Shown: piece after piece, positions 1 to 64,000 of the stretch
Numbering within the stretch: the first letter of the stretch is position 1
How the letters are laid out: each line of letters opens with the position of its first letter
Source of the DNA: Sulfurimonas sediminis
GTDB taxonomy: Bacteria; Campylobacterota; Campylobacteria; Campylobacterales; Sulfurimonadaceae
DNA: 64,000 nucleotides
NCBI RefSeq assembly: GCF_014905115.1
Contig: NZ_CP041235.1
Coordinates: 186,001 to 250,000 of the forward strand
Direction: 5' to 3'
Notes under the pieces: generated by a model
The model's database searches: none
Seen by the model: the letters and a program-made list of their open reading frames with translations, nothing else
Told to the model about the DNA's origin: nothing
Made by a program: the position numbers and the translations under genes

Positions 1-1
1 A

Positions 2-637
2 TTGCCTCGTAAAAATGTTTTAAATTTGGCAGGAAAGCCTTTGATTTCATGGAGTATAGAAGCTGCCAAACAAAGCAAATATATTGATGAAATTGTTGTT
101 TCAAGTGATGATGATGAGATATTAGGTATTGCTCATTCTCTGAACGTGACTGTTTTAAAACGCCCTGCAACACTTTCAACGGATACAGCCACAACTTTTG
201 AAGTAATACAACATCTGATAAAAAACTTTGAAAAACAATATACACATCTAATTTTACTGCAACCAACAAGCCCTCTACGAGATAGCGAAGATATTGACAA
301 AGCAATAGAACTTTTAGATAAAAAAAATGCTGATGCTGTTGTAAGTGTGTGTGAAATGGAGCATTCACCACTTTGGTCCAACACTCTGCCAAAAAACAAA
401 AGCATGACAACTTTTTTGAACAAAGAAATTTTAAATAAAAGAAGTCAGGACCTAGAAACATACTATAGATTAAATGGTGCAATATATGTTATAAGTGTCA
501 CAAAACTTTTAGAAAAGAAAAGTTTTTTTTTAGAAGAGAGTATATATGCATATGTGATGGATCAAAAAAAGTCTATTGATATTGATACAAAATTAGACTT
601 TGAAATAGCCAGTTATTTGCTTTCTAGGCTAATATAA
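2..637 (+). CDS. Acylneuraminate-type cytidylyltransferase, 5' end cut by window
   Basis: This enzyme of the NeuA/LegF/PseF class activates a nonulosonic acid with CTP to give the CMP-sugar. The visible protein opens at the family motif LPRKN, just after the expected ARGGSKG nucleotide-binding loop, so about 15 residues lie outside the window and codon 2-4 (TTG, Leu) is internal. GKPLISWSIEAA, VVSSDDDEI, LLQPTSPLR and a late DIDTKLDFEIA are family hallmarks. In Campylobacterota such genes usually serve flagellin glycosylation, which fits the fliD/fliS genes next door. The exact sugar (legionaminic, pseudaminic or sialic acid) cannot be told from this fragment. Confidence 0.88.
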   Translation: MPRKNVLNLAGKPLISWSIEAAKQSKYIDEIVVSSDDDEILGIAHSLNVTVLKRPATLSTDTATTFEVIQHLIKNFEKQYTHLILLQPTSPLRDSEDIDKAIELLDKKNADAVVSVCEMEHSPLWSNTLPKNKSMTTFLNKEILNKRSQDLETYYRLNGAIYVISVTKLLEKKSFFLEESIYAYVMDQKKSIDIDTKLDFEIASYLLSRLI

Positions 638-738
638 TAGCTGTAGATTATATGGTTTACAATGCTGTGCATATCTTTCACTGTAGAGAGTTATGCACTA
701 GCACAGAAAGAGTATTTGCAGTTGCAACAGGAATAAAG

Positions 739-2130
739 TTAGTTACTGCTATTTGCTTGTGCATCAATCATCTGTTGCAATGATGAAAACTCTGCATTTA
801 ATTGGCTTATCATGGCATCGTACGCAATAAATTGTTGAGTCATGATGTCATATTTACTATCAAGAGAAGCTTGAGCTCTCTCTCTTGCATCGGCTAAATT
901 TTGAGCATCTTTTGTCAGTCCATTATCAAAGTTTGAGAGAAGTCCATCATATCCGGTATATTGTCTTACCTTATCATCAAGACTTGTAAAGAAGCCTGTT
1001 GTCTCATTACCGTTGCTGTCTGTTCCTCCTGTAAAAAAAGTTTTAACACTGTCAGAATCAGTTTGTAGTTTTGATTCTAAAACACTGCTGTCAAAACTCA
1101 TGACACCATATCTGTCGATATCAATTCCATAGTCCATAAGAGATCCGGAATTAAAACGGCTTGTTACTGCACCTGCTAGATCTCTTTTGAGTCCATTAAC
1201 AAAGCTGTCTCCTTGAAAGATGCCCTGTGTTCCTTGCTCTTTGTCAAAAATGGTCATATCGTTAAGGTTTGTCATTAGGGTATTATAGTTGTCAACAAAC
1301 ATCTGCATTTCATCAACAATTTTTTGAGTATCTTGATTGATGGTTACATTAGAAATATCTCCCTCTGTTTTGAGCGTAATATTTACACCCAAAATCAAAT
1401 CGCTTATCTCATTAGTTGAACGTGTTGTTGTGATTCCATTAAACTTAAAAACTGCATCTGTAGCGTCTTGTATTTTTTGATAACCATCTGTTAGAGTTGT
1501 ATCAAACAAGGCAGCATCAAGTGAACCTGTGCCATTTGTCCCATCATCTGTATCTGTAATAGTTATTGCCTGATTTTCTCCTGTTTCTTTAGACGAAAGT
1601 ACAAGGCTAAACGCTCCTGGAGTTGTCTCTAAAATGGAGGCATCTATTTGGGTTCCTGCAATATCTGTTATAGATTGTGCAAGACTTTCAAGGGTTGTAG
1701 TTGCATCATAGTTAATATTATAGGTAGTGCCGTTGATGTCAAGATTCAAGACACCAGCAGCAGAAGCGATGGGTGCGGTTGTACTACTCACGGCACCAAG
1801 CTTTGTTATGTCTTTTTTGGCAAGTGTTGTTGTTTCTAAGGTAAAAGAGTCAACATTGGCTCCGGCATCTACGGTAACTTCGGCACTTCCACTTACATCA
1901 ACTGTTTTATTATCAAAAAGAGTATCATTGCTTAAAGCAAAAGTACTTCCTTTGAAGCTGTTCATATATGAAGAGAGGAGGTCGTATGATTGCTGTTTTT
2001 GATTATTTGTTTCAATTTTTGCATCAATAGGATCAATTATATTTGCTGTGTCGGCTGCTTTGAGCTGGTCAATAACATCTGCTGTTAAAACACCTGAACC
2101 AATGCCTAATGAACTAATACTTCCCGCCAT
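739..2130 (-). CDS. fliD: Flagellar hook-associated protein 2 (filament cap)
   Basis: FliD forms the cap under which flagellin subunits fold at the filament tip, and is exported by the flagellar type III system. The 463-aa product has the usual layout: an N-terminal D0/D1 segment starting MAGSISSLGIGSGV, a Thr/Ser-rich low-lysine central region (about 100-250), and a C-terminal amphipathic coiled coil (about 400-460) ending in DAQANSS. The ATG at 2130 follows AAAGGAT at good spacing. It is divergent from fliS and carries its own sigma-28-type promoter. Confidence 0.95.
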   Translation of the reverse strand: MAGSISSLGIGSGVLTADVIDQLKAADTANIIDPIDAKIETNNQKQQSYDLLSSYMNSFKGSTFALSNDTLFDNKTVDVSGSAEVTVDAGANVDSFTLETTTLAKKDITKLGAVSSTTAPIASAAGVLNLDINGTTYNINYDATTTLESLAQSITDIAGTQIDASILETTPGAFSLVLSSKETGENQAITITDTDDGTNGTGSLDAALFDTTLTDGYQKIQDATDAVFKFNGITTTRSTNEISDLILGVNITLKTEGDISNVTINQDTQKIVDEMQMFVDNYNTLMTNLNDMTIFDKEQGTQGIFQGDSFVNGLKRDLAGAVTSRFNSGSLMDYGIDIDRYGVMSFDSSVLESKLQTDSDSVKTFFTGGTDSNGNETTGFFTSLDDKVRQYTGYDGLLSNFDNGLTKDAQNLADARERAQASLDSKYDIMTQQFIAYDAMISQLNAEFSSLQQMIDAQANSSN

Positions 2131-2160
2131 AATAAAATCCTTTTTTTATATCAACTGCAA

Positions 2161-2189
2161 TTATATCGTCTTAACAGATAAAAACTTTA
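2161..2189 (-). promoter_or_regulatory. Sigma-28 (FliA) promoter of fliD
   Basis: Read on the minus strand, TAAAGTTT (2189-2182) is followed after 13 bp by CGATATAA (2168-2161). Both match the Campylobacterota FliA consensus. The -10 lies about 30 bp upstream of the fliD ATG. Confidence 0.75.
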
Positions 2190-2223
2190 GAATAATAGAA
2201 AATATTTTTTTGTAAATTTATAT

Positions 2224-2252
2224 TCAAGTTATCTACAATGTTGTCGATATGT
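2224..2252 (+). promoter_or_regulatory. Sigma-28 (FliA) promoter of fliS
   Basis: TCAAGTTA (2224-2231), a 13-bp spacer and CGATATGT (2245-2252) repeat the geometry of the divergent fliD promoter with a weaker -35. This suggests FliA drives both genes. Confidence 0.6.
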
Positions 2253-2282
2253 ATGGGATGAATAAAACAAAAGGAATCTGCG

Positions 2283-2657
2283 ATGTATAGTAATGCAGCA
2301 TATAATATTTACAATCAAAATAATGTCAATATAGAGTCACCAGAAAAGTTAATAGAGATGATGTATGAGGGTGTTTTGCGTTTTAATGCACAGGCAAAGA
2401 AAGCGATTTTTGATGAGGATAATTCGAAAAAAGTATATTGGATAAATCGTGCTATTGCTGTAATTGTAGAGCTGATTGCCGTGTTGGATAAATCGCAGGG
2501 GGATGTTGCTGTATATCTGGATGGACTTTATAATTATCAAATTCAATTGTTAAGCTATGCAAATATTGAAAATGATACGGAAAAAATTGATGAGGTGAGT
2601 AATGTATTTAAAGGCTTACTTGCAGGATGGAGAGAAACAACTGATGTGGCACACTAA
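2283..2657 (+). CDS. fliS: Flagellin export chaperone
   Basis: FliS binds the disordered C terminus of flagellin in the cytosol and hands it to the export gate. The 124-aa product begins MYSNAAYNIYNQNNVNIESPEKLIEMMYEGV, the typical FliS opening in which Y-x-N is followed by SPxKLIxMLYEG, and is predicted all-helical. The ATG follows AAAGGAATCTGCG. It overlaps the next small gene and sits opposite fliD, the usual Campylobacterota arrangement. Confidence 0.94.
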   Translation: MYSNAAYNIYNQNNVNIESPEKLIEMMYEGVLRFNAQAKKAIFDEDNSKKVYWINRAIAVIVELIAVLDKSQGDVAVYLDGLYNYQIQLLSYANIENDTEKIDEVSNVFKGLLAGWRETTDVAH

Positions 2658-2898
2658 ACTGCAGATTGCCATTATAGAAAAAAATGCAGAAGAGATTGAT
2701 AAACTTGTATCACAAATGCCAAAGTTTGAAACAATAGAGCAGATGAAATCTGCTGCTTCACTCATAAAAGAGGCACTAAAAATTGTAAAGCAACTGAAAA
2801 GTGAAACAGGAAAGACTTTAAAAAAGTTGCGTCAACATCAAGAGTTTTTAGGTACAACTTCCTTGATGACACATAATAAGTTTGATATCATCTCTTAG
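2644..2898 (+). CDS. Small helical protein, possible FliT-like flagellar chaperone
   Basis: This 84-aa protein starts at ATG 2644, overlapping fliS by 14 bp, and is preceded by GGAGAG. An open frame reaches further up, but only this start has a ribosome-binding site. The sequence is helical and Lys/Glu-rich (KNAEEIDKLVSQMPKFETIEQMKSAASLIKEALKIVKQL). Position and size fit the small protein that follows fliS in flagellar operons (FliT-like), but no diagnostic motif is visible, so this is inference from position. Its 3' end overlaps the convergent SDR gene. Confidence 0.7.
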   Translation: MWHTKLQIAIIEKNAEEIDKLVSQMPKFETIEQMKSAASLIKEALKIVKQLKSETGKTLKKLRQHQEFLGTTSLMTHNKFDIIS

Positions 2899-3586
2899 TT
2901 TTTTTAACAATTCCAAAATGTAAACTTCTAAGAGTATACTCAGTGACCACAGCGCCTTTTCGCATAGTGAGTATATGCTCTACAGTATCGGCAATATCTG
3001 CAGCGATCAGCTTTTCATCTTCTTTTTGACTGACATCAAAACGCAGCGCATCATAAAAGTTACTTTGTGTCATATCCGGATTTATATTTGTTATACTGAG
3101 TCTGCTTTTTCTGGTTTCTTCAAAAAGGGCATCGCCAAAAGCCTTGAGACCTGCTTTTGTAGCTGAGTAAACGGCTGCGAATTTACTAGCCCGTAAGGCT
3201 TCTATGGAGTTGATGTTGATGAGGTAACCTTCATTTTCTTTGAGAGAACGCAATAGGGCATTTGTGAGTAACATCGGAGCGGTAAGATTTAAAAATGTCA
3301 TGGCGGTAATAGTGCTTACATGTAACTCTTCATGAGGTTCAAAGTACCCAAAACCTGCACAGTTTACATGGAGAAAGATATTTTCTTTTTTGAGTTTTTC
3401 ACATAGTTTTATTGTCTCTTTTTCTTCTGCAAGATTACATGTAACTGCATGAAAGTTTATATGATTAAAATCCTTCTCTTGTATGCTTCTGCTAACACCA
3501 AACACTTCAAACCCAAGTGTTAGTAGTCTGTTTGTTATGGATTTTCCTATGCCACTACTTGCTCCGGTGACTACTGCTTTTTTCAA
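2888..3586 (-). CDS. Short-chain dehydrogenase/reductase
   Basis: A classical SDR of 232 aa: TGASSGIG nucleotide-binding loop at residues 8-15, NCAGFG near 76, a catalytic Ser in NINSIEA and YSATKAG (YxxxK, about 142-148). The start is TTG at 3586, with GGAG 8-12 bp upstream on the minus strand; no ATG serves. Substrate unknown. It is divergent from the HAD gene with only 31 bp between start codons and overlaps the preceding gene convergently. Confidence 0.85.
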   Translation of the reverse strand: MKKAVVTGASSGIGKSITNRLLTLGFEVFGVSRSIQEKDFNHINFHAVTCNLAEEKETIKLCEKLKKENIFLHVNCAGFGYFEPHEELHVSTITAMTFLNLTAPMLLTNALLRSLKENEGYLININSIEALRASKFAAVYSATKAGLKAFGDALFEETRKSRLSITNINPDMTQSNFYDALRFDVSQKEDEKLIAADIADTVEHILTMRKGAVVTEYTLRSLHFGIVKKTKR

Positions 3587-3605
3587 CTTTTGCTCCTCTT
3601 TTTGC

Positions 3606-3611
3606 TATACT
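3606..3611 (+). promoter_or_regulatory. -10 element that would give a leaderless HAD mRNA
   Basis: TATACT ends 6 bp before the HAD ATG at 3618, so transcription would begin at or next to the start codon. No Shine-Dalgarno sequence precedes that ATG. Confidence 0.4.
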
Positions 3612-3617
3612 ACATGT

Positions 3618-4445
3618 ATGAAAAATATTTACATAACTGATCTTGACCATACATTTTTACGAAGTGATTTGTCTGTGAGTGATTATACTAAAAAAATATG
3701 GAACTCGTATGCCTCTGATGCAGTTTTATCTGTTGCAACGGCAAGAACCTATAAAAAAACGGCACAGTTTTTAGAAGGTATACATGTAAATGCACCGATG
3801 ATATTGCTTGACGGTGCGCTCATCGCAACAATGGACAAGAAAATAATTGACACAAAATTTGTCACTCAAGAAGTAGGCGACACCATCATAGAAGAGGGTG
3901 CACAACTCGGCATTTATCCTTTTGTGCTTTCTTTGGTTGATGGTGAACTGAATGAAGCATTTTCTTACTCTACAATGCTCAACAGCTATCAAAGTGAAAT
4001 AATAAAACGCTATGTGAATGATGACCACACACAGGCATTTGAAGATTTGCGAGCTATGCAAAACAATTTTAAAATCGTTTATATGGGGGATGAAGCACTT
4101 TTAAGGGAGTTGGAAAAAAATCTCAGAGCTGTTTTTGGGGAAGAACTGAAGTATATTTTGGCGCCCGAAGCCTATATGGGATGCTATTTTTTGACACTTT
4201 TGCATAAAGATGCCGACAAATCCCACGGTATACAGAGTGTAAGTGAAGCAGTCGGTTTTGATTTGGAAAAACTAACGGTATTTGGGGACAATTTTAATGA
4301 TATTGGAATGTTTGAACTGGCAAATATTTCTGTAGCCGTTGCAAATGCCCAAGAGGATGTCAAAGCGTGTGCAGATGTAGTTTTAAAGCATACAAATGAT
4401 GAAGACGGAGTTGCAAAGTACCTTGAAGAGATTAAAAATGCATAG
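3618..4445 (+). CDS. HAD-superfamily (Cof-type) phosphatase
   Basis: A soluble HAD hydrolase of 275 aa acting on small phosphorylated metabolites, probably sugar phosphates. DLDHT near the N terminus is motif I (nucleophile Asp and acid/base Asp), the cap domain lies in the middle, KSHG supplies the motif III Lys and VFGDNFNDIGMF is motif IV. The ATG at 3618 is chosen because the homologous part starts exactly there. The stop overlaps the start of the MFS carrier gene, suggesting a sugar-uptake/sugar-phosphate pair. Confidence 0.85.
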   Translation: MKNIYITDLDHTFLRSDLSVSDYTKKIWNSYASDAVLSVATARTYKKTAQFLEGIHVNAPMILLDGALIATMDKKIIDTKFVTQEVGDTIIEEGAQLGIYPFVLSLVDGELNEAFSYSTMLNSYQSEIIKRYVNDDHTQAFEDLRAMQNNFKIVYMGDEALLRELEKNLRAVFGEELKYILAPEAYMGCYFLTLLHKDADKSHGIQSVSEAVGFDLEKLTVFGDNFNDIGMFELANISVAVANAQEDVKACADVVLKHTNDEDGVAKYLEEIKNA

Positions 4446-5685
4446 AAAATCCACTCTTTTAGCCATGATTATTATAGGTGTTTTGTTTTTTATTTTTGGT
4501 TTTGTAACATGGCTTAACGGTTCTTTGATTCCCTATCTGAAAGTTATTTGTCATTTGAATGAGTTTGAAGCGCTCTTTGTGACCTTTGCCTTTTATATCG
4601 CCTACACTGTAATGGCACTGCCAATGGCTGTAATTTTGGAAAAAACAGGCTACAAAAAAGGAATGGCACTGGGGCTTTTGGTGATGAGTCTGGGTGCTTT
4701 GCTTTTTATTCCCGCAGCACTGAGCGGTGAATTTTTGGTTTTTCTGGCAGCACTTTTTACACTTGGAACAGGACTCACAATACTGCAAACGGCATCAAAT
4801 CCTTATATAGTTTTGGTAGGGCCGATAGAGTCGGCGGCAATGCGTATCAGTATAATGGGACTCATCAACAAGAGTGCAGGTGTTTTGGCTCCGCTGCTTT
4901 TTACCGCATTTATATTGGCAGACATCGGTTTTGGTGTAGATTTGGAAAGTATAAATACACAAGAGCTGGCACATAAGCTCATTGCACCCTATATGGCAAT
5001 GGCAGGGATACTCTTTTTGCTGAGTTGTTTTGTCTGGTTCTCTTCATTGCCTGATGTGGAGTTTGAGGATGATCCGTATGACAAGGCAAATATTTTTGCT
5101 TTTCCCCGGGTTGTACTGGGGGCTTTGGCACTCTTTTTTTATGTCGGCATAGAAGTTATAGCCGGTGATACGATTGGGCTGTACGGGCAAACTCTGGGTA
5201 TGCCCAATGCAACTGCCTTAACTGCATACACTATGGGATTTATGGTTGTCGGCTATCTTGCAGGTGTCTTTTTTATACCAAAATATCTGTCGCAGGAAAA
5301 AGCGCTTGTTTTTTCTGCCTTGTTTGGCATTGTTTTTTTGTTTGGCGTGGCCTTTAGCTCTACGACTGAGTCACACATAATAACAGGACTTCCTGACAGC
5401 GTGGCTTTTGTAGCAATGCTAGGTCTGGCAAATGCCCTTGTCTGGCCGACAATCTGGCCTTTGGCACTAAAAAATTTGGGGAAACACACAGCCAAAGGAA
5501 GTGCATTGCTCATTATGGCAATAGCCGGCGGAGCAGTTGTGCCACTTGTTTTTGGAAAAGTGGTACAACTGACACAGGATATGCCGATGTCTTATCTCAT
5601 AGGCATTGTTTGTTATGCAATGATTCTGATGTATGGTGTAAAATGGCATAAAATGACAGCTTGGAGGAAATCATGGCAAAAGTAA
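4438..5685 (+). CDS. MFS sugar transporter, FucP/GluP-like
   Basis: An inner-membrane carrier of about 415 aa with some 12 hydrophobic segments. FFIFGFVTWLNGSLIPYLK near the start is the family signature of the FucP/GluP glucose-galactose/fucose group, and GTGLTILQTASNPYIVLVGP in the fourth to fifth helix is equally typical. The ATG at 4438 overlaps the HAD stop by 8 bp and has GAAGAG upstream. Probably proton-coupled hexose uptake; the substrate is inferred from family only. Confidence 0.87.
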   Translation: MHRKSTLLAMIIIGVLFFIFGFVTWLNGSLIPYLKVICHLNEFEALFVTFAFYIAYTVMALPMAVILEKTGYKKGMALGLLVMSLGALLFIPAALSGEFLVFLAALFTLGTGLTILQTASNPYIVLVGPIESAAMRISIMGLINKSAGVLAPLLFTAFILADIGFGVDLESINTQELAHKLIAPYMAMAGILFLLSCFVWFSSLPDVEFEDDPYDKANIFAFPRVVLGALALFFYVGIEVIAGDTIGLYGQTLGMPNATALTAYTMGFMVVGYLAGVFFIPKYLSQEKALVFSALFGIVFLFGVAFSSTTESHIITGLPDSVAFVAMLGLANALVWPTIWPLALKNLGKHTAKGSALLIMAIAGGAVVPLVFGKVVQLTQDMPMSYLIGIVCYAMILMYGVKWHKMTAWRKSWQK

Positions 5686-6374
5686 TAATATTCAGCGGTG
5701 CCGGAGTGAGTGCCGAGAGCGGAATTTCAACATTTCGAGACAGTGGCGGACTCTGGGAAAACTATAAAATCGAAGAGATTTGTTATGCCGGTTGTTTGGA
5801 TTGGAATTATGATGAAACGATTGCATTTTATGACAAACGCAGAGAAGATATAAAAGATAAAAAACCAAATAAAGCACACAGCCAAATCAGCAGATTAAAA
5901 GAAAAGTATCCTAAGGACATAGCAGTAATCACGCAGAATGTAGACGATATGTTTGAGCGTGCAGGATGCAAAGAGGTCCTGCATCTGCATGGATTTTTAC
6001 CTGAAATCAGGTGTGAAAACTGTGGTTTTATAGATAATATAGGCTATAAGAAATTAAATGAAGCATATGAAAACTGTCCGCAATGTTCAAATAAACTGCG
6101 CCCGAATATTGTCTTTTTTGCAGAACAGGCTCCCAAATATCAGGATCTTTATAAAGAACTGCAAGATTGTGAAATGTTGGTAGTGATAGGAACAAGCGGA
6201 AATGTTATCAATACAGATGCTTTTCTGCAGGGAAATAACAGATATTCCATACTCAATAATTTAGAAAAAAGTAGTGCAATAAATGATACACTCTATTCAA
6301 AAGTACTGTATAAAAAAGCGACGCTGGCAATTGATGAAATTGTAAAGGATGTAGAAGCGTTTTTAAAACCCTAG
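5673..6374 (+). CDS. cobB: NAD-dependent protein deacylase (sirtuin)
   Basis: A sirtuin of 233 aa that removes acyl groups from lysines using NAD. Visible motifs are GAGVSAESGISTFR (NAD binding), TQNVDDMFERAG, the catalytic HLHG, and a zinc site CENC plus CPQC. The ATG at 5673 has GGAGG 6 bp upstream, so the TTG at 5661 is rejected. It overlaps the MFS gene by 13 bp and probably shares its transcript. Confidence 0.92.
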   Translation: MAKVIIFSGAGVSAESGISTFRDSGGLWENYKIEEICYAGCLDWNYDETIAFYDKRREDIKDKKPNKAHSQISRLKEKYPKDIAVITQNVDDMFERAGCKEVLHLHGFLPEIRCENCGFIDNIGYKKLNEAYENCPQCSNKLRPNIVFFAEQAPKYQDLYKELQDCEMLVVIGTSGNVINTDAFLQGNNRYSILNNLEKSSAINDTLYSKVLYKKATLAIDEIVKDVEAFLKP

Positions 6375-6388
6375 GTTTGAACCTAAGG
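6370..6388. terminator. Hairpin between convergent sirtuin and globin genes
   Basis: CCTAGGTT and AACCTAAGG form a stem with a single bulged base. On the minus strand it is followed by GTTTTAAAAA, so it could terminate the globin transcript. It overlaps the sirtuin stop codon. Confidence 0.4.
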
Positions 6389-6395
6389 TCACAAT

Positions 6396-6830
6396 TTAAC
6401 TGTTTTGTTGGCTGTAGAGCTCTTTTTCGCGCTGCATTAAAATATTTGCCAAAAATGTATATGCTTCGACCCATGCCTGCTTGTACTCATCTGTAAAATC
6501 ATCACCTAAAACATCGCCCATAGCTGTGATTAAAGCATCAGCAACCATAGGGTAGTGCTCAGGTTTTACTTTTGTCTGTACATGTGTATTTGCCATTTTT
6601 TCAACTGCTGCTGATAGTGCATCAAGATTGTCAATATTTGCGGCAAAAGCTGCGATAGCACCTGCAAGTTTTTTATGTTGGTCACTTTGTGCATTTGCAA
6701 ACAAAGGTTTTGTTTCAGGATATTTACTGAAAAGTATTTCATACATGCGTGTCGTAATTTTTTCGGCATTTTTTCCAACTAACGGGATTGTTTTTTTTAC
6801 AGCTGTAACTGTCTCTTGAGATAAGCTCAT
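6396..6830 (-). CDS. Single-domain globin
   Basis: A 144-aa haem protein of the Vgb/Cgb group. MSLSQETVTAVKKTIPLVGK starts helix A; the proximal His lies in KPEHYPMVADALI and the E-helix region in QHKKLAGAIAAF. No FAD/NAD reductase domain follows, so it is a stand-alone globin. In Campylobacterota such globins protect against nitric oxide; that role here is inference. Its promoter region is shared with a divergent Rrf2 regulator and holds a palindromic candidate operator. Confidence 0.92.
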   Translation of the reverse strand: MSLSQETVTAVKKTIPLVGKNAEKITTRMYEILFSKYPETKPLFANAQSDQHKKLAGAIAAFAANIDNLDALSAAVEKMANTHVQTKVKPEHYPMVADALITAMGDVLGDDFTDEYKQAWVEAYTFLANILMQREKELYSQQNS

Positions 6831-6866
6831 TGGGTATTCCTTAATTTAATTTATGGGGAATTATAT

Positions 6867-6890
6867 ATATACTACCTTAAAGTGGTATAT
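6867..6890. promoter_or_regulatory. 24-bp dyad, candidate Rrf2 operator
   Basis: The outer arms ATATAC (6867-6872) and GTATAT (6885-6890) are perfect inverse complements, and 10 of 12 base-pair positions of the whole dyad match. It lies over the minus-strand TATAAT-like -10 region of the globin gene and 75 bp before the Rrf2 start. Size and ATA-ends resemble sites bound by IscR/NsrR-type Rrf2 dimers. Confidence 0.55.
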
Positions 6891-6964
6891 TGTTGTTCAA
6901 CTAAAAAGCAATTTGTTATGATTTATAAGTTACAATCAATAAATCCAATTTTTTGAGGTATTTT

Positions 6965-7378
6965 ATGCACTTTTCCAAAACAACCGAATATGCTATCCGT
7001 GTTTTGTCCTACCTGGATCGTTACCCAAACAAGGCACATTCCGCCTCTTTTTTACATAAAGAGTTGGGACTTCCTTATAAATACCTTACAAAACTTATGA
7101 CTCAACTTGAAAAACAGGATTTGGTAAATGTGCTCAAAGGACGTAATGGAGGTTTTAATCTGGCAAAGGATTCTGAGCAAATATTTTTATGTGATATTCT
7201 TGAAGCCATAGGTGAACCGCTTGAATTTGATCGATGTATTTTGGGTTTTGAAATGTGTGATGCCTCAAATCCTTGTGCATTACACTCGCAATGGATTGAA
7301 CCTAAGATAAATATTGAAAATATGCTGCAGACAACTTCACTAGCTTCTCTCGCAAATGATATAAAAACGAAAATTTGA
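6965..7378 (+). CDS. Rrf2-family iron-sulfur transcription regulator
   Basis: 137 aa, starting at ATG 6965 with GAGG upstream. The winged helix-turn-helix covers residues 1-75 (FSKTTEYAIRVLSYLD, LPYKYLTKLMTQLEKQDLV, GRNGGFNLAK). Three cysteines follow in C-x6-C-x5-C (about residues 88-101), the place and approximate spacing of [2Fe-2S] or [4Fe-4S] ligands in NsrR/IscR relatives. The divergent globin makes an NO- or redox-sensing role likely, but this is inferred. Confidence 0.87.
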   Translation: MHFSKTTEYAIRVLSYLDRYPNKAHSASFLHKELGLPYKYLTKLMTQLEKQDLVNVLKGRNGGFNLAKDSEQIFLCDILEAIGEPLEFDRCILGFEMCDASNPCALHSQWIEPKINIENMLQTTSLASLANDIKTKI

Positions 7379-7405
7379 TTGTTGAAGGGGAGAAAAATTA
7401 TTAAG

Positions 7406-7490
7406 TGGTGCGGACGAGAGGACTTGAACCTCCACACCTTGCGGCACCAGATCCTAAGTCTGGCGTGTCTACCAATTTCACCACGTCCGC
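7406..7490 (-). tRNA. tRNA-Leu (UAG)
   Basis: A class II tRNA with a long variable arm. The acceptor stem GCGGACG pairs with the 3' end, the anticodon loop contains TAG, and CCA is encoded at 7406-7408. Last of five tRNAs in one transcription unit. Confidence 0.96.
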
Positions 7491-7540
7491 GTGGATAAGT
7501 TTTTAACGTCACTTCTGACAAAATAATATAAAAAATTTAG

Positions 7541-7617
<77 letters not shown>

Positions 7618-7623
7618 TAAGAA

Positions 7624-7700
7624 TGGTACGCCCGATAGGATTCGAACCTATAACCCTCGGAGCCGAAATCCGAAACTCTATCCAGTTGAGCCACGGACGC
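7624..7700 (-). tRNA. tRNA-Arg (UCG)
   Basis: The anticodon stem TCGGA/TCCGA encloses TTTCGGC, giving anticodon TCG. T-loop and encoded CCA are present; base pair 1-72 is G-U. Confidence 0.94.
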
Positions 7701-7739
7701 TACTACATTTGTTATATTATTTAATTTTATATTTTCTCA

Positions 7740-7816
7740 TGGGGTGGGATACGGGATTCGAACCCGCGACCCCCGGCACCACAAACCAGTGCTCTAACCA
7801 GCTGAGCTAATCCCAC
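7740..7816 (-). tRNA. tRNA-His (GUG)
   Basis: Anticodon loop TTGTGGT, discriminator C and encoded CCA. The base before the mature 5' end (7817) encodes G, consistent with the G-1 of tRNA-His. Confidence 0.96.
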
Positions 7817-7852
7817 CATACTGTTATAGAAAATATAAAGTAAAATTTAAAG

Positions 7853-7930
7853 TGGTCGGGGTGAAAGGACTCGAACCTTCGGCCCCCTGGTCCCAAACCA
7901 GGTACTCTAACCATACTGAGCTACACCCCG
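7853..7930 (-). tRNA. tRNA-Pro (UGG)
   Basis: Acceptor CGGGGTG/CACCCCG, anticodon loop TTTGGGA, encoded CCA. First tRNA of the operon. Confidence 0.96.
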
Positions 7931-7975
7931 ACCTATACACATTAAACAGACAGTTATGCTGATTAATGAGGCGAA

Positions 7976-8004
7976 ATTATAGTTAATTTGATTCAAAATG
8001 TCAA
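7976..8004 (-). promoter_or_regulatory. Consensus sigma-70 promoter of the tRNA operon
   Basis: On the minus strand TTGACA (8004-7999), a 17-bp spacer and TATAAT (7981-7976) match both consensus hexamers exactly. The tRNA-Pro 5' end lies about 45 bp downstream. Confidence 0.88.
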
Positions 8005-8078
8005 TAGTATTTGGAAATTCTTTTTAAAAAACTAATTTTTTCAGTATAATTAGACTACTTCAATAGAGAAAGTTACAC

Positions 8079-9416
8079 ATGAAAATAGCTAGATTTAGTC
8101 GGATTGGTTTTATAATGGCAGCAGCAGGAAGTGCTGTAGGACTTGGAAATATTTGGAAATTTCCTTATATTACAGGAGAGTATGGAGGCGGAGCCTTTGT
8201 TCTTATTTATCTCCTGACTGTATTACTTATTGGTTTTTCTATTATGACAGCTGAGATGCTCATTGGGTATCTTGGTAGGCGTGATACAGTAACATCTTTT
8301 GAAGAGTTGGCACCAAAACATAAAAATTTATGGAAATTTGCCGGTTTTCAAGGGTTGGCAGGCCTATTTATTATGATATTTTATTCGGTCGTTATTGGAT
8401 GGATATTTAATTATGTAGTCACCTCACTAACTTATCTTCCCTCGACGGTTGGAGAAGCAGAAACAACCTTTACAAAGATGCTTCATGCGGATTTTTGGAC
8501 ACAGTTTTTCTACCATACACTTTCTTTTGTTGTGATTACTTATGTCCTGCACAAGGGTTTAAAAGGCGGTATAGAAAAGCTCAATATGCTTTTGATGCCG
8601 GCATTGATGATTATTTTGGCTTCAATGTTTGCGTATGCAGTCACACTAGACGGTTTTTCAAAAGCTGTATCTTTTATGTTTTCTCCTGATTGGTCAAAAA
8701 TAAACTCTGAGGCTTTTGTTGTTGCTGTTGGGCATGCATTTTTTACTCTGAGCCTAGGGATGGGTGCCATTATGACATATGCGGCTTCTCTTGAAAAAAA
8801 TGCTAACATTGTCAAGAGTGCTTTTTGGGTCGCTTTTTTAGATACAACTATAGCTATTGTAGCAGGGTTGATGCTTTTTACATTTTTGTATCAGTACGGT
8901 TCTGGTCCGGCAAAAGGTCCGGGGCTTGTCTTTATCTCTTTGCCTGCTGCATTTTATGAGATGGGTATCGTTGGAAATGTATTTGCTGTTTTGTTTTTTA
9001 TTGCATTGGCATTTGCAGGACTCACATCCTCTGTCTCTCTTGTTGAGCCTATGGTACAGTACTTTATAGATCGATTTTGCTGGAGTCGTCTCAAATCGAC
9101 TCTTTTAGTGGGGATATTTTTCTGGTTTTTTGGTATTTTTGCTATTCTCTCAAACATAGACGATACAAAAGAGTATTTAACATGGGGGAGTAAAAACTTT
9201 TTTGATTGGGTTGATTATGTGACTGCTGCAATCATGCTGCCCCTTGGTGGACTCTTGATGGCGATTTTTGTCGGTTATGTTATGCCACGCTCAGAAGTAG
9301 AAGCAACAATGAGGCCTCAGTTGAAATGGGCTTTTGCACTATGGTATTTCTCTCTTCGTTATATTACGCCTGTCGCCATGTTTGTGGTAATGCTTTCGCT
9401 TATGGGGATTATATGA
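8079..9416 (+). CDS. Sodium-dependent (SNF/NSS family) amino-acid symporter
   Basis: A polytopic inner-membrane protein of 445 aa with about 11-12 membrane segments. Near the start AAAGSAVGLGNIWKFPYI is the NSS signature forming the Na+ and substrate site in LeuT-like carriers. GHAFFTLSLGMGAIMTYAASL (helix 6) is also typical. Substrate (tryptophan, leucine or another amino acid) not predictable. A TATAAT at 8045-8050 lies upstream. Translationally coupled (ATGA) to the next small gene. Confidence 0.93.
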   Translation: MKIARFSRIGFIMAAAGSAVGLGNIWKFPYITGEYGGGAFVLIYLLTVLLIGFSIMTAEMLIGYLGRRDTVTSFEELAPKHKNLWKFAGFQGLAGLFIMIFYSVVIGWIFNYVVTSLTYLPSTVGEAETTFTKMLHADFWTQFFYHTLSFVVITYVLHKGLKGGIEKLNMLLMPALMIILASMFAYAVTLDGFSKAVSFMFSPDWSKINSEAFVVAVGHAFFTLSLGMGAIMTYAASLEKNANIVKSAFWVAFLDTTIAIVAGLMLFTFLYQYGSGPAKGPGLVFISLPAAFYEMGIVGNVFAVLFFIALAFAGLTSSVSLVEPMVQYFIDRFCWSRLKSTLLVGIFFWFFGIFAILSNIDDTKEYLTWGSKNFFDWVDYVTAAIMLPLGGLLMAIFVGYVMPRSEVEATMRPQLKWAFALWYFSLRYITPVAMFVVMLSLMGII

Positions 9417-9691
9417 TAGATAAAATCAAAGATGAATGTATAAAAATTTTAAAAAATGAAGGGGTTAACCCAATCTCTACTATAGATTTTGATGTAAATG
9501 GCAAAGTACACTCTTTGAGTTTTGCATATATTATAGAGACCTATATGCAGGCGTCAGAAGAGTCAAAACTTGTATTTTTAAGTGCTTTGAAAAAAGCGGT
9601 AGCAGCTCAGGAGATGGGGATTGAAAAGTTCTTTGAGGGAATGGGAAAACTTCTTTTGATGACACATCTTTCTGAAAAATTTGATATTTAA
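9413..9691 (+). CDS. Small conserved-looking cytosolic protein of unknown function
   Basis: 92 aa, starting at the ATG that overlaps the symporter stop (ATGA), so translation is coupled. Predicted mixed alpha/beta (KVHSLSFAYIIETYMQASEESKLVFLSALKKA), no signal or membrane segment. Not recognised. Its constant link with the NSS symporter and the following membrane peptide suggests an accessory role. Confidence 0.75.
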   Translation: MIDKIKDECIKILKNEGVNPISTIDFDVNGKVHSLSFAYIIETYMQASEESKLVFLSALKKAVAAQEMGIEKFFEGMGKLLLMTHLSEKFDI

Positions 9692-9704
9692 CAAGGAGGT
9701 TTTT

Positions 9705-9809
9705 ATGGTAAAAAATATTATTATCGCAGTTGTTTTGCTTTTGGCAGTAGGCGGACTGGTGTATAAGGCGGCCAATCCGTCAGATTACAAACATCCGCTT
9801 CACCGCTAA
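9705..9809 (+). CDS. 34-aa single-pass membrane peptide
   Basis: A tiny gene with an excellent ribosome-binding site (AAGGAGG at 9693-9699). It encodes MVKN, one hydrophobic helix (IIIAVVLLLAVGGLVY, residues 5-20), then a short polar tail ending HPLHR. It follows the symporter/hypothetical pair by 13 bp and probably shares their transcript. It could be a small regulatory or accessory subunit of the symporter; function unknown. Confidence 0.7.
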   Translation: MVKNIIIAVVLLLAVGGLVYKAANPSDYKHPLHR

Positions 9810-9843
9810 AAGCAAAGCAAAAGTACTTTGTTCTTTTACGGGA

Positions 9844-10623
9844 TTAAAATTGTATCATTCCATCCACTGGGGATGATGCGGTTGCATAAGGACGCTTAGG
9901 TATTCTTCCCGAAAGATAGCTCATTCGACCAGCTTGAACAGCATGTTTCATTGCCTCTGCCATTAGTATAGGATTTTGTGCCTGTGCTATGGCTGTGTTT
10001 GTCAAAACACCATCAGCACCAAGTTCCATTGCGTAGGCAGCATCACTGGCACAACCGATGCCCGCATCTACAATTACCGGTACTTTTATCGCATCTCGGA
10101 TAAATACAATGTTGTATGGATTTTGAATACCCAATCCACTTCCAATAGGCGCAGCAAGAGGCATAACTGCATTAGCTCCGGCATCTTCAAGACGTTTTGC
10201 CATAATCGGATCATCTGAAGTGTAAGCCATAATAGTAAAACCTTCTTTTGCCAAAACCTCACACGCTTTTATGGTTTCAAGTACATCTGGATAAAGTGTT
10301 TTTTGTGTATCTCCGATCACTTCAAGTTTTATTAAGTCAATGCCTGTTGCTTCACGCGTTAAACGAAAAGTAGTGATAGCCTCTTCCGCAGTTACACATC
10401 CCGCAGAGTTTGGTAAAAATTTTACATTTGTTCCAGCAAAAGTATCGCGTAGATTCTCTTTATCTGGGTCTGTGATGTTAAGGCGTCTTACGGCAACGGT
10501 AATGAGTTCACTTCCACTTGCAAGAGTTGCCTCTTTTGTCATCTCAAAAGAGTCATACTTTCCACTTCCGACAATCAGTCTTGAGCCAAGTTCGTATTTT
10601 CCAATTTTTAATTTGTTATCCAT
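9844..10623 (-). CDS. thiG: Thiazole synthase
   Basis: ThiG makes the thiazole phosphate of thiamine from deoxyxylulose phosphate, ThiS thiocarboxylate and dehydroglycine. 259 aa starting at ATG 10623 with AAAGGAC upstream. Typical are LIVGSGKY, the Schiff-base Lys region [56 protein letters not shown] and the C-terminal [16 protein letters not shown]. No thiS or thiH lies beside it, and no room is left for a thiamine riboswitch because nnr ends 47 bp upstream. Confidence 0.95.
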
Positions 10624-10669
10624 TTTTATTTGTCCTTTAGTAATTATCAGATTTATAACATAAGGAATC

Positions 10670-12070
10670 TTATAAATTCCCAATCCCTTGTATTAAATCC
10701 TCTGGTGTAAGAGAAAAATCAGAGCCGTTATAGTTATGTGCTAGTTTTGTATGTGCTAAAGAGCCGTGAATTGCAGCATCTAAAGGGGTGTATCCTTGTG
10801 CTAACAGACTGCCTATAAGACCACTAAGTACATCACCGCTCCCAGCTTTTGCAAGTTTGGCACTTCCATGAGGATTAATAAAAAAATTATTATTCAAGCC
10901 TATTATGACATTTGCACCTTTTAAAAGAAGGGTGATATGAGGATAGGCTTTACAAAAAAGCTCTACATATTTAAAACGCTTTTGTTGTAACTCTTCCACA
11001 CTTATATTTGCGAGTTCTGTAATCTTTAAAAGTGAAACGAACTCTTTTGGATGTGGCGTTAAAATAATATTCTTGCGAGATAAAATTTTTAAAATCAGTT
11101 TCATAGAGAAAACATCTGCATCAATTATCATTGCGATATCATTTTTTAAAAAATCCTGAAGCTCCTCATCGCTGAACTCTGCACCAAGTCCCATACCTAA
11201 AGCAAGGGCTGTTGTGTTGTCTGGTAGAGCATGAGCATACATCAAAGAGTGCGGAATGTGAAGAAGTTGCTGATTTTCATAGCCTACCAAGGTAACAAGT
11301 CCTGCACCAAATTTAAGTCCAGCAAGTCCACTCATAACAGAAGCTCCTGGTTTTTCACCACAAAGCAGACTCAAATGCCCAAAGTTTCCTTTATGTGCAT
11401 TTTTTCTCTCTCTTGCAGGAAGCTTTAAATCTTGCATGTCGAGTAGATACCAATTTGTTTGAGATTCATAAAGCTTTCGTGAAACACCCAAGTCTAAAAC
11501 TTCAGTTTTTCCTAGAAAATCTTTGGCTTCGTCCAAAAAGAGTGCTTTTTTCAAAGCCCCCATTGTCAGTGTTACATCTGCACAAAAGGTTGCTTTTGCA
11601 CAGGTACCACTTTTTGTAAGTCCACTTGGTACATCACAGGCGATCTTAAAAGCCCTGCTTGTGTTCATTGCATGTAAAAGGTTTGTAATTTCTGCAGAAA
11701 ATTCTCCACTGAAGCCTGTGCCGACAATGGCATCAACAAGGATGTCGCACTCCTGAAACTCTTTTATTTGTTTTACATGTAGAGCCTTTGCCCTTTTTTC
11801 CTGCAGTAAAGCCATTTGGGATTTTGGGACTTTGGCATACAAAAGAGAGACATCGTACTCACCATGTAAAAGCCGTGCCAAAGCGATTCCGTCGGCTCCA
11901 TTGTTGCCACTTCCTGTCACTATGAGGGTTGTCTGTTTGTTTGAGAAGTTGGCTCTTATGTAAGAAGCCATGCCATTTGCAGCATGTTCCATTAAAATAT
12001 CTTCACTTAGAAAGAACTCTTCATAACATTTCGTATCAAGCGAGCCAACTTCCTCAAATAGTTTTTGCAT
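10670..12070 (-). CDS. nnr: Bifunctional NAD(P)HX epimerase/dehydratase
   Basis: Repairs hydrated NAD(P)H. The N-terminal YjeF epimerase domain (residues 1-205) shows [16 protein letters not shown]; the C-terminal ADP/ATP-dependent dehydratase domain (about 215-466) shows [33 protein letters not shown] and the nucleotide-binding [19 protein letters not shown]. Normal fused length of 466 aa. Lies between thiG and a P-loop ATPase gene, all on the minus strand. Confidence 0.94.
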
Positions 12071-12072
12071 AG

Positions 12073-12807
12073 TTACAGTTCCGGTACATACTCATCAATT
12101 TTAACCATACTGCTTTTTATATCATTAAAGAGCAGCGTAGGGTAGGCTGTTCTGTATTGGTAGTAAAAATGGTTTTTACTTAATGTTTTTAAAATTGCCG
12201 TATTATAGTAGTTGGCATTAGAACATTTTCCTACATAAAGGAATGAAAACAGTAGTTTGAGGTGTGGGTTTTCAAAAATTGGATGTGGTTGTGCCAAAAA
12301 TGTAAAACCTTGTTTTTGAAGATTTGTAAAGCTAAGCATATAGAGTAGAAAATCTTCAAATTTTGTGTAAAATCCATTAAGGTTTTCAATATCATGGAAA
12401 AAATAGTAGTAATCATCCAGAAGTTTTTGCTGAGAAATAACTTGTGAAAGTTTACTTTTCTTCTCTCTTTTTGTGGCAAAAAAGTTAGGATTGACTGCCA
12501 TATAGATATGTTTTTTTTCAGCTACAAGTGCGGCAAAAGCTTCATCAAATGCTTCGCTCTCCTCAAAACGAATATAGTTAAAGTGCTCATCTTTGTATCT
12601 GAGCTCAACATCATCTTCATGAGAGTTTGCAAAGTCCATATAGAGCGTGGGTACATTGTTGTCAATGACAAAATTTCTTATTTTGCAGGCCAGGTTCGTC
12701 TTGCCCGCACCCTCTTCACCCAAAATCAAAGTATTGTGTGTGAGCATTCTCTCTTCTAATCTTAAAGCATCAATAGTATCCAAATATCTACCAATAACAT
12801 TTCTCAT
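12073..12807 (-). CDS. P-loop ATPase of unknown role
   Basis: 244 aa. Walker A LGEEGAGKTNLA lies at about residues 28-39. The rest (TLYMDFANSHEDDVELRY, HIYMAVNPNFFATKREKK, FHDIENLNGFY) suggests a small AAA/HerA-like NTPase fold without a clear Walker B. It is only 2 bp from nnr, so co-transcribed, and divergent from kpsF. Not recognised beyond the nucleotide-binding loop. Confidence 0.75.
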   Translation of the reverse strand: MRNVIGRYLDTIDALRLEERMLTHNTLILGEEGAGKTNLACKIRNFVIDNNVPTLYMDFANSHEDDVELRYKDEHFNYIRFEESEAFDEAFAALVAEKKHIYMAVNPNFFATKREKKSKLSQVISQQKLLDDYYYFFHDIENLNGFYTKFEDFLLYMLSFTNLQKQGFTFLAQPHPIFENPHLKLLFSFLYVGKCSNANYYNTAILKTLSKNHFYYQYRTAYPTLLFNDIKSSMVKIDEYVPEL

Positions 12808-12863
12808 AGCATGTCCTTAAAAATCATATTTCTAGTATTATATCTTCTTGATGATAAAAAAGG

Positions 12864-12869
12864 TATAAT
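12864..12869 (+). promoter_or_regulatory. -10 element giving a leaderless kpsF mRNA
   Basis: A perfect TATAAT ends 6 bp before the kpsF ATG at 12876, so the predicted start of transcription coincides with the start codon. No ribosome-binding site can fit. Confidence 0.45.
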
Positions 12870-12875
12870 TAGACC

Positions 12876-13838
12876 ATGAATTATAAAACAATTGCGCAAG
12901 AAACATTAAATATCGAAGCAAATACCCTGCTCAATGCAGCAAAAAACATTGATGATGCCTTTAACAAAGCTGTAGAAATTATACTTACATGTAAAGGCAA
13001 ACTTGTTGTGAGCGGGGTCGGTAAAAGTGGACTGATTGGAGCAAAAATGGCGGCTACCTTTGCCTCGACGGGAACACCGAGCTTTTTTTTACATCCTACA
13101 GAAGCGCTCCACGGTGATCTTGGAATGATAGGCGAAAATGATGTTGTTGTTGCTATCAGTTATTCGGGAGAGAGCGAAGAGTTGAGTTCGATTTTACCGC
13201 ATATCAAGCGTTTTGGCATACCGCTTATCGGCATGACAAAAGACAAAAACTCAACACTTGGACACTACAGTGATGTGGTGGTCAGGGTTGTGGTTGAAAA
13301 AGAGGCCTGTCCGCTCAACATAGCACCGACAAGTTCGACAACACTGACACTTGCACTCGGCGATGCCCTGGCGGTGGCTTTGATGAAAGCCAGAAACTTT
13401 AAAAAGAGTGACTTCGCTTCTTTCCATCCCGGTGGTGCTTTGGGGAAAAAACTCTTTGTCAAGGTGAGAAATCTGATGCGAAGTGAGAATCTTCCTGTTG
13501 TTTCAAAAGATGCAAAAATGAAAGATGCCATTTTAAAAATCAGCGAAGGCAGACTCGGAACGGTGCTTATAACAGATGAGAGGGGAGAGCTTGTAGCACT
13601 TATGAGTGACGGCGATGTCCGTCGGGCTCTTTTGAGGGATGATTTTTCCCTTGAAGATGATGTGCTCAAATATGCCACACCTGATCCTATGAGCATAGAT
13701 GATGAAGAGATGCTTGCGAGTGATGCACTTGTTTTAATAGAAGAGAAAAAAATCCAGCTTCTGGTTGTCACAGATAAGGACAAAAAGATAAAAGGCGTAC
13801 TTCATATTCATACGCTCATAGAAAAAGGAATTTCATAA
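12876..13838 (+). CDS. kpsF: Arabinose-5-phosphate isomerase
   Basis: Converts ribulose 5-phosphate to arabinose 5-phosphate for Kdo of LPS or capsule. 320 aa: a SIS domain first (GKLVVSGVGKSGLIGAKMAATFASTGTPSFFLHPTEALHGDLGM, with the active-site His), then two CBS domains (about 205-320, MSDGDVRRALL). Neighbour rluB begins 3 bp downstream. Confidence 0.95.
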   Translation: MNYKTIAQETLNIEANTLLNAAKNIDDAFNKAVEIILTCKGKLVVSGVGKSGLIGAKMAATFASTGTPSFFLHPTEALHGDLGMIGENDVVVAISYSGESEELSSILPHIKRFGIPLIGMTKDKNSTLGHYSDVVVRVVVEKEACPLNIAPTSSTTLTLALGDALAVALMKARNFKKSDFASFHPGGALGKKLFVKVRNLMRSENLPVVSKDAKMKDAILKISEGRLGTVLITDERGELVALMSDGDVRRALLRDDFSLEDDVLKYATPDPMSIDDEEMLASDALVLIEEKKIQLLVVTDKDKKIKGVLHIHTLIEKGIS

Positions 13839-13840
13839 TA

Positions 13841-14638
13841 ATGAGACTAAACAAATACATTGCACACTATTCAACCTACTCAAGAAGAGAGGCTGACAAG
13901 GCTGTTCAAGACGGTTATGTCCGTGTAAACGGAGAGATAGAAACAAACCCTGCAACACAGGTTCAAGAGGGTGTAGATATTGTCTACATCAGCGGAAAAC
14001 AGGTTTCTCCTCAGGAAAAGTACACGGTGATTGTGTATAACAAACCAAAGGGAGAGCTTGTCACAAAGAATGACCCAAAAGGGAGAAGAACGATTTATGA
14101 CTCTTTAAGCAAAGAGTTTAAACATTTTATTCCTGTCGGACGGCTTGACTTTGCAAGTGAGGGGCTGCTTCTTTTAACAGATGCTTCGCATGTGGCGACG
14201 GCGCTGATGGAGTCGGATCTGGAGAGAATTTACAAGATTAAAATCAAAGGGATGGTGACTCCGGATATGGAAGATGCCATGCTCAACGGTATCTATCTGG
14301 ATGATGCAAGTGCCGGAGCGCATTCGCATTCCAAAATCACTTCTATGGATATCAAACCTTTTATAGGCTACAAGATTCAAAAGAATCAGCCCAACTATTC
14401 CATCCTCAAAGTAGCGCTCAAAGAGGGAAAAAACCGTGAACTTCGCCGTTTTTTTGCACACTTTGGCGCAGAGGTGGCTGACTTGAAACGTGTAAGTTTT
14501 GCCGAAATTGAGTTAAACAATCTTCCGACTGGCAAGACAAGATATTTGACACGCAGTGAATATTCTGCACTTTACAAATTTTTAAAAGAAGAGAAAAAGA
14601 GAGCCAGAGAGAAAAAGAGAAAAGAAGAAAAAGAGTAG
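13841..14638 (+). CDS. rluB: 23S rRNA pseudouridine synthase (RluB/RsuA family)
   Basis: 265 aa. An N-terminal S4 RNA-binding domain (MRLNKYIAHYSTYSRREADKAV) precedes the RsuA-type catalytic domain with GRLDFASEGLLLLTD, whose Asp is the nucleophile. The C terminus is a Lys/Arg/Glu-rich tail (EEKKRAREKKRKEEKE). RluB versus RluE/RsuA cannot be fixed with certainty. Sits between kpsF and rarA with 2- and 3-bp gaps. Confidence 0.88.
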   Translation: MRLNKYIAHYSTYSRREADKAVQDGYVRVNGEIETNPATQVQEGVDIVYISGKQVSPQEKYTVIVYNKPKGELVTKNDPKGRRTIYDSLSKEFKHFIPVGRLDFASEGLLLLTDASHVATALMESDLERIYKIKIKGMVTPDMEDAMLNGIYLDDASAGAHSHSKITSMDIKPFIGYKIQKNQPNYSILKVALKEGKNRELRRFFAHFGAEVADLKRVSFAEIELNNLPTGKTRYLTRSEYSALYKFLKEEKKRAREKKRKEEKE

Positions 14639-14641
14639 GCA

Positions 14642-15826
14642 ATGGATTTTACACATCTGCTGCGACCTGCAAATTTTGATGAGATGACAGGGCAGGAGCA
14701 TTTAACCGCAAGAGATGCTCCTTTGCGTGTTTTGTGTGAAAAAGAAGCCCTTGGACACAGTTTTTTTTATGGACCTGCCGGTGTTGGAAAGACATCACTT
14801 GCCAGAGTCATAGCAAAAACTATGCAACTTCCTTTTTATGAGTTTAATGCCACTTCACTTAAAGTTGAACAGCTTCGAAAAATATTTGAGCAGTATAAAA
14901 ATGCTCTGCAAAAACCGCTCATATTTATAGATGAGGTGCACAGGCTTTCAAAAAATCAGCAGGAGGTTTTGCTTCCTGTTATGGAAAACAATTCTGTGCT
15001 TATCATAGGTGCCTCAACAGAAAATCCTTTTTATTCGCTTACTTCTGCGATCCGTTCACGCTCTATGCTTTTTGAGCTCAAAAGTATATCCCATGCCGGT
15101 TTGGAAAAGCTGTTGCTGAGAGCATTGGACAAAACAAATATTGTCCTTGAGGAGGATGCAAAAGCCTATCTGACAGCATCAAGCGGCGGAGATGCAAGAG
15201 CGATGCTGAAGCTGTTGGAATTTGCCGCCAATATCAATGAAACAGTGTCTCTGGAGTTGTTGCAGTCACTCCGTCCAAATGCCCTTCAGGCCGGAAGCAG
15301 TGAAGACGGTGTGCATTATGACCTGGCGTCAGCGCTGATTAAGTCCATTCGGGGGAGTGATGCGGATGCGGCGATTTACTATCTGGCGCGTTTGATTGCA
15401 GGCGGAGAGAGTGCTGATTTTATCGCCAGACGCCTTGTGATTTTGGCAAGTGAAGATGTAGGCAATGCCAATCCGCAGGCTCTGACTCTGGCAACCTCCT
15501 GTCTGACAAGTGTCAGCAAAATAGGCTATCCCGAGGCAAGAATTATCCTGGCACAGGCGGTTATTTATCTGTGTGCCTCTCCAAAATCCAATTGTGCATA
15601 TTTGGCAATAAATAAAGCCTTAAAGAGTGTGAAAGAGGGGAACATCACAGAAATTCCGAAAAATATCACAAACAGCAATGAAAACTATCTGTATCCCCAC
15701 GATTTTGGTGGATATGTCGAACAAAACTACCTTGCCAAACCGATGCATTTTGTGGAGTTAAAAGAGATAGGCTATGAAAAAAAGATGAAAGAGTGGATAA
15801 ATATTATAAAAGACTCATCAAAATAA
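14642..15826 (+). CDS. rarA: Replication-associated recombination protein A
   Basis: AAA+ ATPase (MgsA/WRNIP1 family) acting at stalled replication forks. 394 aa with Walker A GPAGVGKTSLA (about 43-53), Walker B LIFIDEVHRLSKNQQ, sensor 1 GASTENPFY, sensor 2 GDARAMLKLLE and the C-terminal tetramerisation part YPHDFGGYVEQ. Confidence 0.94.
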   Translation: MDFTHLLRPANFDEMTGQEHLTARDAPLRVLCEKEALGHSFFYGPAGVGKTSLARVIAKTMQLPFYEFNATSLKVEQLRKIFEQYKNALQKPLIFIDEVHRLSKNQQEVLLPVMENNSVLIIGASTENPFYSLTSAIRSRSMLFELKSISHAGLEKLLLRALDKTNIVLEEDAKAYLTASSGGDARAMLKLLEFAANINETVSLELLQSLRPNALQAGSSEDGVHYDLASALIKSIRGSDADAAIYYLARLIAGGESADFIARRLVILASEDVGNANPQALTLATSCLTSVSKIGYPEARIILAQAVIYLCASPKSNCAYLAINKALKSVKEGNITEIPKNITNSNENYLYPHDFGGYVEQNYLAKPMHFVELKEIGYEKKMKEWINIIKDSSK

Positions 15827-15866
15827 TGATATACTTGAAAAAATACTTTTCAACAAGGAAGATTAT

Positions 15867-16154
15867 ATGACTATTTCAGTGTCTGCAAACAGTGTAACTA
15901 TAAACGGAAATATCAAATCGATACAGGACTATCAACAGATTAAAGAGACGATTGATGCGCTCAGAACAACACACAAACATATTGTTCTCATAATCAAAGA
16001 TTCCATATCCATTACCTCCTCTGTGATCGGGTATTTAAACAAACTTGTTTTAAAGGACAATATTGACTTACATGTAGAAGTAGGTGATGAACAGCTTATG
16101 GAACTTTTTGAAGATCTGAACCTTGTCTCTTTATTTCACGTAAAAAAGGTATAA
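15867..16154 (+). CDS. STAS-like signalling protein
   Basis: 95 aa with the secondary-structure pattern of an anti-sigma-factor-antagonist/STAS domain: a beta strand (VLIIKD), a Ser/Thr-rich loop SISITSSVIGYLNKLV where the regulatory phospho-serine normally lies, then a strand and the closing helix ELFEDLNLVSLF. It precedes an NIT-domain receptor by 3 bp and a PP2C-HATPase gene, whose usual substrate is exactly a STAS protein. Family placement is by fold pattern and neighbours. Confidence 0.72.
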   Translation: MTISVSANSVTINGNIKSIQDYQQIKETIDALRTTHKHIVLIIKDSISITSSVIGYLNKLVLKDNIDLHVEVGDEQLMELFEDLNLVSLFHVKKV

Positions 16155-16157
16155 AAA

Positions 16158-18134
16158 ATGACTATAAAAAGCAAACTCAATCTCATTACTGCCATTGTTG
16201 TCTCTTTTGCTTTGGTAATTATAGGACTGACGGTCAACACAGCGCTGAAAGAAGATGCTATTGTGCAACAGTCAAAGGTGCTGAATGTAATGTCTCAAAA
16301 ATTAAGTCTGCTCATCCATGAGACGCAAAAAGAGAGAGGGGCAAGTGCCGGTTATTTGGGTTCCAAAGGAAAGAAATTTGCAGATATTCTTCCTAAACAA
16401 AGAGAACTGACAGATAAAAGAAATCAGGAATTGAAGGCCTATCTCAAGACACTGGATTTAAATGATTTTCCAAAAGAACTTCAGGACCAGATTCATGGAC
16501 TGCAAGAATATATGAATAAAATCAGTCAAATCAGAAATCTTGTTGACAGTTTTAGCATCAGTGTTGCAAAAGAAGTTGCATATTATACAAAGATGAACAG
16601 GAAGATCTTAAATATTGTCGGCTTGAGTGCAAAACTGGCATCGACTCCTGAATTGGTCAAAGCCCTGGATGCCTACACAAACTTTTTAAAATCAAAAGAG
16701 AGAGCGGGGATAGAGCGTGCGGTACTGAGTGCCACATTTTCTGCAGACAGATTTGCTCCGGGAATGTATGCCAAGTTTATTACACTTGTGGCGCAGCAGG
16801 ACGCTTACATAGATGCATTCTTAACGATGGCAACAGACAGGGCAAAGCAACTTTACCGAAGCACAATGAATTCTCCTGCCGTAGATGAAGTAAACAAAAT
16901 GAGAGAAATTGCTCAGACAAAAGCAAATGAAGGGAATTTCGGGGTTGACAGTGTTGTCTGGTTTCAAACCATTACAAAAAAGATAAATCTTTTAAAACAT
17001 GTAGATGATAAACTTGCCAAAAACAATGATGCAATTTTGGCAAAAATAGAATCAGACTATAAAAAACGGACAGCTATTACGCTTGTAAGTTATATTGCTT
17101 TTGCAATTATTATATTTATCATCATTATGACAATCAGCAGAGGCGTGAACAAAAGCGTACAGAGCTCTTTGGAAAAAATAAAATGTGTTTCGAGTGATCT
17201 TGATCTTACATGTAACATTGTTGTAGAAGGCAATGATGAAATTTCCCAAATTTCCAAAGCGTTACATGTAATGATCAGTGCCTTTAAAGAGACAGTTCTG
17301 AGTGTTACCGATGTCTCAAAAAGAAACCAAAATGAATCTGAGAGATTACGTGATGTCGTGATTACTTTAAAAGAAAACAGTGAAGTGGAAGACGGAAAAA
17401 TCACTGTGGTCAATGAACTGGCGGTAGATATCGGCAGTAAACTCGATACGGTTGAAGAGTCTACTGTAACAGTGACGGAAGATTTGCAGACAACATCTGA
17501 CTTTTTGGAAGAGTTTATAAGCAAACTGAGTTCAGTGGTAGAGTCTATAGAAAATGGCAGTTCCCAACAGCAGGAACTTGTTCAAAAAGTCAGTGAATTG
17601 ACAGAACAGGCAAAAAATATAAAAGATGTTTTGGAGATTATCTCAGATATCGCAGATCAGACAAATTTACTCGCACTCAATGCCGCTATAGAAGCAGCCC
17701 GTGCCGGAGAACATGGTCGTGGTTTTGCCGTAGTTGCCGATGAAGTGAGAAAACTTGCCGAGCGTACACAGAAGTCTTTAAGCGAAATCAGTGCAAATGT
17801 AAATCTCATTACCCAAAATGTAGTTGAAATCGCCGAAGAGACACAGCATACCTCACAAAGTATGGATCAGATCGCAGAATCCGCACAGGAATTAATTGTG
17901 GCATCCAATGATACAAAAGAGAATCTGATGCAGACAAAAGAGAGCTCCACCGATGTCATGCACCAAAGCATATACATAGCAACAAAAACAAAAGAGCTGG
18001 TGAGTACGATGGATGAGATTGTTGTTGTTTCTACAAAAAACAATGAGCTGCGCACAACGATAGAAGCTGTCGTTTCAACGCTTTCTCAGGATGCTGCTGC
18101 TTTAAAAAATGAACTCAGTAAATTTAAAATATAG
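16158..18134 (+). CDS. Chemoreceptor-like protein with NIT sensor domain
   Basis: 658 aa. TM1 at about residues 10-30; a periplasmic all-helical sensor (35-300) with the nitrate/nitrite-sensing (NIT) hallmark [22 protein letters not shown]2 at about 313-332 ([19 protein letters not shown]); HAMP-like linker; cytosolic methyl-accepting domain with the conserved hairpin tip [39 protein letters not shown]. No CheR-tether pentapeptide at the C terminus. Neighbouring STAS and PP2C genes suggest it may feed a partner-switching pathway rather than, or as well as, the flagellar motor. Confidence 0.9.
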
Positions 18135-18142
18135 TTCAGCCG

Positions 18143-19381
18143 ATGCAGGAAAAGAGTAGAGAAAAATCATTGCAGGAGGAGAAAGATGCCTATGCCAGCT
18201 ATCAAGAAGAGCTGGCATTTCAAAAAGAGCTCAATATCCTGAGAAATGATTTTTATTACAAGATGATTGATTCTAAAGAGATTTCACTGGTAGACTTTTT
18301 TTATCAGCCTCTTGATACACTGAGTGGGGATGCCTATTCTGCCCGAAGAATCAATGCAGACAAAACTTTTTATTTTCTTGTTGACGGGATGGGAAAGGGA
18401 TTGAGTGCTTCGCTCAGTGCTATGGCTGTGACAGTCTTTGTCAATCATTTGATAGACAAAATGATAGAGTATGAGAATTTCAGTCTTGATATCCTGATTC
18501 AAGAGTCTATGGACTTTATGAAGCCTATCTTGCTTGATGAGGAGGCTCTGTCTGTAGACTATATTTTATTTGACAATTACTCTTTTGAATTGGAATATGC
18601 AAAATTTGCAATGCCGCCTTTTTTGCTTGAAGACAATGCAAACAATGTGATAAAAATAAAATCAAACAATCCGCCGATGAGCAAGTGGAGCGAAACATAC
18701 AAGATAGACAACTGCTCTGTAAAAAATATCCACAAGTTTCTTTTTTACAGTGACGGCATCGTAGAAAACAGCACCCTGGAAGGCGTGGCATATAACAGTT
18801 TTATTGAAAATGATTTCATAGACTCTTTCACAAGAGAAGAGATGAAAAAACATGTGTTGGACAAAATTGCCACACAGGAAGATGATTTTACTTTTATATT
18901 TATCAACAGGCTGGAATTAAACGAAACAACACTGATCAGTGCAAAGGTTTTTGAAACAAGTCTTGACGCCGTCGAAGAAGCAAACAGCTGGTATGAAAGT
19001 ATTTGCCAGAATCATTGCAGCGGGCTCGCTTTTAATGAGCTTTTTACGAATGCATACGAGCATGGAAATCTGGGCATTGACTCTGAAATAAAACATCAGT
19101 TGCTTGAGCAGGACAAATATTTTGAGACACTGGTTTCGCTTGAAAAAGAGTGTACAAAAAAAATAACCGTAAAAATCTACAATATCAAAACTGCATCTGC
19201 CCAATACAGAGTGACACAAATCACAGATGAGGGAGAGGGATTTGACACAAACCAGCTGGCGACAATATTTAGAAATTCAAAAAAATTCAATGGCCGCGGA
19301 GTTTTTGTCTCCCGTAAAAACTCTATGGGCATATACTATAACTCAAAAGGCAACAGTGTCCTTTTTCTGACAAAGATCTAA
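18143..19381 (+). CDS. PP2C (SpoIIE/RsbU) phosphatase fused to a HATPase kinase domain
   Basis: 412 aa. A short N-terminal coil is followed by a PP2C domain (about 50-260): the metal site LSGDAYSARR, DGMGKGLSASLSAMA and DDFTFIFI. A C-terminal GHKL ATPase domain (about 285-412) has the N box FNELFTNAYEHGN, G1 DEGEGFD and G2 GRGVFVSRKN. The same chain thus holds phosphatase and anti-sigma-kinase-type modules acting on a STAS protein, fitting the STAS gene two places upstream. Confidence 0.87.
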   Translation: MQEKSREKSLQEEKDAYASYQEELAFQKELNILRNDFYYKMIDSKEISLVDFFYQPLDTLSGDAYSARRINADKTFYFLVDGMGKGLSASLSAMAVTVFVNHLIDKMIEYENFSLDILIQESMDFMKPILLDEEALSVDYILFDNYSFELEYAKFAMPPFLLEDNANNVIKIKSNNPPMSKWSETYKIDNCSVKNIHKFLFYSDGIVENSTLEGVAYNSFIENDFIDSFTREEMKKHVLDKIATQEDDFTFIFINRLELNETTLISAKVFETSLDAVEEANSWYESICQNHCSGLAFNELFTNAYEHGNLGIDSEIKHQLLEQDKYFETLVSLEKECTKKITVKIYNIKTASAQYRVTQITDEGEGFDTNQLATIFRNSKKFNGRGVFVSRKNSMGIYYNSKGNSVLFLTKI

Positions 19382-19396
19382 AAGTCTCTGTTTTTC

Positions 19397-19420
19397 GGAA
19401 CCGGTACTTCAGTGCCGGCT
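19397..19420 (+). repeat. REP-like hairpin, copy 1
   Basis: GGAACC followed by the core GGTACTTCAGTGCC. CCGG arms flank AGT/ACT arms. Lies in the 84-bp gap before the malic enzyme gene. Confidence 0.8.
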
Positions 19421-19465
19421 GGTATTGGCAACAGATTTGCAATATAAACAACAAGGATAACAATC

Positions 19466-20770
19466 ATGGCAGAAAAACCATCATTTCAACAGGCATCACT
19501 GGATTACCACAAAGCCAAAAGCGAGTTTGACACAAACGGAAAGACAGGAACACTGCTGACAAAACCATGCACAACACAAGAAGAGTTGGCAATGGCCTAC
19601 AGTCCCGGTGTTGCCTACCCCTGTCTGGAGATACAAAAAGATGCAAATCTTGCCTATGAATATACCAACAAAGGAAACCTGGTTGCGGTAATAAGTGACG
19701 GGACAGCTGTTTTGGGTCTTGGTGACATAGGTCATTTGGCGGGAAAACCGGTTATGGAGGGCAAAGGTGTTTTGTTTAAATCTTTTGCAAATGTAGATGC
19801 GGTAGATATTGAGCTCAATACAAAAGATCCGGATGAAATTATAAAAATTATTGCAGCCATGGCAGACAGTTTTGGCGGTATCAATCTTGAAGATATCTCG
19901 GCACCAAGGTGTTTTGAAATAGAAGAACGCCTCAAAGAGATTTGCAATGTTCCTGTTTTCCATGATGACCAGCACGGAACAGCCGTGATTACAACAGCCG
20001 GACTGATGAATGTCATTGAAATGAGCGGCAAAAAAGCAGAGAATTTAAAAGTTGTCATTATCGGTGCGGGGGCTGCAGGTATCGCCTGTGCAAAGATGTA
20101 TAAAAAACTGGGGATCAAAAACATTACAATGCTGGACTCCAAAGGGGTTATTCACAGTGGCAGAAGTGATCTGAACAGATACAAAAAACTGTTTGCCCTT
20201 GAGACAACAGACAGAACGCTGGGAGATGCGATGAAAAATGCAGATATGGTGCTGGGACTCTCCCGCCCTGACCTTATCACACCCCAAATGGTAAAATCCA
20301 TGTCCCGGACAAATCCGATTATTTTCGCCTGTGCCAATCCAAATCCAGAAATTACACCGGCAGAGGCAAAAGCCGCCCGTCCGGATGTTATTATAGGCAC
20401 CGGCAGAAGTGATTACCCAAATCAGGTAAACAATGTGCTCGGTTTTCCGCAGATTTTTCGTGGTGCATTGGATGTAAGAGCAACAAAAATTACTGAAAAT
20501 ATGAAACTTGCAGCATCGCATGCTTTGGCCGCTCTGGCAAAGGAGGCTGTTCCCGAACAGGTAAAACAGGCGCATCACAGACAAAACATGGAGTTCGGAC
20601 ATGAATACATTATTCCCTCGCCTTTTGACAGACGGGTTTTGGTCTATGTCGCTTCAGCAGTTGCCAAAGCAGCGATACAAGACGGTGTTGCCCGAGTGAA
20701 AGATTTTGACACTGAGGCATACAAGATAAAACTGCAAAGATTAGCAGATCATCTCGACGGAAAAATTTAA
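19466..20770 (+). CDS. Malic enzyme (NAD(P)-dependent)
   Basis: Oxidative decarboxylation of malate to pyruvate. 434 aa, the short bacterial form without a phosphotransacetylase extension. N-terminal AMAYSPGVAYPCLEI, VISDGTAVLGLGDIG, metal-binding EDISAPRCFEIE, FHDDQHGTAV and the Rossmann loop VVIIGAGAAGIACAKM identify it. The ATG follows AACAAGGATAACAATC. Cofactor preference cannot be read with confidence. Confidence 0.94.
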   Translation: MAEKPSFQQASLDYHKAKSEFDTNGKTGTLLTKPCTTQEELAMAYSPGVAYPCLEIQKDANLAYEYTNKGNLVAVISDGTAVLGLGDIGHLAGKPVMEGKGVLFKSFANVDAVDIELNTKDPDEIIKIIAAMADSFGGINLEDISAPRCFEIEERLKEICNVPVFHDDQHGTAVITTAGLMNVIEMSGKKAENLKVVIIGAGAAGIACAKMYKKLGIKNITMLDSKGVIHSGRSDLNRYKKLFALETTDRTLGDAMKNADMVLGLSRPDLITPQMVKSMSRTNPIIFACANPNPEITPAEAKAARPDVIIGTGRSDYPNQVNNVLGFPQIFRGALDVRATKITENMKLAASHALAALAKEAVPEQVKQAHHRQNMEFGHEYIIPSPFDRRVLVYVASAVAKAAIQDGVARVKDFDTEAYKIKLQRLADHLDGKI

Positions 20771-20825
20771 GCGTCTTCTTTGGAGCCCGGGTTTTAACCT
20801 GGATTTGAGTCTTTAAAGAGACAAA

Positions 20826-20948
20826 GCCCGCACTGAAGTACGGGTTCCAAAAAAGTTACTGAACGTAATGTGATCCAGGAACTCGTATTTTATTGTCGGC
20901 TGTTGCACCATTTTGTAAATTAATCGGAATCGGTACTTCAGTGCCGAC
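20826..20948. repeat. REP-like hairpins, inverted pair (copies 2 and 3)
   Basis: Copy 2 (20826-20848, minus orientation) has arms CCCG/CGGG; copy 3 (20926-20948, plus orientation) has TCGG/CCGA. They face each other with the GTTCC/GGAAT tails inward, 77 bp apart, like a BIME. A decayed third copy may lie near 20879-20903. Fills the 180-bp gap between malic enzyme and mqnA. Confidence 0.75.
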
Positions 20949-20950
20949 TG

Positions 20951-21592
20951 TTAGAGTATTTTGTAAAACTTCTTAAGCCCTTTTTTTGCCTTGTAGTCAA
21001 GTTTATAAGAGATAAGCTGTAGATACTCAAGTATCTCCTTCGGTGCAATATATGTCTTTTTGGCCGCTTTTTGCAGGAGATACTGCGGGATTTTCACCTC
21101 TCTTTTGAGGAACGCTTTTTCTATTTTTTTGTACTGCTTTTTATCTTTGTGATAACATAAAAGGGCAAAAACAAAAGGCAGATGATATTTTTCATTCCAC
21201 AGTTGTGCCAAATCAATATAGTCATTATCAGCAAGCGCATAACGCAGTGCCTTGTCTCCTATGAGCACTTCACCCTTTACATGTAAAAGCTCTGCCAAAA
21301 GATTGGATGAGGCAGACTCTGCATCTTTTTTATCTGTATCTGAGGGGATGACTATGACACTTTTTACCTCTTTTTTTGCAATGATACCCAGGTTTACATG
21401 TAAAGAGTTTTTTGCTTTGACACTTGAGATAAATGCGGCATCAACACGCCTGTTCACAAAGGCATCGTTTATTTTTGCCGGAACATTTTTTTTGTATTCC
21501 ATAAGAAGTTTTTGCTGGGTACTTCGTGTAAAACGCTTCATAAAAACATGAAAAGGCAAGAGGTTGAGATATTCTATTTTTCCAAAAATCAT
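20951..21592 (-). CDS. mqnA: Chorismate dehydratase (futalosine pathway)
   Basis: MqnA converts chorismate to 3-enolpyruvylbenzoate, the first step of futalosine-dependent menaquinone synthesis. 213 aa, shorter than the ~270-aa standard but close to the Campylobacterota form. The N-terminal IFGKIEYLNLLPFHVF is the family signature (xxIxYLNxxPF), and the periplasmic-binding-protein-like fold continues with RRVDAAFIS and GDKALRYA. Confidence 0.82.
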   Translation of the reverse strand: MIFGKIEYLNLLPFHVFMKRFTRSTQQKLLMEYKKNVPAKINDAFVNRRVDAAFISSVKAKNSLHVNLGIIAKKEVKSVIVIPSDTDKKDAESASSNLLAELLHVKGEVLIGDKALRYALADNDYIDLAQLWNEKYHLPFVFALLCYHKDKKQYKKIEKAFLKREVKIPQYLLQKAAKKTYIAPKEILEYLQLISYKLDYKAKKGLKKFYKIL

Positions 21593-21657
21593 GCGTAATT
21601 ATACAGCACTTAACTTATCTTAGATATAATTGTATGAATAAAAATGAGGATGTTGTT

Positions 21658-21879
21658 TTGGTAAGAGTAGAATTTTTAGGACCGATACAAAAAGAGGCAC
21701 TGGAACTGGAGATAAAAAATCTCAATGAACTGGCAGCAATTTTACAAAAAGACGAAGAGGTAAAAGAGTGGCTTGACAACTGTGCTGTAGCCGTCAACGA
21801 CAATCTGGTGACCTCTTTGGAGTGTGAACTCAAAAACGGAGATAAAATCTCTTTGCTGCCACCTGTGTGCGGAGGGTGA
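21658..21879 (+). CDS. moaD: Molybdopterin synthase small subunit
   Basis: Ubiquitin-like sulfur carrier of 73 aa ending in the required Gly-Gly (LLPPVCGG). The start chosen is TTG 21658: GAGGA lies 7 bp upstream and the family begins VRVEFLGP here. The ATG at 21634 is only 4 bp past a TATAAT (21625-21630), too close for a translated leader. moaE follows 3 bp later. Confidence 0.9.
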   Translation: MVRVEFLGPIQKEALELEIKNLNELAAILQKDEEVKEWLDNCAVAVNDNLVTSLECELKNGDKISLLPPVCGG

Positions 21880-21882
21880 TTC

Positions 21883-22329
21883 TTGTTGAATTTATATGAC
21901 GGGGCACTTGATGTTCCTGCTATCTTAAAAGAGTGGTATGAAACAGAAGCAACAAGCAACTATGGTGCATATATTCCTTTTGTGGGAACGGTGCGCAGTG
22001 AAGACGGCATTGACGGGCTGAGTTTCGATATATATGAACCGATTTTGACATCATGGTTTGAGAACTGGCAGAAAAAAGCAGCAGAAAAAGGTGCTGTGGT
22101 CAAAATGGCCCACTCCCGTGGAGATGTGCTTTTGCATGAGTCATCATACATTGCAGCGGTTTTTTCACCAAAAAGACGGGTAGCTCTGGAACTTATAGAT
22201 GAATTTGTAGAAGATTTCAAAGCATCAGCACCGATATGGAAATATGATTTGAAAAACGGACAGAGAGTGTATGCAAAAGAGCGTTCAATAGCTATAAAAG
22301 GCAGCGGAATTTTAGGAGCAAAAGCATGA
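21883..22329 (+). CDS. moaE: Molybdopterin synthase catalytic subunit
   Basis: Transfers sulfur from the MoaD thiocarboxylate to precursor Z. 148 aa with NYGAYIPFVGTVRSEDG, the His/Arg region MAHSRGDVLLHESSYIAAVFSPKRR and the catalytic Lys region PIWKYDLKNG. Starts with TTG at 21883 (GGAGG 8 bp upstream). Overlaps moeA by ATGA. Confidence 0.93.
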   Translation: MLNLYDGALDVPAILKEWYETEATSNYGAYIPFVGTVRSEDGIDGLSFDIYEPILTSWFENWQKKAAEKGAVVKMAHSRGDVLLHESSYIAAVFSPKRRVALELIDEFVEDFKASAPIWKYDLKNGQRVYAKERSIAIKGSGILGAKA

Positions 22330-23552
22330 GTATAACAGGAAGTGATTTTATCTCTTTTGAGACAAGCCAAAATATGCTGGAACTTTTACAGGTAAACAAC
22401 CACCGGTATGAAAGAGTTCCTTTGAGTGATGCGCTTGGGCGTGTTTTGGCAGAGGATATTGTGGCTGAATTTAATGACCCTCAGTTTCCTACTGCTTCCA
22501 TGGACGGGTATGCGGTGCGTTATGAGGATTTGGACAAAGGCACGCTTGCTGTTCTTGGTGACAATCCTGCAGGACATGATGAGATCCGTGTATTGTCTGC
22601 GGGTGAATCCATTAAAACTTTTACGGGTTCTATGATGCCGCAGGGGAGTGATACCCTTATACAGATAGAGAATGTCAGTTATAACGACGGTACAATAGTG
22701 ATCAATGAAATGGTTGAAAAAGGAAATGCCGTGCGTCCTGTCGGCGAAGGATATGCAGCAGGCGATGTGCTCATTCAAAAAGGTACAAATATAGGCTTTG
22801 CCGAAATCGGTGTCATGGCAGGGCTTAACCAGGTGATGGTAAAAGTGGCACTGCGTCCCCGTGTGGCGGTCATCGCAACCGGAAGTGAGATCCTTGATCT
22901 GGGTGAAAACTCGGATAATCCCGCCCAAATAAGAAGCTCAAACAACTATACGCTTGCCGCGCTTTTTGAGTCAGCCGGTGCAGAGGTCATACAGCTTGGA
23001 ACGGCACCCGATGACAGAGATGCCATTATGAAAACATTTGAGAATGCTTTGGAGTCTGCGGATATTTTGGTCAGCACCGGAGGCGTCAGTGTCGGAGATT
23101 ATGATTTTGTAAAAGATATTATTCCGCGCCTTGGTGCCGAAGTTGTCTACAAAGGTGTCGGTATCAAACCCGGGCGTCACATTATGGTTGCACAGCGCGG
23201 GCATAAATTTATTTTGGCATTGCCGGGATTTGCCTACTCTTCAACGGTGACGGCTGTTTTATATGCTCTGCCTCTGATTGCAAAAATGCTTGGCAAAAAG
23301 GCTCCCTATAAAACGGTTGCGGCAAAACTGCAAGAAGATTTTACAAAACGAAGCAAATTTACAGAGTTTACCGCATGTAATGTTGTGATAGAAGACGGTG
23401 AATATTTTGTTAATTTTAAAGGCAAAAAAGTAGGCAGTTCTGCTATTTTGACAAATATGCTTGACGAGAGCGCACTGATGATTACAGGTGAAGAGGACAG
23501 ATTTCTAGAAGCCGGAACATCTGTAAATGTTATTTTGTTGGATACTTTTTAA
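22326..23552 (+). CDS. moeA: Molybdopterin molybdotransferase
   Basis: Inserts molybdate into adenylated molybdopterin. 408 aa with PTASMDGYAVR, the central TGSMMPQGSDTLIQIENV, IATGSEILDLGE, the MoCF-fold core VSTGGVSVGDYDFVK and KPGRHIMVAQ, plus a C-terminal beta domain. Coupled to moaE (ATGA) and to the next gene (TAATG). Confidence 0.94.
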   Translation: MSITGSDFISFETSQNMLELLQVNNHRYERVPLSDALGRVLAEDIVAEFNDPQFPTASMDGYAVRYEDLDKGTLAVLGDNPAGHDEIRVLSAGESIKTFTGSMMPQGSDTLIQIENVSYNDGTIVINEMVEKGNAVRPVGEGYAAGDVLIQKGTNIGFAEIGVMAGLNQVMVKVALRPRVAVIATGSEILDLGENSDNPAQIRSSNNYTLAALFESAGAEVIQLGTAPDDRDAIMKTFENALESADILVSTGGVSVGDYDFVKDIIPRLGAEVVYKGVGIKPGRHIMVAQRGHKFILALPGFAYSSTVTAVLYALPLIAKMLGKKAPYKTVAAKLQEDFTKRSKFTEFTACNVVIEDGEYFVNFKGKKVGSSAILTNMLDESALMITGEEDRFLEAGTSVNVILLDTF

Positions 23553-24097
23553 TGAAAGCGCTGAGTATTGACAACCAGACACTGGCAGTACAAGAGATTG
23601 ATATTACCATGGCGGCAAATACCGTCTATACCTTTTTCAGTTCAATTTTAATTGATGAGCTGGCAGGTCTCAAAGAGCATGTCATCTATGCAGATGCAAA
23701 TGCTCTGAGTGAAAAGAAAAAGCCCTATTTTATCGGAGAACAGCTTGTTTTGGGGGATGCCCTGATTCTGGGAAGAGATGGTTTTGACGATGTAGATGCC
23801 AAAATCGCAAAAAAGGAGCTGCTGGCTCTCATTCATCCGGATGTCAATGCCTTTTACAAAGAGGTACTGGAGTTGCTTGCCGATACAGATATAAATCTCT
23901 ACAAAACATTCACGGTAGAAAAAAACGGCGAAAAAATTGCGCTCAATACCGAATGGGTACTCTATACATTTAATATCGCAGATGAGAGAACAAAAGAGTA
24001 TTTTATAAATGAGTTGCAAAAAGCAGTCACAGCAAAAAGCAAAGTAGCAGAGTATATGCAAAAAATGGCACAACTCGCTATGAATGTCGCAGCATAA
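23552..24097 (+). CDS. Unknown protein translationally coupled to moeA
   Basis: 181 aa, ATG overlapping the moeA stop (TAATG). Predicted mostly helical and acidic; FYKEVLELLADTDINLYKTFTVEKNGEKIALNTEWVLYTFN is the best-structured part. No motif recognised and no signal peptide. Last gene of the moaD-moaE-moeA operon, so a link to molybdenum-cofactor or molybdoenzyme biogenesis is plausible but unproven. Confidence 0.7.
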   Translation: MKALSIDNQTLAVQEIDITMAANTVYTFFSSILIDELAGLKEHVIYADANALSEKKKPYFIGEQLVLGDALILGRDGFDDVDAKIAKKELLALIHPDVNAFYKEVLELLADTDINLYKTFTVEKNGEKIALNTEWVLYTFNIADERTKEYFINELQKAVTAKSKVAEYMQKMAQLAMNVAA

Positions 24098-24109
24098 CCC
24101 ACTGTTTTT

Positions 24110-24532
24110 TTACTTCAATTTCCAGGCATTGGCTCTTATTCTGGAGTGACATGAGGTACACTGCCTGATAATCTGTGAATAATCTTCTATGGCATCATCT
24201 ATGTTTTCGTTACTCAGTGATACAATCATATCATCTGCATACATTGTTATCATTTTTGCCCTTTTTTGGGCAAATTTGTCTGCATACGCTTCATTTGCAG
24301 GAAGGTAACTTCTTGCATCTGTTGTTGTCAGCGAACCAATTGCATTTTTTAATTTATTGACGCCGTCTATCATGCCTTCCTTGTTGTAATAGAATCCTGC
24401 CGTTTGAATCTGATTGACTGCTTTTAGCATCTTGCGCATATCTGAAGCAAGTTCGGACTGCTTGAGCGTGTCGCCTGCCTGAAGAGACGAAGAAAAGATG
24501 AAAATTGCTATCATGATGAGTAGTGACTTCAC
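24110..24532 (-). CDS. Periplasmic monohaem cytochrome c (class II-like)
   Basis: 140 aa with an N-terminal Sec signal (MKSLLIMIAIFIFSSSLQAG) and a single CTSCH haem site near the C terminus (about residues 128-132), the position used in the four-helix cytochrome c'/c-556 group. Third gene of the flavoprotein-Rieske operon, 11 bp after the Rieske stop, so it probably carries electrons from that complex. Confidence 0.85.
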   Translation of the reverse strand: MKSLLIMIAIFIFSSSLQAGDTLKQSELASDMRKMLKAVNQIQTAGFYYNKEGMIDGVNKLKNAIGSLTTTDARSYLPANEAYADKFAQKRAKMITMYADDMIVSLSNENIDDAIEDYSQIIRQCTSCHSRIRANAWKLK

Positions 24533-24543
24533 TTTGCTATCCT

Positions 24544-25290
24544 TTAGTATCTTATAATATCTTTTGTAAACTCTGCAAGAGTTACAGTCTGGGCTTTGTC
24601 TTTTACAAGTTTTTTTGCTTTTCTTTTTCCGCCATACTGTTCTTTGAGCTCTGGTTTGAATGCTCTGAAAAACTCATGAAATTTATCTGCTCCCAAAACA
24701 CCGACAGCCCATAAAGTATCATCATTATGATGCTCCAATACGATCGAAGCCAAAGGCTGCGGTGCCGGACCGCCAAGAACTTTCGCTCCTTTTTTTGGAT
24801 CATACACCGATAAATGAGAGCCACAAACGATTACCTCTCCTTTGTCATGGCAGGGCATACTTTTGGTGCATCCCATCGTTTTGCCCCCTGTTTTGAGGTA
24901 CGATATAAATGTGTCACTTTTGTTGATATGTGTAAGCTGGTGCGGGCAGATGGACGAAAAAGCAACAATGTTTCTTTCTTTGCCAACGCCGCCTTTCCAA
25001 ATATATTGGACACCGTCTTCACTTGTCAGTTTCACATTTTTCTCTGTAGGATGAGGCAGGGCAATCAACATACAGCTGGTTCCCGCATACGGATAGTTAA
25101 AAACATAATTAACCTCTTTGTCCAGCTGTGATGCCAGCAAAGGCTTGCCCTCGGCATCTGTCAGTTGTACTTTCTTGTAGGATGTATAGAGTGTACCATC
25201 CTCCGCATAGAGTCTGCCCTCTATCAAAGAAGGTGCTACAGCGACAACGCCAACACCTCCGACTACTTTTAAAAAGTCTCTTCTTTGCAT
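24544..25290 (-). CDS. Tat-exported Rieske [2Fe-2S] protein
   Basis: 248 aa starting at ATG 25290 with GGAG upstream. Twin-arginine signal QRRDFLKVVGGVGVVAVAP. Rieske ligands CPHQLTH (C-x-H) and CGSHLSVYD (C-x2-H), about residues 118-165, with an extra Cys pair between them (GCTKSMPC). Not a cytochrome bc1 subunit: no membrane anchor beyond the signal and no cytochrome b neighbour. It sits between an FCSD-like flavoprotein and a cytochrome c, suggesting a periplasmic electron-transfer chain. Confidence 0.86.
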   Translation of the reverse strand: MQRRDFLKVVGGVGVVAVAPSLIEGRLYAEDGTLYTSYKKVQLTDAEGKPLLASQLDKEVNYVFNYPYAGTSCMLIALPHPTEKNVKLTSEDGVQYIWKGGVGKERNIVAFSSICPHQLTHINKSDTFISYLKTGGKTMGCTKSMPCHDKGEVIVCGSHLSVYDPKKGAKVLGGPAPQPLASIVLEHHNDDTLWAVGVLGADKFHEFFRAFKPELKEQYGGKRKAKKLVKDKAQTVTLAEFTKDIIRY

Positions 25291-25303
25291 GCAAAACTCC
25301 ATA

Positions 25304-26674
25304 TTATGCGTTAAACATATCTCTAAACATACCTTTTGCCCATTCATTCAGAGCTTTTCCGTTGTTCAATCCTGTCTTTCCGCGCCACTGTTGAGAAAGA
25401 TCAACATTGGTAAATCCTTTTAGTTTTTTGCCCTCAAACTCATACTCTGCTCTGACAGAAATCGCATGAATCGGTCTGGCGGAAACAGCAGAGTAGCAGA
25501 CTGTAAGTGGTGATTTCCACGGAATGTCTTTTTTCCCGTTGACTCTCTGTGCTATAAGTTTTCCGATATAATGCCCTTCCGAATTTGAGGTATTGCCTGA
25601 TTTGGAGTAGCCCATCGGACGGGCATCACCGGAAACAAAAATATCTTTTTCGCCGATAACCTCATAAGTAAACGGATCGATATTGCCTACTTTTTTGTTA
25701 AACACATTGTCTTTTGCAACGCCACACACTTCCAGAAGTTTTCCGCCTCTGACATGCGGATAAAAGGCGGCATCTTCAAATGAATACTCTTCGTCAAATT
25801 CGCCTGCAACAACAACTTTCTTATCTAAATCTATACTCATAATCTTAGAGTTTGGATGATACTCAATGTAATCTTTGTACATTTCGTCAAAAGAAGACTG
25901 GAAGCCCTCCTTTTTAATCGTAATATCCGGATTTTCATCAAGCAGTATTACCTTGCCCTCTATTTCATTTTTCTTAAAATAATCGGCAATCAGACATGCT
26001 CTTTCATAAGGTGCAGGCAGACATCTGTAATTTCCGCCCGGAACTGTCAGTATGAAATTACCGCCTTCAAAATCTTCCAGTTTTGCTTTGAGTGTCATAT
26101 GCTCGCTTCCCGGAATAAATGCTGCAGGATACTCACTGCGAAGTCTCTGTTCTGTAACTGTGTCAACATTCCATGCACTGTAATCGTAGTCTATCCCCGG
26201 AGCCAATACAAGATAGTCATATTTTATGTCTCCGTTGCTTGTTTTGATGATTTTGTTTGCTTTGTCTATACCGATTGCCGTAGCATTAAAGTATGTATAT
26301 TTATTTTCACGGGCTGCTTGCAGATAATCATGTGTCAAGAACTCCAGATCAACTTCACCGACAAGATACAGGTTGCTTATAGGACAGGATATAAACTCTG
26401 TTCTTTGTTCCACTAAAACAACATCTGCATTCGGTGCGAATTTTTTCGTGTATTTTGCAACAGACAAACCGCTCCATCCGCCACCTACAACAACAACTCT
26501 TTTTCCGGTTGCCGGAGGAAGAGGAGCCGGTGTTCCCATACCTACACTGCTGTTTGTTTTGTTTTCTTTTTTTGAGGGTTTTGCTTCACCATAAGCACAT
26601 CCGGTCAAAGTTGTAGCAGCTGCAGCTACGCTGATAGCACCAAGTCTCAGGGCATCTCTACGATTCATATTCAT
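25304..26674 (-). CDS. FCSD-like sulfide dehydrogenase flavoprotein, Tat-exported
   Basis: 456 aa. Tat signal NRRDALRLGAISVAAAATTLTG followed by Cys, so possibly a lipoprotein. FAD loop VVVVGGGWSGLSVAKY (about 60-75). YRCLPAPYERA and the later VCYSAV carry the cysteines that form the redox disulfide next to FAD in flavocytochrome c sulfide dehydrogenase. The C-terminal QQWRGKTGLN region matches the FCSD C-terminal domain. The start at 26674 has AGGAG upstream. Probable sulfide or polysulfide oxidation; the usual FccA dihaem partner is replaced by Rieske and monohaem cytochrome genes. Confidence 0.87.
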   Translation of the reverse strand: MNMNRRDALRLGAISVAAAATTLTGCAYGEAKPSKKENKTNSSVGMGTPAPLPPATGKRVVVVGGGWSGLSVAKYTKKFAPNADVVLVEQRTEFISCPISNLYLVGEVDLEFLTHDYLQAARENKYTYFNATAIGIDKANKIIKTSNGDIKYDYLVLAPGIDYDYSAWNVDTVTEQRLRSEYPAAFIPGSEHMTLKAKLEDFEGGNFILTVPGGNYRCLPAPYERACLIADYFKKNEIEGKVILLDENPDITIKKEGFQSSFDEMYKDYIEYHPNSKIMSIDLDKKVVVAGEFDEEYSFEDAAFYPHVRGGKLLEVCGVAKDNVFNKKVGNIDPFTYEVIGEKDIFVSGDARPMGYSKSGNTSNSEGHYIGKLIAQRVNGKKDIPWKSPLTVCYSAVSARPIHAISVRAEYEFEGKKLKGFTNVDLSQQWRGKTGLNNGKALNEWAKGMFRDMFNA

Positions 26675-27025
26675 TTCATTCTCCTGTAAGATTAGATTTA
26701 GGAAAATAGTATTACTGCTTCTCTTAAGTAATCTTAAAATATAAAATTAATTTATAATATTAAAGGATTGTTCTTCTGATAATTATAAATATATATTATA
26801 ATTATCTACTTTGTGGCTTTTGTGATGAAGTCAAATTCTCTGCCAGGTGGGAGTTTCTGAACATTTTGAGTTTATTAAAAACAATATTATCACAAAAATA
26901 TAATATCTCAACAAATTTTCACTAATGAGTAGAAAAGTAACACAGAAACATCTTCTGTTTAGTATTAATTTAAGCAAAAGAGAGTAAAATACAACTAAAA
27001 TAAATAAAAAAGACGGGGATGGGAT
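26675..27025. other. 351-bp intergenic region with AT-only dyad
   Basis: Divergent control region between the sulfide dehydrogenase operon and pgi. The main structure is a perfect inverted repeat with 11-bp arms (26778-26788 GATAATTATAA and 26796-26806) around a 7-bp centre. No further gene or RNA recognised. Confidence 0.5.
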
Positions 27026-28261
27026 TTGCAATACAGGAACAACTTTAATTCAACAATGTTAGACAAAGAACTTTTTAGTGCAATTGTAAAAGAAAAAGAA
27101 GAGAGAGGGTATTACAATCTTCCGTTTAAAGATACTACTGCCTTTAAAGAGTATGCTGCAACAGTAAAACAAAACAATGTTGTTGTGATAGGGATAGGCG
27201 GCAGTACATTAGGAACATATGCCATATACCAGTTTTTAAAACACTCTAAAGAATTGACAAAAGAGCTCTTTTTTTTAGAGACAACAGATCCTATAGATAT
27301 ACAATCCAAAATGAAAAATATTGACGTGGAAGATACCCTTTTTATAGTGATATCAAAATCCGGAACTACCCTTGAAACTGTCGCTTTATTTAAATATGTC
27401 AACTCTCTTGTAAAATGTGACAAGCATAATACAGTAGTGATAACAGAAAATGACTCCAAATTAAACACATATGCCCAGGCAAACGGTATGAAAATGTTTG
27501 AAATTCCAAAAAATGTCGGCGGCAGGTTCTCTGTTTTGAGTGCTGTGGGACTGCTCCCGCTTGCAATAGTGGGAATCGATATAGATACCCTGCTCAGAGG
27601 CGCGAAAAATGTCCATGATTCATTTTTTGAAGAGAGTGATTTGGAACAAAATGATGATTCGCTTTCAATAAAGAAAAGAGTGTTGAAAAAAGCAAGATTC
27701 TTTGCCGAGTACAAAAACAGTTTTAATATTAATGTGGTTTTTTCATATTCGTCACGTTTGGAAGGCTTCAATAAATGGTACATTCAACTCTGGGGAGAGA
27801 GTCTTGGCAAGCTGGATATAAATTCAACACACCAGGGTTTAACTCCGGTTGGCATCATAGGACCGGTAGACCAACACTCCTTTTTACAACTTATAATAGA
27901 AGGAAGAAGAGATAAAACAGTGACATTTATAAAAGTAAATGACTTCCACTGTGATCTGAGTGTTCCGGACATAACACTCAAAGGTTTGGAAGAGTTAGAC
28001 TATATAAACAACATAAAGTTTTCTTCTTTGATCAATGAACAGGCAGATGCCACGATAGAAGCTATATGCAGTTTAAATGATATTCCCTGTGATGTAATGA
28101 ACATAGATGATATTTCTGAGTATTCTATTGCCGGTTTGATGTATGAGTATGAACTGCTCACATCACTGACAGCAAAACTTTTACAGATAAACTGCTATAA
28201 CCAGCCCGGTGTTGAGAGCGGAAAAAAGATATTGAAAGAAAAATTACTCAAAGGCCAGTAA
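27026..28261 (+). CDS. pgi: Glucose-6-phosphate isomerase, copy 1
   Basis: Interconverts glucose 6-phosphate and fructose 6-phosphate. 411 aa, the short Campylobacterota form (usual bacterial Pgi is about 550). [15 protein letters not shown] and SKSGTTLETVALF are the two SIS sugar-phosphate loops; [19 protein letters not shown], the Glu region LWGESLGK and QPGVESGKK follow. The start is TTG 27026, supported by GGGGATGGGA upstream and by alignment with the ATG of the second copy. Confidence 0.93.
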   Translation: MQYRNNFNSTMLDKELFSAIVKEKEERGYYNLPFKDTTAFKEYAATVKQNNVVVIGIGGSTLGTYAIYQFLKHSKELTKELFFLETTDPIDIQSKMKNIDVEDTLFIVISKSGTTLETVALFKYVNSLVKCDKHNTVVITENDSKLNTYAQANGMKMFEIPKNVGGRFSVLSAVGLLPLAIVGIDIDTLLRGAKNVHDSFFEESDLEQNDDSLSIKKRVLKKARFFAEYKNSFNINVVFSYSSRLEGFNKWYIQLWGESLGKLDINSTHQGLTPVGIIGPVDQHSFLQLIIEGRRDKTVTFIKVNDFHCDLSVPDITLKGLEELDYINNIKFSSLINEQADATIEAICSLNDIPCDVMNIDDISEYSIAGLMYEYELLTSLTAKLLQINCYNQPGVESGKKILKEKLLKGQ

Positions 28262-29191
28262 ACGTTTTAATTTGATCTCTTCGATGGTATCAAATATATC
28301 ACTCTTTGTGTTCTTATAAGGGTTATGGTACTCTGTATACAAGATGTATGCAGCAGCGAAGATCTCTTCCACGCTGTGTGTCCGCACTCTCCGTTTGCAG
28401 ACAGACCTGTCCTGTGTTACACCCCATCCTGCATAAAAAGGCATTCCGAAGCAGACACAGCCACATCCTGTTAAAAGCGCCTCAAAACCCATCTGTGAGG
28501 TTTTTGTATAGACTTTGTCAAAGTGCTTAAGAAGTGCAATCGGATTGAGATTCTCAGTGATGACAGTACAGCTTTTTTGAAATTTTTCTATATTTATATC
28601 AGACTTTTTTTTCCCGCTTAACACATCAGGATGAATTTTTATGTATACCTCGGCATCGGGATTTTCAGACAAAGCGGCTTCTATCATCTCATCGGTTGTA
28701 AAATTTTGAAGCATTCCATATTTCAATGAAGCATCCCCCTGTGTTTGCGCGATGACAAGGACTCTTTTTTTTTCTTTGTGAAAACGGTACTTCATTACTG
28801 TCTCTTTCGAAATCAAAGGGGCATTGTTGTACTTCGAAATATGATGGTTTTTTATAAGTGCTATAGCCTTTTTTGCATCCTCCATCAGTTTTATATCACT
28901 TGCAAAATCATAACTGTTTAAGATGTCTTCAAGATCACAAGCGGAGGTGGCATCATAGTAGATGCCGGTATTGTCTTTTACAAGAGAAAAAGAGGGTGAG
29001 CCGTCTACACCAAGTGCAACAGAGCGTATAAAGCCATCTTCGAGTAGTGTTAATTTTCCGCCAAAAGTTTTATGGCACCAAAGCGCAAAATTACCTGTTT
29101 TTTTTCTTCCCCATCCCCGAAACTCTTTTTTGGAAAAAATCTGACATATATTATAAATATAAGAAGAAATATCCGGTTTTTTAAGCATCAT
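28244..29191 (-). CDS. Single-module KpsC-like capsule Kdo transferase
   Basis: 315 aa matching one module of KpsC (beta-Kdo transferase of capsule linkers, normally two modules in ~675 aa). GWGRKKTG, LLEDGFIRSVALGVDGSPSFSLVKDNTGIYYDA, VLVIAQTQGDASLKYG, EVYIKIHPDV and SQMGFEALLTGCGCVCFGMPFYAGWG are its motifs. Starts at ATGATG inside the GT2 stop region and overlaps pgi at its 3' end. Whether it adds Kdo or another sugar cannot be decided. Confidence 0.82.
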   Translation of the reverse strand: MMLKKPDISSYIYNICQIFSKKEFRGWGRKKTGNFALWCHKTFGGKLTLLEDGFIRSVALGVDGSPSFSLVKDNTGIYYDATSACDLEDILNSYDFASDIKLMEDAKKAIALIKNHHISKYNNAPLISKETVMKYRFHKEKKRVLVIAQTQGDASLKYGMLQNFTTDEMIEAALSENPDAEVYIKIHPDVLSGKKKSDINIEKFQKSCTVITENLNPIALLKHFDKVYTKTSQMGFEALLTGCGCVCFGMPFYAGWGVTQDRSVCKRRVRTHSVEEIFAAAYILYTEYHNPYKNTKSDIFDTIEEIKLKRLLAFE

Positions 29192-30134
29192 ATCTCTTTG
29201 TCAGCAGTATTTTAAACAGCAGTTTTATTCTATATATTATATCTCTTTTTACCAGCGAATACCTGATGAGATGATAATACAAAAGAAACCCCGGATGATT
29301 AAAATCCAAATATTTTAAAAAAGCCTTGAGTGTTTTGGAGTCTTTTTGATTCGTTATTTTCGGCAAGAGCAGTTTGAGAAAATATTTTCGATTTGTTTCA
29401 AGATAGGGCAGTTTGAAATCTCTATGAAAATATTTGTTTTTCCTGTTGCGTCGCAATGTTTTTGCATTGTTGCTGCTGTTTTCATTATGGATTCTGTAAT
29501 GCACAAGCTGAGTATGCAGTGTTTTTCTCTGTCCAAAGAGTTCAGCATGCAACGCGATCCAGTAATCATGAACATCGAGTTGTTCGGGAAACGGCAATAC
29601 AATTTTTTTCAGTTTTTTGTTGAGCAGTAAAGTATTTCCCATCACACCGCACGGACCCAAAATATGCCCAAGATCTTTGCTGTTTTTAAGTTTGTAGTGT
29701 CTAAACTGAAAATAAGATTGATGGAGTTGGTTTCCGTCTTGATCGATCAGGCTCAAGTCTGAGTGTATGAGACATGCGGAGTTTTGCCTCAAAGCTTCCA
29801 GCTGTAAAACAGCATTCATGAGCAATTCAAGCTTGTTAGGCTGCCAAATGTCATCCTGATCCGCCAGTGCTATATACTCTTCCTGGCAGTCAGATAAAAG
29901 TTTTTCAAAGTTTTTTACAAATCCCCTGTTTTTTTCATTAATCGTATAAGTGATTTTTTCAGGATATCGATCTGTATATGTTTGAACTATCTTTATGGTT
30001 GCATCTTCTGAACAGTCATCAGAAATATATAGCTTAAAATTTTGATATGTTTGGGAAAATATAGAGTCTAACTGCTGCTTTAGATACTTTTCGCCATTAC
30101 AGGTAGCCATAAGTACAGCAACAGTCTTTTTCAT
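29181..30134 (-). CDS. Family 2 glycosyltransferase
   Basis: 317 aa of GT-A fold. VAVLMATCNGEKYLKQQLDSI (UDP/dTDP binding), SDDCSEDATI and ALADQDDIWQPNKLE (DxD-type metal site) are clear. The ATG at 30134, 5 bp after the rmlB stop, is chosen because the domain starts there. Probably transfers a sugar, possibly rhamnose given the upstream genes, to the polysaccharide repeat. Confidence 0.88.
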   Translation of the reverse strand: MKKTVAVLMATCNGEKYLKQQLDSIFSQTYQNFKLYISDDCSEDATIKIVQTYTDRYPEKITYTINEKNRGFVKNFEKLLSDCQEEYIALADQDDIWQPNKLELLMNAVLQLEALRQNSACLIHSDLSLIDQDGNQLHQSYFQFRHYKLKNSKDLGHILGPCGVMGNTLLLNKKLKKIVLPFPEQLDVHDYWIALHAELFGQRKTLHTQLVHYRIHNENSSNNAKTLRRNRKNKYFHRDFKLPYLETNRKYFLKLLLPKITNQKDSKTLKAFLKYLDFNHPGFLLYYHLIRYSLVKRDIIYRIKLLFKILLTKRYDA

Positions 30135-30138
30135 GAAG

Positions 30139-31179
30139 TTATTTTTGATATTTTTCCAAATACCACTCAACAGTTTTTATGATTCCACTGTCAAAATTCT
30201 CATCAGCCTTCCAGCCAAGTTCATCTTCAAGCTTTGTAGCGTCAATGGCATATCGTCTGTCATGCCCGGCTCTGTCTTCTACAAAGCTGATAAGCTCTTT
30301 ATAGCTCCCCCTGTCTATATTTTCATGTGCAGGTACTTTTCTATCGAGTATGGTTGTTATAGCATCAACTATCTGAAGATTTGTTCTTTCGTTTCTGCCG
30401 CCAATATTATAAACATTTCCCTCTTTTCCTGTATGATAGACAAGATCGATACCCTTGCAGTGGTCAAGTACATAAAGCCAGTCTCTTATGTTTTTTCCGT
30501 CTCCGTAGATGGGGATGTCTTCTCCTGCGAGTGCTTTTCGTATGATAGTAGGAATGAGCTTCTCGTCATGCTGCTTTGGACCATAGTTGTTTGAACAGTT
30601 TGTTATCACTGTATTCATGCCATATGTCTCCTGATATGAACGAACTATCATATCACTGCTTGCTTTTGATGCTGAGTATGGAGAGTTTGGAGCGTATGGT
30701 GTCTCTTCTGTGAAAAGGTCAGTTTCGTTGAGGGTTCCATAGACTTCATCTGTACTTATGTGGTGAAATCTACACCCTTCATAATCTTTTTTATACTCAA
30801 ATGGTTTTTCCATCCAATGTTTTTGTGCAACATCCAAAAGAGTAAAAGTACCGTTGACATTTGTTTCTACAAAGACACCCGGGTTTTTGATACTGTTGTC
30901 TACATGTGATTCTGCCGCAAAGTGAATCACACCTTGAATGTCGTATTCGTTAAAGATAAACTCAACAAGTTCACGGTTACAGATATCACCTTTGATAAAC
31001 TTGTATCTAGGGTTGTTTTCACACTCCTGGAGGTTTTCCAGATTGCCTGCATAGGTAAGAAGATCAAGATTTACAATGTTGTATTCTTCATATTTGTCTA
31101 TAAAGTAAGGAACAAAGTTACTCCCTATAAAGCCTGCACAGCCTGTTACTAAAATTGTCTTTTTATCGTTATCAAACAT
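30139..31179 (-). CDS. rmlB: dTDP-glucose 4,6-dehydratase
   Basis: Second step of dTDP-L-rhamnose synthesis. 346 aa extended SDR: TGCAGFIGSNFV (NAD loop), HISTDEVYG, YSASKASSD (YxxxK), RNERTN and RDWLYV near the substrate site. Confidence 0.95.
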   Translation of the reverse strand: MFDNDKKTILVTGCAGFIGSNFVPYFIDKYEEYNIVNLDLLTYAGNLENLQECENNPRYKFIKGDICNRELVEFIFNEYDIQGVIHFAAESHVDNSIKNPGVFVETNVNGTFTLLDVAQKHWMEKPFEYKKDYEGCRFHHISTDEVYGTLNETDLFTEETPYAPNSPYSASKASSDMIVRSYQETYGMNTVITNCSNNYGPKQHDEKLIPTIIRKALAGEDIPIYGDGKNIRDWLYVLDHCKGIDLVYHTGKEGNVYNIGGRNERTNLQIVDAITTILDRKVPAHENIDRGSYKELISFVEDRAGHDRRYAIDATKLEDELGWKADENFDSGIIKTVEWYLEKYQK

Positions 31180-31180
31180 A

Positions 31181-32077
31181 CTATTTTCTTTCTCCCATAA
31201 TTCTTAAACATGTATCCAAACTTTCTTTCCAGTAAGGAATCTCTATAGTAAACTCTTTTTTTATCTTTGCTTTATTGAGCAGAGAATAGTGAGGGCGGGC
31301 AGCCGGAGTAGGGTACTCTTTTGTCTCTATAGGATTTATTTTGCACTCCAGTTTTGCCATTTTCATGATCTCTTTTGCAAAGTCATACCAGCTGAGCACT
31401 CCCTCATTGGAGTAGTTATAAATTTGTACTGTATTTTTTGTACTGTTGGCCGGCACTGAAGCAGCGCTTCCGATGATGTCTAAAATAACCTGTGCCAAAT
31501 CTCCTGCATAGGTAGGCGTACCTACCTGGTCAAATATTACACCAAGAGAATCTTTTTCTTTGCCTAGTCTGAGCATTGTTTTTACAAAGTTATTGCCAAA
31601 AGAGCTATATACCCAGGATGTTCTTATGATAATGGAGTCTTTTGGGTTGATAGCACGCATGGCATTTTCGCCCGCAAGTTTTGTAGCTCCATAGACGCCA
31701 TTTGGGTTTGTTTCATCATCTTCCACATAAGGTCTGTAGTTCTTTCCGTCAAATACATAATCTGTTGAGATATGAATGAGTCTGATATCATGCTCTTTGG
31801 AAATTTTGGCAAGATATTCTACAGCCAAATGGTTTACTCTGTCTGCACTTTCTTTCTCTTCTTCTGCTTTGTCAACAGCTGTATAGGCTGCTGCGTTGAT
31901 AATAACCTTGATATTTTTTGACTCTATAAATTTTTTTACTTTTTCAAAGTCTGCTATGTCCAAATCCTGTGAAGTGGTAAAAAAACATCTGTAGTTTGCG
32001 ACTAAAAATTTACTGTTTAATGCCCTCAGCTCAGAGCCCAGTTGACCGTTTGCGCCTGTAATTAAAACATTAGTCAT
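31181..32077 (-). CDS. rmlD: dTDP-4-dehydrorhamnose reductase
   Basis: Last step to dTDP-L-rhamnose. 298 aa with TGANGQLGSEL, INAAAYTAVDKAEEE, STDYVFDGKNYRPY, YGATKLAGE and RTSWVYSSFGNNFVKTML. One base pair from rmlB; its 5' end overlaps rmlC. Confidence 0.95.
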   Translation of the reverse strand: MTNVLITGANGQLGSELRALNSKFLVANYRCFFTTSQDLDIADFEKVKKFIESKNIKVIINAAAYTAVDKAEEEKESADRVNHLAVEYLAKISKEHDIRLIHISTDYVFDGKNYRPYVEDDETNPNGVYGATKLAGENAMRAINPKDSIIIRTSWVYSSFGNNFVKTMLRLGKEKDSLGVIFDQVGTPTYAGDLAQVILDIIGSAASVPANSTKNTVQIYNYSNEGVLSWYDFAKEIMKMAKLECKINPIETKEYPTPAARPHYSLLNKAKIKKEFTIEIPYWKESLDTCLRIMGERK

Positions 32078-32645
32078 AGTAATTCACACTATAGTCAAAA
32101 ATATCATTTGTTTCGCAAAGCTTAGGCTGTACCTTGTCTTTTGCCGAGAGTTTCAGTTCATCAAGTGGCATTTTCCAGTCGATACCAAAGGCTTCATCAC
32201 TAAAAAGAATGCCTCTGTCATTTTCAGGCGAATAGTAATTATCTACCTTGTATGCGAACACAGTATCATCTTCTAAAACCACAAAGGCATGGGCAAAACC
32301 TCTTGGAACCAACAGTTGGCGTTTGTTGTCACCGCTGAGTTCGACACTTACATGCTTACCAAAAGTAGGACTTCCTTTTCTTATGTCAACGGCAACATCC
32401 AAAACTCGTCCCTGAATGACTCGGACAAGCTTTGTCTGTGCTGCAGGCGCCAGTTGATAGTGCAGTCCCCGCAAAACACCGCGGGAGCTTTTAGACTCAT
32501 TGTCCTGACAGAAGTTTATTTTATATCCCAAAAAATTTTCCAGTTTATCAGCCCGGAATGTTTCTACGAAATAGCCTCTTTCATCTCCATGTACTTCCGG
32601 ATCTATTATAACTACATCAGGTATTTCTGTTCTTGTAAATGTCAT
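32070..32645 (-). CDS. rmlC: dTDP-4-dehydrorhamnose 3,5-epimerase
   Basis: Cupin-fold epimerase, 191 aa. [28 protein letters not shown] (catalytic His), [23 protein letters not shown] and [14 protein letters not shown] are classic. Confidence 0.95.
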
Positions 32646-33532
32646 CTTGCAATCATCCCTTCTTTTGCTCTTTTTATAAGATACTGCCCATAGCCATTCT
32701 TTTTTAATGGCTGTGCCAGTTCTATAAGCTGCTTGGCATTGATATAACCCATCTCGTGGGCTATCTCTTCTATACAGGCAACTTTCAAACCTTGTCTCTT
32801 TTCAATCGTCTGAATAAACATACCTGCTTCCAAGAGGGAGTCATGTGTGCCGGTATCAAGCCACGCATAGCCACGCCCCATCAGTTTTACCCGTAATCTC
32901 TTCTCATGTAAATACTCTTGGTTCAGTGTTGTTATCTCCAACTCACCGCGATCGGACGGTTTTACATTTTTTGCTTTTTGCACTACATCATTCGGGTAGA
33001 AATAAAGCCCAACCACAGCATAGTTACTTTTTGGATTTTTAGGTTTTTCTTCCAGGGATATCACTTCACCTTTGTCGTTAAACTCTGCTACACCATAACG
33101 TTCCGGATCATTTACATAGTATCCGTATACAGTTGCCTTGTTCTTCTCCTGTGCATTTTTCACGCTTTGGGCAAGCAGAGTTGTAAGTTGTGATCCATAA
33201 AAAATATTGTCTCCAAGAACAAGACAGACGGAACTGTTGCCTATAAACTCTTCTCCAAGTATGAATGCTTGTGCGAGTCCATCCGGAGAGGGTTGGACTT
33301 TATAACTAAAATGCATACCAATCTCTTTTCCGCTTCCTAAAAGCTTTTTAAAGTTTGGTAGATCATTCGGAGTCGAAATGATTAACACCTCTGTAATACC
33401 TGCTAACATCAGTACTGAAAGCGGATAATAGATCATTGGTTTATCATAAATCGGTACCAACTGTTTACTTACACCTTTTGTTATAGGGTAAAGTCTTGTG
33501 CCACTCCCCCCCGCTAATATTATGCCTTTCAT
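32642..33532 (-). CDS. rmlA: Glucose-1-phosphate thymidylyltransferase
   Basis: First step of the dTDP-rhamnose path. 296 aa with [22 protein letters not shown] (nucleotide loop), [42 protein letters not shown] and [15 protein letters not shown]. Overlaps rmlC and pgi copy 2 by 4 bp each. Confidence 0.95.
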
Positions 33533-34740
33533 ATGTCTCCTTTATTTAATTTGTTTTTTAAAATAACTTTTCCGGATTCAACCCCCGGTTGGTTGTAGGT
33601 ATTGACATGCATAAATTTTCCACATAACGAAGTTAGCAGTTCAAACTCATACATTAATGCTGCTATGGCACTTTCGTTAATTCCTTCTATAGTGATAACA
33701 TCACAGGGGATGTCATGAAGATTATTTATTGCTTCTATGGTGGCATCTGCCTGATTTTTGATAAGTGAAGAAAAATTCAGATTATCCAGGTAGTCCATCT
33801 CTTCAAGTCCGTCGAGTGTAACCGAGGGTATCTTTAAATCATTATCAAAGTTTTCTACTTTTATTACAGTTAATGTTTTATCTCGTTTCCCCTCAATGAC
33901 AAGTTGTAAAAACGAGTGCTGGTCTATTGGTCCTATAATCCCAACAGGTGTGAGTCCCTGTCTTACAGAATTACTGTCTACTTTCCCAAGGGATTCTCCC
34001 CAAAGTTGAATATACCATTTGTTAAAACCTTCAAGTCTTGAAGAGTAAGAGAAAACCACATTGATGTTAAAACTGTTTTTATACTCTACTAAAAATCTTG
34101 CTTTTTTGAGTAAACGTTCATAAGCCTCTTTTTTTTGAAAAAAATTGTCGTGACTTTTTTGTGCTCCTTGTAAAATTTTATCAATATCAATACCGACAAT
34201 GGCTAACGGCAGTAGTCCTACTGCACTAAAAACAGAAAATCGTCCACCCACATTTTTTGGTATCTTAAAACTTCGTATATTGTTTTTTTCGGCAAAAGTT
34301 TTCAGCTTGGATCCGTCTTCTGTAACCACAACAGTATTGGTGCTGTTACATGTAATCAAAGCGTTTATATACTTAAAAATTGCTATTGTCTCAACGGTTG
34401 TGCCTGATTTTGAAATAACAACAAAGAGAGTATCTGAAAGATCTATACTTGCTACTTTCGCTTTAATATCTATGGGGTCTGTTGTCTCTAAAAAGAGAAG
34501 ATTTTTGTCTAAATCTCGAGAATGCTTTAGAAATTTATATATCGCATAAGTTCCCAATGTACTCCCGCCAATTCCAATGACAACAATATTTTTCTGTGTG
34601 ACGGTTTTTGCATATGTTTTATAATCAGCAGTGCTGCAAAACGGAAGATTATAATATCCTATGCTTTTTTTTTCTTCCAGGATTTCATCAAAAATCACTT
34701 CATCTGAAATGCTTGGGTTGAAGTTGTTTTTGTATTTCAA
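33529..34740 (-). CDS. pgi: Glucose-6-phosphate isomerase, copy 2
   Basis: 403 aa paralogue of the gene at 27026 with the same SIS motifs ([57 protein letters not shown]). It is about 8 residues shorter around position 195-210. Overlapping coupling to rmlA suggests it serves to steer hexose phosphate into nucleotide-sugar synthesis. The two copies bracket the rml genes. Confidence 0.92.
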
Positions 34741-34749
34741 AACAGTTCC

Positions 34750-35520
34750 TTATTTTACTATGAACCATGGGTTTAGGAGATTGTCTTTGTTGTAGACCAT
34801 TGGTTCTTTTTTCTCAAACTGCCAGGTCGTTTTTCCGGCTTCTCTCACTATTGCATCCGCAGCCGCCGTATCCCATTCCATAGTGGGTGCCAGTCTTGGG
34901 TATATGTCTGCAACTCCCTCAGCCACCATGCAGAGTTTGAGAGAACTTCCTTTGGAAACCTGTGCTGTCTCTTTTGTATCAAGGGCATCTATGAATTCCT
35001 GTGTTTCTTTTGATAAATGCGATTTTGAGGCGACTACAGACATTTTTTCTTTCGGGGAACTGTTTACATGTAAAGGCAGTTTTTGATTGTTTTTAAACGC
35101 ACCTTCTCCCTGCTTTGCCTTATACATCTCCTCTATAGCCGGAGCATATACAACACCAAGAACAGGAGTGTTTTTATGAATAAGTGCTATATTTACCGTA
35201 AATTCACCATTTTTTTTGATAAACTCTTTGGTACCGTCTATGGGGTCTATACACCAGTAACACTCCCACTCTTTTCTTTCGCTGTAAGGCACTTCTTTGT
35301 TTTCTTCCGACATCAGAGGAATATCGGGGTAAAGTTTTGTCAAAGCATCACAAATTATTTTGTTTGCTTTTGTATCTGCCTCGGTAAGGGGTGACTTGTC
35401 GTCTTTATATTCTATGGTAAAATCTTTTTCATATATCTGCATAATTGCATCGCCTGCTTCTTTGGCAAGAGCTACAATCTTTTCTAAGTCTATTCTTTCT
35501 AACACAATAATCAACCTCAT
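34750..35520 (-). CDS. cysQ: 3'(2'),5'-bisphosphate nucleotidase
   Basis: Hydrolyses PAP, the inhibitory by-product of sulfotransferases, to AMP. 256 aa of the inositol-phosphatase fold: DDKSPLTEADTKAN, LMSEENKE, CIDPIDGTKEFIKKNGEFTVNIALI (metal site) and EWDTAAADAIVREAG. The start may be GTG 35505 (GAGG upstream) rather than ATG 35520. Placement next to cysC/cysN/cysD supports a PAPS/PAP function. Confidence 0.9.
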   Translation of the reverse strand: MRLIIVLERIDLEKIVALAKEAGDAIMQIYEKDFTIEYKDDKSPLTEADTKANKIICDALTKLYPDIPLMSEENKEVPYSERKEWECYWCIDPIDGTKEFIKKNGEFTVNIALIHKNTPVLGVVYAPAIEEMYKAKQGEGAFKNNQKLPLHVNSSPKEKMSVVASKSHLSKETQEFIDALDTKETAQVSKGSSLKLCMVAEGVADIYPRLAPTMEWDTAAADAIVREAGKTTWQFEKKEPMVYNKDNLLNPWFIVK

Positions 35521-35543
35521 TTAAAATATAACTTGACAACACA

Positions 35544-35602
35544 GCCCGCACTGAAGTACGGGTTCCGTCCGATTCATCTGGAAGCGGTACTTCAGTGCCG
35601 CC
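35544..35602. repeat. REP-like hairpins, tight inverted pair (copies 4 and 5)
   Basis: Copy 4 (35544-35566, arms CCCG/CGGG) and copy 5 (35580-35602, arms GCGG/CCGC) face each other 13 bp apart. A further CAACAC outside each copy extends the inverted repeat. Between cysQ and cysC. Confidence 0.82.
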
Positions 35603-35621
35603 GTGTTGCAACGAAATGTTT

Positions 35622-36230
35622 TTATTCTCCTGAAAAATATCCGTTTTTTTCTAAGTAAGTCACAATTTTTTCTACACTTTCTTCTAAGGACATTTTATCT
35701 GTTTTTATGTTAATTTCTGCTTTATCCGGTGCTTCATACGGAGAGGATATTCCTGTGAAATTTGGTATTTCCCCTTTTCTTGCTTTTTCATACAGGCCTT
35801 TTGGGTCACGGCTTTGACATACTTCCAAGGGTGTGTCTATAAAAATTTCTATGAACTCATCTCTCTTTACTAATTTTCGGACCATCTCTCTTTCTCTTTG
35901 AAAAGGTGATATAAAAGCACTCAGCACTATAAGCCCGCTGTCTACAAAAAGCTTTGCCACCTCGCCAATGCGCCGTATGTTTTCCACCCGATCTTCATCA
36001 GAAAAACCAAGCCCGTAGTTTAGCCCCATGCGGATGTTGTCTCCATCTAAAAGATAAGTATGTTTTTGTAATTCCAGTAGTCTGCTCTCTACAGCATTTG
36101 CTATGGTAGATTTTCCACTGCCACTTAAACCGGTAAACCAAAGTATGCATGGTTTTTGTTTTTTTAACTTTGAGCGTTCTTGTTTTGAGACTTGGTGCTC
36201 GTGCCAGACTATATTTTCATTATTTGACAT
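35622..36230 (-). CDS. cysC: Adenylylsulfate kinase
   Basis: Phosphorylates APS to PAPS, the sulfotransferase donor. 202 aa of full normal length: Walker [37 protein letters not shown] (APS and Mg site), [10 protein letters not shown] and the lid region [28 protein letters not shown]. Overlaps the next gene (a second, membrane-anchored kinase) by 11 bp. Confidence 0.95.
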
Positions 36231-36945
36231 GATTCTTCTTTATATATTTTACTATTATTCTTACTGCTTCTTCAACGGAGGTATTATCTGTATCTATCAC
36301 AATCTCTGCATGCTGCGGCTCTTCATAAACATCATTGACACCTGAGAAGTTTTGATACTCACCACTAAGTGCTTTTGCGTAAGCACCCTTATAGTCTCTC
36401 TCTTTACAAGTTTCTACATCAGCCTTCACATAAACAACGATGTTGTTTTTCACCATTTCACGAATAGCTTTTCGGCTCTCTCTGTAAGGACTTACAAATG
36501 AAGCCACAGTAGAGACTGAGTTGTTTTGCAGTGTCTTTATAAGGTTGCCGATGCGATGCATATGACGATTTCTCTCTTCTCTTGTATAACCAATGTCTGG
36601 AATAAGCTCTCGTATATCTTTAGAGTCAATTCTTTCGAGTGGTATCTGCAGTTCCTGTAACTCTTCATAGACTCTGTCTGCTATAGTTGTTTTTCCACTC
36701 AGTGGCAAACCTGTAAACCAAAGATTAAAAGGGTCTATTCTCTTTTTGCCCCATTTTATTTTTTGCCATACTCTTTCATGGAACCAGTAAAGCGCAATTT
36801 TCAGTACCGTTTCTATCATTCCTGCAGCTATGGCAAGATCCAGCCTGTCAAAGAAAAAATAAACTATTGCAATGGTTGTAGTAGTCGCAACTACTCTCCA
36901 GCTAATCCCTTTGACAATGGAACGCTTATTTGTCTCTTTATACAT
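36220..36945 (-). CDS. DUF2061 membrane domain fused to divergent APS-kinase-like domain
   Basis: 241 aa. Residues 5-65 are a DUF2061 membrane module with two hydrophobic stretches ([20 protein letters not shown] and the segment around [15 protein letters not shown]). Residues 72-241 are APS-kinase-like: Walker [12 protein letters not shown] and the lid [28 protein letters not shown]. The usual DGDNIR is DSKDIR and the LNYGLGFS part is IPDIGYTRE, so the substrate site is altered. ATG 36945 overlaps the cysN stop (TAATG). It may be a membrane-tethered kinase with a changed substrate, or a non-catalytic partner. Confidence 0.82.
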
Positions 36946-38390
36946 TATACACCCCTGCACCCCCACTCAGGAAAGTTTTCCCGTATGTAACGATTGAGTG
37001 CTTTTTCTGCTGCTGTGTACTCTTTTATGGCATTCTCTGCTTTGTCACTCTCTCTTGCGGCTACATCCACTATCATACCTGCGCCTACTGTATTGTTTGT
37101 CATTCTGTCAACGACTATAAAACTTCCTGTGAGGCGGTTTGATGCATAGGGGTCTGCTGCTATCGGGCGGGTAAGAACCATTTTGCATGAGGCGATATCA
37201 TTGAGTCCCAGTTCTTTTAGCTGTTCGCGTTTGTAGGTATTGACATCTATTTTGTAGTTTATATGCTCAAAGCTTCCGTTTACTACAGAAGTGGCTCTTT
37301 TGATATCATAGTTTTTTCCGATCTGCATCGGTTTTTCATCCATCCAAACCAGCATGACTTTGAGTGCGTTTGAGACTCTTGGAAGAGAAGCAGTGTGCAC
37401 GAGCATATCACCACGACTGATGTCTACTTCATCTGTAGTTGTAATAGTCACCGCCATTGGAGCGTATGCCTCTTTACATGTAGCTTCACGGTCTGTTTCT
37501 GTGATATCTCCGGCATTGATGATGCTTTTTACTTTTGTGGTTTTTCCACTTGGAAGAACTGTTATATCATCACCAACAGCTACACTGCCTGCTGCAATAG
37601 TTCCGCAAAAACCTCGAAAGTTCAGATTTGGACGGTTGACATACTGTACCGGAAATCTGAAGTCTTCTTCTTTTATCTCTTTGCTGATGTCCATAGTGTC
37701 CAAGAGTTCCAGGAGTGGTTTTTCCTCGTACCAAGGAGTATGTTGGCTTTTGTTCACCACATTGTCACCATCAAGAGCACTCAGCGGAATGAAGTATCTG
37801 TTTTTTATGCCAAGTTCATCTGCGAGTGCATTATAGTCTGCTTTTATCTTCTCATAAACCTCTTGGCTAAAGTCAACAAGGTCCATTTTGTTAATGGCTA
37901 CTATAACATGCTCTATACCTAAGAGGTTTACTATGAAGCTGTGTCTTCTTGTCTGTGTGAGAATTCCTTTGCGGGCATCTATGAGTATGATGGCCACATC
38001 GGCTGTACTTGCACCTGTTACCATGTTCCTGGTGTACTGTTCATGACCCGGAGTATCGGCTATGATGAATTTTCTGCTTTCAGTTGCAAAAAACCTGTAT
38101 GCCACATCTATGGTAATGCCCTGTTCCCGTTCACTCTGCAAGCCGTCAACAAGCAGAGCCATATCTATCTTTTCGCCTGTTGTGCCGTATTTGTTACTTT
38201 CACTCTCTGCCGCTGCAAGTTGATCATCAAAGATCATCTTGGAGTCATAGAGCATACGTCCTATAAGTGTACTCTTACCATCGTCCACGCTTCCACATGT
38301 AAGGAAGCGAAGCATATCTTTGTTTTCATGTTCTTTGAGGTACTCTTCAATGGAGTCAATAGACGGGCTACTGTAAGTTGTCTCTTGCAA
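36945..38390 (-). CDS. cysN: Sulfate adenylyltransferase large (GTPase) subunit, copy 1
   Basis: EF-Tu-like GTPase that powers APS formation by CysD. 481 aa, no fused CysC domain. GSVDDGKSTLIGRML (G1), DTPGHEQYTRNM (G3) and NKMDLVDF (G4) are intact; domains 2-3 follow. The segment from about residue 17 onward is nearly identical to the copy at 56478; the first 16 residues differ. Confidence 0.96.
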   Translation of the reverse strand: MQETTYSSPSIDSIEEYLKEHENKDMLRFLTCGSVDDGKSTLIGRMLYDSKMIFDDQLAAAESESNKYGTTGEKIDMALLVDGLQSEREQGITIDVAYRFFATESRKFIIADTPGHEQYTRNMVTGASTADVAIILIDARKGILTQTRRHSFIVNLLGIEHVIVAINKMDLVDFSQEVYEKIKADYNALADELGIKNRYFIPLSALDGDNVVNKSQHTPWYEEKPLLELLDTMDISKEIKEEDFRFPVQYVNRPNLNFRGFCGTIAAGSVAVGDDITVLPSGKTTKVKSIINAGDITETDREATCKEAYAPMAVTITTTDEVDISRGDMLVHTASLPRVSNALKVMLVWMDEKPMQIGKNYDIKRATSVVNGSFEHINYKIDVNTYKREQLKELGLNDIASCKMVLTRPIAADPYASNRLTGSFIVVDRMTNNTVGAGMIVDVAARESDKAENAIKEYTAAEKALNRYIRENFPEWGCRGV

Positions 38391-38406
38391 TGTTAAATCC
38401 TTATTT

Positions 38407-38883
38407 TTATTTTACTAAAAGTCTGTTTTTTACAAAAGTGTGCACACTTTTGTATATATTTACAAGCCTGTCACTCTTCTCGTAAATAATATTGATAGTA
38501 TCAACAACTTCATCTTGATTAAAACTGTATTCATGTGCTATCTCATTTCTTATTTCTCTTAATGCCAGCCATTCATTTTTATCTATGACTTCTAATTCTT
38601 CGAGTCTGTTGAGTATGTCTATAAAAGTCATTTTTTTGACATCTTCTTTAGACATAATCATAATAGCTCTAAAAAGAGATTCTCCCATTGTGTCTTGCAG
38701 TTTGGAAAATCTAAAATTTAGCTGGTCTATAAAACTGCTTGTAATTTTATCTATTTGAAGATATTGTTCCAAACTGAAAGGCATGAAAGCACTTAAGTAC
38801 TCTTTTGCATCAAGGAGTTTTTCCACATGTTTGTCACACTCATAAAGTTTTTCCTTAAAAGTATGCTCCACATTTTGTTTCAT
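38407..38883 (-). CDS. HEPN-domain toxin of a HEPN/MNT pair, inserted between cysN and cysD
   Basis: 158 aa helical protein with the HEPN RNase motif R-x4-H in LREIRNEIAHEYSF (about 112-125). Such HepT-like proteins are RNases neutralised by a minimal nucleotidyltransferase, which is encoded immediately upstream with a 4-bp ATGA overlap. Absent at the equivalent place of the second cysND block. Confidence 0.82.
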   Translation of the reverse strand: MKQNVEHTFKEKLYECDKHVEKLLDAKEYLSAFMPFSLEQYLQIDKITSSFIDQLNFRFSKLQDTMGESLFRAIMIMSKEDVKKMTFIDILNRLEELEVIDKNEWLALREIRNEIAHEYSFNQDEVVDTINIIYEKSDRLVNIYKSVHTFVKNRLLVK

Positions 38884-39164
38884 AACTCTATTCCTTTTGT
38901 CAGTGCTTCCTGTTCTATAAGTCTGTTGCTGTCCCTTGCTATGATCAGATCAATTTTCTGGTCACCTATCTTTTGTTTTAGGCGAGATAAAAACTGTATC
39001 TTTTTTTCTAAGGGATTATTACTGTCTGATTGAACAAACAGGTCTATGTCTCCGCCTTTTTCAGCGTCATCTGTGCGACTGCCAAAAAGGTATATTTTTC
39101 CGTCTTGAAAAGTTTCCAAAAATATCTCTTTTATAAACACTCTTTCCTTTTCTGTCAAGCGCAT
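38880..39164 (-). CDS. Minimal nucleotidyltransferase (MNT) antitoxin
   Basis: 94 aa with YLFGSRTDDAEKGGDIDLFV, the GS-x9-D-x-D nucleotidyltransferase site, and a later Asp in KIDLIIAR. In characterised HEPN/MNT systems the MNT AMPylates the HEPN toxin; that chemistry is inferred here. The start lies 3 bp after the cysD stop, so it is probably on the cysD transcript. Confidence 0.83.
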   Translation of the reverse strand: MRLTEKERVFIKEIFLETFQDGKIYLFGSRTDDAEKGGDIDLFVQSDSNNPLEKKIQFLSRLKQKIGDQKIDLIIARDSNRLIEQEALTKGIEL

Positions 39165-39166
39165 TT

Positions 39167-40078
39167 TTAAAAATACCCCTCAATTTTTTTCTTCTCCATA
39201 GCACCTTCACTGTCTTTATCTATGAGGCGACCTTCACGCTCACTACTTGTTGAGAGGAGCATCTCTTTTATGATCTCAGGAAGTGTTGTCGCATTTGAGT
39301 TGATGGCACCTGTGAGTGGGTAACAACCAAGTGTTCTAAAACGAACCATCTCATTTTTGGCAGTTTTACGAAGCTCTTCGGGCATACGCTCATCATCCAC
39401 CATTATTTTTGTTCCCTCATACTCAACTACTGGTCTTTCTGCCGCAAAGTAGAGCGATGGAATAGGGATGCCCTCAAGGTAGATGTACTGCCATACATCA
39501 AGTTCTGTCCAGTTGCTTATAGGAAAGACACGGACACTTTCACCTTTTGCAAGAGCAGTGTTATAGACATTCCAAAGTTCAGGTCTTTGGTTTTTAGGGT
39601 CCCATCTGTGGTTTTTATCACGAAATGAAAATATACGCTCTTTTGCACGGGACTTCTCTTCATCACGGCGAGCACCACCGATGACAGCATCATAGCCACC
39701 GTCATTGAGTGCCTGTTTTAAAGCCTCTGTTTTCATAATGTCGGTATGTACTTTACTTCCGTGTGTAAATGGACCTACATTCATCTCTACACCTTCAGGG
39801 TTAGAGTGAACAACAAGGTCAAATCCCAGCTCTTTCATTCTGTTATCACGAAATGCTATCATCTCTTTAAATTTCCATGTTGTATCTACATGTAAGAACT
39901 TAAAAGGAGGTTTGGCGGGAGCAAAGGCTTTTAGTGCAAGATGCAGCATCACAGAGGAGTCTTTTCCTACTGAGTACATCATCACAGGGTTGGTAAACTC
40001 CGCCGCTACTTCACGGAGAATGTGGATGGACTCTGCTTCAAGTTGTTTGAGGTGGGTTAGGCGTTCTTTGGTTATCAT
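39167..40078 (-). CDS. cysD: Sulfate adenylyltransferase small subunit, copy 1
   Basis: Forms APS from ATP and sulfate with CysN. 303 aa PP-loop protein: [51 protein letters not shown] and [10 protein letters not shown]. Protein sequence identical to copy 2 at 57943. Lies between two different HEPN/MNT pairs. Confidence 0.97.
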
Positions 40079-40081
40079 AAA

Positions 40082-40516
40082 TTAGTTTTCCTTCTTTGTT
40101 ATGTAGTTTAAAGTATTTTTTATAATTTGAATGAGATGCTCAGTATATTGCAAAACTTCTTCAAACACTTCAGTGAGTTTTTCTTCTATATACTCATGAG
40201 CTATTGTGTTTCTAATATCCTTCATTATTCTCAATTCTTGTATATCTTCAAACAAGCCTCTTTTGTGAGCATTGTTTACAACATCTACTAAGGTTCCTTG
40301 GTTTTCAAACTCATAGGCATCTATTGTCCTAAACATTTTTCTTATTAAAAAATCTATGCTTCTGCTGTATCTTGCACACAATGTTTCAAATTTACCAAAT
40401 TCTTCAATAGTATAGTCTTTTTTTAGCCCTATTTGAGAACACTCTTTAAAAGAGATCTCCAGCCAAAAAAGTTGTTTTTCCAATAATTGTTTATCAACAA
40501 TAAGTTTATCATACAT
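40082..40516 (-). CDS. HEPN-domain toxin, second pair (copy 1)
   Basis: 144 aa helical protein with RNTIAHEY (R-x4-H-x-Y) near residue 105. The ATG at 40516 overlaps the MNT stop (TGATG). Ends 3 bp before cysD, so toxin and sulfurylase are in one operon. Identical at protein level to 58858-59292. Confidence 0.82.
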   Translation of the reverse strand: MYDKLIVDKQLLEKQLFWLEISFKECSQIGLKKDYTIEEFGKFETLCARYSRSIDFLIRKMFRTIDAYEFENQGTLVDVVNNAHKRGLFEDIQELRIMKDIRNTIAHEYIEEKLTEVFEEVLQYTEHLIQIIKNTLNYITKKEN

Positions 40517-40800
40517 CACAATAAAACAGCCTTTTTAAAGATATACCTGGTAAATGGATTTTTAAATTCTCCGTTATCAAGTACAATATCAATCTTTTGC
40601 TCTCCAAAGTAGTTAAAAAAATCTATACGAATAAATCGTAAATCTTTTTTTGTTAATGACTTAGATACTATAAGCAAATCTATGTCACCACCTTTTTTTG
40701 TATCATCAACACGACTTCCAAATAGATACAGTTGTGCATCTTTTGAGAGTTCATTCACTTTGTTTTTCAGTACTTGAATTTGCTCTGTTTGTATCCGCAT
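40516..40800 (-). CDS. Minimal nucleotidyltransferase antitoxin, second pair (copy 1)
   Basis: 94 aa with YLFGSRVDDTKKGGDIDLLI. The start chosen is ATG 40800 (GAGGAAG upstream), matching the copy at 59576, rather than the upstream in-frame start at 40827. First gene of the cysD operon, downstream of the repeated promoter cassette. Confidence 0.82.
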   Translation of the reverse strand: MRIQTEQIQVLKNKVNELSKDAQLYLFGSRVDDTKKGGDIDLLIVSKSLTKKDLRFIRIDFFNYFGEQKIDIVLDNGEFKNPFTRYIFKKAVLL

Positions 40801-40850
40801 TTTTTCTTCCTCTGCCCAATTAACCAATCCCTCAGCTTTTAATACTTTAT

Positions 40851-40920
40851 TATACTGTAAAGAGAAAATAAGTCCAAATCATATCCGTCTCGTTTATTTA
40901 TTATTTATATTTGGCTTTTT
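40851..40920 (-). pseudogene. 3' remnant of an NAD-epimerase gene
   Basis: Closely matches the DNA encoding the C-terminal part of the epimerase at 50060 (KAKYKIIN.RDGYDLDL), here with a 1-bp loss and no rest of the gene. It marks an old recombination junction just inside the promoter cassette. Confidence 0.6.
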
Positions 40921-40923
40921 GTT

Positions 40924-40982
40924 GTGAAATCTTGCGAATTATAACAGCTCTTGTATTATGTTAAACTAAAACAAATATCATT
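40924..40982 (-). promoter_or_regulatory. Repeated promoter cassette, copy a
   Basis: A 59-bp sequence found four times in the window. On the minus strand it carries an extended -10 TGTTATAAT (TATAAT at 40943-40938) and TTAACA (40964-40959) about 15 bp upstream. Drives the MNT-HEPN-cysD-cysN operon. Confidence 0.65.
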
Positions 40983-40995
40983 CGTCATAAAGCTC

Positions 40996-41117
40996 CAAAA
41001 TTTAAATCTGCAAAGTCATCACAAAGTGCATCATACCTATAAAAGAGCCTGTCCTTTGTTTGGCTTTTTGTTCAATGGTGTCTATAACCTCTGGCTCTCT
41101 TCTAAAATATTGCCATC
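40996..41117 (-). other. Possible gene remnant next to IS630
   Basis: The minus strand can be read as coding-like in two frames (ending FVMTLQI or DDFADLNFGAL), suggesting a decayed 3' end of an unknown gene. It is part of the 2467-bp segment missing from the second cysND-relBE block. Confidence 0.3.
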
Positions 41118-41672
41118 CTAAAACAAACTAGTGCATAACTTCAAAAGTTTAGCTTTATCAGTTTCATTAATATTTTGAAGTAAATTAGTTACAAATTCCA
41201 CGAACTTTTTAGCTGTACTAAAATAGATATTTTTTACTTTTGATTTTAGAAAACTCCAAACTCTCTCTATTGGATTATATTCTGGTGAATATGGAGGTAA
41301 GAAGATCAATGTGATGTTGTTTTTCTCGCAATACTCTCTAACTTTTTTGGTTTTATGCCAAGAAGCATTATCAATCAAATAAGCTATATGCTTATCTCCA
41401 TAATACTCTCTCGCAATTTTAAAGTGTTCTATCGTTGTAAGAGCATTGCCTGTGTCGTGAAATGATGATATTAGATGTCCATCACTTAGGTTAAAACTAC
41501 CAAAGCAATTAAGACTTGTCCCATAGCGATAGCCTGAATAACTTACAGCTTCGCCTTTTGTTGACCATGAAGTTATATGATTACTTTCAGATGCAAATCT
41601 ACTTTCATCTTGGGAAAGTAACACTGTAGTTGCACTCAAAGATAATAGAGTTTTTTTACCTCTTCTTTCCAT
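41118..41672 (-). CDS. IS630-family transposase, catalytic part (element B)
   Basis: 184 aa with the DDE triad: SQDESRFAS, LIDNASWHKTK and YSPEYNPIERVWSFLK. It overlaps the upstream frame by 37 bp. An A7 run at the overlap (in GGTAAAAAAACTC) is placed for a -1 frameshift that would join N-terminal helix-turn-helix and catalytic parts, as in other IS630 members. Confidence 0.85.
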   Translation of the reverse strand: MERRGKKTLLSLSATTVLLSQDESRFASESNHITSWSTKGEAVSYSGYRYGTSLNCFGSFNLSDGHLISSFHDTGNALTTIEHFKIAREYYGDKHIAYLIDNASWHKTKKVREYCEKNNITLIFLPPYSPEYNPIERVWSFLKSKVKNIYFSTAKKFVEFVTNLLQNINETDKAKLLKLCTSLF

Positions 41673-42067
41673 ATGGATATTTTTTCTTCTGACTTTTTTG
41701 GATCGATTTTAGTTGCTACCTTATGAGTCAAATTCAATCTTTTTAAAATAGGATAAATACTACCTCTTGGGTATTTAACATTAAAGTGATATTCAATTAA
41801 ATCAGCAATTATATGACCATCCCAACCTTTTGCATACACTGGATAGGTAGTTGTAAGTATCTTTTTTAGCTCTCGCATCTGTTCTTCATTTAAAAAGCTT
41901 TTATGGTCGCCTCCACGATTATCGCTTAGGGCTTCTATCCCCTCATTAAAATAAGCACTTATCCATGTTCCAACATAACCAGCACATCTATGCATTAGTT
42001 TTGCAATTTTACCTTTTGGTATGCCATCTAAGAACATTGATAAGTACCTATCCAAAAATAAAACCAA

Positions 42068-42778
42068 TTAATCAACCATAACCAAAGGGTAAAATTTCTT
42101 CTCATACAGTGTAAAATCTATGACTCTCTTATCTCCATATTCATTAAGCATTCGCTCAACATATTCTTTCATTGCAGTATAGCTTTGATAAGCAGACATT
42201 TCCATCCAGTGATATTTGATAAATTTCCAAAGAATTTCAATAATATTGAGTTCTGGAGAGTAAGGAGGTAGATAGATTAAAGTAAGACCTCTATTTGCCC
42301 ATTTTGGGATATTCTCTCTGAATTTTTTACTTTTGTGAAAGGATGCATTATCCAATGTTACCACAGTAGGCTTCGTAAGTTGAAGAGAGAAGTCATCAAA
42401 GACTTCAATAACAGTATCACTTGTTACAGAGGACTCCTTGATGTATGCTTTTAGATCTTCTTGTTTGGAGATAAAACCAAGAACATTAAACCTTTTTGCG
42501 TGGAAAGATTTAATCACCATTGTTGCATTTACAGGTGACCAGGAATAAGGGATATTTGAGTTAACAGAAAAACCACTTTCATCAAAGTAATAATGATTGA
42601 TTTTGCCTTGTTGTGCGAGTAAATCATACTTTTGCAAGTGCCTCTTTTTCTCTTCATAAAGCGTATTATCTGGTTTCTTTGCAGGAACAAATCGTAATCG
42701 CTTATAGCTGAACCCCATCTCTTTAAGGTATCTTCTGAGCGTTGATTTAGAAAAAACCTTAGTAATCTTTTTTCCCAA
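42068..42778 (-). CDS. IS630-family transposase, catalytic part (element A)
   Basis: 236 aa with YYFDESGFSVNS, VTLDNASFHKSKK and PPYSPELNIIEILWKFIK as the DDE site. The frame is open upstream to about 42815 (KLSISAAITKLGKKITKVF), joining the N-terminal ORF in the +1 frame at an A6 run. One A fewer would fuse both halves, so this is either a frameshift mutation or a slippage site. Confidence 0.83.
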   Translation of the reverse strand: MGKKITKVFSKSTLRRYLKEMGFSYKRLRFVPAKKPDNTLYEEKKRHLQKYDLLAQQGKINHYYFDESGFSVNSNIPYSWSPVNATMVIKSFHAKRFNVLGFISKQEDLKAYIKESSVTSDTVIEVFDDFSLQLTKPTVVTLDNASFHKSKKFRENIPKWANRGLTLIYLPPYSPELNIIEILWKFIKYHWMEMSAYQSYTAMKEYVERMLNEYGDKRVIDFTLYEKKFYPLVMVD

Positions 42779-42806
42779 TTTTGTGATTGCAGCACTTATA
42801 CTGAGT

Positions 42807-43109
42807 TTATTTTTTAAAAACTTCTTTTATCTTATCTTCATCTTCAACTTTTAGTATTTTCGGTCGCCCTTGTTGTGGTATATCCTTAAGGCTGGCTACT
42901 CCTCCTCTCTTATACCGAATTAACCAATTATAAACTGCATCCGTACATGAACTCAACTTTTTTGATATTTCTAAAACACTTATCTTTTGTGAATTTAGAA
43001 GTACTCCCATCGCTCTTTTCTTCTCTCTGGCTTTATTGGATTCCTCTATGAATTTATAAAGCTCTAACTCTTCTTTTTCGTCTAATTTTATATAGCTACT
43101 ATGTCTCAT
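42807..43109 (-). CDS. IS630-family transposase N-terminal part (element A)
   Basis: 100 aa: a helix-turn-helix region (KISVLEISKKLSSCTDAVYNWLIRYKRGGVASLKD) and the linker PQQGRPKILKVEDEDKIKEVFKK, typical of IS630 orfA. Confidence 0.82.
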   Translation of the reverse strand: MRHSSYIKLDEKEELELYKFIEESNKAREKKRAMGVLLNSQKISVLEISKKLSSCTDAVYNWLIRYKRGGVASLKDIPQQGRPKILKVEDEDKIKEVFKK

Positions 43110-43110
43110 A

Positions 43111-43222
43111 TTTAGGCATAAGCAATTTCTGTTCTTTTTTTGGTTTTATTTTTGATTAGGTACTTATTTAGGCATAAGCAATTTCTGTTCTTTTTTTGGT
43201 TTTATTTTTGATTAGGTACTTA
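43111..43222. repeat. Exact 56-bp tandem duplication at right end of IS element A
   Basis: Units 43111-43166 and 43167-43222 are identical and begin TTTAGGCATAAGC. Each contains the complete right terminal repeat followed by TA, so element A has two potential right ends. Confidence 0.88.
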
Positions 43223-43409
43223 CTGCTAATAACCTTTCTTTTACAACAACACTCTTCTCTTGTCTCATCAACTTGGAGACTTCTTCTCTTGCATTTTCTG
43301 GAATATTATAAACAACTCGAGGCATTTTTTTCTCTTTTTTCACTCTTTAAGCAATATCTGTTCTTATTTTTAAATTTGATTTATAATAGCAATAGTCTTG
43401 TCACTTTCA

Positions 43410-43432
43410 GCCCGGACTGAAGTCCGCGTTCC
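43410..43432 (-). repeat. REP-like hairpin, copy 6 (divergent)
   Basis: Core GGACTGAAGTCC: the A/C mismatch of other copies has become a G-C pair, giving CGGACT/AGTCCG. Tail GTTCC as elsewhere. Confidence 0.7.
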
Positions 43433-43489
43433 AGGAAAACCTCAAATAATTATCTTGGTGTTCTTGCCATTACTTTTGTCCCTCCTACT

Positions 43490-43518
43490 TTGACAAAAAA
43501 CACTAAATAAGGTATAAT
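43490..43518 (+). promoter_or_regulatory. Sigma-70 promoter of relBE-like operon, copy 1
   Basis: TTGACA (43490-43495), 17 bp, TATAAT (43513-43518): a consensus promoter 27 bp before the antitoxin ATG. Confidence 0.85.
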
Positions 43519-43544
43519 AATCCATATCATATAAAGGACTAAAT

Positions 43545-43802
43545 ATGCAGCCAATGTTAGCAAATTATACAGCAAGTATTACAGAACTGAAGCAATCACC
43601 AACTCAGTTGCTGAAGGATGCAGGAAACGAGGCAATAGCGATACTCAATCACAATGTTGCCAGCGCCTATCTGGTACCCAGCGATCTCTATGCCAAAATG
43701 ATGGATATTATCGATGATTATTATCTGACACGAGCGGTAGAAGAGAGATATAATGATGGAGAAAAACCGATCAGAGTAGATATTGATGATTTATTATCTT
43801 GA
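43545..43802 (+). CDS. Type II antitoxin, Phd/YefM (StbD) family, copy 1
   Basis: 85 aa: an N-terminal DNA-binding fold (ANYTASITELKQSPTQLLKDAGNEAIAILNHNVASAYLVPSDLYAKM) typical of Phd/YefM/StbD, and an acidic toxin-binding tail (PIRVDIDDLLS). The toxin gene overlaps its end by 17 bp. AGGAC precedes the ATG. Confidence 0.87.
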   Translation: MQPMLANYTASITELKQSPTQLLKDAGNEAIAILNHNVASAYLVPSDLYAKMMDIIDDYYLTRAVEERYNDGEKPIRVDIDDLLS

Positions 43803-44070
43803 TTTTCATCCAAAAGCTTTGAAGGAGTGGAGTAGGTTGGATTATGCCACAAAACAACAATTCCACAAAAAACTCAAAAATAGATTGTCCAATCCAAGAG
43901 TACCAAAAGACAGACTTAGCGGATATGCAGATGTATATAAAATAAAACTTAGAAATGCTGGATATAGATTGGCTTATGAGGTTAAAGATGACGAGATTGT
44001 GGTGTTTGTGATTAGTATAGGGAAGAGAGAAAACAATGAAATTTATGATAATTTAAAAGATAGAATTTAA
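43786..44070 (+). CDS. RelE/StbE-family mRNA interferase toxin, copy 1
   Basis: 94 aa. IYYLDFHPKALKEWSRLDYATKQQFHKKLKNRL, then PKDRLSGYADVYKIKLRNAGYRLAYEVKDDEIVVFVISIGKRENNEIY, is the RelE fold with its basic catalytic face. ATG 43786 preferred over TTG 43783. Translationally coupled to the antitoxin. Confidence 0.88.
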   Translation: MIYYLDFHPKALKEWSRLDYATKQQFHKKLKNRLSNPRVPKDRLSGYADVYKIKLRNAGYRLAYEVKDDEIVVFVISIGKRENNEIYDNLKDRI

Positions 44071-44532
44071 AATAACGCTGCTTGACCCCTATTAAAAGAG
44101 TCAATGCCATTATAGATCTTTACAAAATATTGTTAGAAATCTTTAGAAAAGAACCTCTTAAGTTGTCTTAACCCTGTATTTGCTCACGCTTTATTAGAGT
44201 AGAAAATACTCTCTCTTGTGAGTTGACAATGAGTCTTTTAAAGATTTCTTTCATCATATGACACTCATAATTATACTACTTTATATACTTTTATACAAGG
44301 ACAAAGAGGTTTAGACCAAGAGTTCCAACCCTCCAAAAGTAAATACTTGACCCTGCCATTCTTATAATAAATTTAGGACAGCTAACGCGGCATAAACGGA
44401 AGCTGGAAATATTTCATTTCCTTGTTGGGCATATTTATCGCTATTCGGATACGTTCTACGATCTGAAATATCATTTGCTTCAAGCTTTTCAAGAACAAGA
44501 TCTTTGAATCTTTGCAATTGATAATAATCTAA
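44071..44532. other. 462-bp region without intact gene; in-frame tail after AbiEii-like gene
   Basis: 44081-44112 and 44336-44360 carry the TTGACCC repeat motif. On the minus strand 44532-44362 is an open frame of 56 codons directly after, and in frame with, the TGA of the AbiEii-like gene (LDYYQLQRFKDLVLEKLEAN ... AALAVLNLL). It looks coding but is not recognised. Nothing seen in 44113-44335. Confidence 0.5.
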
Positions 44533-45156
44533 TCACTTTAGCCTACTTTGAAAAAAATCTCTTATCTTTTCCTTTGTTATTTTTTCTTTTGGTTCTAAAT
44601 AAATTATATTTTCATCTTCAATATCATCTATGTAGAGCAATGCGATTGCAAATAACTTAAAAGTAATTCCATCCAATATATCGAGGCTGTATTGAAATAT
44701 TGTTTTTAGAGTAAAACACTCTTTTGCTAAAAAATACAGATCATAATAATCTCTATATTTTGCCCTTAAAAACAACACATTTACTTTCATTGCAGCGATT
44801 GAGTCAAGAGAGGCTAAATTAAATCTTTTAATATCCGATGGCTCTAAAAAGCTCCATTTTGCATTAAAAAAAGTTACTTTTACTCCATCTAAAAGCAAAT
44901 CAACTTGCTCATCTGTTTGGTTTAAAATCTCTTTACTGTCAAAAATCTTAATAAAATCAAATATTTTTTGTTTATTAAAATTATCATCATATGTAAAAAA
45001 ATCTAAATCTTCACTCTTTCTATGACATAAGTGAAGCGTAAGAGCAGAACCTCCAACTAAAACATAATCATTTAAAAACGGACAACTCTCAACCATCTTT
45101 ACCAAAAGTTTTTGTGTGTTAGGAAGCAAGCAATTTAAATTTTTCAAATCTTTCAT
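44533..45156 (-). CDS. AbiEii/AbiGii-like nucleotidyltransferase toxin
   Basis: 207 aa with YVLVGGSALTLHLCHRKSEDLDFFTY (GGS and D-x-D nucleotidyltransferase site), IAAMKVNVLFLRAKYRDYYDLYFLAKE, as in the AbiEii (MenT-like) family that modifies tRNA 3' ends. No AbiEi-type antitoxin gene adjoins it. AGGAGG lies 6 bp before the ATG, right at the left end of IS110. Confidence 0.82.
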   Translation of the reverse strand: MKDLKNLNCLLPNTQKLLVKMVESCPFLNDYVLVGGSALTLHLCHRKSEDLDFFTYDDNFNKQKIFDFIKIFDSKEILNQTDEQVDLLLDGVKVTFFNAKWSFLEPSDIKRFNLASLDSIAAMKVNVLFLRAKYRDYYDLYFLAKECFTLKTIFQYSLDILDGITFKLFAIALLYIDDIEDENIIYLEPKEKITKEKIRDFFQSRLK

Positions 45157-45189
45157 TTTTAGCCTCCTACTAATAAATTTAATATAATT

Positions 45190-45373
45190 ACATGTGAAGA
45201 GATAAGCAAGATGATCACATTTTTTCTAGATCAATGATAGAACTTTTAATGAAGTTTTATTAAATCTCCAAGGAGTCTATCACTTGCTTGTAATCCCAAT
45301 AGGTTGATTAGGCTTCGAGCCTCTGTCATTATGGAGATAGGATAAAAGCAAGATTGCTTATCTGTTCACATGT
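45190..45373 (+). ncRNA. Candidate IS110 bridge-RNA region in the left end
   Basis: IS110 elements encode a structured guide RNA in the non-coding left end. Here a 20-bp inverted repeat (45190-45209 and 45354-45373, one mismatch, starting ACATGTGAA) brackets 144 bp containing the hairpin AGGCTTCGAGCCT and the sequence AGGAG (45271-45275), complementary to the CTCCT core. Assignment is by position and structure only. Confidence 0.45.
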
Positions 45374-45398
45374 AAAATAACTTGTAAAGGTGTTTGTG

Positions 45399-46595
45399 AT
45401 GTATCAACAATTCTGTGGAATAGATGTAAGTAAAGACAGCTTTGACATTACTTTGCTTGAAAGCAGTGGTGAAGTTAAACTGCAAGAGAAGCTTTCAATG
45501 GATATAGAAGGATTTAATGCTTTGTTAAAGCACTTATCCAGCTACTCCAAAGAAGAGCTTCTTGTGTCAATGGAAGCGACAGGGATATATCATTTACCCC
45601 TATTGTCTTTTTTATTAGAACATAGTTTTAAAAGTGTAGTGATAAATCCCATACTCATAAAGAGTTTTATTGGTTCAACTACCTTGAGAAAGACTAAAAA
45701 CGATAAAAAAGATGCAACTTCTATTGCACTGTTTAGTTTAAAATCGTATCAATCTTTACATCTTGCTACGACTGATGCTATTGAGAACATCAGACCACTC
45801 ATTAGAGAGCGAGAATCGCTCTCTAAAGAAGTAGCAAGGTTAAAGACTGAAATAAAAGCTAACTTGACTCAATTATTTCCTGAATTGTTAAAGAACACAA
45901 ACATATTTACAAAAAGCATTTTAAATCTGCTTCTACAAGCTCCTAGCCGTAAGGCTATTAGGAACTTGAAGAAACAGAAAATTCAAAAACTACTCGATAG
46001 TACCAGTGGCAATAAAGTTAGAATCTCTGCTGGGGAGATATTATTTCTTGCCAAGAACTCTATTGCTGTATCTGATAAGTATCTTGAAAAGGTTTTAACT
46101 TCTAAAATTAGAAGATTAATAACTGTTCAAGACGAACTATCTTTTCTTGATGAAGAGCTGCAAAACTCTTTAGAAGATACTGATATTAATGATGATATTG
46201 AAATATTACAATCAATACCGGGCATCGGTACAGTAACTTCTAAAAACTTTATGGTTGAAGTATCCTCTGTTGATAAGTTCAAATCCGTCAAGCAACTTTG
46301 TGCTTTTATTGGAATTGATCCATCTGTGAGACAGAGTGGTACTTCAGTCAACTATAGAGGCAAAATCTCAAAAAGAGGTAATGCCAACCTTCGTCGAACT
46401 ATTTGGCAAATGGCAACAGGTGTTATACGAAGCTGTGAAAAATTTAAAGCCTACTACGACAAAAAACGCAGTGAAGGTAAAAAATTCAAACAAGCTGTAA
46501 TAGCTGTAGCCAATAAGCTTTTAAAAACAATATTTGTACTTTTAAAGAATAAAACTAAATTTGATGAAAATTTAGTTTGTGGTGTTTCTAAATGA
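45399..46595 (+). CDS. IS110-family transposase
   Basis: 398 aa, ATG 45399 with AAAGG upstream. N-terminal DEDD RuvC-like domain (FCGIDVSKDSFDI, SMEATGIYHLPL, KNDKKDATSIALF) and a C-terminal domain with ILQSIPGIGTVTS and the catalytic-Ser region SVRQSGTSVNYRGKISKRGNANLRR. Complete. Confidence 0.94.
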   Translation: MYQQFCGIDVSKDSFDITLLESSGEVKLQEKLSMDIEGFNALLKHLSSYSKEELLVSMEATGIYHLPLLSFLLEHSFKSVVINPILIKSFIGSTTLRKTKNDKKDATSIALFSLKSYQSLHLATTDAIENIRPLIRERESLSKEVARLKTEIKANLTQLFPELLKNTNIFTKSILNLLLQAPSRKAIRNLKKQKIQKLLDSTSGNKVRISAGEILFLAKNSIAVSDKYLEKVLTSKIRRLITVQDELSFLDEELQNSLEDTDINDDIEILQSIPGIGTVTSKNFMVEVSSVDKFKSVKQLCAFIGIDPSVRQSGTSVNYRGKISKRGNANLRRTIWQMATGVIRSCEKFKAYYDKKRSEGKKFKQAVIAVANKLLKTIFVLLKNKTKFDENLVCGVSK

Positions 46596-46615
46596 AACGT
46601 AAAATTTATGTTTTT

Positions 46616-47646
46616 TTAGTTAGGTTTCTTTATAGTTGACTCCTTAAAATAATCACTCTCTACATTCATACCAAAAAAAACACGAGAGAGCATAAGATTT
46701 AATTTTATAAATTGTTTATCATTTTTTAATTTTTCACTCCAAACTTTAAACAGGACTCTTTTACCAAACAGAGTAAACCCTAGTTTAATATCATCAAAAT
46801 CTCCATATTTTAGCAGATATTCAATAAATAATTTTTCTGTAGCCTTACAATAAGTGATGTCTTTGCTGTAGCTCCAAAAAATCCCCTTATCTCTTAGTTT
46901 ATTAAAGAGTTGTACTTTTTGTTTATATCTCTTATATATTTTTGATATAAAAACATTGGAAAGCTTAAGATAAGAAGCTATACTTGTTTGTGTATACCCA
47001 TCATTTATAGCATCTGCAATCATAAACTCTCTATCTGCAGAATCAGTAAAATACTCTTCTAACTTCTTTGGTTTTTTCATACTAATCACATCTTCTTTTA
47101 TGTCATACTTAGCATGAAATATTTTGTTAATGTTTTCCAACTCTTTGTGACTCATATCTGTAGTAAAATCTACAATTTTTAATAACTCATCGTTAGCACA
47201 GGACAGGGCACTCGTGTTGGTTGACATAGCCCATCTGTATTTTTTTATCTCATCTACAATATTTGCTTTTGTAGGATTCAATTCTATATACTTTACCAAT
47301 GACTTTAGATAAACTTCATCATAAACAAACCAAGATTTAAACCTACCTTGAAACAAAGGGCCAACCCTTTTGTACTTGTTGTTAAAATAGATACTATACC
47401 TTGAATTTATTTGTCTCATAAGTAAAGAGAGATTTTCGTGCATAGTTTTTACTAAAAGGTGATAATGGTTACTCATCAAACAAAAAGAATAAACAGAAAA
47501 ATCATATGTAAAAGCGCTCTCATCAACGATCTCTAAAAATTTCAAATAGTCATCGTCATCTAAAAAGATAACTCTTCTTTCTACACCACGATTGAGAACA
47601 TGATAAAAACCTGCTTTTTCTATTCTTGGTTTGGTTTGCGTGCCAT
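46616..47646 (-). pseudogene. REP-associated (Y1) transposase, broken at both ends
   Basis: A paralogue of the intact gene at 48870. The start is ATG 47646 (MARKP...), but a tandem TGGTT duplication at 47627-47636 (plus strand) shifts the frame after codon 5. The rest reads through from about 47632 (RIEKAGFYHVLNRGVERR), with the HUH motif NHYHLLV. The 3' end was replaced by IS110, giving FKESTIKKPN instead of FKEVKNERF. Confidence 0.8.
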
Positions 47647-47722
47647 TGATTCTTTTCCTTTTATACTGCTAAAGATGATTATAGCATCTTTTAGTTAAAA
47701 GTAAATACTTGACCCCCTATTA

Positions 47723-47870
47723 CGAAAGATTTAAATAAAGAGCAATCTCTTTTGCAATACCAACCTCTCTTGAGTAATTTTTCAAGTTCTTTTTCATCAA
47801 ACTCTCTAGCAAAATCGATTTTCTCAATCAATGCAAAATTCAGCATTGAAAGTAAAGTTTTGACCCTGCT
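47723..47870 (-). pseudogene. Internally deleted Y1 transposase fragment
   Basis: Three short pieces matching 49234-49481 of the intact transposase gene, joined at two deletions. Each deletion lies between short direct repeats (CTTTT and TAATTTTT) in the intact copy. Ends in the AAAGTAAAG-TTTTGACCC motif. Confidence 0.72.
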
Positions 47871-47878
47871 GTTCTGCT

Positions 47879-48151
47879 TTAAAAAGTCGGCTTCACCTTT
47901 TCTGTGACATATTGATGTATTAACGATGAGAGTATGGTCTGATAGGGTATGTTTAATTCAGCACTTTTTCTTTTGAGCGCCAACATATCAAATTCAGGTA
48001 TTCTGATGTTGACATTTTTGGTTTTATTAAGAAAATTTTTAGCTGCCATTCTGGATTCTAGTAGTTCCTCTTCAAAATTTTCTATTCTTTCTAATTCGGA
48101 AGCTTTTTCCACCTCTTCGAGTAATTCCAATTCATAGTCATCCATTTTCAT
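47879..48151 (-). CDS. brnA: CopG/BrnA-type antitoxin
   Basis: 90 aa with an acidic, helical N-terminal half and a C-terminal ribbon-helix-helix (NVNIRIPEFDMLALKRKSAELNIPYQTILSSLIHQYV). Overlaps the toxin gene by 14 bp; toxin-first order is characteristic of BrnTA. Confidence 0.75.
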   Translation of the reverse strand: MKMDDYELELLEEVEKASELERIENFEEELLESRMAAKNFLNKTKNVNIRIPEFDMLALKRKSAELNIPYQTILSSLIHQYVTEKVKPTF

Positions 48152-48422
48152 TACACGCTCCTTTATATAACTTGTTCATTTTTCGGCTTGGGACAATTGT
48201 CTTAAAAAAAATCTCATCATTTTCTTTGACATACGGTACCATGTGTACATAGTTTTGTAAACACACTATATACATTTTCTGATGAGGATATTTATCGGTA
48301 TTGGGATGTTTAACAATATCCAAGACTTTGTCTTCATGAATTTGTGTCACCACATCTTCAAAACAGACACCTCTTTCTGCTTTTAAAAGTTTATTCTTTT
48401 CTATGTTCCATTTAAAGTTCAT
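48138..48422 (-). CDS. brnT: BrnT-like RNase toxin
   Basis: 94 aa. FKWNIEKNKLLKAERGVCFEDVVTQIHED is the BrnT N-terminal signature (F-x-W-D/N-x-x-K-N). The C-terminal half (MYIVCLQNYVHMVPYVKENDEIFFKTIVPSRKMNKLY) is divergent from the RISAR-type ending, so the exact subfamily is uncertain. Confidence 0.72.
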   Translation of the reverse strand: MNFKWNIEKNKLLKAERGVCFEDVVTQIHEDKVLDIVKHPNTDKYPHQKMYIVCLQNYVHMVPYVKENDEIFFKTIVPSRKMNKLYKGACNENG

Positions 48423-48510
48423 ACAAAAGTATATTACAATTCATATCATTTGTCAATTACAAATTAAAAAATCATAATCTCAAATCAAGGTGCCAGGTGA
48501 CAATAACAAC

Positions 48511-48711
48511 TCATTTCCCACTTCTCTTTATTATCCCACACACCGCCTGTTGCGATATCCCCAACACCTTGGCGATCATATGCTGAGAGTACCCTTCTTT
48601 ATATGTTTTTACGATTTGGCTGTTTCTCTCTTTTTTATCTCGTATCTCTGAAAATATTTCGGTAAGCCTATCAATATCAGGTTTTTTGTCTGTATTGGAA
48701 GCTTCTACCAA
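48511..48711 (-). pseudogene. C-terminal helix-turn-helix remnant, probably of a Y1 transposase
   Basis: 66 codons: KKERNSQIVKTYKEGYSQHMIAKVLGISQQAVCGIIKRSGK, a helix-turn-helix of the type ending REP-associated transposases (compare DGYTQTSIASYLKLSNVFISKIYKR in the neighbour). No catalytic domain precedes it. Could alternatively be a tiny free regulator. Confidence 0.5.
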
Positions 48712-48760
48712 AGAAGAGGCTGTTTTGCTCCGTTTTTTGCAGTCACCCGACCCCTAAGTT

Positions 48761-48907
48761 TTCACTCTTTCTATGACATAAGTGAAGTGTAAGAGCAGAA
48801 CCTCCGACTAAAACATACTTGTCTAAAAATGGACACTCTTCAATCATCTTTACTAAAAGTTTTTGTGTATTAGGAAGCAAGCAATTTAAGTTTTTCAAAT
48901 CTTTCAT
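48761..48907 (-). pseudogene. 5' fragment of an AbiEii-like gene
   Basis: MKDLKNLNCLLPNTQKLLVK...HLCHRKSE matches the first ~49 residues of the gene at 44533, then breaks inside the D-x-D site. Its ATG lies within the 3' end of the Y1 transposase at 48870, preserving the pre-IS110 arrangement. Confidence 0.82.
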
Positions 48908-49916
48908 TTTTAACCTCCTTAAAATAATCACTCTCCACATCCATACCAAAAAAAACTCTTGCTATCATAAGGTTTGTTTTAATAAAACTTGTATCAGCTT
49001 TAAGCTTCTCTTGCCAAACTTTTTTTACATACCTCTTTCCAAAAAGTTTTACCCCAAGTGCAATATCATCAAAATCACCATACTTTAAAAGATACTCTAT
49101 AAAAAGAGTGTTGTTTGTCTCTTCATATCTTATACTTTTACTGTAACTCCAAAATATCCCTTTGTCTCTTAGTTTATGAAACAGCTTTACCTTTTGTCTA
49201 TATATTTTATAAATCTTCGATATAGCTACACTCGAAAGATTTAAATAAAGAGCAATCTCTTTTTGTGTAAATCCATCTTTTATCGCTTTTGCAATACCAA
49301 CCTCTCTTGAGTAATTTTTAAAATAACTCTCAAGTGGAGATTTCTTTTTTTGTTGAAAATAACCATTTTTAATTTCGACTTTAGATTTCATGAACTCATC
49401 TAATTTTTCAAGTTCTTTTTCATCAAACTCTCTAGCAAAATTGATTTTCTCAATCAATTCAAAATTTAGCATTGAAAATTCAACATTTGTCTTGCTGCTC
49501 ATAGCCCAAGCATATTGACCAATCCTATGAGTCATACCTGCTTTTATGGGATTAAACTCTATATACTTTACCAATGTTTGTAAATACACTTCATCATACA
49601 CAAACCATGATTTAAATCGTCCTTGCCAAAGAGGACCAACCCTTTTGTACTTGTTGTTAAAATAGATACTATAGCGTGAATTTATTTTTTGCATAATCAT
49701 GGAGAGATTTTCATCGTTAGTTTTTAAAAGTAAATGATAGTGATTATTCATCAAACAAAAAGAGTATATCTCAAATAAATACTCATCTGATGCACTTTGA
49801 ACTATCTCTAAAAATTCAAGATAATCCTTATTGGACAAATATATATTACTTCTCGCAACTCCACGGTTAACAATATGATAAAATCCTACTTTTTCTATTC
49901 TGCGTTTTCGGGGCAT
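48870..49916 (-). CDS. REP-associated tyrosine (Y1, IS200-like) transposase, intact
   Basis: 348 aa. MPRKRRIEKVGFYHIVNRG opens the Y1 domain, LMNNHYHLLLKT is the HUH metal motif and INSRYSIYFNNKYKRVGPLWQGRFKSWFVYDEVYLQTLVKYIEFNPIKAGM is highly typical; the catalytic Tyr lies in this region. The C terminus has a helix-turn-helix (GFTQKEIALYLNLSSVAISKIYKIYRQK). Such domesticated transposases mobilise REP hairpins, which are present in this window. Confidence 0.88.
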   Translation of the reverse strand: MPRKRRIEKVGFYHIVNRGVARSNIYLSNKDYLEFLEIVQSASDEYLFEIYSFCLMNNHYHLLLKTNDENLSMIMQKINSRYSIYFNNKYKRVGPLWQGRFKSWFVYDEVYLQTLVKYIEFNPIKAGMTHRIGQYAWAMSSKTNVEFSMLNFELIEKINFAREFDEKELEKLDEFMKSKVEIKNGYFQQKKKSPLESYFKNYSREVGIAKAIKDGFTQKEIALYLNLSSVAISKIYKIYRQKVKLFHKLRDKGIFWSYSKSIRYEETNNTLFIEYLLKYGDFDDIALGVKLFGKRYVKKVWQEKLKADTSFIKTNLMIARVFFGMDVESDYFKEVKNERFEKLKLLAS

Positions 49917-49949
49917 AAAAAACTCCTTGCCACTATTTTATCAAATTTT

Positions 49950-50047
49950 AGTTAAAAGTAAAGCTTTGACCCTGCTATTCCAAGTGCAAAATCGATTTTC
50001 TCAATCAATTCAAAATTCAGCATTGAAAGTAAAGCTTTGACCCTGCT
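49950..50047 (-). repeat. Transposase flank motif plus second internal fragment
   Basis: 49950-49976 is the AAAAGTAAAGCTTTGACCC flank motif. 49985-50029 is a 45-bp internal piece of the Y1 gene (matches about 49436-49480), again joined to the motif at 50026-50047. Confidence 0.65.
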
Positions 50048-50059
50048 GTTTTTAATACT

Positions 50060-50755
50060 TTAAGTTGTTTTTATTCGCTGTTTTAGTCTCTCATGCAGAT
50101 ATGATTTACCAAAACTTATATCAATATTATACTGAGAAGTTATATTGTAAAGAGAAGACAGGTCCAAATCATATCCGTCTCTTTTATTTATTATTTTATA
50201 TTTGGCTTTTTTGTTTGTTAATTTTTCAATTATTTCAATTATTTCTACAATGCTGTATCTATAACTGTTGGCAATGTCAAGAGTTAGCTTTCCCTCATGT
50301 TGGTTTATTACATGTATAACAATTTTGTTGACATCCTCAATATCTATCACATAACGAAAAGCATCTTTATAAATTTGCATCTCTTTTTGTTCTTCAATAG
50401 CGTTATACAGATAATTGATGAGAGTCGGATGTTTTTTTAACTTCCCAAAAAGTTGGGGAACTCTAAAAATATAGTAATTGTCTGAATGCTCTTTTATGAT
50501 TTTTTCCATATTTTTTTTATGAATATAGTAGTCATTTAACGGATACTCTTTCGCAGATAATGCACAACTACTGAAATAGACAAACTTTTTGTTTTTATTT
50601 TCAATGAGTGTTTTGACTAAAAGATTTTTTTCTCTCTCAAACGCATTTCTGTCGGTACAGTTTGAGTTGGCTACACCACTGGCATAGATAACCACATTAT
50701 CATTATATTTTAGATTTTTAAAAGCTTGTGCTAATTGACCATTACCGACTATCAT
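50060..50755 (-). CDS. Small NAD-dependent epimerase/dehydratase-like protein, copy 1
   Basis: 231 aa extended-SDR relative: VGNGQLAQAF (nucleotide loop), VYFSSCALSAKEYPLNDYYIHKKNMEKII (Ser plus YxxxK), FRVPQLFG and AFRYVIDIEDV. ATG 50755 overlaps the stop of the upstream sulfotransferase (TGATG). Probably modifies a sugar or a sugar-linked group; the same gene pair recurs at 61858-63581. Confidence 0.8.
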   Translation of the reverse strand: MIVGNGQLAQAFKNLKYNDNVVIYASGVANSNCTDRNAFEREKNLLVKTLIENKNKKFVYFSSCALSAKEYPLNDYYIHKKNMEKIIKEHSDNYYIFRVPQLFGKLKKHPTLINYLYNAIEEQKEMQIYKDAFRYVIDIEDVNKIVIHVINQHEGKLTLDIANSYRYSIVEIIEIIEKLTNKKAKYKIINKRDGYDLDLSSLYNITSQYNIDISFGKSYLHERLKQRIKTT

Positions 50756-51831
50756 CAATCCATCTCTTTTGCAATTTGGGTACGCAATATGTTTACCAGT
50801 TTTGCAACTGTTTGGGGGGTTTTTTCCAGTGGAAAATCTATCAATTGCTGATCTATGAGTGTAGTAAGTTCATCAATAAAGTTTGTTGCATATTCCATTA
50901 ACTCATTTTCTGTTTCTACCCCTTTCTTATTTGAATCAAAAAGAAAATCTTCTGAATACTCGTCCGGTATTCTGTTTAGTAACCATGCATAATCTTCTTT
51001 GAAATGTTTATCTATTATTGATTGAATAAGTTTTCCTGAAAATTGAAATTTTTCATTTCCAAAGTTTTTTAAAATCTCTGTAACTTTATGCTGAATAAGG
51101 ATATTCCTGTGCCCAAAATCAGTTTTTGCATTTTTATGAAAATTAAAAGTAAATAAAACTGCAACAGCCTCTTTGGATAAAGACTCATTAGTAGTCTTTA
51201 TGGCTGCAAACTGTTTCTCAATACCAACATGAGAACAAAAATCAAATAAAAGATCATTTTTAAGAAACTTTTTTGGGACAAAGGGGACGACGCTTACATT
51301 TTTCTTTCCATATGCTTTATCATAGTTTTCCAAATTTTTATATTTATGGTATATTTTTTTAAAGTCAAAAGAGTTAAGTTCATGGTTTTTTACTAATTGT
51401 TGAAATGCTGAATTACAAAATGAATAAACTGGTCTCACATATACTATTACTAAAGTTTTATGAAAAAACTTTTTTAAGAAATTTTTCATTTGTTTTATTT
51501 CATCATGACTACTGTGATATAAGTCTTCTCCAGATAATATATTTATGTCAGTTGAAAAATCGATAAAGTTATTTTTAAGTTGTTTTTTTGTTTTTTTTCT
51601 AAATTCTTTTATATCATTCTCTGTGAATTTTTTATTTTTAAAAAAATGATAATTTTCCGGGTTCTTTTTAAATAAGCCATATAAAGGCCCTGACTGGTTA
51701 GCAATGCTCAAATCAGTATATGAAACCCTTTCATCTTTTACCCCTTGAAAAAGATTTTCCTGAATGGTTGAAGAGCCTGTTTTTGGCATTCCTATATGCA
51801 GGATGCATAACTCTTTTTTTCTCTCTACCAT
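50755..51831 (-). CDS. Sulfotransferase-like protein
   Basis: 358 aa. ILHIGMPKTGSSTIQENLF near the N terminus is the 5'-phosphosulfate-binding loop of PAPS-dependent sulfotransferases, and VIVYVRPVYSFCNSAFQQLVK the 3'-phosphate-binding region. Probably sulfates a surface carbohydrate using PAPS from the neighbouring cys genes. Overlaps the large glycosyltransferase by 7 bp. Confidence 0.8.
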   Translation of the reverse strand: MVERKKELCILHIGMPKTGSSTIQENLFQGVKDERVSYTDLSIANQSGPLYGLFKKNPENYHFFKNKKFTENDIKEFRKKTKKQLKNNFIDFSTDINILSGEDLYHSSHDEIKQMKNFLKKFFHKTLVIVYVRPVYSFCNSAFQQLVKNHELNSFDFKKIYHKYKNLENYDKAYGKKNVSVVPFVPKKFLKNDLLFDFCSHVGIEKQFAAIKTTNESLSKEAVAVLFTFNFHKNAKTDFGHRNILIQHKVTEILKNFGNEKFQFSGKLIQSIIDKHFKEDYAWLLNRIPDEYSEDFLFDSNKKGVETENELMEYATNFIDELTTLIDQQLIDFPLEKTPQTVAKLVNILRTQIAKEMD

Positions 51832-54794
51832 ACTATGCCTTTTCTATATACTGTATTGTATTCAAATCCATTGCTATTGACTAATGTCGGAGTTATTCTT
51901 TCGATGGCATGCATATAGCTTCCGTCATAAGGGAGTGGTTCTTCTTCTAGAACATCATCCGGGTTTAACGAAAACAATTGTTTTATTGACTCTGTCCGTG
52001 CCCAAAACATATTTCCGACAGGAAACAGAGGCGTGTCATTGAGACTCTCTATTTGCAACATCTCACACAGTTTGTCAACATATTCTTTATTTTCTCCTAT
52101 ATCTACAACATGAGGATCATCGGGAAAAACGAGACCTAGTTTTTTGTTTAAAGAAAAAAGACTCATAATACTGTGCGCTATATCCTTGTCACCTACAAGT
52201 GTGTTCAAAAGATACTCTCTCCATTTATCTCCGATACCATCATTAACATCCAGTGATTTTTTTGTATGAAAATGACCAATAACTTCATATTTGTTTGATA
52301 AGATTACTTCCTTAAAGCCAAAGTACAACGGACCGCTGTCTCTTCCTATGTTCTCTACAAGCATAACCTTGACACTGTTGGCACCACAATGACCAAACAC
52401 GTCTTCTGCTTTTTGTATATCTTCTTCTTTGACAACACTTAACAATATATCAAATTTCCCAGGCAGGTTTTTAAAATATGAAGCAAACTCTTGTGCCAAA
52501 TCTATATAGTATAAATGCAAATGTACAGCATAAAAGAAGTTGATTTTTGTAGTTTTTTCTATTGGCAATTGATGTGAAGTGTGTGTTTTTAGAATTCCTT
52601 GCTTATGTGCCTCAAAGACAGGAACAATATAGGGATTATTCTCAGCATAGTTTTCTATCCACAAAAGGTCATTAAAACCCGGTTTCGGATTTTTCATGCG
52701 AATGCCTTTGAGAGAAGCACTGACATATATGTGACATGCTTTCTCAATATTGCCTGCCGTATGATCATAATAGCTTAGGTCAAAGAGATTGTTCTGCAGA
52801 AGGTAGTTTGTTATAGCGTCGACATTCTTTTCAAATACTATTGCCTCATTCATAAGATTATCAATATAGGAAACATATTGATCAAAATCAAGATGTTCTT
52901 TGACCAGTTTTTTATTAATATCTGTTTTTGGAGTATTGCTCTGAAAGTATTGTATCAACTCAGCAGCCATTGCATATGTGTCTATGTAGTCTACAACGGT
53001 ACAACTTGCCTTGTGTTCTTCTAGAAATTCTACAGAACCCGATGCATCTTTAAAGCATGCTATATGCAGATTGTGTTCCAGTGCATCGATGACCACATTC
53101 GGAAAAGGATCCATTCTTGATGTCAAACAAAAAACATCTGCAATTGAAAAAATCGTATCAAGATTCTTTTGATGCTGCAAAAATATAAAATCATCATCGA
53201 GTCTTGAATGTTCTATCTCTTTTTGCAACCAGACAGAGTATGCCAAATCGACTTCAGGATCAAAACCGTCACCAACCCAGACAAACTTACAAGAAGCATC
53301 ATAATGTTGTTTTATGTATTTTGCAGTGGCTATGAAGAGGTCAACCCCTTTTCTTGGTTGTACCCAACCGGAACCTACGATTATCTTTGTTGTCTCTTTT
53401 TGGGTTACATGTAACTTCTTTAAAATAGCATCAGCAGTTTCATTTTTTCCGTGCCCTTGCGGGATAAAAGGTAATTTACCTTGAGGTTGGATGAAAATAT
53501 TGGCCGGAACTGTTTTGGAATTAAACAAAGTAACAAACTCATCTTGAATAGAATTTCGGATGATTTTTGCAGGCACGATAACTTTATCTGCCAACAATAC
53601 GCTGTTTGCCATAGTCCCTTTTGGTTTGATATAGTCTGAAAATTCATGCACGAGTAAAACGGATGGGATACTTAATTCTTTTGCTACGCTTGTAAGGTCA
53701 TTCGTTACTACGGAATTTGCTATGATACACTTGATAGTTCTTTTTTTTAATAACTGTTTCAAATATATATAAGATTGCATCCAGACATTGTCTTTAATAT
53801 CTACAAGCATCTCTTCACATATATTTAAAAATGCGTCATGTATATTTTTTTTCTCTAATACAATGTGAACAATGTTATATTTTTGTTTTAAGATATTTAC
53901 TATGTTATACCCCAAGAGTGGTGCACCGGATGCACTCGACTCATGAGAGACAAAGACAACGGTCTCTTTTGTTGCATCATGTTTTAATGATCCCTGCTGT
54001 ATCTTAGAGTTGTCAAAAACACCTTTTCGTCCCTCTACTTTTCCGGCAGAGATATAGTGTACGAGTGGGTTTATGCCTACACTTTGCACATCCGGATATG
54101 CGATAAAGTAAAATGATGTATCAAAGTAATTTGCTATAACCGGATCATATTTTTTCCAATTGATAATATAGTCCAGTATCGGATCTTCACTTACAAAAGG
54201 GTGTTGATTGAGAGTAAAATACTCACTGAAGTCAATATTTTCCGTGTGTATAATGTGATATTCATATTTTTGTTCTTCTGAGAGTTCGTCACTGCTTACT
54301 TGAGTCACTGTTTTAATTTCAATTTCTTTTGTATTTGCTGTCTCTTCTTTTACAGGGCAGGCACGTCCTTCTTTCTGCCCATAATGAAGATAATGCCATA
54401 AGAAGTCAAAGTCATCAGATAAATTTTGTAAGTCTTCATAGCTGTTTTTATAGGTATTTGCATCAAAAGTGGCTTTGAGTGCCTCGTATTCTTGTATGTT
54501 TGCAGGATTGGAAAAACGAAATTCTTTTTGCCCATGAACAATGTAATGGATGAAAGGAAATTCATTGTTTGTCTGTATATCTTTGTAGTAATGTTTGTAC
54601 CAAACCGGATCAAACTCGGCATTTGGCTTTCTGTCTTCTTTGAGACCGATTTTTATAAAATGGTCTATAGGCGTTTCACTGGCTCTTCTTACATCACCGT
54701 ATGCTCTTAAATAATACCTATTGTCAAAAAGTCTACTCTCTTCTATGATCTTTTTGTATTTTTCAAACTCTTTTTGTTTTTTTGTTTTAAACAT
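51825..54794 (-). CDS. Large modular glycosyltransferase with RgpF-like domain
   Basis: 989 aa. Residues 1-260 hold repeated modules of the pattern FD..YYL.AY.D.....P..HFI..G..E.R. Residues 275-640 form a GT-B/GT4 domain (VVFVSHESSASGAPLLGYNI, VGSGWVQPRKGVDLFIATAKYI, FCLTSRMDPFPNVVIDALEH). Residues 740-989 resemble rhamnan synthesis protein F (INFFYAVHLHLYYIDLAQEF, VENIGRDSGPLYFGFKE, IGHFHTKKSLD, RTESIKQLF). Probably elongates a rhamnose-containing chain. Transcribed from promoter cassette copy b. Confidence 0.87.
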   Translation of the reverse strand: MFKTKKQKEFEKYKKIIEESRLFDNRYYLRAYGDVRRASETPIDHFIKIGLKEDRKPNAEFDPVWYKHYYKDIQTNNEFPFIHYIVHGQKEFRFSNPANIQEYEALKATFDANTYKNSYEDLQNLSDDFDFLWHYLHYGQKEGRACPVKEETANTKEIEIKTVTQVSSDELSEEQKYEYHIIHTENIDFSEYFTLNQHPFVSEDPILDYIINWKKYDPVIANYFDTSFYFIAYPDVQSVGINPLVHYISAGKVEGRKGVFDNSKIQQGSLKHDATKETVVFVSHESSASGAPLLGYNIVNILKQKYNIVHIVLEKKNIHDAFLNICEEMLVDIKDNVWMQSYIYLKQLLKKRTIKCIIANSVVTNDLTSVAKELSIPSVLLVHEFSDYIKPKGTMANSVLLADKVIVPAKIIRNSIQDEFVTLFNSKTVPANIFIQPQGKLPFIPQGHGKNETADAILKKLHVTQKETTKIIVGSGWVQPRKGVDLFIATAKYIKQHYDASCKFVWVGDGFDPEVDLAYSVWLQKEIEHSRLDDDFIFLQHQKNLDTIFSIADVFCLTSRMDPFPNVVIDALEHNLHIACFKDASGSVEFLEEHKASCTVVDYIDTYAMAAELIQYFQSNTPKTDINKKLVKEHLDFDQYVSYIDNLMNEAIVFEKNVDAITNYLLQNNLFDLSYYDHTAGNIEKACHIYVSASLKGIRMKNPKPGFNDLLWIENYAENNPYIVPVFEAHKQGILKTHTSHQLPIEKTTKINFFYAVHLHLYYIDLAQEFASYFKNLPGKFDILLSVVKEEDIQKAEDVFGHCGANSVKVMLVENIGRDSGPLYFGFKEVILSNKYEVIGHFHTKKSLDVNDGIGDKWREYLLNTLVGDKDIAHSIMSLFSLNKKLGLVFPDDPHVVDIGENKEYVDKLCEMLQIESLNDTPLFPVGNMFWARTESIKQLFSLNPDDVLEEEPLPYDGSYMHAIERITPTLVNSNGFEYNTVYRKGIVW

Positions 54795-54820
54795 CTCTTC
54801 TTCATCCTTACAAGCACTTT

Positions 54821-54879
54821 GTGAAATTTTGCGAATTATAACAACTTTTGTATTATGTTAAACTAAAATAAATATCATT
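54821..54879 (-). promoter_or_regulatory. Repeated promoter cassette, copy b
   Basis: TATAAT at 54840-54835 on the minus strand, about 40 bp before the glycosyltransferase start. Overlaps the last codons of the upstream sulfotransferase. Confidence 0.65.
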
Positions 54880-56224
54880 TAAAAAGTAAATTTTTATACT
54901 CTTCAACCTTTTTTTTAAGTATAGGCCCATTAGGTCTGATTTTCAATGCTTCGTTTATAAAATAGTACGCCATTTTGATTTCACCGGATTTTTCTAAAAT
55001 GAAAGCAAGTCCTCGTAAATTATCAACATTTTCAAACAAATCTTTTTGTAAATCAATAATGTTTGTAGGTTTTTTTGATTTTGCATTCGTTACAATATTA
55101 GAATCTAACAAGTTTTCTATATCATTCTCTAAAATATGGTTTAAAATTTTTTGTAAATTCAAAATATCGCTTTTATCAGTGTTTCTACTTAACTGTTTTA
55201 ATATATACTCATAAGTCAATCTTCGTATCAAAGGGGATAGGGAACTATATATGTCTAATATTTCATCTGCAAATACACCGTCATATTTTATTTTATATGG
55301 TTCTTTGACTTTTGTTTTAGTATAATCAATGTTTAAAATACTTTTTAACCATTTTAAATCATTGGAATTTTGTTTAAGCACTCTTTCTTGATACTCTTTT
55401 TTAGGTATAAACTTGTTTCCCGATAAAAAATTAAGAAGTTGCGTATCTCCTTTAAATCGTCCGTCTGACAATTTCAAATTATTAGTTAAAGGTACTTTTG
55501 AGTTTATATATTTTATCAAATCTATAGCTTTGTCAGATACACCTTCATTGGTTTTCTCTATAGTTATTTTAGATAATACATCTTTATGAACTTCAAGAAT
55601 ATCACAAAAATAGCCAACTGGCCCCATTTCATGTTCAACAGAATCTTCAAATTTGTATACGATAATATTTTCTCTACCAAATACATTAATATATTTTTCA
55701 ATTTTATTTCTATAAAAATTTTCATAAAGCTTTATATTGACCTCACCAACTCCATCCTTAATAAGCTGTTGCATATCGGAAGCAATATAAGACAGTATAT
55801 CTCTAACTGCAACTATAATCTTAGTATTTGTAATATTCAATTCATGGTTAATAAACTTTTTTAGATTTTCTATATTTTTTTGAGTTAAAGCAGATGCATC
55901 TTCTGCAGATAACAGGATGTTTTTGCATTTTGTGTTCTTAATTTCACTGATAATATTTTTTCTATTTATTTCATTGTTTTCTTCAACTTGTTGCTTACTG
56001 TAATTGTTAAAAACATTAAATGAATAGTTCTCGGGCTTATCAGCAAACATACAATATATTTCCAAGTTATGTGCTTCTCTCCAGTTCTTAGGATAGTATA
56101 AATTATTTTTTTCAAATATTTTTCTATTTCTGTATATAGTCTTTTGAATTGAAGAAGTTGCTGTTTTACGAGTACCAATATGTAAAAATAATTTTTTTTT
56201 GTCTTTTTGTTTCATATTTTCCAT
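54875..56224 (-). CDS. Sulfotransferase-like protein with C-terminal helical extension
   Basis: 449 aa. LFLHIGTRKTATSSIQKTIYRN is the PAPS 5'-phosphosulfate loop (residues 11-32) and IIVAVRDILSYIASDMQQLIKDG the 3'-phosphate site. Residues 390-449 look like a TPR-type helical pair (LRGLAFILEKSGEIKMAYYFINEALKIRPNG). Expressed from promoter cassette copy c. Confidence 0.8.
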   Translation of the reverse strand: MENMKQKDKKKLFLHIGTRKTATSSIQKTIYRNRKIFEKNNLYYPKNWREAHNLEIYCMFADKPENYSFNVFNNYSKQQVEENNEINRKNIISEIKNTKCKNILLSAEDASALTQKNIENLKKFINHELNITNTKIIVAVRDILSYIASDMQQLIKDGVGEVNIKLYENFYRNKIEKYINVFGRENIIVYKFEDSVEHEMGPVGYFCDILEVHKDVLSKITIEKTNEGVSDKAIDLIKYINSKVPLTNNLKLSDGRFKGDTQLLNFLSGNKFIPKKEYQERVLKQNSNDLKWLKSILNIDYTKTKVKEPYKIKYDGVFADEILDIYSSLSPLIRRLTYEYILKQLSRNTDKSDILNLQKILNHILENDIENLLDSNIVTNAKSKKPTNIIDLQKDLFENVDNLRGLAFILEKSGEIKMAYYFINEALKIRPNGPILKKKVEEYKNLLFK

Positions 56225-56232
56225 TTTTTATT

Positions 56233-56288
56233 AAATCTTGCGAATTATAACAGCTTTTGTATTATGTTAAACTAAAACAAATATCATT
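56233..56288 (-). promoter_or_regulatory. Repeated promoter cassette, copy c
   Basis: TATAAT at 56249-56244 on the minus strand, about 20 bp before the sulfotransferase ATG. Ends exactly where a sulfotransferase remnant begins. Confidence 0.65.
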
Positions 56289-56330
56289 AAAAGAGTAAGT
56301 CCAAAATTGTCTGTATACAGCAACAGGCGG
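56287..56330 (-). pseudogene. 3' remnant of a sulfotransferase gene
   Basis: Matches the end of the gene at 61128 (LLYTEKFGKENLLF, with TGTATACAGCAACA at DNA level) with a short internal deletion. A recombination scar. Confidence 0.5.
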
Positions 56331-56381
56331 GTGGTTTCTAAAAAGCCTGAAGCTTGACAATATCTATAGGTTTATGCAACA

Positions 56382-56470
56382 CTAATTTAGCCAATTCTTT
56401 TCAAAACGACTTGAACGCTCTGTAGGCAAAACAAAGAGGTCAATATCACCACCTTTTTTTTATTCTGAAA
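56382..56470 (-). pseudogene. MNT nucleotidyltransferase fragment
   Basis: Minus-strand frame RIKKGGDIDLFVLPTERSSRFEKNWLN then stop: the D-x-D half of an MNT antitoxin without its GS loop or C-terminal part. Lies directly after the end of cysN copy 2. Confidence 0.65.
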
Positions 56471-56477
56471 GATTTTT

Positions 56478-57941
56478 TTAATCATTTGCACGCTCCATAT
56501 TAATGCTTCTACACCCCCACTCAGGAAAGTTTTCCCGTATGTAACGATTGAGTGCTTTTTCTGCTGCTGTGTACTCTTTTATGGCATTCTCTGCTTTGTC
56601 ACTCTCTCTTGCGGCTACATCCACTATCATACCTGCGCCTACTGTATTGTTTGTCATTCTGTCAACGACTATAAAACTTCCTGTGAGGCGGTTTGATGCA
56701 TAGGGGTCTGCTGCTATCGGGCGGGTAAGAACCATTTTGCATGAGGCGATATCATTGAGTCCCAGTTCTGTTACCTGTTCGCGTTTGTAGGTATTGATAT
56801 CTATTTTGTAGTTTATATGCTCAAAGCTTCCGTTTACTACAGAAGTGGCTCTTTTGATATCATAATTTTTTCCGATCTGCATCGGTTTTTCATCCATCCA
56901 AACCAGCATCACTTTGAGTGCGTTTGAGACTCTTGGAAGAGAAGCAGTGTGTACGAGCATATCACCACGGCTGATGTCTACTTCATCTGTAGTTGTAATA
57001 GTCACTGCCATTGGAGCATATGCCTCTTTACATGTAGCTTCACGGTCTGTTTCTGTGATATCTCCGGCATTGATGATGCTTTTTACTTTTGTGGTTTTTC
57101 CACTTGGAAGAACTGTTATATCATCACCAACAGCTATACTGCCTGCTGCGATAGTTCCGCAAAAACCTCGAAAGTTCAGATTTGGACGGTTGACATACTG
57201 TACCGGAAATCTGAAGTCTTCTTCTTTTATCTCTTTGCTGATGTCCATAGTGTCCAAGAGTTCCAGGAGTGGTTTTTCCTCGTACCAAGGAGTATGTTGG
57301 CTTTTGTTCACCACATTGTCACCATCAAGAGCACTCAGCGGAATGAAGTATCTGTTTTTTATGCCAAGTTCATCTGCGAGTGCATTATAGTCTGCTTTTA
57401 TCTTCTCATAAACCTCTTGGCTAAAGTCAACAAGGTCCATTTTGTTAATGGCTACTATAACATGCTCTATACCTAAGAGGTTTACTATGAAGCTGTGTCT
57501 TCTTGTCTGTGTGAGAATTCCTTTGCGGGCATCTATGAGTATGATGGCCACATCGGCTGTACTTGCACCTGTTACCATGTTCCTGGTGTACTGTTCATGA
57601 CCCGGAGTATCGGCTATGATGAATTTTCTGCTTTCAGTTGCAAAAAACCTGTATGCCACATCTATGGTAATGCCCTGTTCCCGTTCACTCTGCAAGCCGT
57701 CAACAAGCAGAGCCATATCTATCTTTTCGCCTGTTGTGCCGTATTTGTTACTTTCACTCTCTGCCGCTGCAAGTTGATCATCAAAGATCATCTTGGAGTC
57801 ATAGAGCATACGTCCTATAAGTGTACTCTTACCATCGTCCACGCTTCCACATGTAAGGAAGCGAAGCATATCTTTGTTTTCATGTTCTTTTAAATAGCTT
57901 TCTATATCGGTTGTTATTTTATTTGTTGTTATTTCTGACAT
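56478..57941 (-). CDS. cysN: Sulfate adenylyltransferase large (GTPase) subunit, copy 2
   Basis: 487 aa from ATG 57941. Nearly identical to copy 1 through GSVDDGKSTLIGRML, DTPGHEQYTRN and NKMDLVDF; only a few substitutions (for example SVAVGDD to SIAVGDD). The N terminus (MSEITTNKITTDIES) and C terminus (WGCRSINMERAND) differ, marking where the duplicated block ends. No cysC follows it. Confidence 0.94.
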   Translation of the reverse strand: MSEITTNKITTDIESYLKEHENKDMLRFLTCGSVDDGKSTLIGRMLYDSKMIFDDQLAAAESESNKYGTTGEKIDMALLVDGLQSEREQGITIDVAYRFFATESRKFIIADTPGHEQYTRNMVTGASTADVAIILIDARKGILTQTRRHSFIVNLLGIEHVIVAINKMDLVDFSQEVYEKIKADYNALADELGIKNRYFIPLSALDGDNVVNKSQHTPWYEEKPLLELLDTMDISKEIKEEDFRFPVQYVNRPNLNFRGFCGTIAAGSIAVGDDITVLPSGKTTKVKSIINAGDITETDREATCKEAYAPMAVTITTTDEVDISRGDMLVHTASLPRVSNALKVMLVWMDEKPMQIGKNYDIKRATSVVNGSFEHINYKIDINTYKREQVTELGLNDIASCKMVLTRPIAADPYASNRLTGSFIVVDRMTNNTVGAGMIVDVAARESDKAENAIKEYTAAEKALNRYIRENFPEWGCRSINMERAND

Positions 57942-57942
57942 A

Positions 57943-58854
57943 TTAAAAATACCCCTCAATTTTTTTCTTCTCCATAGCACCTTCACTGTCTTTATCTATG
58001 AGGCGACCTTCACGCTCACTACTTGTTGAGAGGAGCATCTCTTTTATGATCTCAGGAAGTGTTGTCGCATTTGAGTTGATGGCACCTGTGAGTGGGTAAC
58101 AACCAAGTGTTCTAAAACGAACCATCTCATTTTTGGCAGTTTTACGAAGCTCTTCGGGCATACGCTCATCATCCACCATTATTTTTGTTCCCTCATACTC
58201 AACTACTGGTCTTTCTGCCGCAAAGTAGAGCGATGGAATAGGGATGCCCTCAAGGTAGATGTACTGCCATACATCAAGTTCTGTCCAGTTGCTTATAGGA
58301 AAGACACGGACACTTTCACCTTTTGCAAGAGCAGTGTTATAGACATTCCAAAGTTCAGGTCTTTGGTTTTTAGGGTCCCATCTGTGGTTTTTATCACGAA
58401 ATGAAAATATACGCTCTTTTGCACGGGACTTCTCTTCATCACGGCGAGCACCACCGATGACAGCATCATAGCCACCGTCATTGAGTGCCTGTTTTAAAGC
58501 CTCTGTTTTCATAATGTCGGTATGTACTTTACTTCCGTGTGTAAATGGACCTACATTCATCTCTACACCTTCAGGGTTAGAGTGAACAACAAGGTCAAAT
58601 CCCAGCTCTTTCATTCTGTTATCACGAAATGCTATCATCTCTTTAAATTTCCATGTTGTATCTACATGTAAGAACTTAAAAGGAGGTTTGGCGGGAGCAA
58701 AGGCTTTTAGTGCAAGATGCAGCATCACAGAGGAGTCTTTTCCTACTGAGTACATCATCACAGGGTTGGTAAACTCCGCCGCTACTTCACGGAGAATGTG
58801 GATGGACTCTGCTTCAAGTTGTTTGAGGTGGGTTAGGCGTTCTTTGGTTATCAT
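57943..58854 (-). CDS. cysD: Sulfate adenylyltransferase small subunit, copy 2
   Basis: 303 aa with the same protein sequence as copy 1, including [12 protein letters not shown] and [13 protein letters not shown]. One base pair separates its stop from the cysN start; the HEPN/MNT pair found here in copy 1 is absent. Confidence 0.96.
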
Positions 58855-58857
58855 AAA

Positions 58858-59292
58858 TTAGTTTTCCTTCTTTGTTATGTAGTTTAAAGTATTTTTTATA
58901 ATTTGAATGAGATGCTCAGTATATTGCAAAACTTCTTCAAACACTTCAGTGAGTTTTTCTTCTATATACTCATGAGCTATTGTGTTTCTAATATCCTTCA
59001 TTATTCTCAATTCTTGTATATCTTCAAACAAGCCTCTTTTGTGAGCATTGTTTACAACATCTACTAAGGTTCCTTGGTTTTCAAACTCATAGGCATCTAT
59101 TGTCCTAAACATTTTTCTTATTAAAAAATCTATGCTTCTGCTGTATCTTGCACACAATGTTTCAAATTTACCAAATTCTTCAATAGTATAGTCTTTTTTT
59201 AGCCCTATTTGAGAACACTCTTTAAAAGAGATCTCCAGCCAAAAAAGTTGTTTTTCCAATAATTGTTTATCAACAATAAGTTTATCATACAT
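58858..59292 (-). CDS. HEPN-domain toxin (copy 2)
   Basis: 144 aa, identical to 40082-40516, with RNTIAHEY. ATG 59292 overlaps the MNT stop; the stop lies 3 bp before cysD. Confidence 0.82.
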   Translation of the reverse strand: MYDKLIVDKQLLEKQLFWLEISFKECSQIGLKKDYTIEEFGKFETLCARYSRSIDFLIRKMFRTIDAYEFENQGTLVDVVNNAHKRGLFEDIQELRIMKDIRNTIAHEYIEEKLTEVFEEVLQYTEHLIQIIKNTLNYITKKEN

Positions 59293-59576
59293 CACAATAA
59301 AACAGCCTTTTTAAAGATATACCTGGTAAATGGATTTTTAAATTCTCCGTTATCAAGTACAATATCAATCTTTTGCTCTCCAAAGTAGTTAAAAAAATCT
59401 ATACGAATAAATCGTAAATCTTTTTTTGTTAATGACTTAGATACTATAAGCAAATCTATGTCACCACCTTTTTTTGTATCATCAACACGACTTCCAAATA
59501 GATACAGTTGCGCATCTTTTGAGAGTTCATTCACTTTGTTTTTCAGTACTTGAATTTGCTCTGTTTGTATCCTCAT
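59292..59576 (-). CDS. Minimal nucleotidyltransferase antitoxin (copy 2)
   Basis: 94 aa, identical to 40516-40800, with GSRVDDTKKGGDIDLLI. AGAGGAAT precedes the ATG. Confidence 0.82.
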   Translation of the reverse strand: MRIQTEQIQVLKNKVNELSKDAQLYLFGSRVDDTKKGGDIDLLIVSKSLTKKDLRFIRIDFFNYFGEQKIDIVLDNGEFKNPFTRYIFKKAVLL

Positions 59577-59633
59577 TTTTTATTCCTCTGCCCAATTAAC
59601 CAATCCCTCAGCTTTTAATATTTTATTATACTG

Positions 59634-59697
59634 TAAAGAGAAAATAAGTCCAAATCATATCCGTCTCGTATATTTATTATTTTATATTTGGCTTTTT
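59634..59697 (-). pseudogene. 3' remnant of an NAD-epimerase gene (copy 2)
   Basis: Same remnant as at 40851 but without the 1-bp loss: KAKYKIINIRDGYDLDLFSLYSIIKY can still be read. Present in both cysND blocks, so it predates the duplication. Confidence 0.6.
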
Positions 59698-59700
59698 GTT

Positions 59701-59759
59701 GTGAAATTTTGCGAATTATAACAGCTTTTGTATTATGTTAAACTAAAACAAATACCATT
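59701..59759 (-). promoter_or_regulatory. Repeated promoter cassette, copy d
   Basis: TATAAT at 59720-59715 on the minus strand, upstream of MNT-HEPN-cysD-cysN copy 2. Confidence 0.65.
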
Positions 59760-59798
59760 CGTCATAAAGCTCTTGCCATTACTTTTGTCCCTCCTACT

Positions 59799-59827
59799 TT
59801 GACAAAAAACACCAAATAAGGTATAAT
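59799..59827 (+). promoter_or_regulatory. Sigma-70 promoter of relBE-like operon, copy 2
   Basis: TTGACA (59799-59804), 17 bp, TATAAT (59822-59827), as in copy 1. Confidence 0.85.
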
Positions 59828-59853
59828 AATCCATATCATATAAAGGACTAAAT

Positions 59854-60111
59854 ATGCAGCCAATGTTAGCAAATTATACAGCAAGTATTACAGAACTGAA
59901 GCAATCACCAACTCAGTTGCTGAAGGATGCAGGAAACGAGGCAATAGCGATACTCAATCACAATGTTGCCAGTGCCTATCTGGTACCCAGCGATCTCTAT
60001 GCCAAAATGATAGATATTATCGATGATTATTATCTGACACAAGCGGTAGAAGAGAGATATAATGATGGAGAAAAACCGATCAGAGTAGATATTGATGATT
60101 TATTATCTTGA
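59854..60111 (+). CDS. Type II antitoxin, Phd/YefM (StbD) family, copy 2
   Basis: 85 aa, differing from copy 1 at two residues (MMDII to MIDII, LTRAV to LTQAV). Confidence 0.87.
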   Translation: MQPMLANYTASITELKQSPTQLLKDAGNEAIAILNHNVASAYLVPSDLYAKMIDIIDDYYLTQAVEERYNDGEKPIRVDIDDLLS

Positions 60112-60379
60112 TTTTCATCCAAAAGCTTTGAAGGAGTGGAGTAGGTTGGATTATGCCACAAAACAACAATTCCACAAAAAACTCAAAAATAAATTGTCCA
60201 ATCCAAGAGTACCAAAAGACAGACTTAGCGGATATGCAAATGTATATAAAATAAAACTTAGAAATGCTGGATATAGATTGGCTTATGAGGTTAAAGATGA
60301 CGAGATTGTGGTGTTTGTGATCAGTATAGGAAAGAGAGAAAACAATGAAATTTATGATAATTTAAAAGATAGAATTTAA
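60095..60379 (+). CDS. RelE/StbE-family mRNA interferase toxin, copy 2
   Basis: 94 aa, differing from copy 1 at two residues (KNRLS to KNKLS, GYADV to GYANV). Coupled to its antitoxin as in copy 1. Followed by the TTGACCC repeat motif and half a REP-like hairpin (60431-60442). Confidence 0.88.
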   Translation: MIYYLDFHPKALKEWSRLDYATKQQFHKKLKNKLSNPRVPKDRLSGYANVYKIKLRNAGYRLAYEVKDDEIVVFVISIGKRENNEIYDNLKDRI

Positions 60380-60490
60380 AATAACGCTGCTTGACCCTTA
60401 TTAAAAGAGTCAATGTCATTAAGTTAAGAAAGTACCGGTTCCAAGAAAACACCAAATTTTTTCTCCTTAATACCTCTAAGTTGCTATTTT

Positions 60491-60754
60491 CTAGGCAGTT
60501 TTAAGCGCATTGGTTAAAAACATTTTTATGAGTGACTGATAAGGCACATCCATTGCATTAGCTTGCACCTTTAACTCTTCAATCATATCAACCGGTAAAC
60601 GCAGAGAGATACTCTTCGTTGTTTTTTTAAGATTAGGAAATCGAACTGATTTTGCTTTGTCCATGTCAAAATACTCAGTTACATCATGCTTATCCCAAAA
60701 AGATGCTTCCTCTCTTTCATTCTTAAATGTTGGTACTTTTTTCAGCTCTTTCAT
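60491..60754 (-). CDS. brnA: BrnA/CopG-type antitoxin
   Basis: 87 aa. The N-terminal half ASFWDKHDVTEYFDMDKAKSVRFPNL is the BrnA/CopG-antitoxin signature; the C-terminal ribbon-helix-helix SISLRLPVDMIEELKVQANAMDVPYQSLIKMFLTNAL binds DNA. Overlaps the toxin frame by 32 bp. Confidence 0.85.
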   Translation of the reverse strand: MKELKKVPTFKNEREEASFWDKHDVTEYFDMDKAKSVRFPNLKKTTKSISLRLPVDMIEELKVQANAMDVPYQSLIKMFLTNALKTA

Positions 60755-60944
60755 ATATAGTCCTTTCTTTTTTACTCATAGCACGCGCCGATATTACTCT
60801 TATATGTTTCTCTCTTACTGTGAAAATGACTGTTATTAAATCATTAAAATCATTTTTACCTAAAGCAACACATCGACATTCCTTCAAGGAGTGTTTAAAA
60901 TCTTCTACAATAAGCAATGGTTGGTTAAAAAAAACTTCTTCCAC
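60723..60944 (-). pseudogene. brnT: BrnT toxin, N-terminally truncated
   Basis: 73 codons from GTG 60944. EEVFFNQPLLIVEDFKHS and IRVISARAMSKKERTIYE are the middle and end of BrnT, but the usual F-x-W-D-x-x-K-N-x-x-K-H-G-V start is missing: an in-frame stop lies seven codons upstream. Probably inactive toxin with a surviving antitoxin, unless the short form still folds. Confidence 0.7.
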
Positions 60945-61040
60945 ACCTCTGTTTATGTTTATGTATTATTGTATAAAAAAAAGAGAGAAAAAACAATAAA
61001 ATTTAAAAAGTAAATACTTGATCCCTATTAAAAGAGTCTC

Positions 61041-61122
61041 TGCCATTAAGTTAAGAAAATTAATGCTTTTTCGGAACCGGTACTTCAGTGCCGGCTCCAA
61101 ATAAATGCTTAACTTAATGGCA
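61041..61122. repeat. Palindromic element with a REP-like hairpin (copy 7) at its centre
   Basis: Perfect 15-bp arms TGCCATTAAGTTAAG (61041-61055) and their complement (61108-61122) enclose a REP-like hairpin at 61073-61095. Half of the same composite (arm plus half hairpin) occurs at 60414-60442. Confidence 0.78.
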
Positions 61123-61127
61123 TTGTA

Positions 61128-61889
61128 TTAAAAGAGTAGGTTCTCTTTTCCAAATTTTTCTGTATACAGCAACAGATCGTCTTTATACATTTTGCTTACC
61201 AAATCAACCAGTTCTTCATCGTACAGGCTTTCATAAGAAGGGGCATACCCCTCATCTTTTAAGTTCAGCAGTTCCAAAGGCAGAGCAGTGGAGAAGTTTT
61301 TGTCATTTACGGTTTCATACTGGTCCAGACCGTGTTTTGTCAGATTGCGGGCGTCATAAATTTTAATATTTGCTTTCTCTTCAATGACCGGAACAGCTTT
61401 TGCAAAATCTTCCAGACAGAAATAGTCATCATATGTCTGGTACATCAAAAAATCTATCTGCGGGCGCCAGTGAATGTTGCTTCTAAATACACCCGGTCTG
61501 GAGATCAGCTCTACAAATTTTTTAAAGCTCATCTCTTTAAGCTCAATTTTTCTCTCAAGTTTGTCATACAGACTCCACGCTTCGGTAGTTCTGTCTACAA
61601 TTTTATCCATATATACACTTGCAACTCTTCTAAAAGGGTCTCTTAAAATAACAAAAGTGTATTTTGCTTTTATAAGCTCTCCCAAATCTGCTACAAATGT
61701 GTTGTTGTTCTTATGAATCCAGTTATAATCTTTTATCTCCTGTATACATCCGTTGACTATGGCCAGCGAAAGCCGCATGGTAGAACAGGCATTTTTTGGT
61801 ATAAAGGTATATACCGAGTCACTTTCATAAATCATCAGAGCGTGATTGCCGGTAAACTTAAAGAGATAATTTTGATAAAAGTTTATCAT
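61128..61889 (-). CDS. Sulfotransferase (Sulfotransfer_2-like)
   Basis: 253 aa from ATG 61889. VYTFIPKNACSTMRLSLA (5'-phosphosulfate site) and YTFVILRDPFRRVASVYMDK (3'-phosphate site) are the hallmarks of the carbohydrate sulfotransferase 2 family. The start codon lies inside the end of the upstream epimerase gene. Confidence 0.85.
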   Translation of the reverse strand: MINFYQNYLFKFTGNHALMIYESDSVYTFIPKNACSTMRLSLAIVNGCIQEIKDYNWIHKNNNTFVADLGELIKAKYTFVILRDPFRRVASVYMDKIVDRTTEAWSLYDKLERKIELKEMSFKKFVELISRPGVFRSNIHWRPQIDFLMYQTYDDYFCLEDFAKAVPVIEEKANIKIYDARNLTKHGLDQYETVNDKNFSTALPLELLNLKDEGYAPSYESLYDEELVDLVSKMYKDDLLLYTEKFGKENLLF

Positions 61890-62553
61890 ACAGATATGAT
61901 TTACCAAATTTTATGCCATCAATATTATACTGAGAAATTGTATTGTAAAGATCAATTAAATCCAACGTATAAGCATCTTTTTTATTAATCAGTGTAGAGT
62001 TTGCTTTTTTGTTTGTCAGTTGTTCAATAATCTCAACAATTTCAGCAATAGAGTATCTGTAACTATTGGCAATATCAAGAGTAGTACCTCCTTTATGATG
62101 TTCTATAAGCTGTATTACTATTGTATGCACGTCATCTAGAGCTATCACATATCGAAAAGCATCTTTGTATATTTTTATCTCCTTTTCTTCTTTGATGGCA
62201 TAAAAAAGATAATTAATGAGTGTAGAGTGCCTTTTAATATCTGCAAAAAGTTGTGGAATTCTAAATATGTAGTAAGAGGCAGAATGTTCCTTTATAATTT
62301 TTTCCATATTTTGTTTGTGGATATAATAGTCATTTAATTGATACTCTTTGGCGGACAAAGCACAACTGCTAAAGTAGACAAACTTTTTCTTTTTGTTGTT
62401 TATAAGTGTTTTTATTAAGAGATCTTTTTCTTTTTCAAATTCACTTTTATCAGTACAGTTTGAGTTTGCTACGCCACTTGCAAAAATGATGACATCATCC
62501 CTTTTATCCAACTCTTTAAAAGCCTGTGCCAATTGACCATTACCTATTATCAT
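61858..62553 (-). CDS. Small NAD-dependent epimerase/dehydratase-like protein, copy 2
   Basis: 231 aa paralogue of 50060-50755: IGNGQLAQAFKELD, VYFSSCALSAKEYQLNDYYIHKQNMEKII, FRIPQLFA. Overlaps a sulfotransferase gene on each side (4 bp upstream, 32 bp downstream). Confidence 0.8.
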   Translation of the reverse strand: MIIGNGQLAQAFKELDKRDDVIIFASGVANSNCTDKSEFEKEKDLLIKTLINNKKKKFVYFSSCALSAKEYQLNDYYIHKQNMEKIIKEHSASYYIFRIPQLFADIKRHSTLINYLFYAIKEEKEIKIYKDAFRYVIALDDVHTIVIQLIEHHKGGTTLDIANSYRYSIAEIVEIIEQLTNKKANSTLINKKDAYTLDLIDLYNTISQYNIDGIKFGKSYLYDKLLSKLSL

Positions 62554-63581
62554 AAGTGCTCTTTTATATTCTTAATTTCTTGTTTCAAAAAACTAATTTC
62601 TTGATTAAAATAAATTTTTTGTTTTGCTAATAAATGAGTTAGTGCCCGAATTAAATATTCACTTGATGGCTGTTTTATCTCTTCCCAATTTTCATTTGAA
62701 TTTATAGGTAATTCATTGATAAATAGCTGTCCATTCTGTCTATCTAGGTATTCTTTTGCAACTTTTTCATTGGATTTATTGAATTTTAAAACTAGCTTTG
62801 TCCTTTCTTCTGGAGAAAGAAATTTATTTGAATGAGATAACTTGAAGGAAAAAGGTTTTTTAATGACATCATCCATAAGATGTTCTAATCCAGCATTGTA
62901 GAATGCTTTAATCAATAAGGCTTGATCTCGAGTTAAACTTGGGTTAGGATCACTTTTTAATATACTAAATTCACTAATATCTTCAGCATTAAAGATACTC
63001 ATAAAATCATTAAAAATATTGCCTTTATAAAACTGATTTTTTTCATATATTTTTACATGTATGTTCTTTTTATCAATATAGTTATTCCATTTTTTAATCA
63101 TATTATAATAGTCAAAAAGGCCAGCATGTTCTAAAGAACTCATAGTATTATATATATTTGCTGAATATCGTTCAGTTTTTATGAGCTGTGCAAACCAAGA
63201 CTCTAAATATTCATCTTGTCTCCGTAAATATACTATAATGTGTATTTCAAAATATTTGTTTAAAGTCTTGATATAAATATTTTTAATTTCTTCTTCTGTA
63301 ACGCCAGGAAAATATTCAGAACTTATTATAAATATATCAGACTCTGAATCTTTTGCTTCTTGTATTAATTTTTCTAATCTCTTAGGAACAATTTTAGTAA
63401 TATCAATCTCTTTTTTATTAAAATTAGTGCATAATTGATGATGAGCATTATCTTGAATACATGTTTGAGCATAAGTAATACCATATTTTTTCTGCAAAAG
63501 TTTATTGTTGTTATTTAAAAAATTTTGTAATGCAGTTGTTCCTGTTTTTCCGGTCCCAATATGAATAAATAATTTTTTCAT
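62550..63581 (-). CDS. Sulfotransferase-like protein
   Basis: 343 aa. LFIHIGTGKTGTTALQNFLNNN (5'-phosphosulfate loop) and IIVYLRRQDEYLESWFAQLIKTE (3'-phosphate site). The C-terminal 30 residues are coiled-coil-like (KQKIYFNQEISFLKQEIKNIKEHL). ATGA coupling to the epimerase gene, as for the pair at 50755. Confidence 0.82.
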   Translation of the reverse strand: MKKLFIHIGTGKTGTTALQNFLNNNNKLLQKKYGITYAQTCIQDNAHHQLCTNFNKKEIDITKIVPKRLEKLIQEAKDSESDIFIISSEYFPGVTEEEIKNIYIKTLNKYFEIHIIVYLRRQDEYLESWFAQLIKTERYSANIYNTMSSLEHAGLFDYYNMIKKWNNYIDKKNIHVKIYEKNQFYKGNIFNDFMSIFNAEDISEFSILKSDPNPSLTRDQALLIKAFYNAGLEHLMDDVIKKPFSFKLSHSNKFLSPEERTKLVLKFNKSNEKVAKEYLDRQNGQLFINELPINSNENWEEIKQPSSEYLIRALTHLLAKQKIYFNQEISFLKQEIKNIKEHL

Positions 63582-63603
63582 CCTTTTTCATCCTTTTCGT
63601 ATT

Positions 63604-64000
63604 TTAAAATTTACTTTTCTCTTTGCTTTCTTTTGAAAACATTGATACATCTTTATTATAGCCATCTAGATAACCTTGAAATTTCGCTTTAATAGATGCT
63701 ATTCTGTCATTTATTTCTTTTTTTGGAAGTGCATTTTCTAAAGCAAATATAATATCATTTTTTATTAATTCTTTTACGATATGATCTTTTTTATCTGAAT
63801 CTATTAATTGATACCCCCAATAGTATTTAAAAAAATCTGCATCAGTTTTTGCTCTTTCATAGGTGGTTTTTGGAGCATATTCATGCGAATGTTTTACTAC
63901 TGCAGTAGGTACATAGAGTTTTTCATAACCCTTTTTTATAATATCATCTGCCCACAGTTGGTCTTCGCCATATTGTACATTACGATAAGGTATCTTTTTC
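63604..64000 (-). CDS. Family 2 glycosyltransferase, C-terminal part (window edge)
   Basis: The open minus-strand frame from the window edge to the stop at 63604-63606 gives 131 residues. It starts KKIPYRNVQYGEDQLWADDIIKKGYEKLYVPTAVVKHSHEY, where GEDQ-W is the acceptor/catalytic motif of rhamnosyl/galactosyl GT2 enzymes. The remaining tail is helical and ends EKSKF. The N-terminal catalytic half lies outside the window. Confidence 0.78.
   Translation of the reverse strand, partial: KKIPYRNVQYGEDQLWADDIIKKGYEKLYVPTAVVKHSHEYAPKTTYERAKTDADFFKYYWGYQLIDSDKKDHIVKELIKNDIIFALENALPKKEINDRIASIKAKFQGYLDGYNKDVSMFSKESKEKSKF

Follow-up and report, generated by a model that had tools for sequence, protein, structure and literature searches.

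The window analyzed here, a 64,000-nt stretch of the Sulfurimonas sediminis genome, encodes a protein in which a DUF2061 module is fused to an APS-kinase-like domain whose proposed catalytic base is replaced by lysine. We estimate a probability of about 50% that this protein is a membrane-anchored pseudo-APS-kinase, which on sequence grounds would be a regular, noncatalytic partner of CysD, CysN, and CysC (with CysQ) in the provision of PAPS to sulfotransferases for surface polysaccharide sulfation.

The fusion gene lies between cysN and a canonical cysC (Table 1). It starts with an ATG at 36945 within the stop of cysN, the junction reading TAATG, and its other end shares 11 nt (36220–36230) with the cysC frame, the overlap that the initial annotation had described. 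An alternative GTG start at 36966 would extend the overlap with cysN; the ATG is likelier because the upstream extension runs into a stop in many relatives. The protein matches Pfam DUF2061 (PF09834; E 3e-18, 66.3 bits against a cutoff of 23.1) and Pfam APS_kinase (PF01583; E 4e-41, above the cutoff), and it passes NCBI's adenylyl-sulfate-kinase equivalog-domain cutoff (TIGR00455; 158.5 against 138.7 bits). In the structure model, the DUF2061 part forms helices at residues 6–31 and 35–62; the hydropathy of the fusion peaks at a moderate ∼1.6. Sequence and model support its assignment as a predicted membrane module.

Table 1. Coordinates of the fusion, its motifs, and related genes in the window
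Feature	Coordinates	Strand	Basis
DUF2061-APS-kinase-like fusion, 241 aa	36220..36945	(-)	ORF and Pfam
DUF2061 module, aa 10–61	36763..36918	(-)	PF09834 match; two long helices in the model
APS-kinase-like domain, aa 72–218	36292..36732	(-)	PF01583; Foldseek and VIA-align to solved APS kinases
P-loop GLPLSGKT, aa 79–86, kept	36688..36711	(-)	alignment
DSKDIR, aa 107–112, replacing DGDNIR; Lys109 at the base-Asp position	36610..36627	(-)	alignment; roles from PMC4373884 (available part)
Lid RDYKGAY, aa 183–189; Lys186 the counterpart of M. tuberculosis Lys562	36379..36399	(-)	alignment; PMC4373884 (available part)
Canonical CysC, 202 aa, LDGDNIR	35622..36230	(-)	profile matches
cysN	36945..38390	(-)	profile match
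cysD	39167..40078	(-)	profile match
cysQ (PAP phosphatase)	34750..35520	(-)	profile match
Sulfotransfer_2 protein, likely a PAPS user	61128..61907	(-)	PF03567, E 1.5e-15

Residue roles were taken from the available part of a report on M. tuberculosis CysC (PMC4373884), in which Asp478 holds the Mg-bound water, Asp480 is the proposed base (3.6 Å from the 3′-OH of APS), the lid residue Lys562 stabilizes the transition state, Arg483 and Arg497 hold the phosphosulfate, and Phe492 and Phe576 stack on the adenine. We compared these positions in 86 distinct core-fusion domains (extracted by script), 130 CysC or CysNC proteins, and 12 short-type APS kinases. At the Asp480 position, not one of the 86 core fusions carries Asp or Glu (Lys in 80, Ser in 3, and Thr, Asn, and Arg in 1 each); Asp is present in 130/130 CysC/CysNC and 12/12 short-type kinases, and three archaeal APS kinases in the alignment also keep DGD (DGDW, DGDG, and DGDV). 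The lid Lys562 position is replaced in 5/86 core fusions vs. 0/130 CysC/CysNC. All 86 have the P-loop Lys, Arg483, and Arg497, and 85/86 retain Asp478, the exception being the damaged L105. The protein in the window follows the same pattern: it has the P-loop Lys and Ser/Thr, the first Asp, and the two APS-binding Arg, and it lacks the second Asp of LDGD. The exchange of DGDNIR for DSKDIR in a DUF2061-APS-kinase fusion that retains P-loop and lid, as the initial annotation put it, is therefore borne out and extends across the family. Judged from the alignment, the family has lost or relaxed both residues assigned to catalysis, the base Asp and the lid Lys, but holds on to those for binding, which favors a pseudokinase.

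The LNxxLGF stretch had also been described as lacking. This holds for the spelling, which is LIPDIGY in the window's fusion, but not as a loss: the stacking aromatic at this site is Phe or Tyr in 84/84 core fusions, and the corresponding sequence in the 12 short-type APS kinases, all of which have an intact Asp, is FPxTGF. By alignment, the missing LNxxLGF is a subfamily trait.

The same residues leave some room for a membrane-tethered APS kinase that is still active, with Asp110 or no group at all replacing the base and PAPS made at the membrane. All substrate-binding residues are kept, the equivalog-domain cutoff is passed, and Asp110, present in 74/80 fusions, could stand in as the base; both the cutoff and Asp110 count against a pseudokinase, and relatives with intact Asp and two genomes in which no other APS kinase was found (described below) add to the case for activity. 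We nevertheless consider activity unlikely, given the absence of Asp or Glu from the base position throughout the core fusions, the occasional loss of the lid Lys, three Bacteroidota fusions (L104, L109, and L110) that have no carboxylate at residue 110 either, and the frequent presence of CysC in the same locus.

Structure prediction, which the initial annotation had proposed as a check, gave a model with a pLDDT of 92.6 from 95 rows (70.6 from 27 near-identical rows) and a fold that matches solved APS kinases. Foldseek paired it with the solved APS kinase 7yq1 (target TM 0.92), and VIA-align returned Z 19.5–27.2 for APS kinases vs. at most 18.0 for the other kinases listed. Relative to CysC (TIGR00455, PF01583), the fusion has the fold, P-loop, first LDGD Asp, both phosphosulfate-binding Arg, lid, and adenine-stacking aromatics in common, but it carries Lys for the base Asp, has DUF2061 fused to it, and usually has a complete CysC alongside.

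The APS-kinase-like C-terminal domain of Penicillium ATP sulfurylase (PDB ID codes 1i2d and 1m8p) is allosteric, binds PAPS, and is noncatalytic, and by analogy it may offer the precedent for a membrane pseudo-APS-kinase. The first VIA-align row of the fusion model is 1m8p residues 394–571 (Z 27.2, tied with others), and in both cases, an APS-kinase fold would work with ATP sulfurylase. However, the fungal domain is joined to ATP sulfurylase, whereas the fusion is a separate gene joined to DUF2061. The alignment also places the losses differently: in the fungal domain, the P-loop reads SGKD, without its Ser/Thr, and the first Asp is gone (LLGD) but the second is kept, the reverse of the fusion.

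A different role was suggested by the initial annotation, namely a kinase for another sulfonucleotide or sugar. In this alternative, the altered loop would take another nucleotide or sugar as acceptor, comparable with the cytidine diphosphoramidate kinase of Campylobacter capsule synthesis, which is APS-kinase-like. The acceptor-side loop is altered yet strongly conserved, 20 positions are flagged as core-specific (some of them common to the intact-Asp fusions L202 or L220), and rml-like and glycan-like neighbors were recognized by eye. The idea is nonetheless weakened, and we regard it as quite improbable: the residues that bind APS and ATP, including both phosphosulfate-binding Arg and the adenine-stacking aromatics, are kept while the catalytic ones are lost or relaxed; the conserved operon mates are sulfate-activation genes; and Lys109 itself gives way to Ser, Thr, Asn, or Arg in 6/86. 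The annotation's other idea, a scaffold, fits better, with the channeling of PAPS to membrane sulfotransferases as a hypothetical role, and its picture of an altered active site placed beside PAPS synthesis for sulfotransferases is supported by the residue counts and by a conserved operon.

Within the same family, the fusion occurs in 29/151 genomes, in 27 of them intact, in L020 nearly full length with an in-frame stop, and in L030 cut by the end of the contig. A second APS-kinase match accompanies it in 28 of the 29, and in the 29th, contig JAFGUB010000055.1 (L055) ends inside cysC. Among the 42 same-family genomes with an APS-kinase match, 13 have no fusion, so PAPS synthesis apparently does not depend on it. 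In genome contigs, 155 stretches matched the search pattern and 97 of them encode relatives; the best 80 of these 97 were kept. They come mostly from Campylobacterota, with some from Gammaproteobacteria (Cycloclasticus, Methylophaga, and Methylococcaceae) and a few from Bacteroidota metagenome-assembled genomes. The order cysD-cysN-fusion-cysC-cysQ is found in 51 of these 80 loci, which favors a pseudokinase partner, and CysC lies inside the fetched stretch in 71. At least one of cysD, cysN, cysC, and cysQ is present in 74; in the other 6, none appears within the fetched stretch, which counts against a partner role, as do two copies that look broken. These are L060 (the same record as L020), whose DUF2061 part is interrupted by an in-frame stop, and L105, with a deletion and odd changes; both are probably broken, so that the fusion gene can be lost. 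Chance or plain decay of the fusion as a whole is ruled out by the 80 loci and by 27 aligned orthologs. Mean column identity is 84% for the fusion (27 rows) vs. 74% for the CysC neighbors (23 rows), and this higher conservation, following a long stem of 1.03 changes per column, points to selection on the fusion.

Elsewhere, the fusion is sparse. A Gammaproteobacteria sample contained 1 clear case among 274 genomes, the center of the sample itself; Bacteroidota samples contained 2/247 (by frame length), 3/294, and 4/395; and the order to which G1017 belongs contained 1/16, again the center. One fusion (Gemmatirosa) was present among the 15 plasmid records listed of 504, and none of the 8 stretches that matched the pattern on viral contigs was a fusion relative. 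Two gammaproteobacterial genomes, G156 and G157, encode a DSKD fusion with CysN and a CysH-like protein (PF01507 in G156, by eye in G157), and in these possibly incomplete genomes, the profile search found no APS-kinase match besides the Asp-less fusion. This counts against a pseudokinase; PAPS may be dispensable there, contigs may be missing, or the fusion may be active. Several loci have further neighbors. In Methylophaga thiooxydans (L088:3565-8723), genes for a lactamase-rhodanese protein, a Pyr_redox_2 protein (SQR-like), and a SulP sulfate permease with STAS stand directly before the fusion, a set not seen by eye in the Methylophaga locus L091. By eye as well, the fusion adjoins cysC in an apparent pse cluster in an Arcobacter metagenome-assembled genome (L082) and is near rml-like and sulfotransferase-like genes in Thiovulum (L062).

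The operon in the window runs cysD, an MNT/HEPN-like pair, cysN, fusion, cysC, cysQ, a pgi-like gene, and rml-like genes (the latter named by eye). PMC11641403 describes the co-occurrence of PAPS genes and sulfotransferases within a polysaccharide cluster as a hallmark of the synthesis of sulfated polysaccharides. Besides the Sulfotransfer_2 protein of Table 1, further ORFs in the window looked like sulfotransferases by eye and had no sulfotransferase match in Pfam. Across the 151 same-family genomes, PF13469 occurs in 15/29 genomes with the fusion, 6/13 with other APS-kinase matches only, and 3/109 with neither. A tie of sulfotransferases to the fusion in particular is therefore rejected; PF13469 tracks PAPS synthesis instead. 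It also undercounts sulfotransferases, being absent from the S. sediminis genome, which has the PF03567 protein.

Other parts of the window are repeated or mobile. A second cysDN copy matches the first at 36955–38336 vs. 56509–57890 (1382 bp, 99.1% DNA identity) and at 39167–40995 vs. 57943–59772 (1830 bp, 99.5%). Because the whole genome contains a single fusion and just one further APS-kinase match, neither follows the second copy. MNT/HEPN-like pairs lie on both sides of cysD (38407–39164 and 40082–40827); cysD and cysN overlap in the second copy, and the intervening pair thus reflects either an insertion into one copy or a loss from its counterpart. Two similar glucose-6-phosphate-isomerase-like ORFs are present at 33529–34740 (Pfam PGI) and 27026–28261, and transposase-like ORFs (by eye) lie within the sulfation island at 41118–43109, 45390–46595, and 46616–49916.

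Relatives outside the core retain other states of the active site. Two fusions have an intact Asp: L202 (G1017, sampled from the class of G850 and assigned to Bacteroidota through the chain L109-G158-G850) and L220 (Gemmatirosa kalamazoonensis plasmid 2), which share an 18-residue stretch and the motif LDGDS. At E 1e-8, G1017 has no APS-kinase match other than L202; for Gemmatirosa, of which the plasmid alone was covered, the order is cysQ-fusion-cysD with a sulfotransferase-like ORF downstream (neighbors by eye). L200 (the same gene as L223) and L201 read DGH, with His at the base position, lack Arg497, and coexist with CysC or CysNC. L236 (1112–1840), the most degenerate fusion seen, reads DSRG, with Arg at the base position, has GKRE as its P-loop, lacks Arg497, and precedes cysD and a CysNC. 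That Asp is intact in some relatives and missing in others that coexist with CysC or CysNC also favors a pseudokinase.

We built a tree of 69 rows (21 of the 86 core fusions, 5 odd fusions, 12 short-type kinases, and 31 of the 130 CysC). Fusions and short-type kinases fall on one side of a branch (100/96), the core fusions form their own branch (100/100) on the long stem noted above, and the intact-Asp fusions group with the short-type kinases (94/84). The short-type kinases, from Bacteroidota (L224–L235), share with the fusions a His three columns after Arg497 but are without DUF2061 and have the Asp intact in all 12. The best tree needs two Asp-loss changes; a topology that unites the Asp-less fusions in a single clade survives the AU test (p-AU 0.418), and we have dropped the claim of two independent losses. 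A single clade of all fusions is not rejected either (p-AU 0.172). We infer that an ancestral DUF2061-APS kinase, active at the membrane, came first and that, in the company of a separate CysC, the fused domain ceased to be catalytic while retaining its nucleotide pocket.

DUF2061, whether in the fusion or outside it, occurs in 59/298 Campylobacterota and 28/247 Bacteroidota genomes. The Campylobacterota matches include 21 in frames of 241–255 aa, the size of the fusion, and most others are in frames of ∼75–110 aa; six genomes combine a fusion-sized and a short-frame match (the second in G623 being partial). We inspected 3.1-kb stretches around 38 standalone genes (the 12 best-scoring from Campylobacterota and 26 from Bacteroidota) and found cysD within ∼1.5 kb in 28/38, a count without a chance control. 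The usual Campylobacterota order is Rrf2-like, cysK-like, DUF2061, cysH-like, cysD (by eye except cysD); the 10 exceptions are L178 and L179 (cysH-like gene, no cysD seen), L183, L190, L191, and L193–L197. In two Bacteroidota loci (L186:1471-1887, with two Pfam stretches, and L185:1480-1917), a tandem double DUF2061 sits beside cysC and cysD. Like DUF2061 proteins at large (PF09834), the fusion scores above the cutoff, has two helices, and has sulfate-activation neighbors; unlike it, they are usually standalone, mostly in the short frames, and often with a cysH-like gene. DUF2061 is thus linked by context to sulfate activation in Campylobacterota and Bacteroidota, not everywhere. The available parts of the literature naming DUF2061 (iron-response tables, a polymyxin screen, and a mutation table) contain no link to sulfate, and those on Caulobacter and Shewanella have DUF2061 genes responding to iron.

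The proximity to cysD favors the pseudokinase partner, as does the model with its APS-kinase fold. The proximity would also suit a protein in which DUF2061 is the working part, serving ATP sulfurylase as an anchor or as an element for sulfate entry, and the kinase domain a mere handle for folding or contact. The tandem DUF2061 genes beside cysC and the invariance of helix polar residues in 27/27 aligned fusions agree with such a division of labor. It is improbable all the same: an invariant kinase pocket is needless for a mere handle, DUF2061 offers two helices only, and the iron responses of Caulobacter and Shewanella point elsewhere.

If the fusion is a membrane-anchored pseudo-APS-kinase, it would now bind ATP and APS or PAPS and dock sulfate activation at the inner membrane. 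Its partner there could be CysC, given that APS kinases form dimers, or CysDN. The fusion could also localize or sense PAPS at the membrane. Lys109 replaces the Asp near the 3′-OH of APS, where PAPS bears its 3′-phosphate, making a product-binding site plausible. A wider and more tentative idea, which we think rather doubtful as a whole, is that DUF2061 is a general membrane-docking subunit for CysDN. It would act on its own in the reductive branch; in the sulfation branch, it would be joined to an APS kinase that has retired. The Lys109 pocket would then hold PAPS rather than APS and sense it or hand it over at the inner membrane, making the fusion an independently built bacterial counterpart of the fungal PAPS-sensing domain.

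Our literature search returned nothing pairing adenylylsulfate kinase with pseudokinase. The NCBIfam cutoff is passed although the proposed base is missing, and automatic annotation will therefore tend to call this protein adenylyl-sulfate kinase. The existence of both intact-Asp and Asp-less relatives makes the pseudokinase reading directly testable. If true, it would give DUF2061 a functional context, it would show how an enzyme tethered to the membrane can become a scaffold when a soluble copy is available, and it would point to the inner membrane as the place where sulfate activation for surface sulfation is organized.
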